NCBI GenBank assembly: GCA_025355465.1
Contig: JANXZO010000020.1
Coordinates: 1-64,000 of the forward strand
Direction of reading: 5' to 3'
DNA from: Bacteroidales bacterium
Lineage (GTDB): Bacteria > Bacteroidota > Bacteroidia > Bacteroidales > FEN-979
DNA: 64,000 nt
Every line of letters begins with the position of its first letter. The stretch's first letter is position 1. The notes beneath the pieces were generated by a model. The model had not been told where the DNA came from, ran no database searches, and worked only from the letters and a program-made list of their open reading frames with translations. Both the position numbers and the translations under genes were made by a program. Positions 1 through 64,000 of this stretch are shown piece after piece.

Positions 1-141
1 ACACAGAATTGAACTAAAGGGAGAATCACTCAGAAAACAAAAATCACAAAAAAATCCGTAAATTTGATTAACAAAGCCACTCCCCGAAAAAGTGGTACAC
101 TTTAGAGCGGAATGAGTGGTACACTTTGCCCGGAATAATCA
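1..141. mobile_element. End of an IS21-like insertion sequence (partial)
   Basis: Two tandem copies of a roughly 24-bp unit beginning AGTGGTACACTTT and ending CGGAAT lie at 91-114 and 115-137. Tandem terminal repeats of this kind, with GTGGTACACTTT and CCGGAAT, are what I remember from IS21-family ends in Bacteroidota. The inferred terminus is at 141: on the minus strand it starts TGATTATTCCGGGC, directly where the efflux-pump reading frame stops matching its family. The istA and istB genes would lie left of the window. Confidence 0.65.
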
Positions 142-536
142 CCTGGCGGAAGTGAGTTCAGCTTTTCAAGAATGCGGGAACGGCTCCAGTAGAATTCGAC
201 CCCATCTTTAAAGATGATATAGATGAAAGACATTCCGAACATGGAAGTGCTCCGGATCGTTTTTACTCCGGGTATTCCCAGCAGGGCTGTAGTCAGCGGG
301 TAGGTGACCTGGTCTTGGATATCCTTGGGGGATCTGCCCATCCACTCAGTGGCAACAATCTGCTGATTATCCCCCAGATCAGGAATTGCGTCCACCGGAA
401 CCGGATTTCGCGGTAGGAAATCCAGGTTCCAGTTGAACGGGGCGGTGATGATCCCACCGACCAGGAACATCATGAACAGGATGAATGTAACAAGTCGGTT
501 ATCCAGGAAATATTTGACAAGCCGGTTAAAAAGCAT
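142..536 (-). pseudogene. CusA/CzcA-type heavy-metal RND efflux pump, N-terminal fragment
   Basis: About 132 residues of the N-terminus of an inner-membrane RND pump that exports Cu/Ag or Co/Zn/Cd. Family members are about 1,000-1,050 residues. The first cytoplasmic helix and membrane segment (residues about 5-35) are followed by family features DAIPDLGDNQ, VATEWMGRSPKDIQDQVTYP and a GIPGVKTIRS stretch. Family identity stops after LNSLPPG at base 142, where IS21-like DNA begins; the frame then reads 13 IS-encoded residues to a stop at 102. The gene is therefore broken by insertion unless its remainder survives beyond the left edge. The neighbouring metal-binding genes favour copper or silver as substrate. 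Confidence 0.85.
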
Positions 537-592
537 ACGATTCTGGTTTTTAATTCACACTTACTACAACCCTTGCCGGAATTCTGTCGGGA

Positions 593-1006
593 TTATTCAT
601 CCCTGTACTGGCAGCAGCCTGGCAGTGCGTTATAGGCCTCTTTGGTCGCCTTGTACGGGCCGGTGTCATGACCTGCTTTTGCAATAGCTTTCTGGACATC
701 TACAGTCTTATTGTCACCGGTATAGACCAGGTACAACAATTTCGTCTTCTTGTCCCAGTTAGCACTCTTTACGCCGCTGACGGACATGGCTGCTTTTTCG
801 ATCCGGGTCTTGCACTGACCGCAATTTCCCATGACCTTTACGGAATCTGTCTTGCCTACAACCGGTTTAGCCGTCTGTGAAGACTGGCTCATGTTCATAT
901 TGTGCCCTTTCATGTCTTTTGTGGCATTCTGGGCTGAAAGAATATTTGCACTACCTGCGAAAAGGCAGGTCATAATTACTGCAACAATTTTAGTTTTCAT
1001 ATTCAC
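593..1006 (-). CDS. Periplasmic heavy-metal-associated (HMA) domain protein
   Basis: A 137-residue exported protein. Residues 1-25 look like a signal peptide ending in SAQ. A His/Met-rich linker (KGHNMNMSQSSQ) precedes an HMA ferredoxin-like domain at about residues 50-120. The metal site is NCGQCKTRIEKAA (CxxC), as in copper chaperones such as CopZ. Unusually, it also ends in a GCCQYRDE tail with two adjacent cysteines. It lies 56 bp upstream of the truncated efflux pump on the same strand and probably hands Cu(I) to that system. Metal preference is inferred from the neighbours. Confidence 0.85.
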   Translation of the reverse strand: MNMKTKIVAVIMTCLFAGSANILSAQNATKDMKGHNMNMSQSSQTAKPVVGKTDSVKVMGNCGQCKTRIEKAAMSVSGVKSANWDKKTKLLYLVYTGDNKTVDVQKAIAKAGHDTGPYKATKEAYNALPGCCQYRDE

Positions 1007-1053
1007 TTGATTTTAAGGTTAAAAATAATACTTATTTTATGATCTGCCGATAA

Positions 1054-1329
1054 TTATCTCATCATTCCGCATCCGCCTCCGCTGTGATCATGACTACCAC
1101 CTGAATTCATCTTACAACATTTATGATTGTGGCCTGATTTTCCGTTATCAGCTACCAGATCCATACCGCATTTCGGGCAGGTACCCGGTTTATCACTGAT
1201 CACTTCAGGATGCATGGGGCAGGTCCAGGTCATTTTTTTCCCCTGCTGCGGTATTGTATTAGGTGAGCATGATGCCATGAGAGTCGCAAACGCGATAATT
1301 GTCATTGAAAAAATGATATGATTCTTCAT
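1054..1329 (-). CDS. Small lipoprotein with heavy-metal-binding domain
   Basis: A 91-residue lipoprotein. The signal peptide ends in a lipobox (LMASCSP, Cys about 21). The mature part carries WTCPMHPEVISDKPGTCPKC, the short His/Cys domain found in CusB-type adaptors and many copper lipoproteins (HMBD/YHS-like), followed by a His/Cys/Gly-rich tail (GHNHKCCKMN, HDHSGGGCG). It probably binds Cu or Ag in the periplasm. It sits in the metal cluster 47 bp from the HMA gene. Confidence 0.85.
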   Translation of the reverse strand: MKNHIIFSMTIIAFATLMASCSPNTIPQQGKKMTWTCPMHPEVISDKPGTCPKCGMDLVADNGKSGHNHKCCKMNSGGSHDHSGGGCGMMR

Positions 1330-1352
1330 ATTTAAAATTTATTGGGACTGTT

Positions 1353-1763
1353 TTACTTACTAAGGTTCTGATCAAGAAACCTGTTTATTCTGAATGTTTT
1401 GTGAAAAGTGTCGTACTCCGAAAGACCCTCACCTTCAGGAAATGCATTCATCAGTGCATCATGCATTTTGTGATCCTCGGGAAAAGCAGTTTCAATATTC
1501 AGGATAGTTAGTCTCATGATCTCCGAATTCTTGGAATTACTGAAATAGTAATTCGTCTCGTAATGCACTTCCTGCATTTTTTTCTGTACGATGATACGTT
1601 CAGTCCTTGAATAGACTATGATCCTCAAGGAATCAAGCACTTTATATTCCTTGTTTTCATAAAGCCGGATGGCCGTTTTACGATCTCCCTGCCTGGCTGC
1701 CCATGAAAAAGAGGTCACCATCAGCAAGGCGATCAAAATCAATTTGAATTTGGAATTTTCCAT
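1353..1763 (-). CDS. Exported protein of unknown function
   Basis: A 136-residue protein with a signal peptide (MENSKFKLILIALLMVTSFS, likely cut near WAA). I chose the ATG at 1763 over one 27 bases upstream because it puts the signal peptide at the N-terminus. The mature part is a charged, helical-looking domain without cysteines and with few histidines, so it need not bind metal. I do not recognise the family. Position between two metal-protein genes suggests a role in the same response, but nothing in the sequence shows it. Confidence 0.6.
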   Translation of the reverse strand: MENSKFKLILIALLMVTSFSWAARQGDRKTAIRLYENKEYKVLDSLRIIVYSRTERIIVQKKMQEVHYETNYYFSNSKNSEIMRLTILNIETAFPEDHKMHDALMNAFPEGEGLSEYDTFHKTFRINRFLDQNLSK

Positions 1764-1879
1764 AGTTTCTGACCTTTTAATGTTAATCAATTAGATAACT
1801 ACCGGATTAAGGATTGATGATTCATCCTGAAAGGATAATCACAACCCGTCCGGGTTTTTCAGGCAGAAAAATGGAGAAA

Positions 1880-2335
1880 TTACAAGCGGAAGCACTGCAG
1901 GATGGCTTCGGAGTCTCCTGCAGAAGATTTGGCCATTAGCGGGCCTTTGATCGGGAAGGAAATATGCCGCAGATCTGTCTGACCATAACCTGGTGCCGGG
2001 AGAAGGGCATTCAGGGTGAACTGATCAGACAGAACCTTGAACACATCATGAAAATGAATCTGATTGTCGGCAGATTCGAAAGTATCGGTGACTTTTATTG
2101 TTTTCGTTTCATTCCTGCAGTCCTTGCAAGGTCCGTTGCAGCAATCTTTCGGAGAAGAAAAAATACTTAGACCGGTCAGGGCATTTCCGCAATAGTGTTT
2201 TGAAATAGTAACACCACTGGTAGCGATGATCAGAAGCAGAGTGATTGCAATATGTCCGGCCTTTTTCAGCACTTTAGGGAACGATCTTTTATTATTTGAC
2301 AGAATCCTTTTCAAAAACTTGCGGTCATCCTGCAA
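1880..2335 (-). CDS. HYC_CC_PP family protein
   Basis: A 151-residue protein with one N-terminal membrane segment (residues about 27-45) followed at once by HYCGN, then DCC at about 68 and CKDC at about 74. This His-Tyr-Cys, Cys-Cys arrangement defines a small Bacteroidota family (HYC_CC_PP) usually next to heavy-metal genes. The C-terminal half has LLPAPGYG. The clustered Cys and His on the periplasmic side suggest metal or redox chemistry; no biochemical function is known to me. A paralogue lies at 3007-3414, with the Met-rich lipoprotein gene between them. Confidence 0.75.
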   Translation of the reverse strand: MQDDRKFLKRILSNNKRSFPKVLKKAGHIAITLLLIIATSGVTISKHYCGNALTGLSIFSSPKDCCNGPCKDCRNETKTIKVTDTFESADNQIHFHDVFKVLSDQFTLNALLPAPGYGQTDLRHISFPIKGPLMAKSSAGDSEAILQCFRL

Positions 2336-2361
2336 ATTTATTTTTGAATTCTGTATTTTTT

Positions 2362-2907
2362 CTATTTGTGCAACATCATGTGCGCCTTGCGCATGGTCTG
2401 CATGTTGTCGAGGTAACCCTGAACATTTCCGTTAAGGGTTCCCATCTTCGGACAGTTTTTCATATGGCTCTCCATCATGCTGTCCATCTTGAAGGTGGTC
2501 ATATGCGTCATGCCCTTCATGCTCATGAACATGCTGTCCATATTGCACATCATGCCGCCTGATGCTCCGCCACCCATCATACCACCTCCCATCATTCCAT
2601 TGGAACCCATGCCCATGTCCGACATCATTTCCTTGCAGTAAGTCTGCATATGAATGGTAAAAGAAGTATCATTCATGTGAAAAAGACTGTCATTCATTTT
2701 ACAGATCGGGTCATTCATAGTCATTCCGGGAGTAATGTGCCGCTGAACCAGGACGGTTTCATAATTCTGAGCCTGGGTGTAATCCTGCTTCAGACTGGAT
2801 TCAGTTTGCGAGAGCTGGCTGTTAGTCTGATCATTTGAACTCTTTTTACATGCTGATGCACCGAAGATCACCAGGATAACTGCCAGGAGAAAGATTCTTG
2901 TTTTCAT
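2362..2907 (-). CDS. Methionine-rich lipoprotein, likely copper binding
   Basis: A 181-residue lipoprotein starting MKTRIFLLAV, with lipobox FGASACKK. I start at 2907 because the upstream in-frame ATG adds 18 residues ahead of the signal peptide. The mature protein holds repeated Met/Asp/His clusters (MNDPICKMNDSLFHMNDTSF) and a Gly-Met-rich stretch (GSNGMMGGGMMGGGASGGMM). Met-x-Met motifs are typical of periplasmic Cu(I)/Ag(I) binders. No enzyme domain is recognised. It is flanked on both sides by HYC_CC_PP genes on the same strand. Confidence 0.7.
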   Translation of the reverse strand: MKTRIFLLAVILVIFGASACKKSSNDQTNSQLSQTESSLKQDYTQAQNYETVLVQRHITPGMTMNDPICKMNDSLFHMNDTSFTIHMQTYCKEMMSDMGMGSNGMMGGGMMGGGASGGMMCNMDSMFMSMKGMTHMTTFKMDSMMESHMKNCPKMGTLNGNVQGYLDNMQTMRKAHMMLHK

Positions 2908-3006
2908 GATTTTATTGATTTTAGTTATTGGGAAATTGAATGATTTGCAAAAGCAAAGCAAAACCGCTACCCTTTCTTCGGGTATGGTACAGTGGAAAAA
3001 GAAAGA

Positions 3007-3414
3007 TCAAATGATGAAAACCTGCAGATAAGCCTCCTGGTCTTCTGCAAGCATCGGTTTTATTTTGACATGTTTAACCCCGGTGTCTTTTTCGGAGAAC
3101 GGAGTCTGTGCATTTGAGGAAGAGTAAAGGTCAACCGGAACGAAGGAGTAATCCGGAAGATCAATTTGCACTGGTTTGAAGGAAAAGGAAACATGATTAA
3201 CAACAACTTTTGTCTTAACCCTCAGGTTTAAGACATTAGTCCTGCAATCTTTGCATCCACTTTGACAGCAATCATTTGGTTTTACATCAATGGTCGTACT
3301 GATAAGTTTGTGACCACAGTAATGGTGGTAAATGGTTACTCCGCCTGTAGAGACCAGAAGTACAATAGCCAGAATGATATTTATGAATCGTTTTACCACT
3401 ATGCAAAGGTACAC
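3007..3414 (-). CDS. HYC_CC_PP family protein (second copy)
   Basis: A 135-residue paralogue of the protein at 1880-2335: one membrane segment (about residues 10-28), then HHYCGHKL, NDCC and CKDC in the same order and spacing. It is the first gene of the minus-strand metal cluster. A TACCTTTG promoter-like box lies inside the first codons of the long frame (3404-3411). The real start may therefore be the GTG at 3399 (VVKRFINIIL), which places the membrane segment close to the N-terminus. Function unknown; see the first copy. Confidence 0.72.
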   Translation of the reverse strand: MYLCIVVKRFINIILAIVLLVSTGGVTIYHHYCGHKLISTTIDVKPNDCCQSGCKDCRTNVLNLRVKTKVVVNHVSFSFKPVQIDLPDYSFVPVDLYSSSNAQTPFSEKDTGVKHVKIKPMLAEDQEAYLQVFII

Positions 3415-3522
3415 ATTATGGCACTAACGAGCATCGGATTTCATTATTGTATAAATATATATATTTTTAGATGTGTGTTGTGCAGGAGCCTGGATTCCAG
3501 GCAATAACTCTTTCAAAAAAAC

Positions 3523-3557
3523 AAAAAAACCAGTCCTGACGATAAGGCCAGGACTGG
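3523..3557 (-). terminator. Rho-independent terminator of radC
   Basis: An 8-bp perfect stem, CCAGTCCT (3530-3537) with AGGACTGG (3550-3557), followed on the minus strand by seven T (3529-3523). It starts six bases past the radC stop codon. Confidence 0.85.
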
Positions 3558-3562
3558 ATCGG

Positions 3563-4303
3563 TCACAATGACCCTTCATCAGCGAAGGAATAAAACCGGT
3601 CATCGCCGACAATGATGTGATCCAGGACAGCTACATCGAGCAGTAAGCCGCAATCTTTGATCTTCTTTGTGATTTTATTGTCGGCTTCGCTGGGTTGAGT
3701 GTTCCCTGAGGGATGATTATGCCCCAGGATTATCGATGTCGCATGCTGCTCTAAGCAAATCTGGAAGATCTTCTTGGGATCTACGACGGTTCCGGAAACT
3801 CCGCCTTCGGAGATCTTTACTTTCCGGATAACCCTGTTTGCTCTATTCAGCATCAGGAGCCAGAATTCTTCATAAGGAAGGTCACCCATCAGGGAATGAA
3901 AAATTTCAAAGGCATCCTGGCTCTTTGATATCTTGTTTTTGAAGATCACTTCTGACTCATTCCGCCGGCGGGCCAGCGCAAACATGGCAGCGATCTTCAC
4001 AGCACGTTTTTCTCCGATGCCTTTGATTTTCTGAAGGTCTGAAACACTGAACTTCCAGAATTCGCACAGGTTATTTCCGCAGATTGACAGGGTTTTCATG
4101 GCAATGTCCAGGGAATTTTCCCCGGAAACACCGGTGCCGATGATGATACTTAGAAGTTCAGCGTCTGACAAGCTGCCGTTGCCCTTGAGCAGGAGTTTCT
4201 GACTTGGCAGGTCATCTTCTGCCCAGTAGCGCATCGGGATTCTGTTTTCGTAGTTTTTGCCGTCCTCCCTGGCAAGTTCCGGATTCATGATCGATTTTTT
4301 CAT
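3563..4303 (-). CDS. radC: RadC family JAB-domain protein
   Basis: A 246-residue RadC-like protein. The N-terminal half has LSDAELLSIIIGTG and a helix-hairpin-helix (KIKGIGEKRAVKIAA). The C-terminal JAMM/MPN+ domain has the metal-ligand pattern SEGG ... HNHPSGNTQPSEAD (His-x-His ... Asp) with an upstream Glu. The family is called DNA repair protein, but repair activity is doubtful, and copies on mobile elements are common in Bacteroidota. It has its own terminator and a 320-bp leader (4304-4625) containing a 23-bp repeat that is shared with the leader of the next small gene. Confidence 0.9.
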   Translation of the reverse strand: MKKSIMNPELAREDGKNYENRIPMRYWAEDDLPSQKLLLKGNGSLSDAELLSIIIGTGVSGENSLDIAMKTLSICGNNLCEFWKFSVSDLQKIKGIGEKRAVKIAAMFALARRRNESEVIFKNKISKSQDAFEIFHSLMGDLPYEEFWLLMLNRANRVIRKVKISEGGVSGTVVDPKKIFQICLEQHATSIILGHNHPSGNTQPSEADNKITKKIKDCGLLLDVAVLDHIIVGDDRFYSFADEGSL

Positions 4304-4434
4304 AGATAGATAAGTTTAAGCAGCCATTGGCCGCAGTGAGTAAATGAAATTTGCCGGAAGAGAGAATGCGGAGTGAAAATTTTAAGCAAACATTCAGGTC
4401 AGATTGTTGAAAAGAATCTGAATGAACCTGAAAG

Positions 4435-4457
4435 GCGACAGTTCCGAAAGGAGGTCG
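4435..4457. repeat. 23-bp leader repeat, copy 1
   Basis: A 23-bp sequence (starts GCGACAGTTCC, ends AAGGAGGTCG) matching 4918-4940 at 21 of 23 positions, with looser similarity in the flanking 15-20 bases. It lies about 130 bases upstream of the radC start on the minus strand. The rest of 4304-4625 holds nothing else I can name apart from the terminator at 4573-4612. Confidence 0.6.
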
Positions 4458-4572
4458 TGTTTAGCGAGACAATATTTTCACGAGCATAACTTTGTGAATT
4501 TCGATTTACTACAGGGTAGGGTTTTGCAACTTTTTCTAAAAGTCGCCCCAAATGCAAAGCATCAGCGAGTAT

Positions 4573-4612
4573 AAAAAAAAGCTGTCAGTTCCGATATTCG
4601 GAATTGACAGCT
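4573..4612 (-). terminator. Terminator of the 56-residue ORF
   Basis: A long hairpin: GCTGTCA (4581-4587) pairs with TGACAGC (4605-4611), continuing inward as TTCCGA/TCGGAA around a 3-base loop with one mismatch. On the minus strand it is followed by eight T. It lies 14 bases after the stop of the small ORF at 4626. Confidence 0.85.
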
Positions 4613-4625
4613 TCGCTGAAGGCAT

Positions 4626-4796
4626 TTAATTTTTTATTGAGAATTGCCCCTGGAACTCTTTCAGTTCCCAATCGAACTTTTCAGGATCGGAGGCAATGAT
4701 TTCTTCTGTGTAACCAGGGTAGTAAATCTGATCCATCATTTCGGAGAAGATTTCAACGATTGACTGTTCTTTTGTTGTTGCGGCTAAAGCTTTCAT
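4626..4796 (-). CDS. Small acidic protein of unknown function (56 aa)
   Basis: ATG at 4796 to TAA at 4626 encodes 56 residues beginning MKALAATTKEQSIVEIFSEM and ending FQGQFSIKN. It is acidic, without a signal peptide or membrane segment. It is supported as a gene by the strong terminator directly after it, an AT-rich leader, and the leader repeat it shares with radC. Small proteins next to radC are frequent on Bacteroidota mobile elements; I do not know this one's function. Confidence 0.65.
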   Translation of the reverse strand: MKALAATTKEQSIVEIFSEMMDQIYYPGYTEEIIASDPEKFDWELKEFQGQFSIKN

Positions 4797-4917
4797 AAGG
4801 CGTTTGTTTTAAGGTTAGAAATGAAATTTTTTACGCCAAAGGCAACTACCGAGAATAATAAATAATGTCAATGGGTTAGGGTCACTCCAGCGAATGCAGA
4901 ATGAAAGAACTCAACGA

Positions 4918-4940
4918 GCGACAGTTCCATAAGGAGGTCG
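4918..4940. repeat. 23-bp leader repeat, copy 2
   Basis: Second copy of the repeat at 4435-4457 (21 of 23 identical), about 120 bases upstream of the 56-residue ORF. The same distance to the start codon as in copy 1 suggests a shared control element or a duplicated leader. Confidence 0.6.
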
Positions 4941-5195
4941 CCCTTGACAGTTTTAAGCTGTACCAGGTCCAGCCGGTACTTTTAAAGCGAATTATCCGCA
5001 GGTACCTTTGTAGCAAAATTTCGAGCTAAACCGTGCGCTGGCCAAACATGGGTTTCTTTTTTGCCAAGCTTATTTCTTTAGCCCTGGTTAGTAAAGAAAA
5101 AAGCGGTCGATTTTGGTTTTGCGTGTAAAATTTAGTTAGTCATTCATCTTTAACGGTTTAACCGTTTGAATACCCCCGAAATTTTGCTTGTACCT

Positions 5196-5322
5196 CACGG
5201 AGTGCCCGCCACGCCCTATCGAAAATTACAATTGCACCTTCTCGTTTTTTAGGGATATATGAATTGATACTGAATATATTAGATTAGTAATAGGGGTATG
5301 AAGGGAGGCGGTTTGCTCCCCC
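5196..5322. repeat. Direct repeat of about 125 bp, copy 1
   Basis: Starts CACGGAGTGCCCGCCACGCC. It shares with 5469-5599 the blocks CGCCCTATCGAAAA, ACAATTGCA and TTTTTAGGGATATATGAATT in the same order, then a GGGAG/CTCCC hairpin near its end. Confidence 0.7.
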
Positions 5323-5468
5323 AGGCAGATGGTTCTTTTGCTTCGTTTCTTGACATCCGCACCAAGAAAAGAAGTCCGGTGAATTTGAAAGTAACAAAAA
5401 TATTTTATCATCTCATTGATATTTAGAATTATAAGGGTGTAAATGCACACTTATAATATCAAAATGCC

Positions 5469-5599
5469 CACGGAGTGCACGCCCCGCCCTATCGAAAAAT
5501 ACAATTGCAGTGAAGCCTTTTTTAGGGATATATGAATTGATACCATATATATTAGGTTGCAGATAAGATCAGGGATGAAGGGGAGATGGTCCCCTTCAT
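5469..5599. repeat. Direct repeat of about 125 bp, copy 2
   Basis: Starts CACGGAGTGCACGCCCCGCC. It contains the same ordered blocks as 5196-5322 and ends in a perfect 9-bp stem, TGAAGGGGA with TCCCCTTCA, just downstream of the gene at 5643. That hairpin may act as a terminator, though there is no T run. Confidence 0.7.
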
Positions 5600-5642
5600 T
5601 TATCAAAATACCTTATTATCTTTTACTTGGGAAATTGATCCC

Positions 5643-6266
5643 CTAATCGGAATCAGTGTATTCGCCTTCTATAGGGTCCTCAGCGGCTAACAGGATGTCC
5701 TTGTACTCAGCAATAGGAGATGCATCGATCAAAGCAACCACTTTTCTGTGCAGTTTTAAAAGCGCTTTCTGAGCTTTTTTATCAATGAGCTTGAAATATT
5801 CCGATTTGAGAAAACTGTAGTTGACTGAGAGAAGTTGAACAGGAGGCTGGATCTTCGATGGATCAGGTAACCACGCATCTTCTTTATCAAGATTATTGGC
5901 CTGGATAATTCTGCTAAGAAATCTAATAACGGCATCGAAATCATTCATTAATTCTGCTTTCCGGAGGAATTCAATGGCCCATTGTGTAACCATATTGCGA
6001 AGAAATTGACGGTCCATCCCACGAATGGGGCCAAAACACCGGGTGCAATTGTAAACATCCCGGTAAGCCTGCATCTTGGAAATACCGTGAAATTTCATGA
6101 GCATTTTAACCACATCCCTCTCAACCCCATTCTGGTTGATTAACATGGAATAAGCAGTTTCCAGCCGGAAACGGATATGGTTATCATGTGAGGATAATTT
6201 TGTTTTATCCGACTTATAATACAATCTTATCCGCTCAAGTGTTTTTTCTGAACCCAGGTTTCTCAT
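5643..6266 (-). CDS. Mobile-element protein of unknown function (207 aa)
   Basis: A 207-residue soluble protein, mostly helical by composition. Residues about 52-75 (VVKMLMKFHGISKMQAYRDV) resemble a helix-turn-helix like those in small terminase-type DNA-binding proteins. The C-terminus is acidic. I do not recognise the family. It is the last gene of the replication module, 61 bp downstream of the primase gene, so a DNA-binding or plasmid-maintenance role is plausible but unproven. Confidence 0.6.
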   Translation of the reverse strand: MRNLGSEKTLERIRLYYKSDKTKLSSHDNHIRFRLETAYSMLINQNGVERDVVKMLMKFHGISKMQAYRDVYNCTRCFGPIRGMDRQFLRNMVTQWAIEFLRKAELMNDFDAVIRFLSRIIQANNLDKEDAWLPDPSKIQPPVQLLSVNYSFLKSEYFKLIDKKAQKALLKLHRKVVALIDASPIAEYKDILLAAEDPIEGEYTDSD

Positions 6267-6327
6267 TGGTCTTCAAATATTTGATAATAATATGAATTGA
6301 TCTCTTGCCGGGAAAACTGAATCGGTC

Positions 6328-7200
6328 TTATTGGATTCTACTGTTCATCAAAAATTCGTTGAAGTCTTTGTGATCCGGATAGAGTATCGGCGCCCAATCC
6401 CGGATATGCTTATAAGTGGTCATTAGATTTTGTGTAGCGGTCCTTCCGGCCTGGTCATTGTCAAGAAGAAGGTTAACTTCAATTTTACCTTCAAGTTCAG
6501 CTTCGATCTTTGGAAGAAAAGATAAGGAGTTCAATATGATCGTTCTGAAACTTGGGACTTGCCTGTAATAGGTGCAACAGGATAAGTAATCCATGAATCC
6601 TTCAAATACATTGAGTTTTGAATTATCCTTTCCACGGAGCGTTGTAAAATATTTTGGACTTGAACCGGTCTTAAAGTAAGGGCTCCTTAATTCATACCCA
6701 CCCTTGTCATTTAGGAATGCCAGGGCGAAATACTGCTTCCCATGAACGGTATAATATGCTTCCTTCAGAAACCGGCGGGCGAATGACAGAGAAACCTTCC
6801 GGAATCTGAGATATTGAATCAGGGCCGGGTTTGACAATGCCTGAATGCGATCGATTTTAATACGGCCTGAATCATCCAATGGTTCAAAACGATGCTCCCC
6901 TGCAGAATAGGAATTGCTGCCAATATGCGCTAAAGCTTCCGGCACTGTGCAGTTGCTGAGCTTTAATACAAGGTCAATGAGATTGCCGCCTTCACCGGTT
7001 CCGAAATCGTACCAGAGGTTCTTGTTCAGGTCAACTTTAAAACTGGGTGTTTTCTCACTACGAGTGGGACTTTGAAACCATGCGCTGCCGTACTTAATAT
7101 TCACAGGCCGGTGACCATTCTGCTCAAGATAATCGAGAAGATGAGTTTTCTTTGTTTCAGTACAATAAGTGGTTGATTCTGAATCTTCGTCTTTCTTCAT
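6328..7200 (-). CDS. Toprim-domain primase of the mobile element
   Basis: A 290-residue primase-like protein. The N-terminus matches the CHC2 zinc-finger fold of DnaG (FQSPTRSEKTPSFKVDLNKN, then WYDFGTGEGGNLIDLV), but the zinc-binding Cys/His residues are missing. A toprim domain follows at about residues 195-265, with the conserved Glu in FEGFMDYLS and the acidic motif LLLDNDQAGR. Such short primases are common on Bacteroidota mobilisable elements and prime replication of the excised circle. It lies downstream of the helicase gene, separated by iteron-like DNA. Confidence 0.85.
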   Translation of the reverse strand: MKKDEDSESTTYCTETKKTHLLDYLEQNGHRPVNIKYGSAWFQSPTRSEKTPSFKVDLNKNLWYDFGTGEGGNLIDLVLKLSNCTVPEALAHIGSNSYSAGEHRFEPLDDSGRIKIDRIQALSNPALIQYLRFRKVSLSFARRFLKEAYYTVHGKQYFALAFLNDKGGYELRSPYFKTGSSPKYFTTLRGKDNSKLNVFEGFMDYLSCCTYYRQVPSFRTIILNSLSFLPKIEAELEGKIEVNLLLDNDQAGRTATQNLMTTYKHIRDWAPILYPDHKDFNEFLMNSRIQ

Positions 7201-7260
7201 AAAAAAATAATTTTAAGGTTTTTTGATTTACTGATTTACAATTTGTTAATACGCTGAATA

Positions 7261-7380
7261 TTAAATACATATGTGGTAAATTGCTGGTAAATTGGTAAAT
7301 TTACCTTTCTTTTACTCTTGATTTACCTTTGATTTACTTACGTACATCTATGTTTTAGCTAATTAGTAAAAAGGTAAAAG
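7261..7380. repeat. Iteron-like TGGTAAATT repeats, candidate origin or operator
   Basis: In the AT-rich gap between the helicase and primase genes, TGGTAAATT occurs directly at 7274-7282, 7285-7293 and 7293-7301. The last copy forms the 12-bp palindrome GGTAAATTTACC (7294-7305). Further inverted or related copies are at 7322-7328 (TTTACC), 7332-7337 and 7372-7378. Such clusters beside replication genes are typical of initiator-binding iterons, but they could be a repressor operator. Confidence 0.5.
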
Positions 7381-7393
7381 GTTTTTTCTGAAA

Positions 7394-8758
7394 TTATTTT
7401 TTTGAATCAACGAATTCCCGGGAAATTGTGTAATATGTTCCGGTGGTTCTTGTTTTAGAAATCTGAGAGACCATCATGCGTTCCGAATCCGAATAATTAT
7501 CGACGATGGAAAGGAAATCGAATTTATTATTTTTTGCAGGGGTAAGATGCCATTCCTCTTTCAGGATATAAGATATCTGGCTTGGCAGCCCTGATATAAG
7601 TTTTAAGGATTTTTCAAGTTCCTTGGCAAGTCGGCCAGGCGTTACATGAATTTGATCCCCTACTTCATCAAAAGCAAAAATGTCCTCAAACCATCTTAAT
7701 AATTCTTTTTGAACCATACTGCGGGTATTGACCTTGATCCTTGCTAATGCATCTGTCTCATAAACCTTCGGGTCAAACCATAACCGGCTTCTCCTGGGAT
7801 ATACTATCTGACGGGTTTTTAACAGATAAAGGAATGCCGGGATTTCCTCCACCAGTCGGTCCATAAGATCAGGGATGAAATCCTGGCGAGTGAGTTCCGG
7901 AACCTTAACAACAAAAAACCGGTTGTCATCGTCATCCATTTTAATGAAATTATCCTCGGTATTGCTCGACAATACCAGCTTTCCGAAGAAATCCATACGG
8001 ATGCTGTCCCTTCCTTTGGCCTCCATATTAATGGAATCGCTGGTGGTAAGCCGTTTGATCTTCTCTTTGATTAAATTCTTATCGATAAAAGACTCGTCAA
8101 TGCAAACAATGAGCTTGCTGGCATAGAGAGAATTGAAGTTGGTGCTGAATTCCTCATTTCCCAGAATGATGGCATTCCGTCCGAAAATGGAACAAAGCCA
8201 CAGCATGTAAGTGGATTTGCCAGTCTCCTGTATTTTCGAGACAAGACAGATGACCGGAAGATTCTGGGTAGGGTTTTCATAAAGGATCTTCAGGTAATCG
8301 AGGATGATATCAAATTTGTCCTGGAAAATACGCGAAAGGAATTTCATGGTAATGGTCACATCACCCGGCGCCGGAACATATTTCATCTGCTCATACAAAT
8401 TAAAATAGGCATCCCCGTTATAATTGTGTTCCTTCTGATAGGTTTCGGAATTGTCGGGAATGTTGACGAAAGCGACATATTTCCTTATATATCTGAATAT
8501 CTCCTTCCCGAAGTCCCCCATAATTGCACCTTTTCTCCAAAGCTGCTGTACTGGAGTGATTTGTTTGCGGGCATTCAGAATATGACTCATACGGTAATAG
8601 TCTGTGGTAACCCTGATGTATTTTTCTCCCTCCCGCATAAGGATAGATGACATATCATCGGGCTGGTCGTTTTCGGAAATATGATGAGAAGTGTCTATGG
8701 TTCCAGATTCCGGAAAGGGTTTATGATTCTTTCGAAGTAATATTTGTTCATTATTCAT
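7394..8758 (-). CDS. Primase-helicase family (SF3/D5-like) protein
   Basis: A 454-residue replication helicase of the virus/plasmid SF3 type (DUF5906-like). It has a Walker A variant KIQETGKST, Walker B LIVCIDE, and the sensor/motif C stretch KLVLSSNTEDNF, followed by DDDDNRFFVV with the arginine expected in this family. The N-terminal 120 residues have no recognisable primase motif, and the separate toprim primase may supply that activity. It should unwind the element's origin during replication after excision. The start at 8758 follows an intrinsic terminator. Confidence 0.82.
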   Translation of the reverse strand: MNNEQILLRKNHKPFPESGTIDTSHHISENDQPDDMSSILMREGEKYIRVTTDYYRMSHILNARKQITPVQQLWRKGAIMGDFGKEIFRYIRKYVAFVNIPDNSETYQKEHNYNGDAYFNLYEQMKYVPAPGDVTITMKFLSRIFQDKFDIILDYLKILYENPTQNLPVICLVSKIQETGKSTYMLWLCSIFGRNAIILGNEEFSTNFNSLYASKLIVCIDESFIDKNLIKEKIKRLTTSDSINMEAKGRDSIRMDFFGKLVLSSNTEDNFIKMDDDDNRFFVVKVPELTRQDFIPDLMDRLVEEIPAFLYLLKTRQIVYPRRSRLWFDPKVYETDALARIKVNTRSMVQKELLRWFEDIFAFDEVGDQIHVTPGRLAKELEKSLKLISGLPSQISYILKEEWHLTPAKNNKFDFLSIVDNYSDSERMMVSQISKTRTTGTYYTISREFVDSKK

Positions 8759-8807
8759 ATCTTTGTGCTTGAGAGTTAAGATTTTAATAATTCATTTCAC
8801 AGATTAT

Positions 8808-8837
8808 GATAAAAGCCCGTTCCTGCGGGCTTTTATC
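8808..8837. terminator. Bidirectional-looking terminator hairpin
   Basis: A perfect 12-bp stem GATAAAAGCCCG/CGGGCTTTTATC with a 6-base loop, AT-rich at the base. It lies between the 85-residue gene (ends 8876) and the helicase start (8758), so it should separate their transcripts. Confidence 0.8.
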
Positions 8838-8875
8838 GTTTGAAATATTGAGGACCTGTTTGGCAGCGTAAAGCA

Positions 8876-9133
8876 TTATTGTTCCAGTTTATTTTGCAAA
8901 ATCATACGGTACCTGGTCTGCCTGGTTTTCTCCTTTTGTATGTAGGATCTTTTAATGCATAAATAGCTTTTCCAGAGTTCTTTTTTCCCCTTTTTAATCA
9001 GCTCCTTGATAAAGCGATCGCTCTCCCTGTCAAGAATGTTATTGTTCACCAGGTATTTATATACCCTCTTGGTTTCCGATAAAATCGCAAGTTGCGATTG
9101 ATAAAGTTGATCAAGTTCACGTAAAGGTTCCAT
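8876..9133 (-). CDS. Small basic helical protein, mobile element
   Basis: An 85-residue, lysine-rich, apparently all-helical protein (EPLRELDQLYQSQLAILSET, then LIKKGKKELWKSYL). No signal peptide or known motif. It follows the excisionase-like gene on the same strand and ends just before a strong terminator, so the two are probably co-transcribed. Similar small basic ORFs often accompany excisionases on Bacteroidota elements. Function unknown. Confidence 0.6.
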   Translation of the reverse strand: MEPLRELDQLYQSQLAILSETKRVYKYLVNNNILDRESDRFIKELIKKGKKELWKSYLCIKRSYIQKEKTRQTRYRMILQNKLEQ

Positions 9134-9227
9134 GATTGATTGTTTTATTGATTAAAGAATAGGTGAATTAATTTTCCGGTCGGGATTCCTGAGAAGTTGG
9201 TCAAACAGGCTCCCGAAAAGGAGCGGT

Positions 9228-9563
9228 TCAGGGTCTGCGCTTTCTTACCAGGTATGATTCTGCGTCGGCTTTGATCTCTGAAATAGTCTTTTTTCTGCCG
9301 GACAAGATCCAGGCAACAAGTTCCTGTTTTGAGAAATAGAGACGTTTTCCCCGCTTGCAGACAGGAACTTCAGAGCGCTGAACCAGACCATAGACTGTCG
9401 GGACAGTGAGATGAATAATCTCGGCTGCCTCCCGGATGGTCAACAGTTTATCCTCTTCAGGCTCGGGAGTATTGTTTTGTGAGAGTAGAAGTCGTTCGAT
9501 ATTTTCGAGCTTCTCATAGAGCTGTGTAACAGCCTGCGGTAATTTTTCAAATGTGATTTCCAT
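9228..9563 (-). CDS. Excisionase-type helix-turn-helix protein
   Basis: A 111-residue DNA-binding protein. Residues 1-38 look like a coiled-coil lead-in (LYEKLENIERLLLSQN). A MerR/excisionase-type winged helix follows: LTIREAAEIIHLTVPTVYGL, then VPVCKRGKRLYFSKQELVAW, which is the HTH_17 pattern. Proteins of this type on Bacteroidota elements direct integrase towards excision or regulate mobilisation genes. It is upstream of the small basic gene and downstream of a palindromic intergenic region. Confidence 0.85.
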   Translation of the reverse strand: MEITFEKLPQAVTQLYEKLENIERLLLSQNNTPEPEEDKLLTIREAAEIIHLTVPTVYGLVQRSEVPVCKRGKRLYFSKQELVAWILSGRKKTISEIKADAESYLVRKRRP

Positions 9564-9615
9564 TGCTTACAAGATTTAAGTGAAACTTGCGGCAATGGTA
9601 CTTGCACCTTATGCA

Positions 9616-9653
9616 GGGTTACAATACGGTGGGTACCCACACGTGTAAAACCC
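9616..9653. promoter_or_regulatory. Extended dyad with a 12-bp palindrome
   Basis: GTGGGTACCCAC at 9629-9640 is a perfect 12-bp palindrome. It sits within a larger dyad: TTACA at 9619-9623 faces TGTAA to the right, and GGGTT faces AACCC outside that. It lies in the 100-bp gap upstream of the excisionase-like gene. It is a candidate operator for that protein, or a structured recombination or nick site. Confidence 0.5.
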
Positions 9654-9663
9654 GTATAAGATT

Positions 9664-10557
9664 CTAAACTTTACTTATCAGAAAATTTCCGGTTGATTTC
9701 TCCTGTTTTACATTAAGAATGGGCCTTTGGCACTTATCCTTGGTTGTGGAGATAATATCTGAAACATATCTTGGCTTAAATTCGTTGATCTTATCACGGT
9801 ACCGGTAAAGGAAGTTTTTACAGATCCAAGCCTCAAGTTCCTTTTTCTGGCATCCCTTAATAATATCGCAATCGAATAGCTGCTTGAAAGCATCCGCTAA
9901 ACGATTACCGGAATCCCTGAATAATAAAGGTTTTTGAGTGTTTCCTCCCGTCCGAAGGATATTTAAAAGTTCCGGTTGTTCGGATGTTGAAAAGAAATCC
10001 TTAAGAATATCGAAGATATCAGGGATAATATCAGCAGTGAAATTGGGTCTTATATCCGGCAAAACTGATTCCTGTGCGCTTTCTGAAGGCGATTCTGGCG
10101 TATCAATAAACAGTGTATTAAAGTCAATTCCCTGGTCTTCTAAAATTTTTATCAATGGAATTTCATAGATTTTACAGATCTTCTCAATCTCCATGAATAG
10201 CAATAAATGCAGATGATAGATCATATGGAAAAATGGTCCCCCTGATTCTGGTATAGCACTTAATTCAATGAATTTCAACCAACTGCCATTTTCATCCTTC
10301 ACCTCCCGTTTTTCAAAGGATTCAAAATAATCCGTGATAGAGACCCTATTCAATTCATTGACATAAAAAATGATCACATTGGTTTGCTGTTTGCGATCGA
10401 GGGTAATAAGGTTTTCGATAAGCTCTCTTCGTAAAGGTTCAATATGCGACTCCCCAAACATATCACCTTTTAAAAATTGTTCATGATGATCGTCTATATC
10501 GAGTAAATGCCAATTCCTGATATAATCAAGGCATCTATCCAGTTCTTTTGTTGTCAT
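9664..10557 (-). CDS. Mobile-element protein of unknown function (297 aa)
   Basis: A 297-residue soluble protein. The N-terminal two thirds are helical and acidic (LDYIRNWHLLDIDDHHEQFL; HLHLLLFMEIEKICKIYEIP). The C-terminal 80 residues are basic (KGCQKKELEAWICKNFLYRY; LNVKQEKSTG), as in a nucleic-acid-binding tail. The layout recalls RteC-like or other control proteins of Bacteroidota elements, but I see no diagnostic motif. It lies between the excisionase-like gene and the AlbA-type regulator, all on one strand. Confidence 0.6.
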   Translation of the reverse strand: MTTKELDRCLDYIRNWHLLDIDDHHEQFLKGDMFGESHIEPLRRELIENLITLDRKQQTNVIIFYVNELNRVSITDYFESFEKREVKDENGSWLKFIELSAIPESGGPFFHMIYHLHLLLFMEIEKICKIYEIPLIKILEDQGIDFNTLFIDTPESPSESAQESVLPDIRPNFTADIIPDIFDILKDFFSTSEQPELLNILRTGGNTQKPLLFRDSGNRLADAFKQLFDCDIIKGCQKKELEAWICKNFLYRYRDKINEFKPRYVSDIISTTKDKCQRPILNVKQEKSTGNFLISKV

Positions 10558-10642
10558 TGGCTAATAATTATTTTGGTATTTTACTCATGATCATTTTCAT
10601 GATCATTGTCGGTCCATGATCTCATTCCTTTGGTCACGAGAA

Positions 10643-12325
10643 TTACATCATTCTTCCTGCCAGGAATAACCGGCCTAATTCAGTCAATTTATACTGCTGC
10701 TCAGGATCAGTGGGCTTATCTGGTTTTTTCATGCTGATCAGTCCAGCCTTCTGTAATGGAATCATATAGTTCTCCCTGAACGTTTGTCTTTTTTTATAAT
10801 TCAGCCAAGCCATCAACTGTTCAATTCCTGTTTCATTGCTGGTAAGAATAAGAATTGACAACAAATATCTTATCTTCTTATGAAGAAGGTTGGCACCTTT
10901 TTCAGACCAGCTTGGCACCTTTTCAATTTCTTCTTTCACAAATATTTGTTTATCAGGCCATTTCAATTCGTGAAGCTTGGCACCTTGCTGATGCCAGGTT
11001 GGCACCAGATGTAAAAGAAGATCTTCCCATCCTGCTTCAGCAATAGATGGATCCAAGGCAATATTCCTTAGTCCTTTTTCAAGAAGAGGGAAAACTTCAT
11101 CAGGGAGTTCAAGCCAATGTTTAAACTTAGAAGCGAATACATCCATTTGTAAAGAAACCAAAGGGATTTCCGTACGGAAAAGATCATCCTCTATAAACAA
11201 GGGTACTGCACCTGGAATATAAAACGATAAATATTTTCTAGTATTCCTCACCCCTGAACCAATCTCATCAGCCCAGCCCAAAGCCGTGAAAAATCTTCGA
11301 ATGTTTGGATTTTTTGGGTATGGATTGAACCGGTCAAGATTTAAAGGTCCGTGGAAAATAGGTCTGTTGGGGTTTGTAAGCACAACCGATTTTTTGTTGA
11401 TGATCAACTCAGAAGAATATCCATTTCTATATTCTCTATGAACGATGATATTTGCAATTACTTCCCGAAAAATCATACTGCGTAAATCCTTTCTTTGCTC
11501 GTCCTCCATATAGAATTTTTCCGGAAGGTGGCGTTGAATAAACTCCATGAGTTGCAAGTAGGTATCAATCAGATTTGTTCTGATGGTTATCCTGTCATCA
11601 TACCGATCAGGATTCGATATACGAACCATCGCTTCTACCTTATAGGCTGGAAGAATGCTCTGAATCGTGATGTCTTTCCCAAATATCAGCGCTGCGGCCA
11701 ACGTTAACCCTTGTTCACCGGTTTGAAAATCTGTCCGATATAACAATGAATCTGAAAGGATTTGATCATTAGAGGCCGAAACCCAGGGATGAGTTGACCG
11801 GAAACCACGGATGATCTGGCGTGATTTATCAAAAAGATTGATATTCAGGTCATCAAGGGAAAGATGTTTTATTATTTCCGCTTCGGTATAAAATTTTTCC
11901 TTTTTCTTATGAAGGTCTCCGATTGCATTCCGGTTGTTTGTAATATCAATGTCAGCATCTCCTTGTCTTAAAAATATTTTGCCGCCATGATCATGAATCT
12001 GAGAACTGGCTGAGATCTGTAAAATTAAAATTTGTCCGGCTACATGTCTAAACCTGAATACCGGTTGCAGAAACGTGGGATTTATACAATCCCGGTTATT
12101 CATTGATGTAGTAATATTAGTCAAGTACTCTTCGAGCTGCTTGTCATTCAGTCCCAAAACATTTCCTTCATCATTTACACCTAGGAGAATTGTACCTCCA
12201 TCAGTATTGGCAAAACTGACGATAGTTTCATAGAGACTTGCAGGCACATTGTCCTGAGCTTCTTTGAATTCAATTATTGTCCCTTCTTTCTGAGCAAGAA
12301 TTTTGTCAACATCTTCATTTGTCAT
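10643..12325 (-). CDS. AlbA_2 (schlafen-like) domain ATP-binding regulator
   Basis: A 560-residue protein. The N-terminal AlbA_2 DNA-binding domain (residues about 12-130) has GTIIEFKEAQ and VSFANTDGGTILLGVNDEGN. A middle GHKL-like ATPase region has FREVIANIIVHREYRNGYSS and the glycine-rich WADEIGSGVRNTRKYL. The C-terminus is a winged-helix-like tail. Such proteins are annotated as putative transcriptional regulators or RecG-like; some act in phage defence, but that is not shown here. It ends within a few bases of the integrase gene (7-bp gap) and is likely co-transcribed with it. Confidence 0.85.
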   Translation of the reverse strand: MTNEDVDKILAQKEGTIIEFKEAQDNVPASLYETIVSFANTDGGTILLGVNDEGNVLGLNDKQLEEYLTNITTSMNNRDCINPTFLQPVFRFRHVAGQILILQISASSQIHDHGGKIFLRQGDADIDITNNRNAIGDLHKKKEKFYTEAEIIKHLSLDDLNINLFDKSRQIIRGFRSTHPWVSASNDQILSDSLLYRTDFQTGEQGLTLAAALIFGKDITIQSILPAYKVEAMVRISNPDRYDDRITIRTNLIDTYLQLMEFIQRHLPEKFYMEDEQRKDLRSMIFREVIANIIVHREYRNGYSSELIINKKSVVLTNPNRPIFHGPLNLDRFNPYPKNPNIRRFFTALGWADEIGSGVRNTRKYLSFYIPGAVPLFIEDDLFRTEIPLVSLQMDVFASKFKHWLELPDEVFPLLEKGLRNIALDPSIAEAGWEDLLLHLVPTWHQQGAKLHELKWPDKQIFVKEEIEKVPSWSEKGANLLHKKIRYLLSILILTSNETGIEQLMAWLNYKKRQTFRENYMIPLQKAGLISMKKPDKPTDPEQQYKLTELGRLFLAGRMM

Positions 12326-12332
12326 GGTGGCA

Positions 12333-13682
12333 TCAATTATTATTAAGCGTTGTAATAGCTGGTTTTTCCTTATTTATAGATTCCGTTGGACGGGTGAAGG
12401 TCATGAGGTTTTTCATAAACTCTTTTTTGTCCTTATCCTCAAATCCCGCGAAATAACTTTGAGTGGTTCTCAGGTTTGTGTGACTTAAGGATTCGCTGAC
12501 GAATTCCATCGTTGCTCCGTTACGAATAGCATTCGTGGCAAAGCTGTGGCGTGCCCAGTATGAGGAAATCTTTCCGGTGATCCCATTGTTTTTTGCCAGG
12601 TTTTTCAGATTTTGATTTACAAATCTGGTAAAGTTTTTTGTCATCATGAACTTTGATTCTTCATCCTGGTCGTCAGAAACAATTGGGAAGATCAACTTTT
12701 TCGGTCCCCTGTCCTTGTTGCCGTATTTATCAATGACATATTTCACATGATCAGTAATGTAAGCCGTTACGGGTTTTAAATGGGTCTTGCCGGTATTGAT
12801 CGTCTTGGCACGGTAAAAGATCAATGTGTCTTCCTGGAGATTTTCCCAGCGAAGCATTGCAATATCCTTTAAATTCATTCCATTGCAGGCATACGAGAAG
12901 AACCAGAAATCCCTGGCCTTTTCCTGTTCCGGGATCCTTGGGGTAGCAAAGAAGAGTATATTTAGCTGGTCACCAGTCAAGGCCTTTTTTACTCCCTGGA
13001 CTGCCGGAAGCTGGTACTTGTTTTTCCCAAAGGGATATATCTCCGGGTCGATGTCTTTTTCTGCAATAGCATTATTGAAGATGGTCCTCAATACCCTGAG
13101 ATAGATTGAAATTGTGGTTCGGGATAAAGGGCATTCCCTTAACTCATGCGACCGTTTCAGAGGTTTTTTCCGGTGTAGCATGGCAAACTCATATTTAGTA
13201 AGCCATGCAGGAGTAATTTCAGAGAAAAACATTTTGGTCGGCTTATGACCGGTGAGACTTTCCATGTAATCTTCGATCGACTTCTTACTCAAACTATAGT
13301 TGTATGCATTTGCAAACTGGTTGTTGGCTTTAAGTTTAATGATCGCCTGATCATAATGATATAAAAAGTTCTGCGTGTCACCTTTTTTTCTGAGGTACTT
13401 TCTTTCGAACTGTTCGAAAGAAAAGGGAGTGATCTTTCCGGCGATCTCATTCAGCAAAGAATCAAAAGCCTGCAATTTCTGTCTTTCTTCGTGGTAATTC
13501 TTATGAGCCTTTTCAGCTTTCCAGGCCTTCTTAAAATCATCTTCCGAATACTCAAATTTCGTCGGATAAAGTCTTGCGATTTTGGTCAGTGTGTGATAAA
13601 CACGTATTTTTACCGGATATTTATGGTTGCTTTTTTTCCTTCGGGCATCGAGAAATAACGATATGATAAATTCCTTTTCCAT
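12333..13682 (-). CDS. Tyrosine-type site-specific integrase
   Basis: A 449-residue integrase with an N-terminal arm-binding region (residues 1-95), a SAM-like core-binding domain (about 110-215) and a C-terminal catalytic domain (about 235-420). Visible catalytic elements: the ARHSFAT box, LSHTNLRTTQSYF with the His and the nucleophilic Tyr, and a basic beta-hairpin region around FYRAKTINTGKTHLKP. The box I arginine position reads CNGMNLKDI, so Asn seems to replace Arg, as I recall in a Bacteroidota subfamily. It sits 181 bp from the tRNA attachment site, as expected for the gene that catalyses integration there. Confidence 0.92.
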   Translation of the reverse strand: MEKEFIISLFLDARRKKSNHKYPVKIRVYHTLTKIARLYPTKFEYSEDDFKKAWKAEKAHKNYHEERQKLQAFDSLLNEIAGKITPFSFEQFERKYLRKKGDTQNFLYHYDQAIIKLKANNQFANAYNYSLSKKSIEDYMESLTGHKPTKMFFSEITPAWLTKYEFAMLHRKKPLKRSHELRECPLSRTTISIYLRVLRTIFNNAIAEKDIDPEIYPFGKNKYQLPAVQGVKKALTGDQLNILFFATPRIPEQEKARDFWFFSYACNGMNLKDIAMLRWENLQEDTLIFYRAKTINTGKTHLKPVTAYITDHVKYVIDKYGNKDRGPKKLIFPIVSDDQDEESKFMMTKNFTRFVNQNLKNLAKNNGITGKISSYWARHSFATNAIRNGATMEFVSESLSHTNLRTTQSYFAGFEDKDKKEFMKNLMTFTRPTESINKEKPAITTLNNN

Positions 13683-13863
13683 ATGTTGGGATGGTCAAAA
13701 CAGGTCAGATTATTTGCACAAAATTTGCATTATTTTATCAAGAATAATGCAAATTTAATGAATAATAACCAACAAACGGGAAAGTTAATAACTTTTGGAA
13801 ACACCAGTATTTTCAGTGCCCCTACGCAATATTCAGGTAAAAAATAGTAACCCTTTTCGCCCC

Positions 13864-13905
13864 TTTGGGAGCAGGAGGTCGCAGGTTCGAATCCTGCTAC
13901 CCCGA
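13864..13905 (+). other. Attachment site: 3' half of tRNA-Pro(UGG)
   Basis: The sequence from TTTGGGA through the anticodon 3' stem GCAGG, variable loop, T arm (GCAGGTTCGAATCCTGC) and acceptor strand TACCCCG plus discriminator A matches the 3' half of a bacterial tRNA-Pro with anticodon TGG. The 5' half is absent; element DNA with the integrase lies upstream. This is the expected junction when a tyrosine integrase recombines in the anticodon loop, with the restored tRNA at the other element end. Confidence 0.85.
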
Positions 13906-13915
13906 CAGCAAAATC

Positions 13916-13951
13916 AAGGGTTTCAGAAGGTCAACTTCTGGAACCCTTTTT
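13916..13951 (+). terminator. Terminator of the original tRNA-Pro gene
   Basis: Imperfect stem AAGGGTTTCAGAAG (13916-13929) with CTTCTGGAACCCTT, five-base loop, then a run of T. It lies 10 bases past the tRNA 3' end and is the natural tRNA terminator left on the chromosomal side. Confidence 0.8.
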
Positions 13952-14030
13952 CATTTGCAAAAAAAACATCACACTGCACGTAACCGATGGGATTGCAAAA
14001 ATGATGATAGAGAATTTATTTTTCGTAAAA

Positions 14031-14060
14031 TTGATACAAAGTCAAATTGCTCTATATTTG
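14031..14060 (+). promoter_or_regulatory. Bacteroidota-type promoter for the small lipoprotein pair
   Basis: TTG at 14031-14033, 19 bases, then TATATTTG at 14053-14060 (consensus TAnnTTTG), about 40 bases before the start codon at 14103. Confidence 0.55.
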
Positions 14061-14102
14061 TCTTGAATTTAAAGAACCGTTTATTCACCTTAAATCAATC
14101 CC

Positions 14103-14333
14103 ATGAAAAAAGTTACCATCGTATTAGCGCTTGCCTTTGTAGCTATCGGCTTGTCGCTCGGATCATGCAAAAAGTGCTCAACCTGCTCCTTTACCTATAT
14201 GGAAGGTGGTCAGCAATTTTCCTATACCTACCCGGAGCAGTGCGGTAAGACATCTGACATAGATGCTTACAAAACAGGTTGTGCTACTGCTGCTGCATTG
14301 GTTGGCTCAACCTGCAGTTGTACCAGCAAATGA
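14103..14333 (+). CDS. Small cysteine-rich lipoprotein
   Basis: A 76-residue lipoprotein: signal peptide with lipobox LSLGSCKK (Cys about 22), then a short mature part with seven further cysteines (KCSTCSF, EQCGK, GCATA, STCSCTSK). The cysteines probably form disulfides in the periplasm or on the surface. Its stop codon overlaps the next start (ATGA), so the two are translationally coupled. It is the first chromosomal gene after the tRNA junction. Family unknown to me. Confidence 0.7.
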   Translation: MKKVTIVLALAFVAIGLSLGSCKKCSTCSFTYMEGGQQFSYTYPEQCGKTSDIDAYKTGCATAAALVGSTCSCTSK

Positions 14334-14815
14334 GAGGATTTTTCATTGCTGTTTTTTCATTGCTGTTGATATTTGCAAGTTGCACGCATACAACACCATG
14401 TGAAAAGGAAATATACCTGGTTCCCAAAGGTTTTCATGGAAAGATAATGATCTTTTTTGATCAGACAGATGGTCAGGAAAAATCTTATGAGGGAACGGCA
14501 AGATTGTATACAGTACCGCCTGGAGGCTTGATGAAATCTCAGTTTCCGAAAAATGGTGGTTGCATGAACGACAATCGGCTGAAGTTTTTCTATGCTGACA
14601 GTCTTGGGAACCGGGTACCCTTCCTTTATTTTCTTGATATGCAGGGTAAAACAATTCCTGCGGATAGTACGTATATCGTTTTTTCCCTTTTGTCGAACAA
14701 GGGAAGCAGAAATCCATTCGTAATTCACCTCATCGGGAATGCACTCGAATTTGCCGAACTCACCCGGGAGGTCAAAAGGCATAAGCCCGAAGAGATATTG
14801 AATTCACTGAAGTAA
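14330..14815 (+). CDS. Lipoprotein resembling DUF6843
   Basis: A 161-residue lipoprotein. I start at the ATG at 14330, which overlaps the preceding stop as ATGA and gives a proper signal peptide (MRGFFIAVFSLLLIFASCTH, lipobox Cys about 18). The longer upstream frame lacks one. The motif EIYLVPKGFHGKIMIFFDQ followed by EGTARLYTVPPGG is the pattern I associate with DUF6843-like lipoproteins. Role unknown; presumably outer-membrane or periplasmic. Confidence 0.7.
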   Translation: MRGFFIAVFSLLLIFASCTHTTPCEKEIYLVPKGFHGKIMIFFDQTDGQEKSYEGTARLYTVPPGGLMKSQFPKNGGCMNDNRLKFFYADSLGNRVPFLYFLDMQGKTIPADSTYIVFSLLSNKGSRNPFVIHLIGNALEFAELTREVKRHKPEEILNSLK

Positions 14816-14825
14816 AGGGCCGGTC

Positions 14826-15362
14826 TTATTCTCCGCTTACCAGTTTCCTTGATTGCTTGGGCTCGTGCTGAATTTGGATGGCCCTGGCCGGAATCATGAT
14901 GCTACGCCTGAAATGGTTTGGCGTATTGTGTAATTGCAGCATGTTTCTCCGGGCAGTAATCACGGGATAAAGCAAAGCAGTTTTTCCCGTGGAAATTACC
15001 GTGGTCTGATCAAATGGAAAAGATTCCATATACTCCCTGTTGCCAGGCGGGAAATGGGTGTTAATATAGGCTGCTGCCACCCTGACCAGATAATGGTTGT
15101 CCACCGAAGCGGTTGCATAACAAAGTTCGTGACCAGGAAGGATAATTGCGTTCCATGCTGCCTGTAACTCTGCTGAGTTTAACTTCTCGACCACATTTGC
15201 TGCCTCTCCGATATGGATAATCCTGAGCAGATCTACTGTTTCGTCTGCATCATTGAACTTTGCTTCATAAACAAAAAACAATCCGGCACTTTCTGTCATA
15301 TTGTTACGTTGCCGGTCAAGCCAATACCCTGTAATGTTCACTACGAATGTCTGCTCTGCCAT
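14826..15362 (-). CDS. Conserved hypothetical, possibly GIY-YIG-like fold
   Basis: A 178-residue soluble protein starting at MAEQTFVV (an ATG 12 bases upstream is possible). Residues about 22-52 (GLFFVYEA ... LLRIIHIGEAANVVEKL) echo the two beta-strand motifs of GIY-YIG nucleases, where Y-I-G reads H-I-G. The catalytic Arg and Glu are not clear, so an active nuclease is doubtful. It is divergent from the sigma-54 regulator gene and shares its 190-bp upstream region, which may link their control. Function unknown. Confidence 0.55.
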   Translation of the reverse strand: MAEQTFVVNITGYWLDRQRNNMTESAGLFFVYEAKFNDADETVDLLRIIHIGEAANVVEKLNSAELQAAWNAIILPGHELCYATASVDNHYLVRVAAAYINTHFPPGNREYMESFPFDQTTVISTGKTALLYPVITARRNMLQLHNTPNHFRRSIMIPARAIQIQHEPKQSRKLVSGE

Positions 15363-15466
15363 ATATTTGGACACTATTTGTTAATAGGACAGCTTACTTA
15401 TCAATAATCAGACCATATTTGTAAGTGTTATAAAAACAATCTGTTATGTTTTTAATAAATATAAAT

Positions 15467-15483
15467 AGTGTAAACAGTGTAAA
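15467..15483. promoter_or_regulatory. Tandem AGTGTAAA boxes upstream of the response regulator
   Basis: AGTGTAAAC (15467-15475) is directly followed by AGTGTAAAA (15476-15484). The same 8-mer forms the inverted repeat at 26904-26936 upstream of the peptide operon. It may be a binding site of the adjacent sigma-54 regulator, giving autoregulation of the divergent genes. Confidence 0.5.
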
Positions 15484-15551
15484 AAATATTGACATGTAGT
15501 GTTGGATTAGTTGACATATTGTATAAATTAGCTGTCCAAATAACTTACAGC

Positions 15552-16925
15552 ATGTTGAAAAAAGGTAACCTGCTCATTGTTGAGGATAATCCGGAGATCC
15601 TCGAGGCATTAGAATTTTTTCTTGAGGATGAATTCAACCTGGTAACCGGATTAAAAAATCCTAACCTGCTGCCTTCCACCCTTCAGTCGGCCGCTTACGA
15701 TATTGTGCTGCTGGATATGAACTTTACCGCTGGAATAAATACCGGGAATGAAGGACTATATTGGCTGTCGGAGGTGATTAATTATGATCCCACCCTGTGT
15801 GTTATTATGATGACTGCCTATGGAGATATCGATCTGGCAGTTAGGGCGGTAAAAAACGGTGCCACTGATTTTGTTCAAAAGCCATGGGACAATGACAGGC
15901 TTCTTGCCACATTGAAGGCTGGTTTGAAAGTTCGCCAATCGAGCATTGATTACAAGAAGAACCATATCAATCACGAACAACTTAATGCGGATCTTGAACA
16001 ACAATTTCCAGAATTTATCGGGGAATGTCCGTCGATTAAACGGATCATGGATATTGTTGACAAGGTATCGCGTACAGATGCCAATATCCTGATCACAGGC
16101 GAGAATGGGACAGGCAAGGGGTTGATCGCAAAGGAGATACATCGCAGATCAGACAGGTCATCCCAGGTAATGGTTACGGTCGACATGTCATCCATCCCGG
16201 TTTCACTTTTTGAGAGCGAGTTGTTTGGACACAAAAAAGGAGCCTTTACGGATGCAAAGCAGGACCGGATCGGGCGTTTTGAGTCGGCGAGCAAAAGTAC
16301 CCTGTTCCTTGATGAGATCGGCAACCTCTCGCTGAACATGCAAACCAAAATACTTAATGTTCTTCAAGAAAGACAGATCGTACCCTTGGGTTCGAATAAA
16401 GTTGTCCCGATCAATGTGCGGCTCATCTGTGCTACTAATAAAAATCTGGAAAGAATGGTGATGGAAGGCTTGTTCCGCCAGGATCTTCTTTTCCGTATCA
16501 ACACCATTCAGGTTGACCTTCCTCCCTTGCGTGAGCGCGGAAACGACATCGATCTGATGGCCGGATTTTTCCTTGACAAATTTTCAGTGAAATATGAAAA
16601 GGGCCAGATGGCATTCAGTAAAGAGGCCATTATTGCGTTAAAATCCTACCCGTGGCCAGGCAATATCCGCGAATTGGAGCACGCCATCGAAAAGGCTGTA
16701 ATACTGGCTGAAGGTGTGATTGTAAAGGTGGATGACCTGTTCCTGAAAAAACTCCCAAATATGAATCCAACAGTTCCGGATTCGCCGGTATCTTTTGATG
16801 ATTACGAGAAGGATATTATCCGAAAATCACTGTTGCGTAACATGGGAAATCTTGCCAGTGCATCACGCGAACTTGGTATTTCGCGGCAGACCATCTACAA
16901 TAAGATGAAAAAATATGGTCTCTAA
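15552..16925 (+). CDS. Sigma-54-dependent response regulator (NtrC family)
   Basis: A 457-residue regulator, start taken at MLKKGNLLIVEDN. The receiver domain (residues 6-120) has the acidic pair ED, phospho-acceptor Asp55 in LLDMNF, Thr in MMTAYG and Lys in VQKPWD. The AAA+ sigma-54 domain has Walker A GENGTGKG, the sigma-contact loop as GAFTDA (usual GAFTGA), Walker B LFLDEIGN and arginine finger LPPLRER. The Fis-type HTH is at the C-terminus (ASRELGISRQTIYNKMKK). It overlaps the kinase gene by 11 bp. A sigma-54 promoter sits before the peptide precursor in the same locus, making that operon the likely target. Confidence 0.93.
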   Translation: MLKKGNLLIVEDNPEILEALEFFLEDEFNLVTGLKNPNLLPSTLQSAAYDIVLLDMNFTAGINTGNEGLYWLSEVINYDPTLCVIMMTAYGDIDLAVRAVKNGATDFVQKPWDNDRLLATLKAGLKVRQSSIDYKKNHINHEQLNADLEQQFPEFIGECPSIKRIMDIVDKVSRTDANILITGENGTGKGLIAKEIHRRSDRSSQVMVTVDMSSIPVSLFESELFGHKKGAFTDAKQDRIGRFESASKSTLFLDEIGNLSLNMQTKILNVLQERQIVPLGSNKVVPINVRLICATNKNLERMVMEGLFRQDLLFRINTIQVDLPPLRERGNDIDLMAGFFLDKFSVKYEKGQMAFSKEAIIALKSYPWPGNIRELEHAIEKAVILAEGVIVKVDDLFLKKLPNMNPTVPDSPVSFDDYEKDIIRKSLLRNMGNLASASRELGISRQTIYNKMKKYGL

Positions 16926-18267
16926 GAGATACTATTATGTTGTTATATTGCGTATCTTGCTAATTGTCATAACCTTAGGCTGTTTTTTTTTCGCTTCCTT
17001 TTACTACCGTAATATTTCAATTCTCGCCATTTTCGCTCTCCTTTCCATTGTGGAGGTAGCCGGATTGGTCGATTACCTGAACAGAATCAATGAGAAACTC
17101 GAAAATTTTTTCATTGCCCATCTGAGTGGCGAGATGACGACCTCCTTCTCAAAGTCTGGCAGGAATGACGAATTCGAAGGTCTTTACAGCTACTTCATCA
17201 GGATCAATACCAAACTTGAAAAGGCCCGTGTTGAAAACGAGGTTCGTAACAACTATTTCAAAACCCTCGTCGACCATGCTGCCGTTGGATTAATATCATT
17301 TACGGAAGACGGCAATGTTGGGTTTTTTAATGACGCTGCAAAAAAAATATTCCGGGTGCAAATTGTCAGGAATCTCGAAAAACTAAACCAGTTCAGAGAG
17401 GGAATGAGCCATTTTCTCGTTCAACTTGAGCCCCATAACATGGAACTGATGAATATTATCATCAATGGGGAACTCATCCAGTTAGCTACGCGCAAAGTGA
17501 CATTCACCGCGGAAGGCAACACGGTACACCTGGTCTCTCTCCAGAATATCAAATCCGAACTCGAACAAAAGGAGGTTGAATCGTGGCAGAAGCTCATCCG
17601 CGTCCTTACCCATGAGATTATGAATTCGATCACCCCGATCACATCGCTGGCTTCCAGCCTCACGCGACTTTTTCAGAATAAGGATTCGAAGGAGGTAAAG
17701 AAAATTGAGGAGGTGACTTCACAAACCCTTGAAAAGACGGTAAAGGGGCTCAATATCATTGCAGGCAGAGGCGAAGGGCTGGTTCAATTTGTTCAGAATT
17801 ACCGGGATGTGACCCGGTTGCCAAAACCACAATTTCATGGAGTCTCGGTAAAGGATCTTCTATTGGTTGTACAGGGTCTGTTTGAGGAGCAACTTGCCAC
17901 GAGTAATATCCGTATGGAAGTAGTTTGCCATCCCTCTTTGTTTATTCAGGCTGATGGTATGCTTTTGCAACAGGTACTTATAAACCTTGTTAAGAATGCA
18001 ATCGAGGCATTTGGCGAAAAACCTGATCCTCTTATCCGACTCTCAGCTCAGACCTTAGCCGACCATACTGTGATAGAAATAATGGACAACGGCAACGGTA
18101 TCCCGCTCGTGGCCATGGAGAACATCTTCGTGCCGTTTTTTACCACGAAAGAGAAGGGATCAGGGATCGGACTGAGTCTGTCGCGTCAGATTATCAGGAT
18201 GCATGGTGGAAGTCTTGATGTACAATCCATCCCGGGCTCCCATACAATTTTTACCATCAAAATCTGA
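16915..18267 (+). CDS. Membrane sensor histidine kinase (NtrY-like)
   Basis: A 450-residue kinase with two N-terminal membrane segments (about residues 5-28 and 32-52) separated by only a few residues, so it has almost no periplasmic sensor. A PAS-like domain follows (about 115-175), then the phospho-acceptor His in LTHEIMNSITP, the N box VLINLVKNAIEAF, and G boxes DNGNGIP and GSGIGLSLS. It should phosphorylate the regulator encoded by the overlapping upstream gene. The signal is probably sensed in the membrane or cytoplasm. It converges on the ABC ATPase gene with a 4-bp gap. Confidence 0.92.
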   Translation: MVSKRYYYVVILRILLIVITLGCFFFASFYYRNISILAIFALLSIVEVAGLVDYLNRINEKLENFFIAHLSGEMTTSFSKSGRNDEFEGLYSYFIRINTKLEKARVENEVRNNYFKTLVDHAAVGLISFTEDGNVGFFNDAAKKIFRVQIVRNLEKLNQFREGMSHFLVQLEPHNMELMNIIINGELIQLATRKVTFTAEGNTVHLVSLQNIKSELEQKEVESWQKLIRVLTHEIMNSITPITSLASSLTRLFQNKDSKEVKKIEEVTSQTLEKTVKGLNIIAGRGEGLVQFVQNYRDVTRLPKPQFHGVSVKDLLLVVQGLFEEQLATSNIRMEVVCHPSLFIQADGMLLQQVLINLVKNAIEAFGEKPDPLIRLSAQTLADHTVIEIMDNGNGIPLVAMENIFVPFFTTKEKGSGIGLSLSRQIIRMHGGSLDVQSIPGSHTIFTIKI

Positions 18268-18271
18268 TCGG

Positions 18272-18943
18272 TTACCTTCTCTCGGTTACAATTTGCCCGT
18301 CGAACAGGTTAACTAACCGGCTGGCGAATTCGGAATCACGCTGAGAATGGGTTACCATAATGATGGTTGCACCTCCTTCGTTAAGCTCGCTAAGTAAATT
18401 CATCACCTCTTCACCACGCGCGGAGTCGAGGTTCCCTGTAGGTTCATCGGCCAGGATCAGCGAGGGCATCGGCACAATGGCCCGTGCTATTGCAACACGC
18501 TGCTGCTGACCGCCCGACAGTTGCACAGGAAAATGATTTCTCCGTGCGATCATTTCGAGTCGTTCAAGTAAGGTTGTTACTCTGGCTTTTCGTTCTCTGG
18601 ATACTATCCCGAGGTACATCAGTGGCAGTTCCACATTTTCGAACACAGTGAGTTCCTCGATCAAGTTGAAATTTTGAAAAATAAACCCTATCTTCTCCTT
18701 TCTCAACCGTGCACGCTTCTTTTCTGTATACTTTGAGACCTCCTCTCCCCGAAAGATAAATTCCCCCGAAGTCGGACTGTCAAGCAGTCCAAGGATATTC
18801 AGCAGTGTGGATTTTCCGCAGCCCGACGGACCCATAATGGCTACGAATTCACCTTCATTCACATGGAAGCTAACATCCTTCAGTGCAATGGTCTCAATTT
18901 CATCGGATTTAAAAATCCTTGTCAGTCCTTTGGTGTGAATCAT
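18272..18943 (-). CDS. ABC transporter ATP-binding protein (MacB/LolD type)
   Basis: A 223-residue ATPase: Walker [13 protein letters not shown], signature [15 protein letters not shown], Walker [13 protein letters not shown], and the H-loop in VTHSQRD. The start at 18943 ([11 protein letters not shown]) is favoured because it overlaps the stop of the 54-residue gene as ATGA; a longer frame adds 23 poor residues. It is the natural partner of the FtsX-type permease encoded at 21300-23684 in the same operon. Together they may export or give immunity to the modified peptide (inference). Confidence 0.92.
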
Positions 18944-19104
18944 TTTGTAATAAACTTTGATAAGGCAAAGATCCCAATGATCGTTAAAGTAAAAATGGCC
19001 ATAATTATCCACATTCCATGTCGGATTATCCAGGCAGGCTCCTTATCTAGAATCTCACGGATCTCCTTGCTGTACTCTTTGTCAACTCTTTCGCTAGTCT
19101 TCAT
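18940..19104 (-). CDS. 54-residue membrane microprotein, HlyD N-terminus-like stub
   Basis: ATG at 19104 to TGA at 18940. Residues YSKEIREILDKEPAWIIRHG, followed by one hydrophobic helix (about 31-50), match the N-terminal cytoplasmic tail and membrane anchor typical of Bacteroidota HlyD-type adaptors that work with C39 exporters (pattern EIxEIL..P.WIIR.G). The periplasmic domain of about 350 residues is missing. The frame is tightly fitted: 3 bp after the exporter gene, and ATGA overlap with the ATPase gene. This suggests a maintained gene rather than debris, perhaps a small anchor or regulator of the exporter. Confidence 0.7.
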   Translation of the reverse strand: MKTSERVDKEYSKEIREILDKEPAWIIRHGMWIIMAIFTLTIIGIFALSKFITK

Positions 19105-19107
19105 CAC

Positions 19108-21300
19108 TCAACCCAGTTCAAGCTGGTTTTTAACCAGATTATAATAAGCCCCCTTTGCAGCAGTCAGCGTTTTGTGGTTGCCGCGTTCTATTATCGACCC
19201 TTTTTCCAGCACAACGATCTGATCGGCATTACGAACCGTACTCAGCCTGTGTGCAACAATTACGACTGTTTTACCCCGGAAAAAAGAATTCAGGTTCTCA
19301 ATGATCTGTCGTTCGTTAAGGGCATCCAGTGAATTGGTCGCTTCGTCAAAAAAGATGTACTCCGGATTGCGATATACAGCCCGGGCGATAAGGATCCGTT
19401 GTTTCTGTCCCATGCTGATGCCGGTGCCATCCTGTCCAATCTTGGTGGCTGTCCCCAGTGGCAGGGTCTCAATAAAATCTGTCAGGTTGGCCATTATTAT
19501 GGCATGGGCCAGTTTTTCCACATCTGGTTCATCATCCCCCATCGCAATATTTCGGACAATAGTATCTGAAAAAATAAATCCTTCCTGCATAACGGCGCCG
19601 CAACGACTTCTCCAAAAGCTTGAACTTAACTTTTCCAGGGGCGTATCTCCCACTAACACAGAACCCTTCACAGGATGGTAAAATCCAAGCAGCATCTTTA
19701 TCAGGGTAGTTTTACCGCTCCCGCTGGAACCCACGATAGCTGTTATTTTTTGTGCCGGGATCTCCAGGTCCAACTCACGGAGTACAAATGGTGAATGCGG
19801 CCCTTCATATTGAAAATCGACATTGTTCACATAAATATCTCTTTCCGCAGGTAGTTCACGCAGTGCCGGCTGTTGGGGATTTTCTTCCTCCGGATGGGCG
19901 TTGATCTCTTCGAGCCGCTCCATGCTTATCCCTGCATCCTGGGCCTCCCGCATAAAGTTAACCATCTGTTCCACAGGGTTGCTCAGTTGTCCGATAATGA
20001 ACTGCACAGCCAGCATCATCCCCAGAGTCAATTCTCCTTTAATCACCAGGTAGGCAGATAGAAATGTGATCAGGATGTCTTTGGTCCGGATGAAAAAGAA
20101 AGCCCCAACACTCTGATATTGTGTAAGAGAAAGACTTTTAAGACTCAATTTGAACAGTTTAGCCTGGATGCGTTCCCATTCCCATCTCTTTTGCTTTTCG
20201 CAATTCTGTAATTTTATCTCCTGCATACCGGTAATCAGCTGGAAGAGGGCACTTTGATTTTCCGATAAGCGGGAAAATCTGAGATAATCGATCTCTTTCC
20301 GTCTCTTCATGAAGAGGTAAACCCATGCGGCATAGAGGAAACTCCCGGTCAGAAAAACGAGAAAGATCATAGTACTGTAAAACAACAGGACGATCCCAAA
20401 AAGAATAAACGTGACTGTTGAAAAGATAATATTCAGGGAACTGACTGCCAGAAAGGATTGAATCCGGTTATGGTCGGTGATCCTCTGCATAAGGTCACCG
20501 ATCATTTTTGAATCGAAAAATCCGATCGGAAGCTTCATGATTTTTATCAGGAAATCGGAGATGAGGGCAATATTGATGCGGGTACTGATGTGGAGCAGAA
20601 CCCACCCGCGAATGAATTCAACAAGTGTAAGTCCAAGGAAGAGCGATAGCTGGGCTAACAACACCAGCGAAATGAAGCTGAGATTCTGATTGCGGATACC
20701 CTTGTCAACGATGGCCTGGGTTAAGAACGGAAAGGCAAGCTGTATAAAACTTCCGAACACCATGCCCAGCAAAAGCTGAAGCATGTATTTTCGATGCGGG
20801 TGAAGGTAGGAGAGGAGGAACCCGAAACGCGATCCGGCAGGTTGATCACCATCACGCAGATGAAATTCCGGCAATGGTTCCATCACCAGACAGACTCCGC
20901 ACGATGTTGACTCTTCCGTGGATAGCCACGATTTGCTGAATTCATCCACCGTAAGTTTGATGCGGCCGTGCGCCGGATCTGCAACATAGAGGAGGGTTTC
21001 ATTTCCGTTTTGCCTGACATCATAAACCACGATAAAATGGTTCTGGCTCCAGTAGGCAATACAGGGGAGTGGAGTTTCATGAAGAAGTTGTTCCATGGTA
21101 ATTTTTACCCCCAATGTGCGGAATCCCAGGTCTTCGGCTGCATCGCTGATCCCCAGCAACGATACTCCGTCCCGGGTGATATGACATTTTTCCCGCAAGG
21201 TTGAAAGCCGGTATACTTTGCCATAATGCCGGGCAATCATTTTAAGGCATGCAGGACCGCAGTCCATTGAATCGTACTGATGATAGAATTGAAATTTCAT
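19108..21300 (-). CDS. C39-peptidase bacteriocin-type ABC exporter (PCAT)
   Basis: A 730-residue exporter that cuts double-glycine leaders and exports the peptide. The N-terminal C39 peptidase has Gln8, Cys14 (MDCGPACLK), His88 (QNHFIVVYD) and Asp108 (VADPAHG). Six membrane helices lie at about 165-440. The ATPase has Walker A GSSGSGKTTL, Walker B YIFFDEATNSLD and a variant signature ISMGQKQR. The precursor in this operon has the matching Gly-Gly leader. It shares one base (TAATG) with the upstream permease gene. Confidence 0.93.
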   Translation of the reverse strand: MKFQFYHQYDSMDCGPACLKMIARHYGKVYRLSTLREKCHITRDGVSLLGISDAAEDLGFRTLGVKITMEQLLHETPLPCIAYWSQNHFIVVYDVRQNGNETLLYVADPAHGRIKLTVDEFSKSWLSTEESTSCGVCLVMEPLPEFHLRDGDQPAGSRFGFLLSYLHPHRKYMLQLLLGMVFGSFIQLAFPFLTQAIVDKGIRNQNLSFISLVLLAQLSLFLGLTLVEFIRGWVLLHISTRINIALISDFLIKIMKLPIGFFDSKMIGDLMQRITDHNRIQSFLAVSSLNIIFSTVTFILFGIVLLFYSTMIFLVFLTGSFLYAAWVYLFMKRRKEIDYLRFSRLSENQSALFQLITGMQEIKLQNCEKQKRWEWERIQAKLFKLSLKSLSLTQYQSVGAFFFIRTKDILITFLSAYLVIKGELTLGMMLAVQFIIGQLSNPVEQMVNFMREAQDAGISMERLEEINAHPEEENPQQPALRELPAERDIYVNNVDFQYEGPHSPFVLRELDLEIPAQKITAIVGSSGSGKTTLIKMLLGFYHPVKGSVLVGDTPLEKLSSSFWRSRCGAVMQEGFIFSDTIVRNIAMGDDEPDVEKLAHAIIMANLTDFIETLPLGTATKIGQDGTGISMGQKQRILIARAVYRNPEYIFFDEATNSLDALNERQIIENLNSFFRGKTVVIVAHRLSTVRNADQIVVLEKGSIIERGNHKTLTAAKGAYYNLVKNQLELG

Positions 21301-23684
21301 TATTCGTATTTCAGTGCGTTTATCGGATTTTCCCTGATTAATCGCATTGTTCTATACAACAGGATCATGGAGACAAATCCTGCGATCGTTAATACAGAAA
21401 TGGCAAATGTAAACCAATGCAGGGTTACCCGGTAATAAAATTCACTCAGCCAGAGACTCATCATATACCATGAGAAAGGGATTGCAATAAGTGCTGCGAT
21501 CCCGATGTAGATAAAAAATTCTTTTTGCATCTGGAAGATAATATCCGGATTGGATGCGCCAAAAATCTTTCGTATGGACATCTCCTTCATCCTGCGCTCT
21601 GAAAGAAGCATCGCAAGTCCGAACAAACCCATGCCTGTGATCAAAAATGCCAGAATGGTGAATGACCCCACCACCCGGGCAAAATTTCTCTCGGATTTGT
21701 AAATATCGCTCAGTTGACGGTCGTAAAATGTGTACTGGAATTGCTGGTCAGGCGCCAGATTTTGCCAGGCAGTTCTGGCTAAAGTGAGAACCTTGTCCTG
21801 GTTGACATAATTATACCGCAGTATCAGTGTCTGGCATCCTTCGGGATTCAGCAACAGCAGGGAGGGGGGGATCCTGGAATGGAGCGTGTGCAGGTTGAAA
21901 TCGCGGGAGACTCCTTTTATTTTAAATTTCCCGATAGAACCACCGATCGGTTGTTTTAGCCTGATCGCTTTCTCCGCCTGTTCATTAATATATGTAACAC
22001 GTATTCCCTCCTGTTTTTCCCTTCTGGACAACTCCTTGCCCTTAACCATAGGGATGTTGAGCGTTTTGAAAAAATCGTAATCAACAGAGGCAATTTCAAA
22101 CTCAACATCCTGGGTAACGGCGCCCGGTAGTTTCATTTTTCGTAACACCGCAGCCGTGGAGGGGGGACTCAGGGATGAACCCGTGAGAGAGAGCACTTCA
22201 GGATGAATCCTGACAGCTTTTTTCAGCTCCTCATACTTCTTAAATTCTGATTGGTTGAAATTGATTAACAGAAGATTCTCCTTGTCACTTGTGTCGTTTT
22301 GAGAAAGGCAGTAGTTAATTTGACGATATACATTGATCAGACCTATCATCAGGACAAGAGTGACAAATAATTGAAAAATTATAAATAATTTGCTGAGACT
22401 GAATTTCTTATAAGAAAAAAACTTCGATTTTAAGGCATCCATCGGGTTCATTGAGGCCAGGAAAAATGCTACATAGGCACCTGAAAAGAAGCCAATTACC
22501 AGTGTAATTCCGGAGAAAACAACGAGATAATAAGGCAAATTTGCAGTATACATGCGGATTTCCTGCCCGAAATAGGGTTCAATGAGCGGAAGGATAAGTC
22601 CAAGAAGGATCATTGATAAGGGAAAGGCGATGAAAGTAAGCAATACTGATTCCGTAAGGATTTGCGATCTGAGATCGGATCGCGTAGCCCCCATCACTTT
22701 CCTCACGCCAATCTCTTTGAAACGAAGAGCTGACCGGGCTGTACTTAGGATAGAATAATTGACACCGGCCAGGAAAAGTATAAATAATGCCAATGATACA
22801 TAGATATATAGATCCTGTTTCTTGCCTTTTCTGACCGCATCGTTTTGAATCTGATCAGAATGAAAATATATATCTCTGATGTTCTGAAAGGAGTATGTGA
22901 TGTGTTGCTTGCGAATTTCAGGCATGGAATTAAGTGCAACCGTTTGTCGCAAAAGGTCACGGTAATTCGTTTCCTGTTTGGTTCTTACATAAATATCCGC
23001 ATAACCATTAGTTAATGAGGTCATTACGTCTTTGTCTGAATATTCATTGTCTTTTAGAATCTTCCGAAAGAGAGCGAGACTTCCGATAATATCAGCAGTG
23101 AATGTTGAATTCCAGGGAAAGTTTCTGTAAACAGCCTCCACTGTAAGGGGATATACGATACCGTTTGTTTTTAATCTGAGTTTTTTACCCACTGCATCGC
23201 CAGAACCGAAATATTTTCGCGCAGTCTTTTCAGATAAGATAATTTTGGAAGAATCGGAGAGAATAGCGCGTGGATCACCTGCAATTATTTGAACTGCAAG
23301 AATGTCAAGCAGGTCGGTATTGGCGCAAATAATGTCTGGCTCTGCTGTAAAAACTACAGATTTACTGACAGTGGCAATTCTCCAAAAATTGCTGAACCGG
23401 ATTGCAATGCCAGCCTTTTCAATCGACCTGATTTTGTCTTTGCATAATTCTGCCAGTGCAATCGGAGCGATTACCTCAGTAAACTGCTTTTTTTTATCCG
23501 TTGAAAGTAACCGGTAGGTCCTGATTGACTCAGGTATGGCGTGGTCGAAAGTGAGTTGGTTAATGGCGGCGATGAGGAGAATAAATGCTGCAGATAGTCC
23601 TAAAACCAGTCCCGACAAGTTGATCATAGTATAGGTTTTGCTTTTACGCAAGAACCTGTATGAGGTGATCAGGTGGTTGAGCAT
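21300..23684 (-). CDS. FtsX/MacB-like ABC transporter permease
   Basis: A 794-residue permease in two halves, each with a periplasmic MacB-type domain and an FtsX membrane domain. The N-terminal helix is at about 20-42, FtsX triplets at about 290-400 and 680-790, and an extra helix lies near 435. Family hallmarks are FKEIGVRKVMGATRSDL and MKEMSIRKIFGASNPDI. It lacks an ATPase and should pair with the ATP-binding protein at 18272-18943. In peptide loci such permeases often give immunity or efflux; that role is inferred here. Confidence 0.9.
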   Translation of the reverse strand: MLNHLITSYRFLRKSKTYTMINLSGLVLGLSAAFILLIAAINQLTFDHAIPESIRTYRLLSTDKKKQFTEVIAPIALAELCKDKIRSIEKAGIAIRFSNFWRIATVSKSVVFTAEPDIICANTDLLDILAVQIIAGDPRAILSDSSKIILSEKTARKYFGSGDAVGKKLRLKTNGIVYPLTVEAVYRNFPWNSTFTADIIGSLALFRKILKDNEYSDKDVMTSLTNGYADIYVRTKQETNYRDLLRQTVALNSMPEIRKQHITYSFQNIRDIYFHSDQIQNDAVRKGKKQDLYIYVSLALFILFLAGVNYSILSTARSALRFKEIGVRKVMGATRSDLRSQILTESVLLTFIAFPLSMILLGLILPLIEPYFGQEIRMYTANLPYYLVVFSGITLVIGFFSGAYVAFFLASMNPMDALKSKFFSYKKFSLSKLFIIFQLFVTLVLMIGLINVYRQINYCLSQNDTSDKENLLLINFNQSEFKKYEELKKAVRIHPEVLSLTGSSLSPPSTAAVLRKMKLPGAVTQDVEFEIASVDYDFFKTLNIPMVKGKELSRREKQEGIRVTYINEQAEKAIRLKQPIGGSIGKFKIKGVSRDFNLHTLHSRIPPSLLLLNPEGCQTLILRYNYVNQDKVLTLARTAWQNLAPDQQFQYTFYDRQLSDIYKSERNFARVVGSFTILAFLITGMGLFGLAMLLSERRMKEMSIRKIFGASNPDIIFQMQKEFFIYIGIAALIAIPFSWYMMSLWLSEFYYRVTLHWFTFAISVLTIAGFVSMILLYRTMRLIRENPINALKYE

Positions 23685-23689
23685 TTCCG

Positions 23690-24955
23690 TTATTGTTCCT
23701 CTTTATAAATGTGACAGAAATTGTATCTTTTCATGAAAATTTCGTAACGGCTGACAGGGGGACATAGAAAATTATAGACACATGAACTACATGGGGAAAC
23801 ACGTTGACGTGTTCTTTCCCAGCTTTTTCCGGTGTTCATTTCCGCTTCTATCATTTCGATGACACCCATCCGGCTAAGGTTACCAAGTGCCGGATCGTTT
23901 ACATTCGCAAAGATAGTTCCATCCGGCATAATGGTGAACTTGCCGAAATCATTTTCATTGAAAGTTATGCGTGAAAAGATCTGTTTCTGATCAGGTTTTG
24001 AACCGGCAATATCATTTGTGGTGATGTAAACATTTTCTTTAAAGAAACCCAGATTTGTTCCATTAAAATAGGGTTTAAAGAACCAGTTCCGGAGGTTAAA
24101 ATGGGCAATCAGTTGCTGGGCCTTTTCAAGATCGGCCATGTCGCTGATAATAAATGTATACTCGACCTTTGTGTTTTTCTTTGCACGACCCTCGACCTTC
24201 TCCATTGTATTCAGGTTTTCCATGTAAAATGGGAAGGAGACGAAAATCGCTGTGGAAGAATTCTTTCCAAAATTATCGAAGTTGATTTGATCTGCCTGAG
24301 GTAGGGAGAGGTGATATTTTACATGGAACTTTGTGGTATTCAGGTACAATACGAGTTCGTCCCAGTCCTGCCATCCCGCGGGATCCGACGAGCATATGTT
24401 AATGGCCAGGGCAGAGACAACGGTGAGTTCTGATAGCAGGCGCTTTACCATCAAAAGGTCCATATTTTTACCATATAGTTCATCTCCAAAGGGAAACGGG
24501 AATTGAAAAAATGCTGTCGGAAAATCCAGGGTAAGCGGTGATTTGCCGGCATTGAGATGAAATGTTATTTCGTGCAGGAAGTTTTCAGGTTTCAGACCTG
24601 ATCTTTCCAAACCTTCCTCATAGGGTTTCAGACGCTGTTTAAATGCAGGCTGCGGTACAAGGCTAACTGGCTTGATCTGTGAAAGGGCGACCGGCAGCAG
24701 GTCGCCCATATGCAGCTTGCGAAGCTGCGCAATGAATTTCATGACCACCGGATTGTCGGTTTCGCCTTTGCTGATCCTGATAACATTGCCATTGGAAACC
24801 TCCAGTAGTTTCCTTACGATGGTCGAAACAACTCCTGACTGATTGTATTCAAGGATCTTGCGATTGAGTGTATTGTAAAATAGCGCATGACCGTTTTGTT
24901 CGGTAAGGTGAACAAATGGCTCAAGGCATAGCCAGTAGTCCGGATCACTTTTCAT
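23690..24955 (-). CDS. Pseudo-radical-SAM protein, GG-Bacteroidales system
   Basis: A 421-residue protein recognised as the partner family of the GG-Bacteroidales peptide system (TIGR04150-like). It resembles a radical SAM/SPASM enzyme in size and layout but lacks the CxxxCxxC cluster motif. The C-terminal SPASM-like cysteines persist: SPCSSCVYNFLCPP and a further Cys in YNFCHIYKE, so an auxiliary FeS cluster may remain. It probably binds substrate or scaffolds the true maturase. Its start overlaps the maturase stop by 11 bp, so the two are made together. Confidence 0.88.
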   Translation of the reverse strand: MKSDPDYWLCLEPFVHLTEQNGHALFYNTLNRKILEYNQSGVVSTIVRKLLEVSNGNVIRISKGETDNPVVMKFIAQLRKLHMGDLLPVALSQIKPVSLVPQPAFKQRLKPYEEGLERSGLKPENFLHEITFHLNAGKSPLTLDFPTAFFQFPFPFGDELYGKNMDLLMVKRLLSELTVVSALAINICSSDPAGWQDWDELVLYLNTTKFHVKYHLSLPQADQINFDNFGKNSSTAIFVSFPFYMENLNTMEKVEGRAKKNTKVEYTFIISDMADLEKAQQLIAHFNLRNWFFKPYFNGTNLGFFKENVYITTNDIAGSKPDQKQIFSRITFNENDFGKFTIMPDGTIFANVNDPALGNLSRMGVIEMIEAEMNTGKSWERTRQRVSPCSSCVYNFLCPPVSRYEIFMKRYNFCHIYKEEQ

Positions 24956-26456
24956 GAAATGCCTCCTTCACAATTCGCTGAAAGAACGGATAGTCCTGTT
25001 CAATCAAACCAAACGTTCGCGATAGTTCCCGGCTGAACTTTTTTTCGTCTGTGAAGAATTCGCATTCTGGGTAATCCGTATCGACTCTTGTGTTAAAAAC
25101 ACACTCCTTGCAATGGTCGGCGATGAGACAATTACGGCATAGCGTCTTAATTTTATCAAAAAACCCATTGTACATATCAGCGATTTCCTCAGGGGTGATA
25201 ATAATGTTATTGTCATCAAATTTTCCGATCTCAAACACGCGGCTGATGTGTTCACACGGCAAAATACTACCGTCCGCTGTTAGAAAAACACGCATGGAAA
25301 ACGGCATGCATGTTGCGGTCGGCACAAATTGTTTATTTGCCTTACCATTTGATTTTGAGGAAATAACATGGTAGTAATTCTTAAACACAAATCCAGAATA
25401 TTTCTCAACGACATCAGCGATTTCCTTTACACCCGGATGGTTCAGCGACATTGCCTGCATAACTACACTGTCGGATGAATCTGTTCGTCTCTTTTCCAGA
25501 AAGGTTGAATGAAATTCATCTTTGAACTCCTCATTGATATTCAACGTGCTGATGGAGGATATCAGTGGTACTTTATTGTAACGTTCTTTAAAGTAGGAAT
25601 AAACCGAGCCCAGGGAGTTTTGGTTGTGAAGTACAGTAAGAAAAGAGATGTTTTTGTCAAAGTAGTCCGGGTACTTTGCTTTTACAGTGTCAATATTTTT
25701 AACAACAAGATCATACGAAGAGGAATTGTTCTTCAGCACGCGAAAACTGTTGCCCTGGCTATCACCATCCAGACTGATGGAGACCTCCATTTTATGTTCG
25801 GCAAGAAATCCGGCATGTTTTGCTAGCAACAAGCCATTGCTGGACATGGTATATTTGAACCGGAGGTGCTGGTATGCCGAAGAGTTACAAAATTCAACGA
25901 TCTGGCGGATGAATTTAAAGTTCTTCAGTGGCTCTCCGCCATAGAAGCTGATAATCAACTCGGTAGCTGTTGTCCTTTTTGACAGGATCAAGGCGAGCAT
26001 TCGCCTGGCGTGGTCGAAATTAAACTCCCGTTTTCCCCGCTCCTTGTTAATGTAAAATTTGCTGAATGTGCAGTATACACAGTCAAGGTTGCAATCTTCT
26101 GTTGTTTCAAAAATTACCTGCTTGATCTTACTCAGATTCTCATTGATTTTGAGTGCGGTGAGTTTTCCCTCCAGGTTAAGGGAGTCTGCATTTCTGAAAT
26201 AGTTATGTTTTTTTAGAAAACGATACCGTGCCAGCTGGGCTCTGGCCTCGTTTGAAGGGTAACGTACTGAATTTATGATGGTAACTGATTTCCCCGTAGT
26301 AGTATGTGACTTGAGAAACTCTTCAAGATTTGTACCTTCTGAATCTTCGTTGTAAAGGATGGGAATTACAGGATGACAAAGTAGTATCTGGTTGCGGAAT
26401 GGACTATATAAATAGACGTTGCCTTTGCTGGTCGAGAAGGTTACGGTTTTTTTCAT
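24945..26456 (-). CDS. Radical SAM/SPASM peptide maturase, GG-Bacteroidales family
   Basis: A 503-residue enzyme (TIGR04148-like). Start taken at MKKTVTFSTSKG (26456), since the longer frame adds an odd MPWMWTC. The N-terminal about 110 residues may be a leader-recognition (RRE-like) region. The radical SAM motif CNLDCVYC holds the 4Fe-4S cluster that cleaves S-adenosylmethionine, followed by FYGGEPL and SLDGDS. The C-terminal SPASM domain has CMPFSMRVFLTADGSILPC and CRNCLIADHCKEC for auxiliary clusters. It should modify the neighbouring precursor, possibly at its CxC motifs. Confidence 0.92.
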   Translation of the reverse strand: MKKTVTFSTSKGNVYLYSPFRNQILLCHPVIPILYNEDSEGTNLEEFLKSHTTTGKSVTIINSVRYPSNEARAQLARYRFLKKHNYFRNADSLNLEGKLTALKINENLSKIKQVIFETTEDCNLDCVYCTFSKFYINKERGKREFNFDHARRMLALILSKRTTATELIISFYGGEPLKNFKFIRQIVEFCNSSAYQHLRFKYTMSSNGLLLAKHAGFLAEHKMEVSISLDGDSQGNSFRVLKNNSSSYDLVVKNIDTVKAKYPDYFDKNISFLTVLHNQNSLGSVYSYFKERYNKVPLISSISTLNINEEFKDEFHSTFLEKRRTDSSDSVVMQAMSLNHPGVKEIADVVEKYSGFVFKNYYHVISSKSNGKANKQFVPTATCMPFSMRVFLTADGSILPCEHISRVFEIGKFDDNNIIITPEEIADMYNGFFDKIKTLCRNCLIADHCKECVFNTRVDTDYPECEFFTDEKKFSRELSRTFGLIEQDYPFFQRIVKEAFHEK

Positions 26457-26495
26457 GCATGTCCACATCCATGGCATTCCGCCAGGAATCTATGG

Positions 26496-26503
26496 CAAAG
26501 GTA
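26496..26503 (-). promoter_or_regulatory. Possible internal housekeeping promoter before the maturase
   Basis: Minus-strand TACCTTTG (TAnnTTTG class), about 40 bases upstream of the maturase start, in the 82-bp gap after the precursor. No good -33 TTTG is seen. It could give basal expression of the maturation and export genes apart from the sigma-54 promoter. Confidence 0.4.
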
Positions 26504-26538
26504 CTTTTTTATTGGTTGGGAATAAAAGGCAGTGTGTT

Positions 26539-26754
26539 CTACCTTTCACTGGGTTTGGTCTGAACCGAGGCGCTTGAGGTTGAAGAGTCACCACAAACAC
26601 AAAGGTCACCGGCGGGGCCGCCAGACTGGCGAGTACTAACCATTGGATTATTAGCTGAACAGATGCATCTGACATCGGCACCACCCTTGATCTGGGCTAA
26701 CATGTTCTTCTTGATTTCGGCTTTGTAAAGGTTGACCAGGCTTAAGGTTTTCAT
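26539..26754 (-). CDS. RiPP precursor peptide, GG-Bacteroidales family
   Basis: A 71-residue precursor (TIGR04149-like). The leader MKTLSLVNLYKAEIKKNMLA ends in QIKGG (Gly24-Gly25), the cut site for the C39 exporter. The 46-residue core carries two CxC motifs, RCIC and LCVC, separated by 20 residues containing RQSGGPAGD. Its tail is rich in Ser/Thr. I chose the ATG at 26754 because it gives the family leader; an upstream in-frame ATG adds 19 residues and lies upstream of the predicted sigma-54 start site. The Cys residues are candidates for thioether or other radical modification. Target and activity of the product are unknown. Confidence 0.9.
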   Translation of the reverse strand: MKTLSLVNLYKAEIKKNMLAQIKGGADVRCICSANNPMVSTRQSGGPAGDLCVCGDSSTSSASVQTKPSER

Positions 26755-26805
26755 GACTGTGGTTTTTATTTTTGAGTTTTGATTATCAGTTTTATGGATT
26801 GGGTA

Positions 26806-26822
26806 TTGCAAATGCCGTGCCG
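26806..26822 (-). promoter_or_regulatory. Sigma-54 promoter of the peptide operon
   Basis: Read on the minus strand: CGGCACGGCATTTGCAA. The -24 GG (26821-26820) and -12 GC (26809-26808) are exactly 10 bases apart, and GGCAC-N5-TTGCA fits the consensus. Transcription would start near 26797, leaving a leader of about 43 bases before the precursor start. Confidence 0.8.
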
Positions 26823-26903
26823 TAAAATTAAATTACATTAAATCAACAAGATAGCACAATAATGCCAATATTTATTATTAAAAAGATGTAAAAGAATTTG
26901 ACA

Positions 26904-26936
26904 AAAGTGTAAACATTATTAAAATATTTACACTTT
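26904..26936. promoter_or_regulatory. Inverted repeat, candidate enhancer for the sigma-54 regulator
   Basis: AAAGTGTAAA (26904-26913) and TTTACACTTT (26927-26936) form a perfect 10-bp inverted repeat with a 13-base spacer. It is about 107-139 bases upstream of the predicted start site, the usual distance for NtrC-type enhancers. The half-site is shared with 15467-15483. Confidence 0.65.
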
Positions 26937-26952
26937 GAGATAAGTCATGAGG

Positions 26953-29019
26953 TCAGACTTTCAGAACCCGGATCAACAGGATTTCGGTTGCGAGGAAGAA
27001 CAACGCCACGAAAATGAAAAATTTCCAAAGCGGGGTTCCTTCGTTTAGTTGCTTTATTTGTCGTGTGAGGGAAGTGTTATTCTCTTTCAGAATCCTTACT
27101 GACTTAAACGGGAGCCTTTTGACTTCATTTTCGATTTCGGCGACGGTATAACAGCGCAGGTCTGATTCACGTCTGTTATAATTAAAGGCTATTCCGGTAA
27201 CGTTCTTTTTTCCGCTTTGAACCAGATAAAAGCCCGCCTCCCTGATCTGATCATGGGGGAACAGGGATACTCCCGCTCCAAGATAGCGGCTTCCCGGGAT
27301 AATTTCGAAATCTGAACCGGGACGGGATATTTTATAAATATTTTTTTCAGCGATTGAATCAGCAGGGATATCAATTGACTCCTCTGTTCCAACGGTATAG
27401 GAAAGTGGAGACAGGAGATTGCTCAACAGGCTTATTTTATAGAGGGTGGGAACAAAAATCAGGTGCCGAGGGAAATTGCTCCAGGTTTCTGACAGGGGAG
27501 AAGAGAAGAGGTAAAGTTTACCTTTTCCGGGGTGAAAACATGTAAGAAAGGGGTCCCCATTTTGCAATTTCATCAAGATTTCAGCTTTGCCTGTGTTACC
27601 CAGGTCAATACGATAATGACGGGTAACCAGCGGGAGGTCGACATTGTCGGGGAGTAATGTCTTCCCGGCAGTATTTTTTTCAAAAATATCCTGAAAAACA
27701 GGATTTTCCAGGTTCAGGAAGGCAACTCTTTGCCGGGTAGTATCCTGGGTGCTGTATCCGCCGCCACTTATACTTCTGCAGAATTCATTCAATGAGGCTG
27801 TGCTTCCACTCTCGGGCGGGAATATTACCAGGCTTCCTCCTTTCGATACATAACGATTAAGCTCCTCTGCGAGGCCTGAGGGGACCTCCGATGGCATATT
27901 AAGTATGACAATTGAATAGTTTCGGATCGACCCGTAATCGGTTTGTTTCAATCGGCTGTTATTGAAAGAAAATGCTGAATCTTCCTTAAACAATGCAAGG
28001 ATGTAGCTGTTCTCTTTCTCCCCATTGATGCACAACACCGGAATAGAGGGCAGAATGTTGTATGCAAAATAGTACTTGTCATCATAAACGATCGGATAAT
28101 CGGTGAGTGCGACGGTGCAGAACTGAATCCCTGTATCCTTTTCACTGTAGGAAAGAACAATTTCTTCCATCGCGTTGGATCCAATGCTAAAACTGGCCAG
28201 CCCTCTTTGTATCTGATTAATTGTGAGTTTTAGCGGAACTTTCTCCAGGGCCTGACCTGAGTTGCGGATGCGGATGGTTAATTTCACCGATTGCCCTGGC
28301 TGGTGTACCGGACCATTAAACCAAATGGTATCAATGTAGAGGTTGTCACGTTTTTCAGCCTGAAGCGGTACGAGGAACCAACTGACACTTGTATCGGGTT
28401 TAATGGTGCTAAAGCTTGTAGCCGATCGCTGGAAGTCTGAGATAAGATAAGCATCACGATTTAATAAACGGCTGCCGGCAAGCATCTCATTTTGCCTGCT
28501 GATGATAGCTGGCAGCGTTGGAGAGGAAGGGGAGAGTTGTACTTCACTAACCAATTTTTTAAACTCCTCCTGGCTGACAAAGTGCTGATGGCGGCCTTCA
28601 AAATCATTGGTTATCAACTGGAAACGGTCTGAACCGCCGTATGCTGCGGCAATTTCAAGTGCTTTGTTCTTCGCAATCTCGTTCAATTTTCCTTCTGAGG
28701 CCACAGCGTCCATGGACCAGGAATTGTCGAGATAGATGCTGACAAGATGCTGACCGGTCTGTTTTTCTGTCTGTTTATTGGAAGGAATGTAGGGTTGTGC
28801 AAATGCCATTACAATGGAAGCAATGGCCAGCATGCGTGCGAGTAGTATAAGGACCTGTTTTAGTTGCGATTGCTGTTTGGTCTCTTGCTGAATCTCGGCC
28901 AGAAAGCGAACATTTGTGAACCAGACCTTCTTATATCTCCTGAAATTAAAAAGATGGATAATAACAGGTATTGCAAGCGCAGCGAAGGCAATAAAGAAAA
29001 GCGGGTAGACGAATTGCAT
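26953..29019 (-). CDS. BatA-type aerotolerance N-terminal domain membrane protein
   Basis: A 688-residue protein, start at MQFVYPLFF (an ATG two codons upstream is equally possible). The N-terminal double-membrane BatA domain (residues 1-80) shows LAIPVIIHLFNFRRYKKVWF. A von Willebrand A-like region follows (VSIYLDNSWSM, near residue 95), then a Rossmann-like middle (VCINGEKENSYILALF) and a C-terminal membrane helix. These proteins often occur with MoxR and DUF58 genes; none is adjacent, but a DUF58 gene lies at 40296. Function in the envelope is poorly defined. Confidence 0.85.
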   Translation of the reverse strand: MQFVYPLFFIAFAALAIPVIIHLFNFRRYKKVWFTNVRFLAEIQQETKQQSQLKQVLILLARMLAIASIVMAFAQPYIPSNKQTEKQTGQHLVSIYLDNSWSMDAVASEGKLNEIAKNKALEIAAAYGGSDRFQLITNDFEGRHQHFVSQEEFKKLVSEVQLSPSSPTLPAIISRQNEMLAGSRLLNRDAYLISDFQRSATSFSTIKPDTSVSWFLVPLQAEKRDNLYIDTIWFNGPVHQPGQSVKLTIRIRNSGQALEKVPLKLTINQIQRGLASFSIGSNAMEEIVLSYSEKDTGIQFCTVALTDYPIVYDDKYYFAYNILPSIPVLCINGEKENSYILALFKEDSAFSFNNSRLKQTDYGSIRNYSIVILNMPSEVPSGLAEELNRYVSKGGSLVIFPPESGSTASLNEFCRSISGGGYSTQDTTRQRVAFLNLENPVFQDIFEKNTAGKTLLPDNVDLPLVTRHYRIDLGNTGKAEILMKLQNGDPFLTCFHPGKGKLYLFSSPLSETWSNFPRHLIFVPTLYKISLLSNLLSPLSYTVGTEESIDIPADSIAEKNIYKISRPGSDFEIIPGSRYLGAGVSLFPHDQIREAGFYLVQSGKKNVTGIAFNYNRRESDLRCYTVAEIENEVKRLPFKSVRILKENNTSLTRQIKQLNEGTPLWKFFIFVALFFLATEILLIRVLKV

Positions 29020-29031
29020 GCGCAAAAATAC

Positions 29032-29087
29032 AAAAAAAGGCCGAGAATGTGGCGGCGACCCAGTGTATCGCCACTACATTATCGGCC
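29032..29087 (-). terminator. Terminator of gdhA
   Basis: A 19-bp stem with three mismatched positions: GGCCGAGAATGT side 29039-29057, partner ending ATCGGCC at 29087. It is followed on the minus strand by seven T, and lies 20 bases past the gdhA stop. Confidence 0.75.
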
Positions 29088-29106
29088 CTTCATTCAGGGA
29101 TAGATG

Positions 29107-30444
29107 TTAAATAACTCCCTGGTCGAGCATTGCGCTGGCAACCTTCAGGAAACCTGCAACGTTTGCTCCTTTAACATAGTTGACAAAGCCTTCTTTGTCT
29201 TTGCCGTATTTGACGCACTGTTCGTGGATGCTGATCATAATTTGGTGAAGCCGCTCATCAACCTCTTTGCGGGGCCAACTAAGTTTCATGGCATTCTGCG
29301 ACATTTCGAGTCCGGATGTTGCAACTCCTCCAGCATTTACTGCTTTCCCGGGGGCAAAAAGGATCTTGTGCTCGAGGAAAAGCTCAATCGCTTCCGGTGT
29401 GCTGGGCATGTTGGCCCCTTCAGCAACGCAAATCACACCATTCTTAACGAGGTTCAGGGCATCTTCCTTGCCCAGTTCATTCTGGGTTGCGCAGGGAAGC
29501 GCAATGTCGCATTTCACTTCCCAGGGGCGTTTTCCCTGGTGAAATTGTGCGTTCGGGTATTCGTAAGAGTATGGCTTTACAATATCCTGGTTGGAAGCAC
29601 GGAGTTCCAGCAAATAGTCAATCTTTTCTGCATTCAGACCATCCGGGTCATAGATATATCCATCAGGTCCTGAAATCGTAACAACTTTAGCACCGAGTTC
29701 CGTTGCTTTGATTGCGGCACCCCAGGCTACGTTGCCGAAGCCGGAAATGGCAACAACTTTTCCCTGAAACGATTCGCCTTTAGTTGCCAGCATCTCCTTT
29801 GCGAAGTAAACGGCTCCAAAGCCTGTGGCTTCCGGGCGGATAAGGCTGCCTCCCCAGTTTAAACCTTTGCCGGTGAGAACACCAGTGTTTTCGCGGGCCA
29901 GTTTGCGATACATTCCATACAAAAATCCAATTTCTCTTCCACCAACTCCGATATCTCCTGCAGGTACATCCGTCTCCGGGCCGATTACCTTCCAGAGTTC
30001 GAGCATAAATGACTGGCAAAAGCGCATGATTTCGGCATTGGATTTTCCTTTAGGATCAAAATCTGAACCACCTTTTGCACCGCCCATGGGCAAGGTTGTG
30101 AGGCTGTTCTTGAAGATCTGCTCAAATCCCAGGAATTTCAAAATGCTGAGATTTACACTCGGGTGAAAACGTAAGCCTCCTTTATAAGGACCGATGGCAT
30201 TGTTGAACTGTACCCGGTAGCCAAGGTTAACCTGCACTTTACCGCTGTCGTCCACCCAGCAAACTTTGAATGTGAGGATCCGATCCGGCTCCACAATACG
30301 GTCAATAATATTTGCCGATTCAAAGTGAGGATTTTCGTTATATACTTCCTCAATTGATTCCAGTACTTCTCGCACTGCTTGAAGATACTCATTTTCACCC
30401 GGATGCTTTTTCTCCAGGTCGTTCATGATTTTTTCTAAGTTCAT
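29107..30444 (-). CDS. gdhA: NADP-specific glutamate dehydrogenase
   Basis: A 445-residue cytoplasmic enzyme making glutamate from 2-oxoglutarate, ammonia and NADPH. The size matches the hexameric bacterial type. Visible motifs: substrate-site KGGLRFHPSVN and LPMGGAKGGSDFDPKGKS with the catalytic Lys; AGDIGVGGREIGFLYG; nucleotide-binding SGFGNVAWGAA; and CAEGANMPSTPEA. It is monocistronic, with its own promoter (30522-30553) and terminator. Confidence 0.97.
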   Translation of the reverse strand: MNLEKIMNDLEKKHPGENEYLQAVREVLESIEEVYNENPHFESANIIDRIVEPDRILTFKVCWVDDSGKVQVNLGYRVQFNNAIGPYKGGLRFHPSVNLSILKFLGFEQIFKNSLTTLPMGGAKGGSDFDPKGKSNAEIMRFCQSFMLELWKVIGPETDVPAGDIGVGGREIGFLYGMYRKLARENTGVLTGKGLNWGGSLIRPEATGFGAVYFAKEMLATKGESFQGKVVAISGFGNVAWGAAIKATELGAKVVTISGPDGYIYDPDGLNAEKIDYLLELRASNQDIVKPYSYEYPNAQFHQGKRPWEVKCDIALPCATQNELGKEDALNLVKNGVICVAEGANMPSTPEAIELFLEHKILFAPGKAVNAGGVATSGLEMSQNAMKLSWPRKEVDERLHQIMISIHEQCVKYGKDKEGFVNYVKGANVAGFLKVASAMLDQGVI

Positions 30445-30521
30445 TTTGATTCAGTTTTGATGTTTAGGACCAGTTATTTAGTAGTGTTAATTTAGTCGTA
30501 TTGTGAAAAAAATAACAGCTT

Positions 30522-30553
30522 CAAAATTACACAGATTGACAGGATTAAGCAAA
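30522..30553 (-). promoter_or_regulatory. Bacteroidota-type promoter of gdhA
   Basis: On the minus strand: TTTG (30553-30550), 20 bases, TAATTTTG (30529-30522). Both boxes match consensus; the leader to the gdhA start is about 70 bases. Confidence 0.7.
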
Positions 30554-30588
30554 CAAAAACACATAAATATTTTTGGTTGGCAGAAATA

Positions 30589-31236
30589 TCACCGATTAAC
30601 GGATTTCACAAGACTTCCATCTTTGTAAACCATTTCCTGGGCAACAGTCCCGTCGTCCCGGTAGGTTATTTCACTGCCGTTCTTCAGGTTGTTTTTATAG
30701 CTTGAGACCTGTTTTAACTTACCGTTGTCGTAGTAGGATTTTTGTGTTCCATTGCCATTGGTAAACACACCTGCCCCAATCACTGCTCCGAAATCATTGT
30801 AATACAGCCATTGTCCGTCAAACAATCCATTAATATAATTGCCATCAACTTTCAGCACCTGGTTGGGGTACCATTCACGATGCAGTCCATGTAATTTGCC
30901 ACCTGAATAGTTACTCACGCTGGCCAGCGCCCCCAGGCGGTCATAGGTTTTTCCTGTTCCGTCGGGCAGGCCGTCTTTGTATGATTGCTCCTCCTGTTTA
31001 ATCCCGTTGGCATAATATCTGACAAGCAAGCCCTGGAGTTTATTTTTGCTGTATGTGCATTCCATTTGAAGGGTTCCATCCTCATAGTAGTATCGGGAAA
31101 CGCCTTCATAATCGTTGCCTTTAAGATGAATTTCTGATTTCAGGTTGCCGTTGGGCCAGAATTCGGTACGCGGTTTATTACAGGAACTTAGCGTCAAAAC
31201 CAAGGCAAGGAGGAGGAGTAGGGGAAGACGATTCAT
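30589..31236 (-). CDS. YwqK/MORN-repeat lipoprotein
   Basis: A 215-residue lipoprotein (lipobox TLSSCNK, Cys about 19) made of repeated units of the form YYEDGTLQMECTYSKNKLQG, the MORN-like repeat of the YwqK family. The family is sometimes called an antitoxin, but there is no toxin gene nearby and the protein is exported. It lies 6 bp after marC on the same strand. Probably an outer-membrane surface protein of unknown role. Confidence 0.85.
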   Translation of the reverse strand: MNRLPLLLLLALVLTLSSCNKPRTEFWPNGNLKSEIHLKGNDYEGVSRYYYEDGTLQMECTYSKNKLQGLLVRYYANGIKQEEQSYKDGLPDGTGKTYDRLGALASVSNYSGGKLHGLHREWYPNQVLKVDGNYINGLFDGQWLYYNDFGAVIGAGVFTNGNGTQKSYYDNGKLKQVSSYKNNLKNGSEITYRDDGTVAQEMVYKDGSLVKSVNR

Positions 31237-31242
31237 AGGGGA

Positions 31243-31893
31243 CTATTTTCCAAAAATTTCGATGGTACCTTCAATTCCGTTGATCATCATTTGAACGGCG
31301 ATTACTGCCAGGATAAGTCCCATAATACGGGAAACGACCTTCAGCAGGCTCGGATTGATTTTTGCGGCGATCCCTCTTGCAGAAACGAAAAGCAGATAGG
31401 TTATCAGGCACATAATTCCGAAAATAACCACCACCAGGACAACATTTAGCACCGATTTTTCGACACCAACAAAGTTCATCGCTGTGGATATGGTTCCCGG
31501 ACCGGCAAGCAGCGGAATCCCAAGCGGGGAGATGGCCATATCCTCCGCGACCTTAGTCATTTGTTCCTTTTCATCAGACGATTGTGCATGTATAGGATTT
31601 TCTTTGGCATTCAGCATCTGGAATCCTATGATGAACACGATGATTCCACCGGCAATTTGAAAGGCCGGCAAGGTTATTCCGAATAATCTGAAAATAAGGT
31701 TGCCGAGGATACTGAAAACGGCAATTATCACGAAAGCAACCAGAACGGCTTTAAAGGCAACCCGTTTCTGGGTCTTCTGGTCGAAATCCTGGACCATACC
31801 CAGGAACACAGGAAGGTTACCGATAGGGTTCAGCATAGCGAAAAAACCCATGAAAACGGTAATAGCATGAAGATAGATGTCGTGTACGTGCAT
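31243..31893 (-). CDS. MarC family integral membrane protein
   Basis: A 216-residue protein with six predicted membrane helices. Family features: FFAMLNPIGNLPVFLG in the first helix, GNLIFRLFGITLPAFQIAGG, and SPLGIPLLAGPGTIS. MarC/UPF0056 proteins are inner-membrane proteins once linked to multiple antibiotic resistance; transport function is not established. Likely co-transcribed with the lipoprotein gene that follows. Confidence 0.93.
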   Translation of the reverse strand: MHVHDIYLHAITVFMGFFAMLNPIGNLPVFLGMVQDFDQKTQKRVAFKAVLVAFVIIAVFSILGNLIFRLFGITLPAFQIAGGIIVFIIGFQMLNAKENPIHAQSSDEKEQMTKVAEDMAISPLGIPLLAGPGTISTAMNFVGVEKSVLNVVLVVVIFGIMCLITYLLFVSARGIAAKINPSLLKVVSRIMGLILAVIAVQMMINGIEGTIEIFGK

Positions 31894-31983
31894 TTTTTAG
31901 GATTTTTTCTTTGAGATGCTGGACAAGCATTTTGTTATCCGATATATAGGCATGGTAAGGAATCAGAGATACAAAAGTATGAA

Positions 31984-32682
31984 TTAAAAATTGTGAAATT
32001 CAGCAGTCAGTGTTAAATATTTGGAGGATAATCCGTTGTTTTTATTTAATATAATAAGCACATTTTCAGATAAAACGGGAGGAGGTTTTCGCCCAAATTC
32101 CATAAGTGTGCGTTTTGGCAGTGAATCAGGTTTTGACTGCACTGCAGTTTTCCTATGGAGAAAAAAACCGCTCCTGAGTATTTCCGCAGTAAACGGTGCC
32201 GACGTTCCTGCGGGTAGGATCAGTGCGAATCTGCCTTCTGAAGCGAGAAGTGTATCCACGGCCCGGATAAGCTCCTGCATTGGAAGTCTTACGTCATGAC
32301 GTGCATAACTTCTACGTTTATCCGGTGAAAGAAGTGCACTGGTGAAGAATGGCGGATTTGAGATGATGTAGTCATAGCCATTGGGCATGCCTGTAAATGC
32401 TTGCAATTCAGTACATGATGCCGATAACCTTGAGGACCAGGGGCTAGTCTGAAAATTAGCTGAGGCCTCGGTTACCGAAGCGGCATCAATGTCGATGGCT
32501 TCAATGATCCCGGTCGACTTTTGGGCCATCATCAGTGCAAGTACTCCGCAGCCGGTCCCGATATCGAGAATGTGTGCCGATTCGCCAGGCCGGGCCCAGG
32601 AGCCGAGCAGCATAGCGTCAGTGCCAACACGTTGTGTGCTACAGGTATCCTCGACCGAAAAATGCAGGAAGCGGAAGGGCAT
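31984..32682 (-). CDS. trmN6: tRNA1(Val) adenine-37 N6-methyltransferase (TrmN6)
   Basis: A 232-residue SAM-dependent methyltransferase. Start placed at MPFRFLHFSVED, 4 bases after the rimM stop; an ATG 21 bases upstream would overlap rimM. The SAM motif is ILDIGTGCGVLALMMA and the catalytic motif is NPPF in YIISNPPFFTS, typical of N6-adenine methyltransferases. N-terminal RVGTDAMLLGSWA is the YfiC/TrmN6 hallmark. It is the third gene of the rpsP-rimM-trmN6 operon. Confidence 0.92.
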   Translation of the reverse strand: MPFRFLHFSVEDTCSTQRVGTDAMLLGSWARPGESAHILDIGTGCGVLALMMAQKSTGIIEAIDIDAASVTEASANFQTSPWSSRLSASCTELQAFTGMPNGYDYIISNPPFFTSALLSPDKRRSYARHDVRLPMQELIRAVDTLLASEGRFALILPAGTSAPFTAEILRSGFFLHRKTAVQSKPDSLPKRTLMEFGRKPPPVLSENVLIILNKNNGLSSKYLTLTAEFHNF

Positions 32683-32686
32683 GGGT

Positions 32687-33211
32687 TTAAAGGTAAATTT
32701 CAAGGAGCCCTACCGGTGCTTCGATCTTCAGCAGTTTGTTTTCACGGTCAACATCAACAATTACCTCATCAACCACAGGAATCAGTATCTCCTTTTCGCC
32801 AAAGCGGACCTGGAACAGTGATTGGTGGGGGAGTTCAAGGACATCCTCAAGTATTCCGATGTCACCATGGTTCAGATCGAAGACACGGTATCCTTTCACT
32901 TCATGAAAATAGAATTGATCACCTTTCAGTGGCGGGAGTTGGGAAACCGGGAGATACATCTCGAGTCCGGCATAAATATCCGCATCTTCGATAGAAACCA
33001 CATCCTGGAACCGGATGACGGCTCTTTTGTTGTGTTTCAGTTCGAGTTCCTCGATAAAAAAAGGAATCCGTTCTCCTTGAAGGTCAAGGAAAACGGATTC
33101 AATATTTAAATAATCCGTGGGATCGTCTACATCGAGCGTCACCATCACATGACCTTTATTACCGTACGTTTTAATAATCTTGCCGAGGTAATAAAAATCA
33201 TCCTTATTCAT
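32687..33211 (-). CDS. rimM: Ribosome maturation factor RimM
   Basis: A 174-residue protein with the RimM beta-barrel (LGKIIKTYGNKGHVMVTLDV) and PRC-barrel (YRVFDLNHGDIGILEDVL, then EILIPVVDEVIVDVD) domains. It assists 30S maturation by binding S19. It lies 17 bp downstream of rpsP, the usual pairing. Confidence 0.95.
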   Translation of the reverse strand: MNKDDFYYLGKIIKTYGNKGHVMVTLDVDDPTDYLNIESVFLDLQGERIPFFIEELELKHNKRAVIRFQDVVSIEDADIYAGLEMYLPVSQLPPLKGDQFYFHEVKGYRVFDLNHGDIGILEDVLELPHQSLFQVRFGEKEILIPVVDEVIVDVDRENKLLKIEAPVGLLEIYL

Positions 33212-33228
33212 AAGGAGTGATATAGGGA

Positions 33229-33852
33229 CTATTCCTGCTTCGGTTCTTCCGTAGCGGGTGACTCTTCGGGAGCTGATACCGGCTCAGTTGCAACTTCATC
33301 GGTAACGGTTTCGTCAGCAACCTCAGCAACCTCAGCAACCTCAGCAACTTCTTCCACTGCCGGTGCATGAGCTGCAGCTGCTGCCTGTGCGGCTTTCGCT
33401 AATTTTCTGGCAACTTCGGCAGCTTTTTCTTCGTTCTTTTTCTTCTCGGCTTCGAGTGCACTTTTGCGGAGATCCTTGCTTCCGAGTTCGTATTCTTTCT
33501 TCTTGGTAGCGATTTTTTGCTCTTTGTCCTGCAGCCAGGTCTGGAATTTGGTTTCAGCCTGTTCGAGGGTCATGGCGCCTTTTGCAACGCCTTTCAGCAG
33601 GTGATTCTTAAACATAACGCCCTTGTAGGCGAGAATTGCCTTCACTGTTTCCGTCGGCGAGGCGCCTTTGGTGATCCAGTCGAGGGCTTTGTTAAAGTCG
33701 AGATCGATCTCGGCAGGTCTTGCAAGGGGGTTATAGATGCCAATTTTCTCTATGAATTTTCCGTCCCGTGGTGCACGACCATCCGCGATAACAATGTGAT
33801 AAAAAGCTTGTCCCTTTTTACCTCTTCTTTGTAACCTGATTTTAGTTGGCAT
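33229..33852 (-). CDS. rpsP: 30S ribosomal protein S16 with long C-terminal extension
   Basis: A 207-residue S16. The first 80 residues are the normal protein (MPTKIRLQRRGKKGQAFYHI; DGKFIEKIGIYNPLA). Standard S16 is about 80-90 residues, so about 120 residues are extra: a basic helical segment (KIATKKKEYELGSKDLRKSA), an Ala/Lys-rich stretch and an acidic tail with EVA repeats. C-terminal extensions of S16 are known in Bacteroidota, though usually shorter. First gene of its operon, with a promoter at 33906-33936. Confidence 0.96.
   Translation of the reverse strand: MPTKIRLQRRGKKGQAFYHIVIADGRAPRDGKFIEKIGIYNPLARPAEIDLDFNKALDWITKGASPTETVKAILAYKGVMFKNHLLKGVAKGAMTLEQAETKFQTWLQDKEQKIATKKKEYELGSKDLRKSALEAEKKKNEEKAAEVARKLAKAAQAAAAAHAPAVEEVAEVAEVAEVADETVTDEVATEPVSAPEESPATEEPKQE
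33315..33350. repeat. 9-bp tandem repeat in rpsP
   Basis: Four copies of CAGCAACCT (the last CAGCAACTT) encode the EVA repeats of the S16 tail. As the unit is 9 bp, copy-number changes keep the frame. Confidence 0.85.
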
Positions 33853-33905
33853 TGATTAAATGATTGATTTAGTGATTTATTGAATAATAATGATTTAAAG
33901 GGGTG

Positions 33906-33936
33906 CAAATGTAGGGATGTTTTACGAAACAACCAA
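33906..33936 (-). promoter_or_regulatory. Promoter of the rpsP operon
   Basis: On the minus strand: TTGG (33936-33933), 19 bases, TACATTTG (33913-33906). The leader to rpsP is about 45 bases. The rest of 33853-34147 holds the divergent promoter box TAGGTTTG (34074-34081) for the PAP2 gene and nothing else I recognise. Confidence 0.6.
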
Positions 33937-34147
33937 GGGAAATATGAAAAACGTGAAGGGAAGGAGCCCTTGCACTGTGTAAACCATCGGTAGGTGGTTA
34001 AATTCCGGTTAATATTCTGAAGGAGAAAATGAAAATAGACGCGGGTCAATAAAATTCAAGACTATAAATTCTTTAGGTTTGCAGCGGGGAGGAAGTTTGC
34101 GGTACCGCCTTGTTTTGCAATAAAAAAACCGATCAGAAATCTGAATT

Positions 34148-35017
34148 ATGTTCCGGGTAACCTTTCTAGTCTTCGTTTTTGTCTGTATTCATTGCCTGGC
34201 TGATGGCCAGGAAAAAAGGGATTCCGTAGAAAGTACAGCGTATCAACGCAGCCAAGCCCGGGAGACTTCTTTCAACTGCGCATATTTTAACTCTTATCTG
34301 ACAGATACGAAGTCGGTTTTTACCAATCCGTTCAAGTGGAATGCCGGAAAAATAGTAGTGGCTGCAGCCATAACCACCGGAACCATCGCCCTGATTGCTT
34401 GGGGTGATCGGCCTGTTCAGCAATTCTTTTCCAGAAATGAATCTGAGTTTATCGATAAAAGCTCCTATTATTTCTTCGATCCGCTGGGATCGGGTTTGAT
34501 CTCCATTCCGGCCTTGGGTGCTTTTTATGCCTATGGTGCGATATGGAAGGATAAACGGGCAAAAGAGACGGCCTTAAAGGGTTTAGAGGCGTATGTTATT
34601 ACCGTAGTCCTGACCAATGTGATTAAACAGGTTGCACACAGGCATAGGCCTTACCAGGATCTCCCACCTGATCCCCATGCATGGAACGGGCCCTTCGACT
34701 GGGGAGGAGAATATGGGCCTTTCGGATATAATTCATTTCCTTCAGGACACTCATCATCGGTATTTGCTGTTGCCACGGTAGTTGCACTGGAATACTGGCA
34801 TACGAAATGGGTCCCTGCCGTTTGTTTTGGGTTGGCCGGCATTACGGCAATTTACCGGCTTGCAGTAAATCAACACTGGGCTTCCGATGTATTATTCGGA
34901 TCCGCAATTGGGTTTGCAGTTGGCAGCATGGTGTATTTTAATGCCAATAAAAAAGTTCAGATACTGCCGGTGAGTTCAACGGGATATGGAGTAACGCTGA
35001 TCTACCATTTTAATTGA
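34148..35017 (+). CDS. PAP2 family phosphatase
   Basis: A 289-residue membrane phosphatase with a signal peptide (residues 1-20, ending LADGQ). The three phosphatase motifs are present: KQVAHRHRP (C1), FPSGHSS (C2) and YRLAVNQHWASD (C3, with the His and Asp). Likely substrate is a lipid phosphate such as undecaprenyl pyrophosphate or phosphatidic acid; which one cannot be told. It is divergent from rpsP. Confidence 0.92.
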   Translation: MFRVTFLVFVFVCIHCLADGQEKRDSVESTAYQRSQARETSFNCAYFNSYLTDTKSVFTNPFKWNAGKIVVAAAITTGTIALIAWGDRPVQQFFSRNESEFIDKSSYYFFDPLGSGLISIPALGAFYAYGAIWKDKRAKETALKGLEAYVITVVLTNVIKQVAHRHRPYQDLPPDPHAWNGPFDWGGEYGPFGYNSFPSGHSSSVFAVATVVALEYWHTKWVPAVCFGLAGITAIYRLAVNQHWASDVLFGSAIGFAVGSMVYFNANKKVQILPVSSTGYGVTLIYHFN

Positions 35018-35082
35018 GAGCCCCTTGCATGGTTTTTTTCGCCAGGAGCCGGTTTTATAAACCCGGAAAGGGTTCAGTCTGG

Positions 35083-35697
35083 CTAACTGAACTTGATAAA
35101 CTTTTCCTTTTTTGTACTACAGAATGCGCATTCAGCCTCTGGTTTGGCCGTATTGTAGGTGTTGCCGCATTTGGGACAAACATAGTATACTTTGGAAAGC
35201 GTCTCTGTTTTGCCGGCGTTTATTGCATCAAGTGCGGCCTGGTACATCAGGTGATGTTTTTTTTCAGTATCCATAGCCCAACGAAATGATTTTACTGCAT
35301 CATTGGCGTTGTCGGTTTTGGCTGTGGCAATAAAGCCCGGGTACATGGTAGTCATTTCATAATTCTCACCGTTGATGGCATCCTGCAGATTTTCCTTTGT
35401 GGTTTTAACGGTAAATTCAGGTTTTACTACATCGGGAGTCTGACCCATCTTTCCAAGCACAGTTTTGTGGTTTGCCGCGTGGATAGCTTCTGCTTTTGAA
35501 GTGGATGAAAACATGGTGGCAATTGACATCAGCCCCTCTTTCTTTGCTTGTTCTGCATAGGCTGCATATTTGGCGCTGGCGGTAGATTCGCCCTTAAAGG
35601 CTGCTTTAAGGTTTTCGATGGTTTTTTCGGTACCGGCAAGGGTCGATACATTGGCAAAAAGGAAGGCTGCCAGACTGAACAGGAAGAACTTTTTCAT
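35083..35697 (-). CDS. Rubrerythrin with apparent signal peptide
   Basis: A 204-residue rubrerythrin. Unusually, it starts with a signal peptide-like sequence (MKKFFLFSLAAFLFANVSTL, likely cut after AG). The diiron domain has GESTASAKYAAYAEQA, EAIHAANH, GENYEMTTMYPGF and DTEKKHHLMY. The C-terminal rubredoxin knuckles are CPKCGNTY and CAFCSTKKE. The enzyme reduces peroxide. A periplasmic location would need an electron donor there. It is a single gene, 85 bp from the next. Confidence 0.9.
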   Translation of the reverse strand: MKKFFLFSLAAFLFANVSTLAGTEKTIENLKAAFKGESTASAKYAAYAEQAKKEGLMSIATMFSSTSKAEAIHAANHKTVLGKMGQTPDVVKPEFTVKTTKENLQDAINGENYEMTTMYPGFIATAKTDNANDAVKSFRWAMDTEKKHHLMYQAALDAINAGKTETLSKVYYVCPKCGNTYNTAKPEAECAFCSTKKEKFIKFS

Positions 35698-35782
35698 GGA
35701 GAGAGATTTAAATTTACAATTAGACGATTTACGAGATATAGTTGAAGTTTTGGTTTACGGTTTGATTTTGTATTACGTTGGC

Positions 35783-36211
35783 CTAAAGCCCTATCATGTA
35801 ATTGATTACCAGGGTGCCGCCGAGGTATCCGGTAATGCTTACAAACAGAAACGCAAGGAAGAAAAGTGCGAGAGAGAGGTATTTGAGTTTTGTTTCCGCT
35901 TTTTCCAGGTAATTCAGTATTATCCGGAATAGGGTTGCAATAATGATCGTGACCAGGGTGAACGTCGCAAAAAGTTCGTGTTTTTCGCGCATCAACCCGG
36001 CCTCTCCCTCCATCGGTGAAGTGAAAAAATACCCGGTCCCGAAAGCAACAATGGCAGATGCCATACCGATAACTTCAAGCCAGTATCCTGCCTTTGGAAG
36101 CCAGTCCTCTTTTTTCAAAAACAGACCAAGCAGATCGGCCAGGAAACCGACTGCGATTATGGCGATGGGAAAGTGGACTATCATTGGGTGGAAATGGGCG
36201 GAATCGAACAC
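35783..36211 (-). CDS. DUF2231 membrane protein
   Basis: A 142-residue protein with four predicted membrane helices, starting MFDSAHFHPMIVHFPIAIIA, the DUF2231 hallmark (HPMIVHFPIA). The function is undefined; homologues often sit with haem or redox genes. It neighbours the rubrerythrin gene on the same strand. Confidence 0.88.
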   Translation of the reverse strand: MFDSAHFHPMIVHFPIAIIAVGFLADLLGLFLKKEDWLPKAGYWLEVIGMASAIVAFGTGYFFTSPMEGEAGLMREKHELFATFTLVTIIIATLFRIILNYLEKAETKLKYLSLALFFLAFLFVSITGYLGGTLVINYMIGL

Positions 36212-36370
36212 GACGGATAGATTTTGTCACGAATATACGATTATTCAGTCAAAAGTCAAATGCCAAAAGTGGAAAATGAATCCTGAAATTGCGAATTTGA
36301 TTTTTTTTCGGAATGCTGGCTGCCATAATTTTTATTTATTAACACCGGCCTATTACACCGCATTTTCCGA

Positions 36371-36378
36371 TAATTTTG
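36371..36378 (+). promoter_or_regulatory. Promoter -7 box of dnaE
   Basis: TAATTTTG (TAnnTTTG class), 34 bases before the dnaE start; no clear -33 box. Confidence 0.45.
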
Positions 36379-36412
36379 CCACTCCGAACCCCATCTTTTT
36401 TATCACTCACCC

Positions 36413-39400
36413 ATGGTTGATTTTGTTCATTTACACCTACATACGCAATATTCTATACTAGACGGTGCCTGCCGGATCAAAGACATGGTTAGCAAAGCGG
36501 TGACCCTGGGGATGAAGGGTGCCGCTGTGACCGACCACGGCAACCTGTTCGGGATCAAAGAATTTTCTGAAGCTGCCTCCAAACAGTCTGATTTCAAGCC
36601 CATATTCGGATGCGAAACCTATGTAGCACGCCGAAGCAGAAAGGATAAGCAGGAGCTAATTGACCGGAAGGGTGATCATCTTATCCTTCTGGCAAAAAAT
36701 CAGACAGGTTACCGTAATCTATTGAAATTGATTTCGTTGGCATGGACTGAGGGACATTATTATAAACCCCGGGTGGACAAGGCATTGCTGATGGAATATC
36801 ATGAGGGACTGATTGCCTCGTCCGCCTGTCTTGCGGGAGAAATACCCAGGGCCATCACTGCAGGAAATGTGGCCCGTGCAGAGAAGGTCCTTTTAGAATA
36901 CAGGGAGATATTCGGGGATGACTTTTACCTCGAACTGATGCGCCACCCGGCAACAGATCCCAAACGCGATGCCGAAGTTTACAAACGGCAGCAGGCGGTG
37001 GAGCAGGTTGTTGTGGAAATGGCCCGAAAATACCAGGTAAAGCTGATCGCAACGAACGACGTGCATTTTTTGAATCAGGCTGATGCGGATGCCCATGACC
37101 GGTTGCTTTGTGTGAACACCGGCAAGTTTATCGATGATCCTGACCGGTTGCGGTATACCGGGCAGGAGTGGTTTAAGTCGAAAGAGGAGATGAACAAACT
37201 TTTTGCCGATATACCGGAGGCGCTGGGGAACACAATTGAAATTCTGGACAAGGTAGAAGTTTTTTCGCTTAACCGGGATCCCATCATGCCCGATTTTCCT
37301 CTGCCGGCAGAGTTTATTGATCCCGACGAGTACCTTCGTCATCTTACCTATCTGGGGGCGAACAGCAGGTATTCCATGATCACTGAGGAGATCAGGGAGC
37401 GAATTGATTTTGAGCTTTCTGTCATAAAAAAAATGGGTTATCCGGGATATTTTCTCATTGTACAGGATTTTCTCAATTCAGCCCGCGATATGGGCGTTTC
37501 TGTTGGCCCGGGACGTGGCTCTGCAGCAGGGTCGGTGGTTGCATTTTGCACACGGATTACCGATGTAGATCCGCTGAAGTATGATTTGCTTTTCGAGCGG
37601 TTTCTTAATCCCGACCGTATCTCGATGCCTGATATCGATATTGATTTCGATGAAGACGGCCGCGAAAAAGTATTAAAATGGGTAGTTAACAAATATGGCC
37701 GCGACAAGGTTGCCCAGGTTATCACGTTCGGAACCATGGCTGCCAAGGGAGCGATCAGGGATGTGGGAAGAGTTCAGCGACTTCCGCTCGATGAGGTGAT
37801 GAAACTCACGAAACTGATCCCTGCCAGGCCCGGCGTTACCCTGAAATCGGCTTATGAAGAGGTGCCTGAGCTTAACGCAGCCCGGAATTCTTCGAACAAG
37901 CTGATCGCCGAAACACTCAAGTTTGCAGAAAGTCTCGAAGGTTCTGTTCGTCAAACCGGCTTACATGCCTGTGGTATTATCATTAGCCGCGACCAGCTTA
38001 CCGATTATATCCCCGTTACCACCTCAAAAGATTCTGAATTGCTTGTTACGCAATATGACGGAGATTATATTGAAAAGGTGGGCATGCTCAAGATGGACTT
38101 TCTGGGACTCAAAACGTTGTCAATAATCAAGGATGCTGTAACCAACATTAAACAATCGCGTGGGGTAGATGTTGAAATGGAGACCATTCCTTTTGATGAT
38201 GCCGCAACCTATGAACTTTTCAGTCAGGGACGAACCACAGGGATTTTTCAATTCGAATCAGACGGAATGAAAAAGTATCTCCGCGATCTGAAGCCCAATA
38301 AGATAGAGGATCTTATTGCCATGAATGCGTTATATCGTCCGGGGCCGATGGAATACATTCCCAGTTTCATAAACCGCAAACATGGCCGTGAAAAAATCGC
38401 GTATGATATCCCGGTAATGGACAAATACCTGAAAGATACTTACGGAATTACGGTATACCAGGAGCAGGTAATGTTGCTTTCACAGGAACTGGCAGGTTTT
38501 ACGAAAGGCCAGGCCGATTCACTGAGGAAAGCGATGGGGAAGAAGATCGAGACCATGATGAACGATCTCAAACCTAAATTTTTTGCCGGCTGCAAGAACA
38601 ATGGGCACCCGGAATCGATTGTGACCAAGATCTGGAAAGACTGGGAGGCATTTGCCAATTATGCTTTTAATAAGTCGCATTCAACCTGTTATGCCTATGT
38701 TGCTTACCGCATGGCATATCTCAAGGCTCATTTTCCTTCAGAGTTCATGGCCGCAGTGCTGAGCCGTAACCTCACCGACCTGAAGGAGATCACCTTGTTC
38801 CTCGACGAATGCAAGCGCATGCAGATTCCTGTTCTTGGTCCGGATGTGAATGAAAGTGCTTCTAAATTTGTGGCGAACCACAAGGGAGAGATCCGGTTCG
38901 GCATGGCAGGGATTAAAAATGTGGGGGAGGCGGCAGTGCAGAGTATTGTTGAGGAACGTGCAGCAAACGGGCCTTTCATCAGTATTTTCGACCTGACCCG
39001 AAGGATCAGCTCGCACAACATTAACAAGCGCTGCCTAGAATCCCTTGCCAAGGCTGGTGGGTTCGATTGTTTCGAAAATACCCACAGAGCCCAGTATTTT
39101 CACCAGGAGAACAGCGACGATTCGATTTTTATTGAAAAGATTATAAGGCATGCTTCTGATTTTCACGCCCGGAAGGATTCCATGCAGCAATCGCTCTTCG
39201 GGGAGGCGGAAGAGGTCCAACTGAAGGAACTGGCACTGCCCGACTGCCGTCCGTGGACAAAACTCGAGCAACTCAAGTTTGAGAAGGATGTTACCGGCTT
39301 TTACATGAGTGGTCATCCGCTGGACGATTTTCGTATTGAATTTTCGAATTTCTGCAATGTGACCATCGAGGATCTTAAACAGGATTTAAAACCGCTCAAA

Positions 39401-39910
39401 GGCAAAGAGATCACCTTTGGTGGCATTGTCATCGAAGCCAACCATAAGATCGGCAAAACAGGTAAACCGTTTGGCTCATTCGTGGTGGAGGACTATTATA
39501 ATTTCATTCCCTTGAATATCTTTTCCGAGGAGTATCTGAAATTTAAACATTTTCTCGACGAGGGGCAATATGTTCATGTCAAGGCAAAAGTTGAACAACG
39601 ATTCGATAGTCCCGACCAGCTTGTGGTGCGTATAAACAACATCTCCCTTCTGTCAGAAGTGATGGAGAAGCATGCACGCACCCTTTACCTGACTATTATG
39701 CTCAACGAACTTACGGTTGATTCTATCCAAAAGTTGAATGTCATGGCCAAACAGTCTAAGGGTAAATGCCAGCTTAGAATCCGGGTACTCGACACGGAGA
39801 ACAACATCAGCATCGAGCTCCCAAGTAAAAAGTACAGAGTAAATGCCAAGGAGGTCGTGAATTTATTATCCGGGTTGCCAGAAATTCAATACAGGATTGC
39901 CGGCGACTGA
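36413..39910 (+). CDS. dnaE: DNA polymerase III subunit alpha
   Basis: A 1165-residue replicative polymerase, normal length. The N-terminal PHP domain (FVHLHLHTQYSILDG) comes first. The polymerase palm carries GPGRGSAAGS and the catalytic aspartates in MPDIDIDFDEDGRE. A helix-hairpin-helix region and an OB fold near residues 990-1060 (KGKEITFGGIVIEANHKIGK) follow. A C-terminal tail binds clamp and tau. It stands alone with trxA downstream. Confidence 0.98.
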   Translation: MVDFVHLHLHTQYSILDGACRIKDMVSKAVTLGMKGAAVTDHGNLFGIKEFSEAASKQSDFKPIFGCETYVARRSRKDKQELIDRKGDHLILLAKNQTGYRNLLKLISLAWTEGHYYKPRVDKALLMEYHEGLIASSACLAGEIPRAITAGNVARAEKVLLEYREIFGDDFYLELMRHPATDPKRDAEVYKRQQAVEQVVVEMARKYQVKLIATNDVHFLNQADADAHDRLLCVNTGKFIDDPDRLRYTGQEWFKSKEEMNKLFADIPEALGNTIEILDKVEVFSLNRDPIMPDFPLPAEFIDPDEYLRHLTYLGANSRYSMITEEIRERIDFELSVIKKMGYPGYFLIVQDFLNSARDMGVSVGPGRGSAAGSVVAFCTRITDVDPLKYDLLFERFLNPDRISMPDIDIDFDEDGREKVLKWVVNKYGRDKVAQVITFGTMAAKGAIRDVGRVQRLPLDEVMKLTKLIPARPGVTLKSAYEEVPELNAARNSSNKLIAETLKFAESLEGSVRQTGLHACGIIISRDQLTDYIPVTTSKDSELLVTQYDGDYIEKVGMLKMDFLGLKTLSIIKDAVTNIKQSRGVDVEMETIPFDDAATYELFSQGRTTGIFQFESDGMKKYLRDLKPNKIEDLIAMNALYRPGPMEYIPSFINRKHGREKIAYDIPVMDKYLKDTYGITVYQEQVMLLSQELAGFTKGQADSLRKAMGKKIETMMNDLKPKFFAGCKNNGHPESIVTKIWKDWEAFANYAFNKSHSTCYAYVAYRMAYLKAHFPSEFMAAVLSRNLTDLKEITLFLDECKRMQIPVLGPDVNESASKFVANHKGEIRFGMAGIKNVGEAAVQSIVEERAANGPFISIFDLTRRISSHNINKRCLESLAKAGGFDCFENTHRAQYFHQENSDDSIFIEKIIRHASDFHARKDSMQQSLFGEAEEVQLKELALPDCRPWTKLEQLKFEKDVTGFYMSGHPLDDFRIEFSNFCNVTIEDLKQDLKPLKGKEITFGGIVIEANHKIGKTGKPFGSFVVEDYYNFIPLNIFSEEYLKFKHFLDEGQYVHVKAKVEQRFDSPDQLVVRINNISLLSEVMEKHARTLYLTIMLNELTVDSIQKLNVMAKQSKGKCQLRIRVLDTENNISIELPSKKYRVNAKEVVNLLSGLPEIQYRIAGD

Positions 39911-39941
39911 TTTGGCTGCTGAGGTTTTATGTTTAACTTTG
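39911..39941 (+). promoter_or_regulatory. Bacteroidota-type promoter of trxA
   Basis: TTTG (39911-39914), 19 bases, TAACTTTG (39934-39941), right after the dnaE stop and 35 bases before trxA. Confidence 0.75.
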
Positions 39942-39976
39942 CATGCGAATGAAATTCATCCTAAAAAAGCAAGATT

Positions 39977-40294
39977 ATGTTTGAAACACTGACCGATGCA
40001 AATTTTGATGAAAAGGTAATCAAAAGCGATAAGCTGGCTGTTGTTGATCTTTCAGCCGTGTGGTGTGGTCCATGCCGGATGGTCTCCCCGATCATTCATG
40101 AACTGTCTGCAGAATATGAAGGCCGCATCGTGGTAGGAGAATTAAATGTGGATGACAATCCCACGGTTACAGCAACCTATAAGGTACGCAATATTCCTAC
40201 CGTTCTTTTTATTAAGGGCGGAGAGGTTGTTGACAAGCAGGTTGGTGCTGTGCCCAAGGCTTCCTATAAGGCCCTGATCGAAAAATATATTTAA
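39977..40294 (+). CDS. trxA: Thioredoxin
   Basis: A 105-residue cytoplasmic thioredoxin with active site WCGPC (in SAVWCGPCRMVSP), the cis-Pro in IPTVLFIKGG and typical length. It reduces protein disulfides. Its stop is followed at once by the DUF58 gene, likely co-transcribed. Confidence 0.97.
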   Translation: MFETLTDANFDEKVIKSDKLAVVDLSAVWCGPCRMVSPIIHELSAEYEGRIVVGELNVDDNPTVTATYKVRNIPTVLFIKGGEVVDKQVGAVPKASYKALIEKYI

Positions 40295-40295
40295 T

Positions 40296-41231
40296 GTGCA
40301 AGAAGCCATTGACCAGGGACCTCTGGAGCAGTTTTCTCCGCTTGAATTTCTTGCACGACAGGTAGTTGAAGGATTTATCACCGGACTGCATAAAAGTCCG
40401 TTCCATGGATTCAGTGTAGAGTTTGCAGAACACCGTCTCTACAATACCGGAGAGTCGATCCGCAATATTGACTGGAAACTTTACGGTCGCACCGAAAGGC
40501 TATATACCAAACGATATGAGGAGGAGACAAACCTGCGATGTCAGGTTTTTATCGATAACTCTTCCTCCATGTATTATCCTGTTATTCAGAATCCTGATCT
40601 CTCTCATCCGAACAAAATTACCTTTTCTCTTTATGTCACTGCGGCGTTACTATACCTGTTTCGCAAGCAGCGTGATGCGGCAGGTGTCAGCTTTTTTTCC
40701 GAAACGGTTGAGTTACATACCCAGTGCAAGTCAAGCTCGGTTCACCATAAATACCTGTTTACAGAACTGGCCAAGCGGTTAACTCCAATTCCGCCGCAAC
40801 AACGGAAGGGAACCTCTGCGGCTACGGCCATACATGAATTGGCCGAACGGATCCATAAAAGATCTCTGGTGATCATCTTCTCCGACATGTTTGAAAACAG
40901 CGGCAGTCCGGAGGAGTTGTTTGCAGCCCTGCAGCATCTGAAGCACAATAAGCACGAAGTTATTCTTTTCCACGTTTTCGACAAAAGCAAGGAGATAGAT
41001 TTTGCATTTGAAAACCGGCCATACCGGTTTATCGATCTGGAAAGCGGAGAGCAACTGCGGGTATTTCCCTCCAAGCTGAAAGAGCAATATACCCAGGCAG
41101 TTGACCGGTTTAAAACCGCGCTTAAACTCCGTTGTGCCCAATACCATATTGATCTCGTGGAGGCAGATATCAACGCCGGTTTTGAACAGGTCCTTCTTCC
41201 TTACCTTGTAAAGCGGGGGAAACTGTTTTAG
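40296..41231 (+). CDS. DUF58 domain-containing protein
   Basis: A 311-residue protein starting at a GTG at 40296, one base past the trxA stop. The DUF58 signature GESIRNIDWKLYGRTERLYT is near residue 50. A von Willebrand A-like fold follows (CQVFIDNSSSMYYP with the metal-site pattern DxSxS; LVIIFSDMFEN). DUF58 proteins work with MoxR ATPases and Bat proteins in the envelope; no MoxR gene is present here. Confidence 0.9.
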   Translation: MQEAIDQGPLEQFSPLEFLARQVVEGFITGLHKSPFHGFSVEFAEHRLYNTGESIRNIDWKLYGRTERLYTKRYEEETNLRCQVFIDNSSSMYYPVIQNPDLSHPNKITFSLYVTAALLYLFRKQRDAAGVSFFSETVELHTQCKSSSVHHKYLFTELAKRLTPIPPQQRKGTSAATAIHELAERIHKRSLVIIFSDMFENSGSPEELFAALQHLKHNKHEVILFHVFDKSKEIDFAFENRPYRFIDLESGEQLRVFPSKLKEQYTQAVDRFKTALKLRCAQYHIDLVEADINAGFEQVLLPYLVKRGKLF

Positions 41232-41242
41232 CCCGGCAGGAA

Positions 41243-42100
41243 TTACTGCAGGATTACCGTCTTCACAGAGGTGGAACCTGAATCGGCCGTTACCCTTAGC
41301 AGGTAACTTCCTTTGGCGATAGTACCCGTATTAATGTTTATTTTGCTACTTCCTGTTCCGGGGATTGAGTGCAGAACCCGTCCGCAATAATCCATTAGTT
41401 CAATTGTGGATATGGATTGGGGAGAGGTAACCGTAATTTCGCCATGCGAAGGGTTCGGTGAAAGACTAAACTCAAGGGCTTTATTTATTTCCGCGACGGA
41501 GACAATGACGAGTCCGTTGATGTAAATATCATCGATTTTATCAATACCGCTGGCTGCTACTGTCCCCCCGGAGGAGTTGGTGTTTGTGGTCATGACCCAG
41601 CGCAGGTAAACCACCGGTTGGTTGTTGCATTCAACGGGAAGCGGAACGTCATTAATCACACCGGTGTTCCAGTCGTTGGCTGTAACAATTGTTGAATTGG
41701 GAACGTCTGCCCAGATTCCTGATGATCCGATACGATACTGAACAACATAGTCGCGGGGACCAGGATTGTTGCCTCCGGATTGTTGTTTTGAGGAGATATT
41801 CAGATTATCGTAACCTACTGTGTTAAAGTGGATCACCCAGCTTTTTGTCATGGAGCCATTGTCCCAGCCTGTGGCCTGCGCCGATTTGGTAGTTGCCCCG
41901 TTTTTTGAAAAGTCTATGCTGCTCGTACCACCTTCGGTATGAATTCCCATGGAAAGGTTAACAGCCAACCCTCCGTCGGCCAGGCTGTCGGTCGGATTAC
42001 CTGTCGGGAAGGTCCATTTTGCAATCAGAACCTGGCTTTGCAACGAGGTCGATACCAGAAGGGATAAAAGGATAAGTAATAAGGTAGCTGCTTTTTTCAT
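41243..42100 (-). CDS. T9SS-sorted secreted protein
   Basis: A 285-residue exported protein: signal peptide (residues 1-22, SLQSQ) and a galactose-binding-like beta-sandwich region (WVIHFNTVGYDNLNISSKQQ; YVVQYRIGSSGIWADV). The C-terminal type IX sorting domain begins EFSLSPNPSHGEITV and ends in a KTVILQ strand. It is secreted across the outer membrane and probably anchored on the surface. It is 17 bp downstream of the TonB receptor gene on the same strand. No catalytic motif seen. Confidence 0.88.
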   Translation of the reverse strand: MKKAATLLLILLSLLVSTSLQSQVLIAKWTFPTGNPTDSLADGGLAVNLSMGIHTEGGTSSIDFSKNGATTKSAQATGWDNGSMTKSWVIHFNTVGYDNLNISSKQQSGGNNPGPRDYVVQYRIGSSGIWADVPNSTIVTANDWNTGVINDVPLPVECNNQPVVYLRWVMTTNTNSSGGTVAASGIDKIDDIYINGLVIVSVAEINKALEFSLSPNPSHGEITVTSPQSISTIELMDYCGRVLHSIPGTGSSKININTGTIAKGSYLLRVTADSGSTSVKTVILQ

Positions 42101-42117
42101 AATTTCAGGTTTTGGGA

Positions 42118-44247
42118 TTATAAGTTATTTGATTTGAATGCATAAGCCAGGTTTATCATGATGAACCTTCCCGGTGAAAGATTGCCTTTTGAATCATAAT
42201 ATCGGGTATTGAAAATATCCTGCATTGTAGCACTTACTGTGTATTTTTCAAAAAATGTATGCCCCAGTCTGAGGTCGAAGGTATTCGATGCAGGAGTTTG
42301 CTGGGTGTTCTCATCATCGTTCCACACATAACTTTTATAGTTGAAGGTCAGGGTTACCTGCACATACCTGTTATTCCACCATATGCCTGCAAAGGCCTGG
42401 TTTCTCGGCACCTCAACAATATATTTCCCACCAAGGTCCTTGTCGTCACGCGGGGAGTTGAAGGAGGTAATTTTTGAATCGTTGAAGGCATAATTGGCCA
42501 TTATTTTTATCGCAGGATTGATCTGGTAACTACCTGATATTTCAGCACCAAGGATGCGAACGCCACTCACATTTTCGCGTCGGATGATCGGCTTGTCCTT
42601 GTCACCACCGGTATTGATACTGTCGCCGGTGCTCACAAAATATTGAAAATCATGACCGAACGCGACATAAAATGAGGGTTCAACCATGAGTCCGGGGAGT
42701 GGCCGCCAGTCAAGCCCAACTTCATAGTTGTCGATGGTTTCGGGTTTGAGTTGCGGGTTTGCCAGTTTAAACCCTTTGGTAACATTACCATTCTTGCACA
42801 TATCGTCGAGCATGGCAGGACGGAATCCATGGGCATAGGAGAGATAACTGTTCAGTGTTTTCGACAGGGCATATTTCAAGCCGATTTTGGGACTCAACGC
42901 TTGCCAGGTGGCATCTTCGAAGGTAGTTGGATAGCCAGCCATAAATGAGGTGAGTGAAGTGGGTTCCAAGATAGAGAAGGAGCCGTTGTGGAATCGTGCA
43001 ATATCATACCGGAGGCCCGCCAGTAAAATGAGCCGGTCGGGAGCGATATGCCATTCGTATTCCCCGAAAAGGGCGAAAAAGTCCATCCTTCCGCGGTTCC
43101 TGAGAATATCGGTTGCCGTGAGATAGGTATCTGAGGCATCCACACTGCCTGACCGGAGGTCGAGACCAATGGTGTAGGTCATCCGGTGGCTGCCATGCAG
43201 TGTGAGATTGGTCCATACTCCCTGGTCAATCCTTCTCGAATCCGTTGTATACAGAGTGTATTTATTACCTTTTTTGGCGGCAAGCGACTCGCTGAGCCGG
43301 TGGTAGAATTCATTCTGATAAAAGGCACTTATAAGCAACTCCGCCTTGCGGAATGCGTTGCTGCTTGTTACTCTTACCGAATGGGTTGGGTATTCGTTAT
43401 ATCCCCCGCCGGGCTCATACACCTGAAACCCATCATAACGCCGATCATTATAATAGGAGTATTCAATTTCTGTGTAACTCTGTTTGCCATACTGATAACC
43501 AGTTTTAACGCATATAAGTCCCTCCTTCAGCCCGTTCTTTACATCCATGCTGTCGCGGATGTCGTCGGGAACCATGATGTAGCCATCTCCCTGACGGTAA
43601 AATCCGTTTAAAGTATAATAAAACCCTTTGTCTCCATGTCCGGTTTTGCCCCCGGCACTGAAAAGTCCCCCAAAGGTATTACAGGATCCGTAGAATGTTT
43701 TGATCTGTCCCTGCACGGGTAGGGAAGGCCTGTCGGTGATGATGTTGATGACTCCACCCATGGCGTTGCTGCCGTAAACCGAGGAGGTTGGACCTTTTGA
43801 GACTTCGATGCGGTTGATGAATTCGGGGATGATTCTGTTCCAGTTTATTCCACCACCATCTGCCTTATTGAGAGGAATTCCATCCAGCAGCACCAGCGTT
43901 CGAGGGGTGCCGTTCAGCCCGCGCATGGTAATACTGGCATTTTTCGAGAAGATGCCGTTACTCCGGTCGATATTGGCCCCGGGAACCATTTCCAGAAGCG
44001 CATCAGCGGTAGTAACCGGCATAATCGTGATCTCATTGCCGTGAATGGAAGCCAGCCTCGCAGGAATATCATCGCTTTTATGCCGGGTTCGGGTGGCAGT
44101 CACGAAAAATTCCGGCAGTTCATTTGTCCATGCATGGTGTAAAGTATCAGGACGTATCGTATCAGAGACATGAGGGGATCCGATGGCTGACATTGAAGTC
44201 GTCAGAAATGCCAAAAGAACGAAAAGTCTGAAACAGGTTGTGACCAT
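42118..44247 (-). CDS. TonB-dependent outer-membrane receptor
   Basis: A 709-residue receptor with signal peptide (residues 1-23) and plug domain (about 45-165: EFFVTATRTRHKSDDIPARL, MRGLNGTPRTLVLLDGIPLN, EVSKGPTSSVYGSNAMGGVI). A 22-strand barrel ends with a C-terminal aromatic strand. It has no SusD partner and no N-terminal carboxypeptidase-like domain, so it looks like a small-ligand (metal, cofactor) type. It is 2 bp after a lipoprotein gene in a four-gene operon. Confidence 0.93.
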   Translation of the reverse strand: MVTTCFRLFVLLAFLTTSMSAIGSPHVSDTIRPDTLHHAWTNELPEFFVTATRTRHKSDDIPARLASIHGNEITIMPVTTADALLEMVPGANIDRSNGIFSKNASITMRGLNGTPRTLVLLDGIPLNKADGGGINWNRIIPEFINRIEVSKGPTSSVYGSNAMGGVINIITDRPSLPVQGQIKTFYGSCNTFGGLFSAGGKTGHGDKGFYYTLNGFYRQGDGYIMVPDDIRDSMDVKNGLKEGLICVKTGYQYGKQSYTEIEYSYYNDRRYDGFQVYEPGGGYNEYPTHSVRVTSSNAFRKAELLISAFYQNEFYHRLSESLAAKKGNKYTLYTTDSRRIDQGVWTNLTLHGSHRMTYTIGLDLRSGSVDASDTYLTATDILRNRGRMDFFALFGEYEWHIAPDRLILLAGLRYDIARFHNGSFSILEPTSLTSFMAGYPTTFEDATWQALSPKIGLKYALSKTLNSYLSYAHGFRPAMLDDMCKNGNVTKGFKLANPQLKPETIDNYEVGLDWRPLPGLMVEPSFYVAFGHDFQYFVSTGDSINTGGDKDKPIIRRENVSGVRILGAEISGSYQINPAIKIMANYAFNDSKITSFNSPRDDKDLGGKYIVEVPRNQAFAGIWWNNRYVQVTLTFNYKSYVWNDDENTQQTPASNTFDLRLGHTFFEKYTVSATMQDIFNTRYYDSKGNLSPGRFIMINLAYAFKSNNL

Positions 44248-44249
44248 CT

Positions 44250-45179
44250 TTACTTTTGGATTTTGACGGATAATCTTACCGACCCTGTCGCAGCCGGTAT
44301 CACTTCGTGGATAGAGATCAGTCCAAGTTTTCCTGAAGGGCTCCTGAATGAGATGACCATACCAGGCTGAAGGTATTTCCCCTTTTTCTTTCCAGCCGCA
44401 GGCTCATATGCCGATAAAATGAGGCTGTCGTTCATCGAATTGGCAAACTGTTCAGGGGTTATTCTCGTAGTGTCGTATCGGGTTTCGTTTTTTATGCCCC
44501 AGTATGCAATGCCATGAGAGCCTGTAAAAAAAACGGGAGCTTCTGCTTCAGCAGGTGAGGCAAGGGTTCCTTCGTACTGACCATAATAGTAAATCATGTC
44601 AGCCAGTTGCTGATTCTCAAAAGCCTCGTCGAGCGTCATTACAGCACCGTTATTAAGCGAGTAAAAGCTACCGGTAGCAGGGTTTTCCTGCGCTCCCAGA
44701 AGGATGTTATCCATGACCTTGATGGGTCCCCAGGCGGAGGTGTCAGCTTTGGTGAGGTAAAGGGTTATGCTATCGCGCATGCGATTCCGGTCCATCACAA
44801 AAAAGGTCCACTTTTCGTGCAAGGCATTTGTTTTTATAATGCCAACGGTATAGTTAAATGCTGCTGCGTTCATTCCTGAGTCGAGCAATATCCTGGATGA
44901 ACCATCATTGAAACGAATTGAAAAATAGGTAATGTTGGCGGTTGTGCCAACTGCGTTCACCCCGATATTAGCGTGTTGGCCGGCTGCCAGGGTAGTGTCG
45001 TTTGAAAGAAAACCCAGACCATGAATAAACCTGATCTGCGGCAAATTTTCAGCAGACTGATTTTTTTTGCAGCTCACCAGTACACCCATCGATAGGACTA
45101 TTATCAGGGCTGCGAGGGCCATGATCGGAATCCGATAGGTCGAAATGGGCATATCGGAGGATGTTTTTTTTCCGGTCAT
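44250..45179 (-). CDS. Lipoprotein of unknown function in an uptake operon
   Basis: A 309-residue lipoprotein (hydrophobic segment residues about 18-36, lipobox VLVSCKK). The mature part is beta-rich, with QIRFIHGLGFLSNDTTLAAG and GMVISFRSPSGKLGLISIHE, and no motif I know. It lies immediately upstream of the TonB receptor gene (2-bp gap). It may bind substrate at the cell surface for the receptor; this is inferred from position. Confidence 0.75.
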   Translation of the reverse strand: MTGKKTSSDMPISTYRIPIMALAALIIVLSMGVLVSCKKNQSAENLPQIRFIHGLGFLSNDTTLAAGQHANIGVNAVGTTANITYFSIRFNDGSSRILLDSGMNAAAFNYTVGIIKTNALHEKWTFFVMDRNRMRDSITLYLTKADTSAWGPIKVMDNILLGAQENPATGSFYSLNNGAVMTLDEAFENQQLADMIYYYGQYEGTLASPAEAEAPVFFTGSHGIAYWGIKNETRYDTTRITPEQFANSMNDSLILSAYEPAAGKKKGKYLQPGMVISFRSPSGKLGLISIHEVIPAATGSVRLSVKIQK

Positions 45180-45197
45180 TTCAATGGGCAGGATAAT

Positions 45198-45767
45198 TCA
45201 GATTTTTTTACTGATCACCGTGAGCAGGCCGGCCGCAATCAGTCCGCCGGCAATGCCGAAGAGGAGGTGGGTTGCAAACGGATAGATGTATCCACTTCGG
45301 AAAGCGCCTGCTGGCATCGCTACGAACAATGACAGTGTGAGTCGGAACAATGGAATAAATACCCAGCAAGCCCCGCAAACGATGCCGAGGATCCACTGGC
45401 GGGAGGTAAAACGGGAAGCAAGTCCGGTTGCGAGGTCCATGATAAACCCAAGGAACAGGTAAATTACGGCCATAAACGGATCATGAAAACCCAATCCCGG
45501 CATCAGGAGCATGGTCGCAGCACCGATCCCGGATATTGTTGCTGCGTATGGAAATCTCGACATCCCTTTGCCGGCAACGATCAGGGCAACGAAAAGAAGA
45601 CCCTGTTTCCCGGGCAGGTGCATCGGCAACCTGAGTTTTGAGTGAAGAACAATGGCGAGCATGCCGATCCCAAGCAGGAACAACACTTCAAACAGCGTGG
45701 CCACCGTATTATTCGGAAATACTTTTGATATACTCTTTTGAAGCAGACCTGTAGTCATAGGGTTCAT
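45198..45767 (-). CDS. Integral membrane protein, ECF S-component-like
   Basis: A 189-residue protein with about five or six membrane helices (LFEVLFLLGIGMLAIVL; ATISGIGAATMLLMPGLGFH; HLLFGIAGGLIAAGLLTVIS). Size and the Gly/Ala-rich helices resemble substrate-binding S components of energy-coupling factor transporters; no ATPase or T component lies nearby. Its long frame overlaps the upstream TiaS-like gene by 59 bp, so the true start may be further in. Possibly inner-membrane uptake of the ligand taken in by the TonB receptor. Confidence 0.65.
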   Translation of the reverse strand: MNPMTTGLLQKSISKVFPNNTVATLFEVLFLLGIGMLAIVLHSKLRLPMHLPGKQGLLFVALIVAGKGMSRFPYAATISGIGAATMLLMPGLGFHDPFMAVIYLFLGFIMDLATGLASRFTSRQWILGIVCGACWVFIPLFRLTLSLFVAMPAGAFRSGYIYPFATHLLFGIAGGLIAAGLLTVISKKI

Positions 45768-46455
45768 TGTTTTCAGTTTTTTCAGCGATCAACGTGATTT
45801 TCCTTTCCACCATCACCGGCCTGAACCAGTCACCGACGCAAATCGTTTTGCCGGGGTTGATCATGGTATGGTCCTTTTCCACTACCTGGTCGATTTCGAC
45901 AACCGAAAGTAGTTCACGAATGGTAAAATTTCCGGTGGTCTCTCGCAGATTCCGGGTCCAGAGCAGCCGCCCGTCATTCCCTTCCTTGCGAAGCCCTACA
46001 GCAGCCAATGATCCGATGAGTCCGATCCGTGTGTTGAGAAAGGCATCCAAATACACACCTGTATCCTTAACCACGCGGAAGGCTTCTTCCATGGTAACAA
46101 TCTCATGCTTTGCCTTGTTGCCGAAGGAGATCATGGACTCTGTGACGTCCGTTTCCCTGGCAACACACATGCCGGCATCCGAATCGAAGGCGCTTTCGCG
46201 GATCAGGAATTGTTTTGTAATGGAGATCACCTCGCTGATTTTCCCGGTGCAGATTCCTGTAATACTCGCAGAACTGTTGTGCGATGTAAACGGGATTCTG
46301 GGATCGGCCAGCAATTGATGACGGGTTACCGATTGCAGTTCAAAAATACCGGCTTGTGTAAGTACATGGCCAAGCATCCGGGCCTGATGGCCGGTTCCCC
46401 TGGTTTCCAGGTTGTCTGTATCGTCGATGCCAATGATTAATCTCACAATATTCAT
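45709..46455 (-). CDS. TiaS-like (GIDDTD) protein
   Basis: A 248-residue cytoplasmic protein. Start placed at MNIVRLIIGIDDTD; a longer frame adds 18 unlikely residues. The N-terminal GIDDTDNLETRGTGH is the signature of archaeal TiaS, which joins agmatine to cytidine-34 of tRNA-Ile2. A second domain is present but the protein is much shorter than TiaS (about 420 residues) and lacks the zinc ribbon and the tRNA-binding part. Bacteria use TilS for that tRNA step, so another role is likely. It heads the apparent uptake operon. Confidence 0.75.
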   Translation of the reverse strand: MNIVRLIIGIDDTDNLETRGTGHQARMLGHVLTQAGIFELQSVTRHQLLADPRIPFTSHNSSASITGICTGKISEVISITKQFLIRESAFDSDAGMCVARETDVTESMISFGNKAKHEIVTMEEAFRVVKDTGVYLDAFLNTRIGLIGSLAAVGLRKEGNDGRLLWTRNLRETTGNFTIRELLSVVEIDQVVEKDHTMINPGKTICVGDWFRPVMVERKITLIAEKTENNEPYDYRSASKEYIKSISE

Positions 46456-46545
46456 AGAAAATTCAGAATGCAAAGTAAAGAAAAATTTCCGACAGGTTCG
46501 TCGTTGCATATCGGATTTCGGACTGGTTAAGACCGGTTTTTTTGC

Positions 46546-46553
46546 TAATTTTG
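46546..46553 (+). promoter_or_regulatory. Promoter -7 box of valS
   Basis: TAATTTTG, 26 bases before the valS start; the -33 region is weak. Confidence 0.45.
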
Positions 46554-46579
46554 CGCCTCATTGTTAAAACCGCATTTTC

Positions 46580-49216
46580 ATGGAGATTGCTTCCAAATAC
46601 GATCCTGCCAGTGTTGAGGACAAATGGTATGCCTATTGGCTCGACCGGGGTTTCTTTCATTCTGTTCCTGATGCCAGGGAGCCTTACTGCATTGTGATCC
46701 CGCCTCCCAATGTTACCGGGGTTCTTCACATGGGACACATGCTGAACAACACCATCCAGGACATTCTGGTGCGCCGGGCACGGATGCTTGGTAAAAATGC
46801 CTGTTGGGTTCCCGGTACCGATCATGCATCTATTGCTACCGAGGCAAAAGTAGTGGCAAAACTCAGGGACGAGGGAATTGATAAGTCGACGTTGACCCGC
46901 GAGCAATTTCTTGGATATGCCTGGGAATGGAAAACCAAACACGGAGGCATCATTCTCGACCAGCTGAAGAAGCTTGGTGCATCCTGCGATTGGGAGCGCA
47001 CCAGGTTTACGATGGATGAGGCATTGCACGACTCTGTTATCGATGTTTTTATTGATTTGTATCAGAAAGGCTTTATATACCGGGGTGTACGAATGGTCAA
47101 CTGGGATCCCAAGGCGCTCACGGCGGTTTCCGATGAAGAGGTAATTTACAAAGAGGTGCATTCCAAACTCTACTACGTTCGCTACCGGGTTGAAGGAACA
47201 GCTGATGAATGGGTTACCATAGCAACGACACGACCGGAAACCATTTTGGGAGATACCGCGATCTGTGTTCACCCGGAGGATGAACGCTACAGTCACCTGC
47301 GTGGGAAACGAATTATTGTTCCCTTGATCAACAGATCGGTTTCGATAATTTTTGATGAATATGTAGATCGGGAATTTGGTACAGGAGCGCTCAAGGTTAC
47401 CCCGGCGCACGATATTAACGACTACAACCTCGGAATAAAATATAAACTCGAAGTAGTCGATATTTTCAATCCGAACGGAACCATGAGCCAGGCTGCTCAA
47501 TTATATATCGGAGAAGACCGCTTCGCCGTGCGGAAGAAGATTACAAAAGAACTGGCGGAACTGGGTCACATCTTAAAAATTGATGAGTACACAAATAAGG
47601 TTGGCTATTCTGAACGCACTGACGAGGTGATCGAGCCGAGGATCTCCATTCAGTGGTTCATGAAGATGACCAACATGGCCAAACCGGCGCTGGATATGGT
47701 GGAGAACGATACGATCAGGTTTCATCCTGCAAAGTATAAAAACATGTACCGGCACTGGATGGAAAATGTGACCGACTGGTGTATTTCGCGCCAGCTTTGG
47801 TGGGGGCAGCGCATCCCTGCATTTTACCTGCCGGACGGCGAGTTTATTGTTGCCAGGTCGAAAGAGGAGGCCCTGGAAAAGTTAAAAGTTGAGCGGGCAG
47901 GATTAAATATATCGGCTGATGATCTGAGGCAGGATGAGGATGTGCTGGATACCTGGTTTTCTTCATGGCTCTGGCCAATCTCGGTATTTGACGGGATACG
48001 TAAACCTCAAAATGATGATATAAAATACTATTATCCTACCAACGACCTGGTAACTGCACCGGAGATCATCTTTTTCTGGGTGGCGCGAATGATCATGGCT
48101 GGTTGGGAGTACCGGGGCGAAATTCCTTTTAAGAATGTTTATTTTACCGGAATTGTGCGCGATAAACAGGGACGTAAGATGTCGAAATCCCTTGGGAATT
48201 CACCCGAACCGCTGGACCTTATTGCCAGGAACGGCGCCGATGCAGTGCGCGTAGGTATGCTTCTCTGTTCGCCAGCCGGCAACGATTTGCTATATGATGA
48301 TGCGCTGATTGAACAAGGGAGGAATTTCTGCAATAAAATATGGAATGCCATGCGCCTGATAAAAGGGTGGGATGTTCGCCAAGAACTTGCTCAACCTGAA
48401 GTAAATGCAATCTCAATACAGTGGTTTGAATCGGTCTTTAACAAAACCGTGACCGAAATAAATACGTTGTATGATGGTTACAGGCTTTCGGAAGCATTGA
48501 TGGCCGCCTATAAGCTCATGTGGGACGATTTCTGCTCCTGGTTCCTGGAGATGATCAAACCTGCCTACCTGCAACCAACAGATCCGAAAACGTATGAAGC
48601 GGTCGTGGGATTTTTTGAGAAAATGATCCGGCTGCTTCACCCATTTATGCCCTTTATTACAGAGGAGATATGGCATATCATCCGTGAACGTGCCGAGGGG
48701 GAAAGCATCATGCTGACCGGGATGCCTGTTTGCGGGAGCCATGACAGCAGCCTTATTGAATCATTTGCTTTTGCGGCTGAGGCGATCATGGGTATCCGCA
48801 ATGTGCGGAAAGAAAAGAATATTCCACAGAAAGAGGCCATTCGTCTGTTTATTAAGAAAAATGATGACCAGCCGACTGACACTTCATTTGACGAAGTGGC
48901 TGTTAAACTGTGTAATATCAGCGAGTTACGTTATGTTAATGAAAAAATTCCGGATGCGGTAGCCTTTGTGGTGCGAAGTACGGAATTTTTTATCCCGCTG
49001 CTGGTAAGTGTCAACAAAGAGGAGGAGCTTCAAAAGTTGGAAGAGGAGCTGGCTTACACTCAGGGTTTTCTTGGTAAGGTAATGCAAAAGTTGTCCAATG
49101 AGCGGTTTGTGAACAGTGCTCCGATGGCGGTCGTTGAATCGGAGCGGAAAAAGCGCGATGATGCACAAACCCGGATCAGGGTGCTGTCGGAACAGATCGC
49201 ATCGCTCCTGAAGTAG
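46580..49216 (+). CDS. valS: Valyl-tRNA synthetase
   Basis: An 878-residue class I synthetase charging tRNA-Val. It has the HIGH-type motif in [14 protein letters not shown], the editing domain ([24 protein letters not shown]), KMSKS in [12 protein letters not shown], the anticodon-binding domain, and a C-terminal coiled coil ([20 protein letters not shown]). Monocistronic, converging on the YeiH-type gene. Confidence 0.98.
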
Positions 49217-49236
49217 CGGATAACGACCGGTTCAGG

Positions 49237-50772
49237 TCATATCTTCGGAACCGGGAAAAGCAGTCCCCCGAAAATAAGGTAGGCGAGTAATAGCGTCCAA
49301 AGGATATTAATGCCCTGGGCTAACAAAAATGCCAGCGCAGGCCTTCCATTACCGAGTTTGGTGAGGTCTTTGAACCGGGTTTCCAGACCGATGCTTACAA
49401 ACGCCAGGGCAAACCACCATGTGCGAAGTCCTGCCAGTGTCGACTTGGTTGCTGCTACCACGCTGGGTTGTAGGAAGAAAGAGAATGCCACCGAAACCAC
49501 GATAAACCCAAGTACAAATTTCGGGAAACGATACCATATCTCCAGAATCGTGACTTTTCTCTTGGTGCCTGGGATAATATCATCCGATTTCATAGCCCAG
49601 ACCAGCGAAAGGATGAAGGCGGCGACGCCGATAAGTACATTTTGCGACATTTTTACCACTACTCCTGTTTTCATTGCAGTTTCGCTGATAAGTGCACCGG
49701 CCGCCACAACGGATCCGCTGGTATCGAGGGTGCCACCCAGCCATGCACCGGCAACCACATCGGGCATGGCGAGAAGTCTGGCGATGATCGGTTGCAGGAT
49801 CAGCATGGGAACCGCACAGATCAGTACAATGGAAGTAGTATAACTCAGCTTTTTCGGATCACCTTTTATGGCGCCCGAAGTGGCAATGGCTGCCGAAACC
49901 CCGCAAATCGAGACAGCACTTGAAAGGATGGCGGCAAATTCATCGTCTACTTTTAATTTCCGGGCAATCCAGAAGCAGGAGTACCAAACCACGGAGACAA
50001 CAAGTACAGCCTGTACAAGTCCATATAATCCGGCATTGACGATCTCACTGAAAATAATGCTGGTGCCCAGAAGGATCACACCAGTCTTGATGTAAAACTC
50101 ACTTTTAATCGCACCGCGAAGCCAACCCGGAACCCGCAAGACATTGCTGATGATCAATCCCAGGATGAGCGCCCAAATTACATATTCAAGTCCATATTCG
50201 AGTACACTGTAATTTCCGGCAACAAACTGGCTGATAAGTGCCACCAGGAAAACTACCGGAAACCCTTTGATGAACAGGGCAGCTTTTTCTCCGGAAAGGA
50301 TTACGGCAACCAGGCTGAGTAAAAGAAATAAGATACCGACAATCAGTACGCGCAACATGTTCTCGGCGGTAAATAAGTTTAATATCTGGTTGTTGGATTC
50401 TGCTACAACAGATGTGGCAAGCTTTGTGGCAATTTTATCGATGGAGGTATGTTCTGATTCTGCAGCGGCGATTGCCAGGCTGTTTGCTGCCAGTGTGATC
50501 GATGGCCTGTCGCCGATAATCATGGCTGCATGCAGGTTTATGGCAGCATCCTTCACATCAGGTTCGCCTGTATCACCTGCCATCACAGTGAGTTTATCAA
50601 CCAGGGGCATGGTCTTGGTGAGAAATGACTGGTATTCGCCCGGAAGTGTCCATTTCAGTTTCGGTATCTTCAGGCTTAACCCGCCAGCCACGATCACGAT
50701 GAGGATCAGCCCCACCCAAACGGTAAGCCAGTCTTCTTTCTTCCAAAGGCCCGACCAGTTTATTCTGCGCAT
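49237..50772 (-). CDS. YeiH family putative sulfate exporter-like membrane protein
   Basis: A 511-residue protein. The N-terminal part has one helix and a helical soluble insert (residues about 40-140), then about ten membrane helices of the PF03601/YeiH family. Conserved pieces: FYIKTGVILLGTSIIFSEI, SSAVSICGVSAAIATSGAI and AGAWLGGTLDTSGSVVAAGA. The family is annotated as putative sulfate exporter without strong proof. The extended N-terminus is longer than in the E. coli protein (about 350 residues). Confidence 0.9.
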   Translation of the reverse strand: MRRINWSGLWKKEDWLTVWVGLILIVIVAGGLSLKIPKLKWTLPGEYQSFLTKTMPLVDKLTVMAGDTGEPDVKDAAINLHAAMIIGDRPSITLAANSLAIAAAESEHTSIDKIATKLATSVVAESNNQILNLFTAENMLRVLIVGILFLLLSLVAVILSGEKAALFIKGFPVVFLVALISQFVAGNYSVLEYGLEYVIWALILGLIISNVLRVPGWLRGAIKSEFYIKTGVILLGTSIIFSEIVNAGLYGLVQAVLVVSVVWYSCFWIARKLKVDDEFAAILSSAVSICGVSAAIATSGAIKGDPKKLSYTTSIVLICAVPMLILQPIIARLLAMPDVVAGAWLGGTLDTSGSVVAAGALISETAMKTGVVVKMSQNVLIGVAAFILSLVWAMKSDDIIPGTKRKVTILEIWYRFPKFVLGFIVVSVAFSFFLQPSVVAATKSTLAGLRTWWFALAFVSIGLETRFKDLTKLGNGRPALAFLLAQGINILWTLLLAYLIFGGLLFPVPKI

Positions 50773-50822
50773 AGGATAATGACTTTTGTATTCGTTATTG
50801 TTGCCAAAAATACAATATTTCT

Positions 50823-52346
50823 TCAGCTTGTCACTTTAAAACGTAGTTTCAGATCGTGGCAAATCATCTGAACGGTATCACGTGCCGATTTGATGGCGAC
50901 AGGTAAACCTCCGCCAGGTTGCGACCAGTGTCCTGAATAATAAAACCTTTTTAACCCGGGAAGTTTGCAGGTTACCGGTGTTCTGGCGACAATGTTTTTG
51001 CCGGTCATCCATCCTTGCGCTGCACCATTGCGGTTTCCTGTGTATCGATGATAGGTTGCAGGGGTTGCCACATCGATGATCTCGATCTGTTCTCTGATCC
51101 CCCCGAGTTTCTGGTCCAGGACGGTGATGATTGCTTCTGCGAACCCGGATTTAACCCTTTTGTAGGCCTCCCGGTCCTTTTCACGCAAGTTGATCCAGTA
51201 AGCCGCACTATTCGTTGTGAAACTCACCGAAATCACTGTTTTACCTTCTGGCGCAAGTGTTTTGTCATAGTTGTAAATATGGCATTCCATCCTGCCATAC
51301 CTTGTTCCGTCCGGCGAAACAAGTTCTTCCGGTATCGGAAATCTGAAGAAATGCGGAAGACCTTCGAAAGTCCTTGAAACCCCCATAGAAACCATAAACA
51401 CCGAGTAGAACAGCAGAAGTTTTTTGAGTTCACCAAGTTCTGTAATCCGTTTGTTCACGAATTTGCCTTCAAGCGCCCGGAATACCGTGTAGTGCCAGTC
51501 GGCGGTTGAAACAGTCAGATCCGACAAAACCGTTACTCCATTTTCAAGTTCCAGTCCGGTAGTTTTACCGTTTTCGGTCATAATTCTGGCGACAGGAGTG
51601 TTAAAATGGATGGACCCGCCAAGCTCAAGATATTTTGCCAGAATTCTGTTTACAAAGGAAGTGGCACCTCCAATCGGGTATGCCGTGGCACCCAGATCGT
51701 TAAAAGCCAGTGGTAACGTAATGATCATCAACGGGAGTTCTTCGCCATCGAAAAGCAGCTCAAAGACCTCTTTCAGGAATGGATTTTTCAACCTGGCTGC
51801 AAAGGTGAAGTTTGTTTCAGTTTTAAGCCGGTTCAAAAAAAACAAAAGCGGAAGGTAGCGAATAAAAGATATTTTTTGCACCGCCGACAGAACTTCAGGA
51901 TTCTTCCTGATGGCCGGTGGGATATCAAACGACTGAATCCTCCGCATGGATTTTATCAGGGTGCGGATCGCTGCCTCATCTTCCGGGGCGAGTTGCAGCA
52001 TGTAATCCTCCAGAACCTGCAGGTTGGTATATAAATGGAACCGTTTGCTGCCATGGATATCCTGACTGGTTTTAACTTCGATCTCCATCCTTACTTTGTG
52101 CTGAAAAAAGTCGATGGAATTCATGTCGAGGAGTTCAGTCCACAGCTGGTAAAATGAACTTCCGGGGGAGGAGCCCAGCAGCCATTGAAATCCGCTCTCA
52201 AAGGTGTATGCGCCCCGCTTCCAGCTGGTACAAAGTCCGCCGGCGCTAAGCTGTTTCTCATAAATCTCGGTTTTGAAACCGTTCATCTGAAGGTAACATC
52301 CAATGCAAAGTCCTGATACCCCCGAACCAATGATAGCAACTTTCAT
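50823..52346 (-). CDS. CrtI/RetSat-like FAD-dependent oxidoreductase
   Basis: A 507-residue flavoprotein starting MKVAIIGSGVSGLCIGCYLQ, the dinucleotide-binding GxGxxG at the very N-terminus; the upstream frame is rejected for that reason. Further family marks: EIYEKQLSAGGLCTSWKRGA and a C-terminal YYSGHWSQPGGGLPVAIKSA. It resembles phytoene desaturases, carotene isomerases and retinol saturases. No carotenoid genes are nearby, so the substrate is unknown. Confidence 0.88.
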   Translation of the reverse strand: MKVAIIGSGVSGLCIGCYLQMNGFKTEIYEKQLSAGGLCTSWKRGAYTFESGFQWLLGSSPGSSFYQLWTELLDMNSIDFFQHKVRMEIEVKTSQDIHGSKRFHLYTNLQVLEDYMLQLAPEDEAAIRTLIKSMRRIQSFDIPPAIRKNPEVLSAVQKISFIRYLPLLFFLNRLKTETNFTFAARLKNPFLKEVFELLFDGEELPLMIITLPLAFNDLGATAYPIGGATSFVNRILAKYLELGGSIHFNTPVARIMTENGKTTGLELENGVTVLSDLTVSTADWHYTVFRALEGKFVNKRITELGELKKLLLFYSVFMVSMGVSRTFEGLPHFFRFPIPEELVSPDGTRYGRMECHIYNYDKTLAPEGKTVISVSFTTNSAAYWINLREKDREAYKRVKSGFAEAIITVLDQKLGGIREQIEIIDVATPATYHRYTGNRNGAAQGWMTGKNIVARTPVTCKLPGLKRFYYSGHWSQPGGGLPVAIKSARDTVQMICHDLKLRFKVTS

Positions 52347-52418
52347 GGGTGCAAACATCGTATAAATCCTTGAAACGGCGCGCAAATAGCGACATGAAAA
52401 TATATATCCTTTTAAATC

Positions 52419-52448
52419 TTTGGTGCATCGATATTTACGCTACCTTTG
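52419..52448 (+). promoter_or_regulatory. Bacteroidota-type promoter of typA
   Basis: TTTG (52419-52422), 18 bases, TACCTTTG (52441-52448), 35 bases before the typA start. Confidence 0.65.
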
Positions 52449-52483
52449 CAAACTATTTTTAAACGGGTTTCAATATTAATATA

Positions 52484-54289
52484 ATGCAGGAAATCAGGAA
52501 TATAGCAATTATTGCACACGTCGACCACGGCAAAACAACCCTGGTAGACCGGATTTTGCACCAGGTACGGCTTTTTCGCGATAACCAGGAGGTAGGTGAA
52601 CTTATTCTTGACTCGAATGACCTGGAGCGTGAACGGGGTATCACCATTCTGGCAAAAAATGTCTCGGTTCATTACAAGGGAGTGAAGATCAATATCATTG
52701 ACACCCCGGGCCACTCCGATTTCGGTGGGGAAGTGGAACGTGTGCTCAATATGGCCGACGGGGTATTGATCCTCGTTGATGCGTTTGAAGGTCCGATGCC
52801 CCAGACCCGGTTTGTTCTGCAGAAGGCACTGGAACTTGGCAAGAAACCTATCGTAGTCATCAATAAGGTGGATAAGCCAAACTGTGCTCCGGATGAGGTA
52901 CATGAAGCCATGTTTGAACTGATGTTCAGCCTGGATGCAACTGAAGACCAGTTGAATTTTCCGACAGTTTACGGCTCCTCCAAACAGGGCTGGATGTCGG
53001 CCGACTGGCATACTCCCGCTACCGATGTAAGCTACCTGCTTGACCAGATACTGGAACATATTCCTGCCCCGGTTCAACTGCCAGGTTCATTGCAGATGCA
53101 GATCAGTTCGCTTGACTATTCCTCCTATGTAGGCCGGATTGCCGTTGGACGAATTACCAGGGGAAGCATAAAGGCAGGAACACAGGTGTCGCTGGTGAAA
53201 AATGATGGCACGATTATAAAATCCGTCATCAAGGAACTTTACCTCTTTGAAGGTCTTAGCAAGGAAAAGGTGAAATGGGAAGTCGGTGCGGGTGATATCT
53301 GCGCAGTACTCGGGCCCGAAAATTTCGATATTGGGGATACCCTAGCGGATAGTGAGAACCCGGAAGGAATGGCGCGTATCAATGTTGACGAACCCACGAT
53401 GAGCATGGTTTTCACCATTAACAATTCACCTTACGCCGGCAGGGAAGGTACTTTTGTAACCTCTCGGCATCTGCGTGAACGTCTGTTCAAAGAGACGGAG
53501 AAGAACCTTGCGCTCCGGGTGGAGGAGACAGAAACTCCGGATAAATTTCTGGTCTTTGGCCGTGGCATTCTTCATCTGGCGATCCTTGTAGAGACGATGC
53601 GCCGGGAAGGATATGAATTTCAGCTGGGCCAGCCCAAGGTGCTCGAAAAGATGATCGACGGTGTTAGAAATGAACCCTTTGAACTGCTGAAAATTCAGGT
53701 TGCCGAAGCATTTGCCGGTAAAGTGATCGAACTGGTGAGCCGGCGAAAAGGAGATATGACGAATATGGAGCACAAACGTGACCGCATCATCCTCGAGTTC
53801 GACATCCCTGCCCGCGGATTGATCGGGTTACGTAATCCTGTTCTCACCGCCACCGAAGGAGAAGCCGTGATGGCCCACCGCTTCAAGGCCTATCATCCCT
53901 GGAGAGGGGAGATGGGAGGCCGAAACAATGGTTCGCTTATTTCGATGTATACAGGTACAGCTATTGCCTATGCCATTGACAAGTTACAGGACCGTGGTAA
54001 GTTCTTTATTGAACCCAACGATGAAGTTTATACCGGCATGGTGATCGGAGAAAGTACACGGTCCGACGATATCGTTATTAACGTTTGTAAGACCAAAAAG
54101 CTTTCAAATGTTCGTGCATCCGGATCCGACGACAAAGCAGTTATCTATCCTGCTACCAAATTTTCGCTCGAAGAGTCGATGGAATACATCAATAGCGACG
54201 AATACGTTGAAGTAACACCGAAATCCATCCGGCTTCGAAAAATCATGCTCGATGAAAACGACCGGAAAAAAAGCAAAAAAGGGATTTAA
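52484..54289 (+). CDS. typA: Ribosome-associated GTPase TypA/BipA
   Basis: A 601-residue translational GTPase. G motifs: AHVDHGKTTL, RGITI, DTPGHSDF and NKVD. EF-G-like domains III and V follow, then the BipA-specific C-terminal domain (MGGRNNGSLISMYTGTAIAY; EPNDEVYTGMVIGE). It acts in 50S assembly and stress translation. Converges on the DUF4159 gene with a 2-bp gap. Confidence 0.97.
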   Translation: MQEIRNIAIIAHVDHGKTTLVDRILHQVRLFRDNQEVGELILDSNDLERERGITILAKNVSVHYKGVKINIIDTPGHSDFGGEVERVLNMADGVLILVDAFEGPMPQTRFVLQKALELGKKPIVVINKVDKPNCAPDEVHEAMFELMFSLDATEDQLNFPTVYGSSKQGWMSADWHTPATDVSYLLDQILEHIPAPVQLPGSLQMQISSLDYSSYVGRIAVGRITRGSIKAGTQVSLVKNDGTIIKSVIKELYLFEGLSKEKVKWEVGAGDICAVLGPENFDIGDTLADSENPEGMARINVDEPTMSMVFTINNSPYAGREGTFVTSRHLRERLFKETEKNLALRVEETETPDKFLVFGRGILHLAILVETMRREGYEFQLGQPKVLEKMIDGVRNEPFELLKIQVAEAFAGKVIELVSRRKGDMTNMEHKRDRIILEFDIPARGLIGLRNPVLTATEGEAVMAHRFKAYHPWRGEMGGRNNGSLISMYTGTAIAYAIDKLQDRGKFFIEPNDEVYTGMVIGESTRSDDIVINVCKTKKLSNVRASGSDDKAVIYPATKFSLEESMEYINSDEYVEVTPKSIRLRKIMLDENDRKKSKKGI

Positions 54290-54291
54290 CT

Positions 54292-54978
54292 TTATCTGGA
54301 GTTGAATACGTATTGAAGGATGTCTGCGCCCATCTGCAACGCCTTCTGCCGCGTTGCTTCGGAGTCATGGTGAACATCCGGATCTTCCCACCCGTCCCCC
54401 AGATCACATTCGTAGGTGTAAAAAACGATCAGTCTCCCTTCGTGGATGAGTCCAAATCCCTGCGGCGCCTTGCCATCATGTTCATGGATCTTCGGAAGTC
54501 CGTTGGGAAAGGGAAATTTCTGATGGTAAATCGGATAATCGAAGGGTAATTCAATCAGTTCCAGCTCCGGGAAGACCTTTTTAAGCTGCGGCCTGATATA
54601 TTTGTCCATCCCGTAGTTATCATCGATGTGAAGAAATCCGCCCGCCAAAAGGTAGCTTCTTAAGTTGCTGATCTCCTGTTCGGAAAAAACAATATTTCCG
54701 TGTCCTGTCATATGTATGAAAGGATAATTCATGATCTCAGGGCTTCCCACATCAATGGTGGCAACGTCATCACTAATATTTGTACCCAGGTTCGCATTGG
54801 CAAACTTAACCAGATTTGGCAATGATGTTGGATTCGCATACCAGTCGCCACCACCCGAATATTTCAGCAATGCAATCTGAAAAGATGGAGGGGTAAAGGA
54901 GGCAGCGATCATCAGGAAACCGCTAAAAGCCATGTTCCGGATCAAATGCGACACTTTAGCACCCAAAAATATATTCAT
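54292..54978 (-). CDS. DUF4159 domain-containing exported protein
   Basis: A 228-residue protein with an N-terminal hydrophobic segment (residues about 10-28). The DUF4159 fold shows FIHMTGHGNIVFSEQEISNL, GGFLHIDDNYGMDKYIRPQL and the C-terminal FYTYECDLGDGWEDPDVH. The domain resembles glutamine amidotransferase-like domains, but its function is unknown. It lies 2 bp after rsmE and is likely co-transcribed. Confidence 0.9.
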   Translation of the reverse strand: MNIFLGAKVSHLIRNMAFSGFLMIAASFTPPSFQIALLKYSGGGDWYANPTSLPNLVKFANANLGTNISDDVATIDVGSPEIMNYPFIHMTGHGNIVFSEQEISNLRSYLLAGGFLHIDDNYGMDKYIRPQLKKVFPELELIELPFDYPIYHQKFPFPNGLPKIHEHDGKAPQGFGLIHEGRLIVFYTYECDLGDGWEDPDVHHDSEATRQKALQMGADILQYVFNSR

Positions 54979-54980
54979 AA

Positions 54981-55685
54981 TTAATTATAGTTGAGCAAAT
55001 TGATCGTGTGGCAAGCGACAATCCCTGCAGTTTCCGTCCTCAACCGGCTCTCTCCCAGGTTAACTGGTAAGTAACCATTTGAAACGGCAAATTCGACCTC
55101 TGCCGGAGAAAAATCGCCTTCCGGTCCGATCAGGATCCGGACATCGGAATGCGGCCGGTAAGCTTTCTGTAGCGCCTCTTCCTTGCCTGTCTCACAGTAG
55201 GCGATGAATTTCTGTCCGCTGAAAGTGTCGGCAACAAACTCCCTGAACTTCACCGGTTCCTCGATTTGCGGCAGATAGGCTTTCAATGATTGCTTCATGG
55301 CGGAAACAAGGATTTTTCCCAGCCGGTGAATCTTCACTATTTCACGTTCACCGTGCTCACAAAGCAATGGCGTGATCAGGCTGATACCTATTTCAGTGGA
55401 TTTTTCGAGAAACCATTCAAACTTGTCAATGCTTTTCGTAGGCGCTATGGCAACCTGCAGCTGCCATTCTCTTTTACCGTAATTGGCCGTGGTTTTCACA
55501 ATCTCTACAAGACAACCTTTATGATGAACTTTGGTCATCCGGCCTTCATACATGTTTCCAAGTCCATCCGTAAGGAAAACCTGCGCACCTTCTCCAAGCC
55601 TCAGCACCCGTGTGCAGTGCCAGGATTCCTCCTCGCTGAGTACACATGCATTCCCATGCACGCTGTCGATGTAAAAAAGTTGCAT
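54981..55685 (-). CDS. rsmE: 16S rRNA m3U1498 methyltransferase RsmE
   Basis: A 234-residue SPOUT-class methyltransferase; start at MQLFYIDSVHGNA (an ATG six codons upstream is possible). The N-terminal PUA-like domain precedes the knotted SAM site LIGPEGDFSPAEVEFA and LGESRLRTETAG. It methylates U1498 of 16S rRNA. Confidence 0.95.
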   Translation of the reverse strand: MQLFYIDSVHGNACVLSEEESWHCTRVLRLGEGAQVFLTDGLGNMYEGRMTKVHHKGCLVEIVKTTANYGKREWQLQVAIAPTKSIDKFEWFLEKSTEIGISLITPLLCEHGEREIVKIHRLGKILVSAMKQSLKAYLPQIEEPVKFREFVADTFSGQKFIAYCETGKEEALQKAYRPHSDVRILIGPEGDFSPAEVEFAVSNGYLPVNLGESRLRTETAGIVACHTINLLNYN

Positions 55686-55720
55686 AATTTCAGGTTGGGG
55701 CAAAGGTACGGATATGCAGG

Positions 55721-55753
55721 AAAAAAAAGGCCATGAACACGAAGTTCATGGCC
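55721..55753 (-). terminator. Terminator of the marR-type gene
   Basis: A perfect 10-bp stem GGCCATGAAC/GTTCATGGCC (55729-55753) with a 5-base loop, followed on the minus strand by eight T (55728-55721), 21 bases past the stop at 55774. Confidence 0.88.
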
Positions 55754-55773
55754 CCGGTTATCAAAAAATAGGG

Positions 55774-56214
55774 TTAGCCAAGATTGGTCTGGACCTTTTT
55801 AAGGAAAATTTTTCCCGCCTCTATCTCTGTTTCTTCCAAACCTTTCATGGAAGTCTTTGCAAACTGATTGGCTATCTTCATCAGCGGATCATGCAATTCC
55901 TTCCCCTTTTTCATCAGGAAGACATGTTTGTTCCGCCGGTCTTTTTCCGATGTTGACCTGGAGACAAGCTCGCGTTTTTCCATGTTGTCGAGAATCCTTG
56001 TAACACTGGGCCGATCTTTCCCGCTGTAGGTGGCTAATTCATGCTGGCATTGTCCGTCTCTTTTCCACAGGACCACAAGAATTTCCCACTGTTCAACAGT
56101 GATGTCATAACCTGATTTTGCAAAAGCCCTGGCCAATGTGGTGTTTAATAACCTGGAAGTTGTATTTACAACGAACCCGAGGGTTTCGTGAAGATCAAAT
56201 TTCTGTTTATTCAT
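55774..56214 (-). CDS. MarR family transcriptional regulator
   Basis: A 146-residue winged-helix repressor: LARAFAKSGYDITVEQWEIL leads into the DNA-binding region TYSGKDRPSVTRILDNMEKR and the wing STSEKDRRNKHVFL. No obvious target gene is adjacent: its strand neighbour upstream is a T9SS protein. It may be autoregulated. Ends in a strong terminator. Confidence 0.92.
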   Translation of the reverse strand: MNKQKFDLHETLGFVVNTTSRLLNTTLARAFAKSGYDITVEQWEILVVLWKRDGQCQHELATYSGKDRPSVTRILDNMEKRELVSRSTSEKDRRNKHVFLMKKGKELHDPLMKIANQFAKTSMKGLEETEIEAGKIFLKKVQTNLG

Positions 56215-56320
56215 GGCTGTATGATTGTGTTGTCAACAAAGATACTACATTTTATTATTTAGACAAATTAAAAATAACGAATTTTGTTGCAAAAAATCCC
56301 AAAGCGGGGAACAGATTCAA

Positions 56321-58816
56321 TTACAGCACTAATAATTTCCTGGTTTCCGAATTATTGGTGTTAAAAAGTCTGAACAGGAAAAGGCCGGGGCGAAGGATTT
56401 GCTCAGACAGTATCAGATTTGCGTTTTGGGTAACGATACCTGCCTGAATTTCAACCCCGGTGGCGGAGACTATCTGGTACAGGTAATCCTTATATCCGGT
56501 TACCTGGAAGGAGAACCTTCCATCCGGGCTAGGGTTTGGGAAAATGTTGATCTGCCTACTGTTGAAACGGTTGTCAATCCCGGTGCAATTTTCAAACATA
56601 ACAGAAATGGAATCTGTCCCTGTACAGGATGAAGGGGAGGTAACCAGCACGGAATAACTGGCAGAACCATAGCCTGTTCCCGTTGAGTCGGCCACGATGG
56701 TTTGCGTTGTTGCGCCGGTGGACCATAGGTAGGTTGATCCCGGGTTACCGGCATTGAGAGTAATCTGGTCGTGATCGCAGATGGCCGTATCGTTACCGAG
56801 GTTCACCACCGGAGCCGGAATTACCTGGATGTAATTGCTTTTTATTTTCACACTTGAGCTTACCCCATTGGATATGGTCAGGCTGACATTATATTCACCT
56901 GGCTGTCTGTAGGTGATATTCTGAGGATTTTGAGCATTGGAGGAGACGGGCGACCCACCCGGAAATGACCAGGACCAGGACGAAGGGTTTCCAATTGATT
57001 GATCTGTGAAATCAGTTCCTGTTCCGTTGCAGATGGAGGTGTTGTTTGCTGCAAAGTTAACGATAAGCGGAGGCGTGAGCATCTCAATGGCATCGAGGTT
57101 AAACCCGATCCCTGCACCCCATGACGGACCGGTGCCGGTATCCTTGATCTTCAGGTATCTTGCCTTGTGGATGAGGGTTGGGGCGAAATCGAACGTGGTG
57201 GTGCCGGTACCGTTCCCAATGGTGATGAATGGACCTTCGGTATTGTTGCTGCCTGAGACCTGAAAAGGTTTTCCCGGAGACCCGTGCTGTATTACCTTGA
57301 AATCAGCGCCAGGACCATCAAATATGGTATCTCCCATGTCAATTACGATCCATCCTCCTTTTCCGAGCGCATAAGCTACAGAGTCAACCCTGCCCAGTGC
57401 ACCCGGAGTGTATCCTTCATCCCCGAAATTATTCCCCGGGATCTGGCAGCTGATAACTTTAAAGCCAGACCACGTCTGATCGGCGGTGAGTTGAACATTG
57501 GTAGCTGCCGAACCCTGCGCAGGGACAACAATGCCGGATATGCTCTTGGTTTTATAACCATTGGCTTCCACCCTGATGGTGTATGTTCCCGGCAAAACAA
57601 ATTTGTGGTAGTCACCAACCAGCGGGTCGTTGTAGACCGGGTAATAATTCCCTACCCACACCGTAGCACGCACTGGTTCTCCGGTCAGGGAGTCTGTTAC
57701 CAATCCTTCAACTCCCCATCCGCACCGGGTAATCATCTCGGTCATGGAAGGCGTATTAAAGTTATAATACATGGAGATCATCGATGCCGGGGGCTGCTTA
57801 TCGTTCGAAATTTCCATCGACCAGCCAACATTTCCAAGGGTTCCGTAGACGAGATCTTTTGTGCTGCCATTAATGGCATACATGATATTGTAGCCTTGTC
57901 CGTACAAAAGGTTGGTGTACCCTGAGTAAGCCGCATAAACGCTGGCCATGTTGTTGATTTGATTGTGGTCGCGCGTCATGTCGCCCCGGTAGCTCCATGG
58001 ATAGGAGAGTATCTCGGTGCCGCTGTGGTAGTTAGTATATACCACGAACTGATTGTCGAGAATAAAGTTTCGCAATGTTTTCGTTTCGATTTGCGAAAAT
58101 GCAGCCGGACTGTTTCCTTCCGCGTTCCACATATAACCACAGTCGCGGTTGATATCAACGAAATTATTGTTGTAGCGTGACATACTCGCCCTGCCATCTG
58201 GATTCACCATCGGGTAAAGCCAGATTTCGCGGCTGTTTATGAGGCTCGTATAGGTGGGATTGATGCCATAACCTTTGCAGAGTTCACGCGCATACATGAT
58301 GACATTCTGAGCGCCGCCAACTTCATCTCCATGAATCCCACCGTCGAACATGATGGAAGGCTCCGGTTCATCAACATCTACATTGTCGCTGATTTTTAAC
58401 GCTGCGAGCTGCCGGCCGCCCACCGATGTTCCAAGGATCACCTTTTTGCAGATAAGCGGGAAACTGGCGGCCAGACTATCGGCCACGGCAATGATCTGTT
58501 CGTAGGAATAGTAACCGGGTGGTACAAGAGGGTTGTCCCAATAATGCAAATAATGCTGATTCAGGTCTGCAATAGAAATTTCAAAGGTCAGACCGGAATG
58601 TTTGAGTGTGTCCAGATCAGCAGGAACCACATATGCACAAATCACAGAACCGTCAGGCATTGCCGCTTCCGTGTTAAGGTTCAGATTGCGCAGAATGCCG
58701 GCATCGGTCGGTTTTTTGAGGTAAATCCTTACCTCCATTTCCCCGGGTCTCCAACCTTGCGACCACCCGGGAACAACTGCCAGAAAAAGAAGCAGCAGTA
58801 AAAGTAGGGTTCTCAT
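56321..58816 (-). CDS. T9SS-secreted M14 zinc carboxypeptidase
   Basis: An 831-residue secreted peptidase. Signal peptide residues 1-19. The M14 domain (about 105-365) has zinc ligands in GGIHGDEVGG and the third ligand His in TNYHSGTEILSYPW. The substrate-binding Arg is in INRDCGYMWN and the catalytic Glu is in WSMEISNDKQ. Next come a carboxypeptidase regulatory-like beta-sandwich (GLVTDSLTGEPVRATVWVGN), a coagulation-factor-like region, a PKD domain (NPSSWSWSFPGGSPVSSNAQ) and the T9SS sorting domain (INIFPNPSPDGRFSFQ). It shares one base with the next gene's stop (TAATG). Confidence 0.94.
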   Translation of the reverse strand: MRTLLLLLLLFLAVVPGWSQGWRPGEMEVRIYLKKPTDAGILRNLNLNTEAAMPDGSVICAYVVPADLDTLKHSGLTFEISIADLNQHYLHYWDNPLVPPGYYSYEQIIAVADSLAASFPLICKKVILGTSVGGRQLAALKISDNVDVDEPEPSIMFDGGIHGDEVGGAQNVIMYARELCKGYGINPTYTSLINSREIWLYPMVNPDGRASMSRYNNNFVDINRDCGYMWNAEGNSPAAFSQIETKTLRNFILDNQFVVYTNYHSGTEILSYPWSYRGDMTRDHNQINNMASVYAAYSGYTNLLYGQGYNIMYAINGSTKDLVYGTLGNVGWSMEISNDKQPPASMISMYYNFNTPSMTEMITRCGWGVEGLVTDSLTGEPVRATVWVGNYYPVYNDPLVGDYHKFVLPGTYTIRVEANGYKTKSISGIVVPAQGSAATNVQLTADQTWSGFKVISCQIPGNNFGDEGYTPGALGRVDSVAYALGKGGWIVIDMGDTIFDGPGADFKVIQHGSPGKPFQVSGSNNTEGPFITIGNGTGTTTFDFAPTLIHKARYLKIKDTGTGPSWGAGIGFNLDAIEMLTPPLIVNFAANNTSICNGTGTDFTDQSIGNPSSWSWSFPGGSPVSSNAQNPQNITYRQPGEYNVSLTISNGVSSSVKIKSNYIQVIPAPVVNLGNDTAICDHDQITLNAGNPGSTYLWSTGATTQTIVADSTGTGYGSASYSVLVTSPSSCTGTDSISVMFENCTGIDNRFNSRQINIFPNPSPDGRFSFQVTGYKDYLYQIVSATGVEIQAGIVTQNANLILSEQILRPGLFLFRLFNTNNSETRKLLVL

Positions 58817-61800
58817 TAACGGATCATGATTCTTTCAACCTGAGTCGTCTTTTCAGATGTCAGCCTTAGGTAATAAATGCCTTTCGGATGTCCTGTAAGA
58901 TTTAAATTGTATGACGTGATTCCTGATTTCGCAGCTATTTGCGATGTGTTAATAAGTTGTCCCTGAACATTGTATACGCTAAGGCCAATATTGCCTGTTG
59001 CTTTTGAGATGGTCAGATTAAAGGTTCCTGATGATGGGTTTGGGAAAACGGTCACCACATGGTCGCCATTTTTGTGCTCTGCCACACCAACAGGACCACT
59101 GATGCTGATATTGTCGATAAAAAGATTGTTTCCATAGCGGCAGTAAGCCTCGAACATCAGTTTGATGTTATTCAGTCCTGCCCACGGTGAAAGGTCAATA
59201 TTATAGCATCCGACCCCATAGGATCCGCTACACCAGTCATCCGCTGAAAGGGGGAAAAACTGATCCATCATCATGGCGTGGGTAACAAAAACGGAATCGG
59301 AACCGTTAGGTCCTGTACCCCAAACACGTTCCCAGGTGGTTCCGCAGTCGCTGGAGATCCTTACGATCAGAGAATCCTTCATGCTTGCCCGCTGAGCGTA
59401 TGCATGACGGAAGCTGAGGTTGACATTCGTGTAGTCGGTGAAATTGATCGTCGGACTGATTAGCTGGTCGCGGCGATTCACGGCAGCGTAATTCCAGAAG
59501 TTCATCCAGGCAGCCTTGGCTCCGGCTGTGGTTCCGGGAACAGAAATGGTGTCCCAGGTGATCCAGAGGTCGGGGTTGGTGATCTCCCAGTGCTGGGTAT
59601 CGAATCCTGCATCAAACGCGCCTTCAAAGGGAAGTCCGTAACCTTCATTGATGATGTAGTCAAGTCTCGTGGTCACGCTTGGCCCGACAACATTGAATGC
59701 CGTAAGCTGAACGTCATATTTTCTGGGTTCGTTGAATTGAACCACCGGATTCTGGCTGGTTTCCGAAGTTCCTTCAAGGTAGGTCACAGTATTCGGATTG
59801 AATTGCCATGACCAGCTTACAGGGCAGTTTTCGGTCAGGTCGGTGAACCGCACATATTCCCCGCTGCAGAGTACCTGCTTGTCGGCAGAAAAATTCGCAA
59901 TGGGTCCCAACGAACCGCTTACAGTAATATAGCCGGCTTTTACGATAGAATCTGCTCCAAGTTCATTCCACACCTTAAGACGTACAGGATAGGTGCCTGC
60001 CGTGAGGTAAGCAATACCATCAGGATTCTTCAGTGAGGAAGAGGATGGAGTAGCACCAGTAAAGGTCCATTCAAAATAGGTGGGAACACCTGTCGATTCA
60101 TCCCTGAACCCTATGGCACAGCCAGTAGGGATGGTGGTTTTGGTAGCTGAAAAGTTGGCTACCGGGGCAGCATGGTAGAGGTCGGAGCCCCATAAACCGC
60201 GACCATAGGTGCTTGCCCTGATGGCATCGCGGGAAACGGAGTCGTTATCGTAATAAATTTCAAGTTCAGTAATCTTTGCATTGGCAGGTAATCCTGCACT
60301 GAATGGGATCCAGCCGGTAGTCGTTGAATCCTTGTAATAGACTCCGGCGTCTGTACCCACATAAAGTCCTTCCGGTGCATTCTTGTAGTACACAATAGCA
60401 TTGGTGTGAATGGCTGGCAGGTTACCGGTGATGGTGGCCCATGTATGGCCTTTATCCGATGATTTGTAAACTGCATTATTCATGGTGATGTAAACAATAT
60501 TGGGATTCGAAGGATGGGTTTCAACATCGGTGGCAGTGCCGGAAACCGGGAGAAATGAGGTTAGTTCATACCAGAGCGGATTTACATCAAGACAGTTGTC
60601 GGTGCGGAAAAACCGGTTGTCGTAGCGAACTGCATATAAAATCCCGGTATTTGCCGATGATTGCTCCAATACCGCCATGTCACTGCTGTTACTTCCGCCA
60701 AGGTTGTTTGAGATTTTGGTCCAGACCAGGTTGTTGCCAATTACATTGTTGCAACGCCATACGTTTTTGTAGCCCACAAACATTCCTTTTGGATCTGCCT
60801 TGCTCAGGATGAACGGGGTTACCCACGAACCACTCTCGTCGATTCCATAAGTGCCGTTACCTGCAATTTTACGTTCGCCGCCGTTGTTAAATTTCCGGAA
60901 AATGTCACCATAGTAGATGGTGTGGTAGGTATAGGATGCATTGGTATAATCGATGGCACATTCCATTCCGTCACCACCTCCGGTTGCGATCCATCCGGTA
61001 GGAGTTATCGTATAGGTTCCGTTGTCCTGAAACCCGTTGATAACCTTTTCCCTGACTGTCTGCGACTGTCCGAGTTTGTAAATTTGACCAATCGTCATCC
61101 CCTCTGTGTGGTCGTTCCATGCCGTTCCCCCATTGCTGGTGGACCATACACCGCCATCATTGCAGGCGTAAAAAGTATTGTTTACCGGAGAAAATGTGAG
61201 GTAATGACAATCTGCGTGAACCGACGGAACATTGCATCCTCCGTACCAGTGAGAGTTAATGGCGAATGAAGTGCCTCCGTTGGTGGATTTCCAGACATTT
61301 ACTCCCCCAACATAAATAGTTTCAGCATTCTGCGGATCGGCTGCAAGCGAAAGGTCGTACCAACCCTGTCCGCCCGTTCCGCTGCCGTCGCATGACCAGT
61401 CAAGGATGTTAGGACTGGTAGAACGCGTGGTGAAATTCAATCCGGAGTCAGTGGAACGGTAAACCCCTTTAAACCCGCTGCTGCCATCTGATTGAAGGAA
61501 ATAGACATAATTCGGATTAGCGGCAGTAACGGCAACCACTCCACGCTGGCCACTGGTTATCCCGGCAGTAATCTGAACCCAGGTAACTCCATTGTCGGCA
61601 GACCTGTAAAAACTTGCTCCTGCGGCCGCATAAACAATAGCCGGGTTTGTGGGTTTAAACGCGATTGACTTAAAATCACCGGTTTTCCGGTTGGTCCAGG
61701 TGGTGCCTCCGTCAGTTGAGCGATAGATTCCTCCACTTGTAGCCGCCAGAATAATCGTTGGATCAGTCGGATGCTGTATCATGCCGCCAACAGTCTTATT

Positions 61801-62490
61801 GTCCATCCCGGTTTTAGAAGGTGTCCAGTTGATTCCGCCGTTCAGACTTTTGAAAACACCGAGTCCCGGTGCATCTCCTGCATCGCGGTCGCCAGTACCG
61901 ATCAAAATTTTATTTGGATTTGAGTAATCTACGATAATGGATGATACACCGAGGGTAGGCATCGTATCGGTGTGGGTAACCCAGGTGGCGCCTCCGTCTG
62001 TCGTCTGCCACATTCCTCCGGCAGGTGCGCCGATATAGAATTTATTGGGATCAGTCGGATGAAAAGCAACGGTATTAATTCTTCCCAGGCCTTCATAGCC
62101 GGCCGGACCGGGTGCCGGAATTTCTGCCGGACCCATATTGACCCATGTACCGGACGATGACCGGCTGTTTTTTTCGTACTGCTGGTATGCCTGAAAAGTG
62201 GCATCAGGGGCAGGACGAGAGCCATCGGGGTTCACCCGCAGCTGCATCATATATTCCCACCGTTTGAATACCTTCCAGCCACTGCCACGCGTAACTTTAC
62301 GGTCCTTCCAGTAAATGTTGAATGCACGTTGTGTTTGGAAAAAATTTGCATTCTGATCCTGCATCATCTGAATCCAGTAAGGATAGATTGCAGTATCTCC
62401 TGTTGAAGGAGCAGTTGCGGGCAGGGACTGGGATTGGCCTGCGAGGTGAATACCCAGCAGAATCATGGCAAGGAGTAACGTTTTTCTCAT
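58816..62490 (-). CDS. T9SS-secreted VPS10/sortilin-like beta-propeller protein
   Basis: A 1224-residue secreted protein with signal peptide (1-20). A beta-propeller of about 600 residues contains many Asp-box repeats (SxDxGxTW: IYRSTDGGTTWTNRKTGDF; AVYKSSDKGHTWATITGNL). Two PKD-like domains follow (FSATKTTIPTGCAIGFRDES; FSADKQVLCSGEYVRFTDLT), then a jelly-roll adhesion-type domain and the type IX sorting domain (VTVFPNPSSGTFNLTI). No glycosidase residues are evident, so BNR glycosidase labels should be treated with care. Probably co-expressed with the carboxypeptidase for outside-cell protein use. Confidence 0.9.
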   Translation of the reverse strand: MRKTLLLAMILLGIHLAGQSQSLPATAPSTGDTAIYPYWIQMMQDQNANFFQTQRAFNIYWKDRKVTRGSGWKVFKRWEYMMQLRVNPDGSRPAPDATFQAYQQYEKNSRSSSGTWVNMGPAEIPAPGPAGYEGLGRINTVAFHPTDPNKFYIGAPAGGMWQTTDGGATWVTHTDTMPTLGVSSIIVDYSNPNKILIGTGDRDAGDAPGLGVFKSLNGGINWTPSKTGMDNKTVGGMIQHPTDPTIILAATSGGIYRSTDGGTTWTNRKTGDFKSIAFKPTNPAIVYAAAGASFYRSADNGVTWVQITAGITSGQRGVVAVTAANPNYVYFLQSDGSSGFKGVYRSTDSGLNFTTRSTSPNILDWSCDGSGTGGQGWYDLSLAADPQNAETIYVGGVNVWKSTNGGTSFAINSHWYGGCNVPSVHADCHYLTFSPVNNTFYACNDGGVWSTSNGGTAWNDHTEGMTIGQIYKLGQSQTVREKVINGFQDNGTYTITPTGWIATGGGDGMECAIDYTNASYTYHTIYYGDIFRKFNNGGERKIAGNGTYGIDESGSWVTPFILSKADPKGMFVGYKNVWRCNNVIGNNLVWTKISNNLGGSNSSDMAVLEQSSANTGILYAVRYDNRFFRTDNCLDVNPLWYELTSFLPVSGTATDVETHPSNPNIVYITMNNAVYKSSDKGHTWATITGNLPAIHTNAIVYYKNAPEGLYVGTDAGVYYKDSTTTGWIPFSAGLPANAKITELEIYYDNDSVSRDAIRASTYGRGLWGSDLYHAAPVANFSATKTTIPTGCAIGFRDESTGVPTYFEWTFTGATPSSSSLKNPDGIAYLTAGTYPVRLKVWNELGADSIVKAGYITVSGSLGPIANFSADKQVLCSGEYVRFTDLTENCPVSWSWQFNPNTVTYLEGTSETSQNPVVQFNEPRKYDVQLTAFNVVGPSVTTRLDYIINEGYGLPFEGAFDAGFDTQHWEITNPDLWITWDTISVPGTTAGAKAAWMNFWNYAAVNRRDQLISPTINFTDYTNVNLSFRHAYAQRASMKDSLIVRISSDCGTTWERVWGTGPNGSDSVFVTHAMMMDQFFPLSADDWCSGSYGVGCYNIDLSPWAGLNNIKLMFEAYCRYGNNLFIDNISISGPVGVAEHKNGDHVVTVFPNPSSGTFNLTISKATGNIGLSVYNVQGQLINTSQIAAKSGITSYNLNLTGHPKGIYYLRLTSEKTTQVERIMIR

Positions 62491-62543
62491 CGGGAATTTG
62501 GGTTGAATGTTAGGGTCGGTAAAGATAGCAATTTTCTGGCAAT

Positions 62544-63707
62544 TTAGTAGCTGTGCCCTCCCGATTCCATCTCGGCGGCATCGATCTTTTTATTATTCAT
62601 CCTTCTCCAGGTGTACCATATGTAGCCAAACACCAGAGGAACCATAATGGAGACGTAGCTCATAATTGTAAGGGTATAGTGGCTTGAGGAACTGTTTTGG
62701 ATGGTGAGAGAACTTTGCAGGTCGAAAGTGGAGGGATAGAATGAAGTTTTATTTAAACCTGAAACCAGGAATAGTGAAAATACAGTCAGGATGGTCCCGC
62801 TGCCGGCATACCAGATGCCCTGTGACCTGTTTTTCTCGAACGACAGAAGGGGTAATAATATGCCTAACAGCACAAAAACCACCCCTGCACTGAAAAGTAA
62901 CATAACCACCGGCATTTGTACAAAGTTGTGGTTGTATTTGTGAGGCTCGAAAAAAATGGCGCTGTTGTAAGGGTCGACCGAATAGCCGGGCATGGAGAGT
63001 AAAGCCCCGGTAAATAACAGGAAAAACATCAGGAAGGGAACGGCATTTATCAGCAGATGTTTTTTTGAACGGACCATCATGTTATCATCCGATACCGTGT
63101 TCATGAAATAGAGTAACCCAAGAACTCTTGCCAGGAAAAACACAGCCAGCCCCAAGGCAACATTGCGCCAGTCGAGCAACGCTTCAAGTCCGTGAGCCGG
63201 CCCCTGCCAGCGCGAAATTGTAGGATCACCGAGGTTCGTCAGACTTAACTTATGGACGGAAAACTTCGAACCAGTGAAAAATGTTGCCACCGCTACTCCG
63301 AGGAGGATGGTTCCGACAAACCCGTTGATGATGAGAAACCATTCATAAATCTTATGGCCAAGAAAATTGTTGGGCTTGCTCCTGAATTCATAGGCGACAG
63401 CCTGGATGATAAAGGCGAAAAGGATGGCCATCCATACCCAGTATGCTCCACCGAAACTGGTCGCATAGAACAACGGAAAAGCGGCAAAAAATGCGCCTCC
63501 GAAGGTAACAAGTGTGGTAAAGGTAAACTCCCATTTGCGCCCTAAAGTGTTCACCAGGATTTTTCGTTCCGGTTCGGTTTTGCCAATAGTATAAATAAAT
63601 GTCTGTCCTCCCTGCACGAACAACAGGAATACAAGCAGGCTTCCAAGAAGCGAGATGATCAGCCACCAGTATATTTGCAGTGTTTCCAGCAACATGGTTT
63701 CAAACAT
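62544..63707 (-). CDS. cydB: Cytochrome bd ubiquinol oxidase subunit II
   Basis: A 387-residue inner-membrane protein with about nine helices. CydB features include LETLQIYWWLIISLLGSLLV near the start and GGAFFAAFPLFYATSFGGAY. With CydA it forms the high-affinity quinol oxidase used at low oxygen. The start overlaps the cydA stop by 8 bp, so translation is coupled. Confidence 0.95.
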   Translation of the reverse strand: MFETMLLETLQIYWWLIISLLGSLLVFLLFVQGGQTFIYTIGKTEPERKILVNTLGRKWEFTFTTLVTFGGAFFAAFPLFYATSFGGAYWVWMAILFAFIIQAVAYEFRSKPNNFLGHKIYEWFLIINGFVGTILLGVAVATFFTGSKFSVHKLSLTNLGDPTISRWQGPAHGLEALLDWRNVALGLAVFFLARVLGLLYFMNTVSDDNMMVRSKKHLLINAVPFLMFFLLFTGALLSMPGYSVDPYNSAIFFEPHKYNHNFVQMPVVMLLFSAGVVFVLLGILLPLLSFEKNRSQGIWYAGSGTILTVFSLFLVSGLNKTSFYPSTFDLQSSLTIQNSSSSHYTLTIMSYVSIMVPLVFGYIWYTWRRMNNKKIDAAEMESGGHSY

Positions 63708-64000
63708 TTTTAATTCCTCCGTCTTTGGGTCCGATTTTGATCTGCTTCAGCATGATCATGATTTCGGCGATTAGCAGGATGGTGAAGATTGCCGCAAACA
63801 ACCAGAAGGTGATTATTACTGAGGACGCATCGATTTTGGAAGCAGCAGCCATGGTCGGAAGCAGGTCCTGGATAACCCATGGTTGCCGTCCGACTTCAGC
63901 AACCACCCAGCCTGCTTGTGAGGCAAGATAGGCCAGCGGGATCGACCATATGGATGTCCACAGCAACATTCGTTTTTTGTCGAGGTTTCCGGTGTTGACG
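63700..64000 (-). CDS. cydA: Cytochrome bd ubiquinol oxidase subunit I, C-terminus (partial)
   Basis: The frame is open from the window's right edge to the stop at 63700. The 100 residues visible include SQAGWVVAEVGRQPWVIQDL, the conserved C-terminal region of CydA that follows the Q loop, and a final membrane helix (VIITFWLFAAIFTILLIAEI). The rest of the gene lies outside the window. Confidence 0.95.
   Translation of the reverse strand, partial: VNTGNLDKKRMLLWTSIWSIPLAYLASQAGWVVAEVGRQPWVIQDLLPTMAAASKIDASSVIITFWLFAAIFTILLIAEIMIMLKQIKIGPKDGGIKNV

Follow-up and report, generated by a model that had tools for sequence, protein, structure and literature searches.

Related peptide systems

The cassette defined by TIGR04149, TIGR04148 and TIGR04150 ('GG samocin') contains a GG-leader precursor, a maturase, a pseudo-radical-SAM protein and a bacteriocin-type ABC exporter, and these were described in 2015, together with a hemolysin-secretion protein, in Bacteroides uniformis ATCC 8492 (PMC4573289). 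No product of a TIGR04148/04150 cassette is reported in the portions of the literature searched. The locus analyzed here lies in a window of 64 kb (the whole stretch of DNA that was analyzed) and likewise contains the precursor, the maturase, the pseudo-enzyme and an exporter. In contrast to the B. uniformis cluster with its hemolysin-secretion protein, it has no full HlyD, whereas its two-component system and MacB-type permease/ATPase pair are not named for that cluster in the available text of the report (PMC4573289).

The darobactin locus darABCDE also pairs a radical SAM RiPP and an ABC transporter, but its available description includes an adaptor, DarC (PMC9055067). Darobactin-type membership of the present locus was rejected, as the ATPase reached 269 bits of the DarD cut-off of 375 and the permease 72.5 bits of the DarB cut-off of 700. 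The darobactin locus is not known to have a GG leader or a C39 exporter. In BceAB-BceRS, as far as its available description goes, an FtsX/MacB-type permease and an ATPase likewise occur with a kinase and without an adaptor (PMC5985334). The present locus differs from BceAB-BceRS in its NtrC-type regulator and in sigma-54. The regulator of BceAB-BceRS is of the OmpR type, and sigma-70 is used there.

The earlier note had proposed the whole assembly as a candidate undescribed peptide system. This needs narrowing, because a cassette with its exporter was already reported in 2015, as the available text shows (PMC4573289), but the variant itself looks new. Its apparent novelty lies in its own sigma-54 two-component control, the MacB-type pair inside the operon and the missing full HlyD. 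As the locus is predicted to make, modify and export a small peptide, it makes an uncharacterised peptide family testable. A single regulator, DNA site, promoter and precursor type, kept over four genera, provide a sharp handle, and which signal induces the locus, how the peptide is crosslinked and what becomes of it are each open to defined deletion or co-expression. Moreover, the missing full HlyD and the efflux-kin MacB-type pair in the operon point to a natural rewiring of Gram-negative peptide export.

Organization and distribution of the locus

Open reading frame calls and profile searches were carried out over the 64-kb window. The peptide locus was intact, and every part listed in the earlier note (precursor, maturase, pseudo-enzyme, C39 exporter, permease/ATPase, regulator and kinase) was present and open (Table 1). 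The HlyD-like stub and the two putative regulator-binding palindromes are additions to the parts named there. The genes from the precursor to the ATPase form one tight operon on the minus strand, with the regulator and kinase oppositely directed. From the precursor onward, the successive operon junctions were a gap of 82 bp, an overlap of 11 bp, a gap of 5 bp, an overlap of 1 bp, a gap of 3 bp and an overlap of 4 bp, computed with a maturase start at 26456. The maturase frame could also open at 26477; the start at 26456 fits the relatives.

Table 1. Positions of the features of the peptide locus in the window.
Feature	Position	Strand	Basis
Precursor peptide, 71 aa	26539..26754	-	ORF; precursors in 15 loci
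Sigma-54 -24/-12 promoter CGGCACGGCATTTGCA	26807..26822	-	52 bp ahead of precursor ATG; kept in relatives
Putative regulator-binding palindrome, precursor promoter	26886..26904	.	2 mismatches to GTGTMAAANNNTTTKACAC
Second wide dyad GTGTAAA-N13-TTTACAC, adjoining the palindrome	26907..26933	.	Read by eye
Radical SAM/SPASM peptide maturase TIGR04148 (RSAM)	24945..26456	-	Profile score, cysteine motifs
TIGR04150 pseudo-radical-SAM partner (PSEUDO)	23690..24955	-	Profile score, alignment, predicted fold
MacB/FtsX-type ABC permease (PERM), 794 aa	21300..23684	-	Profile matches
C39 peptidase-containing ABC exporter, 730 aa	19108..21300	-	Pfam domains
HlyD-like N-terminal stub, 54 aa	18940..19104	-	Resembles adaptor N-terminus and membrane helix only
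LolD/MacB-type ABC ATPase, 223 aa	18272..18943	-	Profile matches, tree
Histidine kinase	16915..18267	+	Two membrane helices, PAS-like region, H-box, ATPase domain
Sigma-54 response regulator, NtrC-type	15552..16925	+	Receiver, AAA+, Fis-type HTH
Putative regulator-binding palindrome, regulator's own promoter	15477..15495	.	Pattern scan

Gene order was compared in relatives, as the earlier note had suggested, and the same order recurred within one Bacteroidales family, in which the maturase was present in 16 of 43 genomes and four of eight genera. Of the 15 loci, 14 have BatA next to the precursor; the exception, L036, has no BatA. The regulators of the 15 loci formed one clade (support 100/99). 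Genera g5 and g8 were recovered in both the maturase and the BatA trees, and g3 in the maturase tree only.

Precursor, maturase and pseudo-enzyme

The precursor has a 25-aa leader ending in GG, followed by a core that starts with ADVRCICS and later contains LCVC, giving two CxC motifs (CIC and CVC). Precursors were found in 15 loci (the window, L035-L047 and L190). Against TIGR04149, the precursor scored 19.3-19.6 bits, below the curated cut-off of 25, and those of five relatives scored 12.7-20.2 bits. The maturase scored 373-374 bits against TIGR04148 (curated cut-off 300) and PSEUDO 307.6 bits against TIGR04150 (curated cut-off 250). Thus, the family assignment made in the earlier note was borne out for the two enzymes but not by score for the precursor, which nevertheless looks like a TIGR04149 member, judged from its GG leader and its place beside TIGR04148/04150 genes. 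Of 36 pairs, 17 were free of saturation and gave core (residues 26-50) dN/dS values of 0.03-0.54, L040 being left out for its different length. Where a judgement was possible, these ratios place the peptide core under purifying selection, so that a conserved target or receptor is probable.

The maturase carries the cluster motif CNLDCVYC (CxxxCxxC) at residue 122 and the SPASM cysteines C383, C401, C440, C443, C449, C452 and C465. PSEUDO, with a predicted SuiB/CteB-like fold, lacks the SAM-cluster CxxxCxxC and keeps its C-terminal cysteines. The 'pseudo' in the name of TIGR04150 refers to the missing SAM-cluster motif. By eye, CxxxCxxC was also absent from the aligned stretch in all 14 family PSEUDO proteins. 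Of 14 outgroup members, however, 11 carried the motif, and all five of these that were scored (L054, L056, L059, L063 and L069) were above the TIGR04150 cut-off.

Proposed sigma-54 two-component control

The regulator matched PF00072, PF00158 (211.6 bits) and PF02954, corresponding to receiver, sigma-54 AAA+ and Fis-type HTH domains. The GAFTGA loop of such regulators touches sigma-54. In the window the loop reads GAFTDA where GAFTGA was expected; 14 of 15 orthologues had G[AT]FTDA, all five paralogues examined from a related module (see below) had G[AS]FTDA, and one of five paralogues of the same genome had GAFTDA. The two membrane helices of the kinase are joined by a very short loop, and no periplasmic domain was seen in any of the 14 kinases aligned.

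Sigma-54 sites were searched at one mismatch, and two were found in the window against 0.83 expected. Such a site is indecisive in a single window; it becomes decisive because it is kept in relatives, where 14 of the 15 loci carry GG-N10-GC 47-56 bp ahead of the precursor. The genome also contains rpoN (389.7 bits). No convincing sigma-54 promoter was found ahead of the regulator gene in the 15 loci. Putative regulator-binding palindromes are common to the precursor and regulator promoters. At up to two mismatches, the 15 precursor upstream regions contained 26 sites and the 15 regulator upstream regions 24 (50 in total), an enrichment that is partly circular, as it was in these promoters that the palindrome had initially been spotted by eye. 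Its specificity rests on the remaining 342,475 bp of the loci, with no site at this threshold, and on whole genomes. Eight of these yielded 25 sites at up to one mismatch, 22 at precursor or regulator promoters, with three in the reversed control. In the window's own genome the sites were weak, with none at up to one mismatch and six at up to two, two of which lay at the precursor and regulator promoters; the reversed control gave nine. At up to two mismatches the palindrome was absent from both promoters of L036 and from the regulator promoter of L198 and L208. The promoter comparison in relatives and the rpoN gene strongly support the view, first put forward in the earlier note, that the regulator acts on the operon through the sigma-54 promoter.

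Relationship to a MacAB-TolC-type module

As judged from sequence comparison, the regulator, kinase, ATPase and permease are kin of a sigma-54-linked MacAB-TolC-type module in the same family (L199-L205 and L210). The regulators of this module were 45-52%, the kinases 33-35% and the ATPases 61-69% identical to those of the peptide locus, but the best permease was only 26-29% identical to PERM. A sigma-54-like site was seen by eye before the ATPase in several modules and exceeded the strict threshold only in L210. In contrast to the peptide locus, L200 carries an outer-membrane efflux protein and a DarC/RND-like adaptor (Pfam, NCBIfam), five of six modules scanned had another dyad, TGTWCA-N4-GTTWACA, and no RiPP genes were matched. 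The ATPase tree did not recover a single supported clade of RiPP-locus ATPases. In L225, a MacB-type pair was located beside a C39-VKOR fusion, and no other ABC transporter was matched on that contig.

C39 exporter without a full HlyD adaptor

The exporter matched PF03412 (122 bits), PF00664 and PF00005, representing the peptidase, ABC membrane and ABC ATPase domains. No full-length HlyD was found beside C39 in the 15 family loci, spanning four genera, in which the C39-ATPase interval was visible. In its place there was the 54-aa stub here, a protein of 165-180 aa in one genus and no gene in nine loci. The stub had no Pfam match, and its frame runs 4 bp into the start of the ATPase gene. Between the operon genes there was neither room for nor a match to a MacAB-TolC- or DarBCD-type adaptor and outer-membrane channel. 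As read from the gene calls, a full HlyD adaptor is absent from the locus, a statement that covers the locus only.

Among 43 outgroup stretches, a full HlyD was present in 14 of the 19 loci with sequence after C39. This count excludes stretches in which the C39 end was not seen, L057 and L068, whose C39 runs off the contig, and L215 and L226, which duplicate the records of L063 and L067. In L070, L104 and L220, C39 was followed by a short HlyD-like protein (162-165 aa), and none of the three had a PERM match. A strict tie of the short or missing HlyD to the MacB-type pair was ruled out because these three loci carry the short HlyD-like protein without a PERM match. The short protein may function as an adaptor, which tells slightly against the reading favored below. 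A modelled structure of the short HlyD was poor (pLDDT 48.8), with confidence confined to the membrane helix, and was set aside.

Proposed mechanism and alternatives

The reading we favor, with a probability of about 0.52, is that of a vertically inherited RiPP operon with its own sigma-54 two-component switch and two-step handling of the peptide. The kinase, having nearly nothing outside the membrane, would sense the condition of either the membrane or the MacB-type pair. The phosphorylated regulator would bind the palindromes and open the sigma-54 promoter. The maturase would then crosslink the core at the two CxC motifs, aided by the pseudo-enzyme as a leader-binding or scaffolding partner. 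The C39 exporter would cut after GG and leave the peptide in the periplasm, since no full bridge reaching an outer-membrane channel is encoded in the operon. The MacB-type pair may then pass the peptide onward, or lift it from the membrane to protect the producer. A more specific and rather improbable version is a Gram-negative sigma-54 counterpart of BceAB-BceRS for a self-made radical-SAM peptide. Here C39 would deliver to the periplasm, the adaptor-less MacB-type pair would handle the peptide and report to the loop-less kinase, and the regulator would act mainly at its own two promoters. The old HlyD gene would have disappeared from most of the family and, in this genome, would survive as a 54-aa membrane peptide, perhaps retained as a small subunit of one of the ABC transporters.

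Two other functions for the peptide are less likely. The locus could be an ordinary bacteriocin locus with one-step secretion, in which C39 works with an unlinked or shortened HlyD plus an outer-membrane channel, and the MacB-type pair provides producer immunity only. One-step secretion is the common way, HlyD after C39 being full in 14 of 19 outgroup loci and short in three others, and MacB homologues such as BceAB are described as protecting against peptides in the available text (PMC5985334). However, a full HlyD was missing in all 15 family loci examined, nine of them without any adaptor gene there, the judged pairs show purifying selection on the core, and the locus stays at one site and follows genera. 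Such a pattern would generally be unusual for a bacteriocin. Alternatively, and somewhat doubtfully, the peptide could serve signalling or envelope maintenance, with the kinase and MacB-type pair sensing the mature peptide in a feedback loop on the operon. The conserved core and the regulator sites, in relatives almost only at its own two promoters, are consistent with this, as is the kinase without periplasmic domain (14/14) alongside an FtsX-type pair, a likeness to BceAB-BceS as described in the available text (PMC5985334). A closed regulon would, however, equally suit a toxin with immunity.

Assembly or frameshift artefacts are a highly improbable source of the HlyD stub and the missing adaptor. 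The genomes are drafts, but the lack of a full HlyD in 15 of 15 loci from four genera and the 4-bp overlap of the stub with the ATPase argue against it. Similarly, it is very unlikely that the two-component system and the MacB-type pair are an independent efflux module merely adjoining the RiPP cassette. The RiPP-free paralogous module, with its regulator, kinase, ATPase, outer-membrane efflux protein, adaptor and permeases, would fit such a view. However, PERM sits within the operon between PSEUDO (5-bp gap) and the C39 exporter (1-bp overlap), and the palindromes are shared by the two promoters. Moreover, among the 17 genomes with a regulator of at least 68% identity, only G021 showed the regulator without cassette genes. 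There it lies on a 4.7-kb contig, 1.5 kb from a BatA truncated at the edge of the contig, and no cassette gene was matched in the interval. G013 was set aside as a further such case, its contig ending inside C39.

A single operon with an adjoining regulator and kinase

The minus-strand genes of the peptide locus form one tight operon in the window (Table). The spacing among its last six genes was -11 to +5 bp, and the precursor was separated by 82 bp from the maturase start used here. All parts listed in the earlier note were present: the precursor, maturase, pseudo-enzyme, permease/ATPase (FtsX and MacB_PCD matches for the permease), exporter (Peptidase_C39 and ABC domains), regulator (receiver, sigma-54 AAA+ and Fis-type HTH) and kinase. 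Its family assignment held for the maturase (TIGR04148, 373.3 bits versus a cut-off of 300) and its partner (TIGR04150, 307.6 versus 250), but the precursor scored 19.3-19.6 bits, below the TIGR04149 cut-off of 25 (all NCBIfam). A DUF6843 gene and a recombinase gene paired with a Schlafen AlbA_2/Fic-like gene were observed nearby; the pair is possibly a mobile element.

Features of the locus and of comparison loci
Feature	Position	Strand	Remark
Precursor, radical SAM maturase, pseudo-radical-SAM protein, MacB/FtsX-type permease, C39 exporter, 54-aa HlyD-like stub, ATPase	26754-18272	-	Operon order
Regulator, kinase	15552-18267	+	Abut 3' end of operon
DUF6843 protein	14279-14815	+	Upstream of regulator
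Tyrosine recombinase	12333-13682	-	Slightly left of regulator
Schlafen AlbA_2/Fic-like protein	10643-12325	-	Slightly left of regulator; with recombinase, possible mobile element
Short HlyD-like protein	L070: about 15500-16080	-	After C39 exporter
Short HlyD-like protein	L104:14679-15167		After C39 exporter
Short HlyD-like protein	L220:14555-15052		After C39 exporter
TIGR04150 protein with CxxxCxxC	L054:3458-4663		Outgroup
TIGR04150 protein with CxxxCxxC	L063:11224-12474		Outgroup
C39-VKOR fusion, MacB-type permease, ATPase	L225:8386-13440		Beside TIGR04148/04150 genes
Locus L198, holding an orphan regulator	G021:C61:1-4692
Palindrome sites outside the locus	G027:C34:33545; G061:C9:5042; G061:C169:161542		Relatives (n=3)

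Precursor and pseudo-enzyme

GG and two CxC motifs were kept in all 17 precursors read (two each in loci L037 and L042), and K or R preceded the first CxC in every one. For the core codons (residues 26-50), 17 of the 36 pairs gave dN/dS values of 0.03-0.54; saturation put the remaining 19 outside this judgement.

Among solved structures, the AlphaFold model of the pseudo-enzyme (pLDDT 86.6) came closest to SuiB (VIA-align Z 16.6, rmsd 3.5, 277 residues) and to other radical SAM enzymes of this kind, CteB included (Z 15.6). The SAM-cluster CxxxCxxC was not found in the window protein and, by eye, was absent from the aligned stretch in 14/14 family members, all of which kept the C-terminal cysteines. 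At the same position, 11 of the 14 outgroup members of the TIGR04150 alignment carried CxxxCxxC (e.g., in L054 and L063), and all five of these that were scored exceeded the pseudo_rSAM cut-off. Because such proteins pass this cut-off, the "pseudo" label, which suits the window's family, may be wrong for many other TIGR04150 proteins. PMC10352776 notes that pseudo rSAM proteins lack an experimentally assigned specific function.

Promoter and palindromes

In 14 of 15 loci, a -24/-12 element with GG-N10-GC precedes the precursor ATG by 47-56 bp; L035 has GG-N10-GT instead. Letter-shuffled upstream regions never attained the observed score in 500 trials for 13/15 loci, and did so 2 and 3 times for L038 and L035. 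Copies of the palindrome GTGTMAAANNNTTTKACAC, often 21 bp apart, sit upstream of this element. With up to two mismatches allowed, the 320-bp stretches upstream of the precursor in the 15 loci held 26 sites (14/15 loci) and the 200-bp stretches upstream of the regulator 24 (12/15 loci). The remaining 342,475 bp of these sequences, window included, held none, and four at three mismatches. The motif was derived from these very promoters, which leaves its scarcity elsewhere as the sole independent finding. Across eight genomes, 22 of 25 sites with at most one mismatch lay at precursor or regulator promoters, and a reversed control pattern gave three sites in total. The window's own genome (a 3.54-Mb draft of 75 contigs) had none at this threshold; at up to two mismatches it had six, two of them at the two promoters, versus nine for the control. 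At that looser threshold the window contains two sites versus 0.12 expected. The other sites in relatives are listed in the Table.

RpoN is encoded in the own genome (389.7 bits). The regulator carries GAFTDA, not GAFTGA, and its paralogues in a related module G[AS]FTDA. The FT.A pattern was not found in the orphan regulator of L198, alone among orthologues; it has no kinase or cassette match and lies 1.5 kb from BatA. No convincing sigma-54 site was found at the regulator's own promoter, and therefore feedback there must work otherwise. According to a published survey (PMC12316311), COG0577 permeases (ABC-type antimicrobial peptide transport) are enriched under predicted sigma-54 promoters in Bacteroidia.

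Absence of a full-length HlyD adaptor from the family loci

Nineteen outgroup TIGR04148 loci had sequence visible past the C39 exporter. HlyD was full length in 14 (L049, L051, L058, L062, L063, L066, L067, L212, L214, L216-L219 and L229), aligned across 325 residues in L050 and was 323 aa long in L069, where the maturase is ~8 kb from the C39 and HlyD genes. L070, L104 and L220 encode short HlyD-like proteins of 162-165 aa, a recurring short adaptor form in other Bacteroidales. A full HlyD was present in none of the 15 family loci with a visible C39-ATPase interval. This interval was 16-23 bp, without a gene, in nine, and held the stub in the window. In the five loci of genus g5 it encoded a protein of 165-180 aa, which matches the N-terminal helix and the C-terminal domain of HlyD in alignment and has no hairpin. 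Since HlyD-like proteins of reduced length turn up in outgroups too, the g5 version may be a functional short adaptor instead of a relic. Where a C39 ABC exporter is present, only family loci were seen to lack HlyD altogether.

The MacB-type pair and a proposed pathway

The operon permease and ATPase are kin to a module located elsewhere in the family without RiPP genes, which also has a kinase and permeases (identity 45-52% for the regulator, 61-69% for the ATPase). One such module, L200, includes an outer-membrane efflux protein and a DarC/RND-like adaptor. The module differs in its dyad, TGTWCA-N4-GTTWACA, found in 5/6 modules scanned. In L225, from another family, the maturase and pseudo-enzyme are followed by a C39-VKOR fusion and then by a permease and an ATPase of this type, and no further ABC transporter was matched on its 13.6-kb contig, indicating a putative further export arrangement for the TIGR04148/04150 peptide family.

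The kinase, with hydropathy computed on the window protein, has two membrane helices and a loop of few residues in 14/14 aligned orthologues, none with a periplasmic domain. This layout is known from kinases reading a partner transporter, such as BceAB. PMC5985334 describes the partnership of BceAB with its kinase. At the level of sequence, the operon, conserved promoter, palindromes and missing full adaptor are established. In the proposed pathway, a phosphorelay from kinase to regulator would activate the operon through sigma-54, the core would be crosslinked at the CxC motifs, the precursor cleaved after GG, and the peptide released into the periplasm and handled by the MacB-type pair.

Prior descriptions, spread and descent

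The trio, with an exporter and a hemolysin-secretion protein, is noted for B. uniformis ATCC 8492 in PMC4573289, so the earlier proposal of an undescribed peptide system does not extend to it. Radical SAM clusters proved common in the 1,136 Bacteroidales genomes surveyed in PMC10352776, selected ones holding pseudo rSAM, exporters, adaptors, kinases or regulators. Among the open-licence matches listed, titles and abstract openings described no sigma-54-controlled cassette of this kind.

The maturase was found (E <= 1e-40) in 16 of 43 genomes and 4 of 8 genera of the window's GTDB family; order-wide, 21/393 sampled genomes had a TIGR04148 match above cut-off. Comparison with relatives bore out a common gene order: BatA-precursor-maturase-pseudo-enzyme-permease-exporter-ATPase-kinase-regulator was kept in 13 loci (L035-L047) and L190 as far as contigs extend, BatA being not nearby in L036 alone. 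Regulators from 15 loci formed a single clade (support 100/99). Genera g5 and g8 were recovered in both the maturase and BatA trees, and g3 in the maturase tree only. In G021, the regulator is 1.5 kb from a BatA gene that the contig end truncates; the stretch separating the two gave no cassette match, as if a cassette had been lost there. The overall pattern fits one gain, vertical descent and losses.
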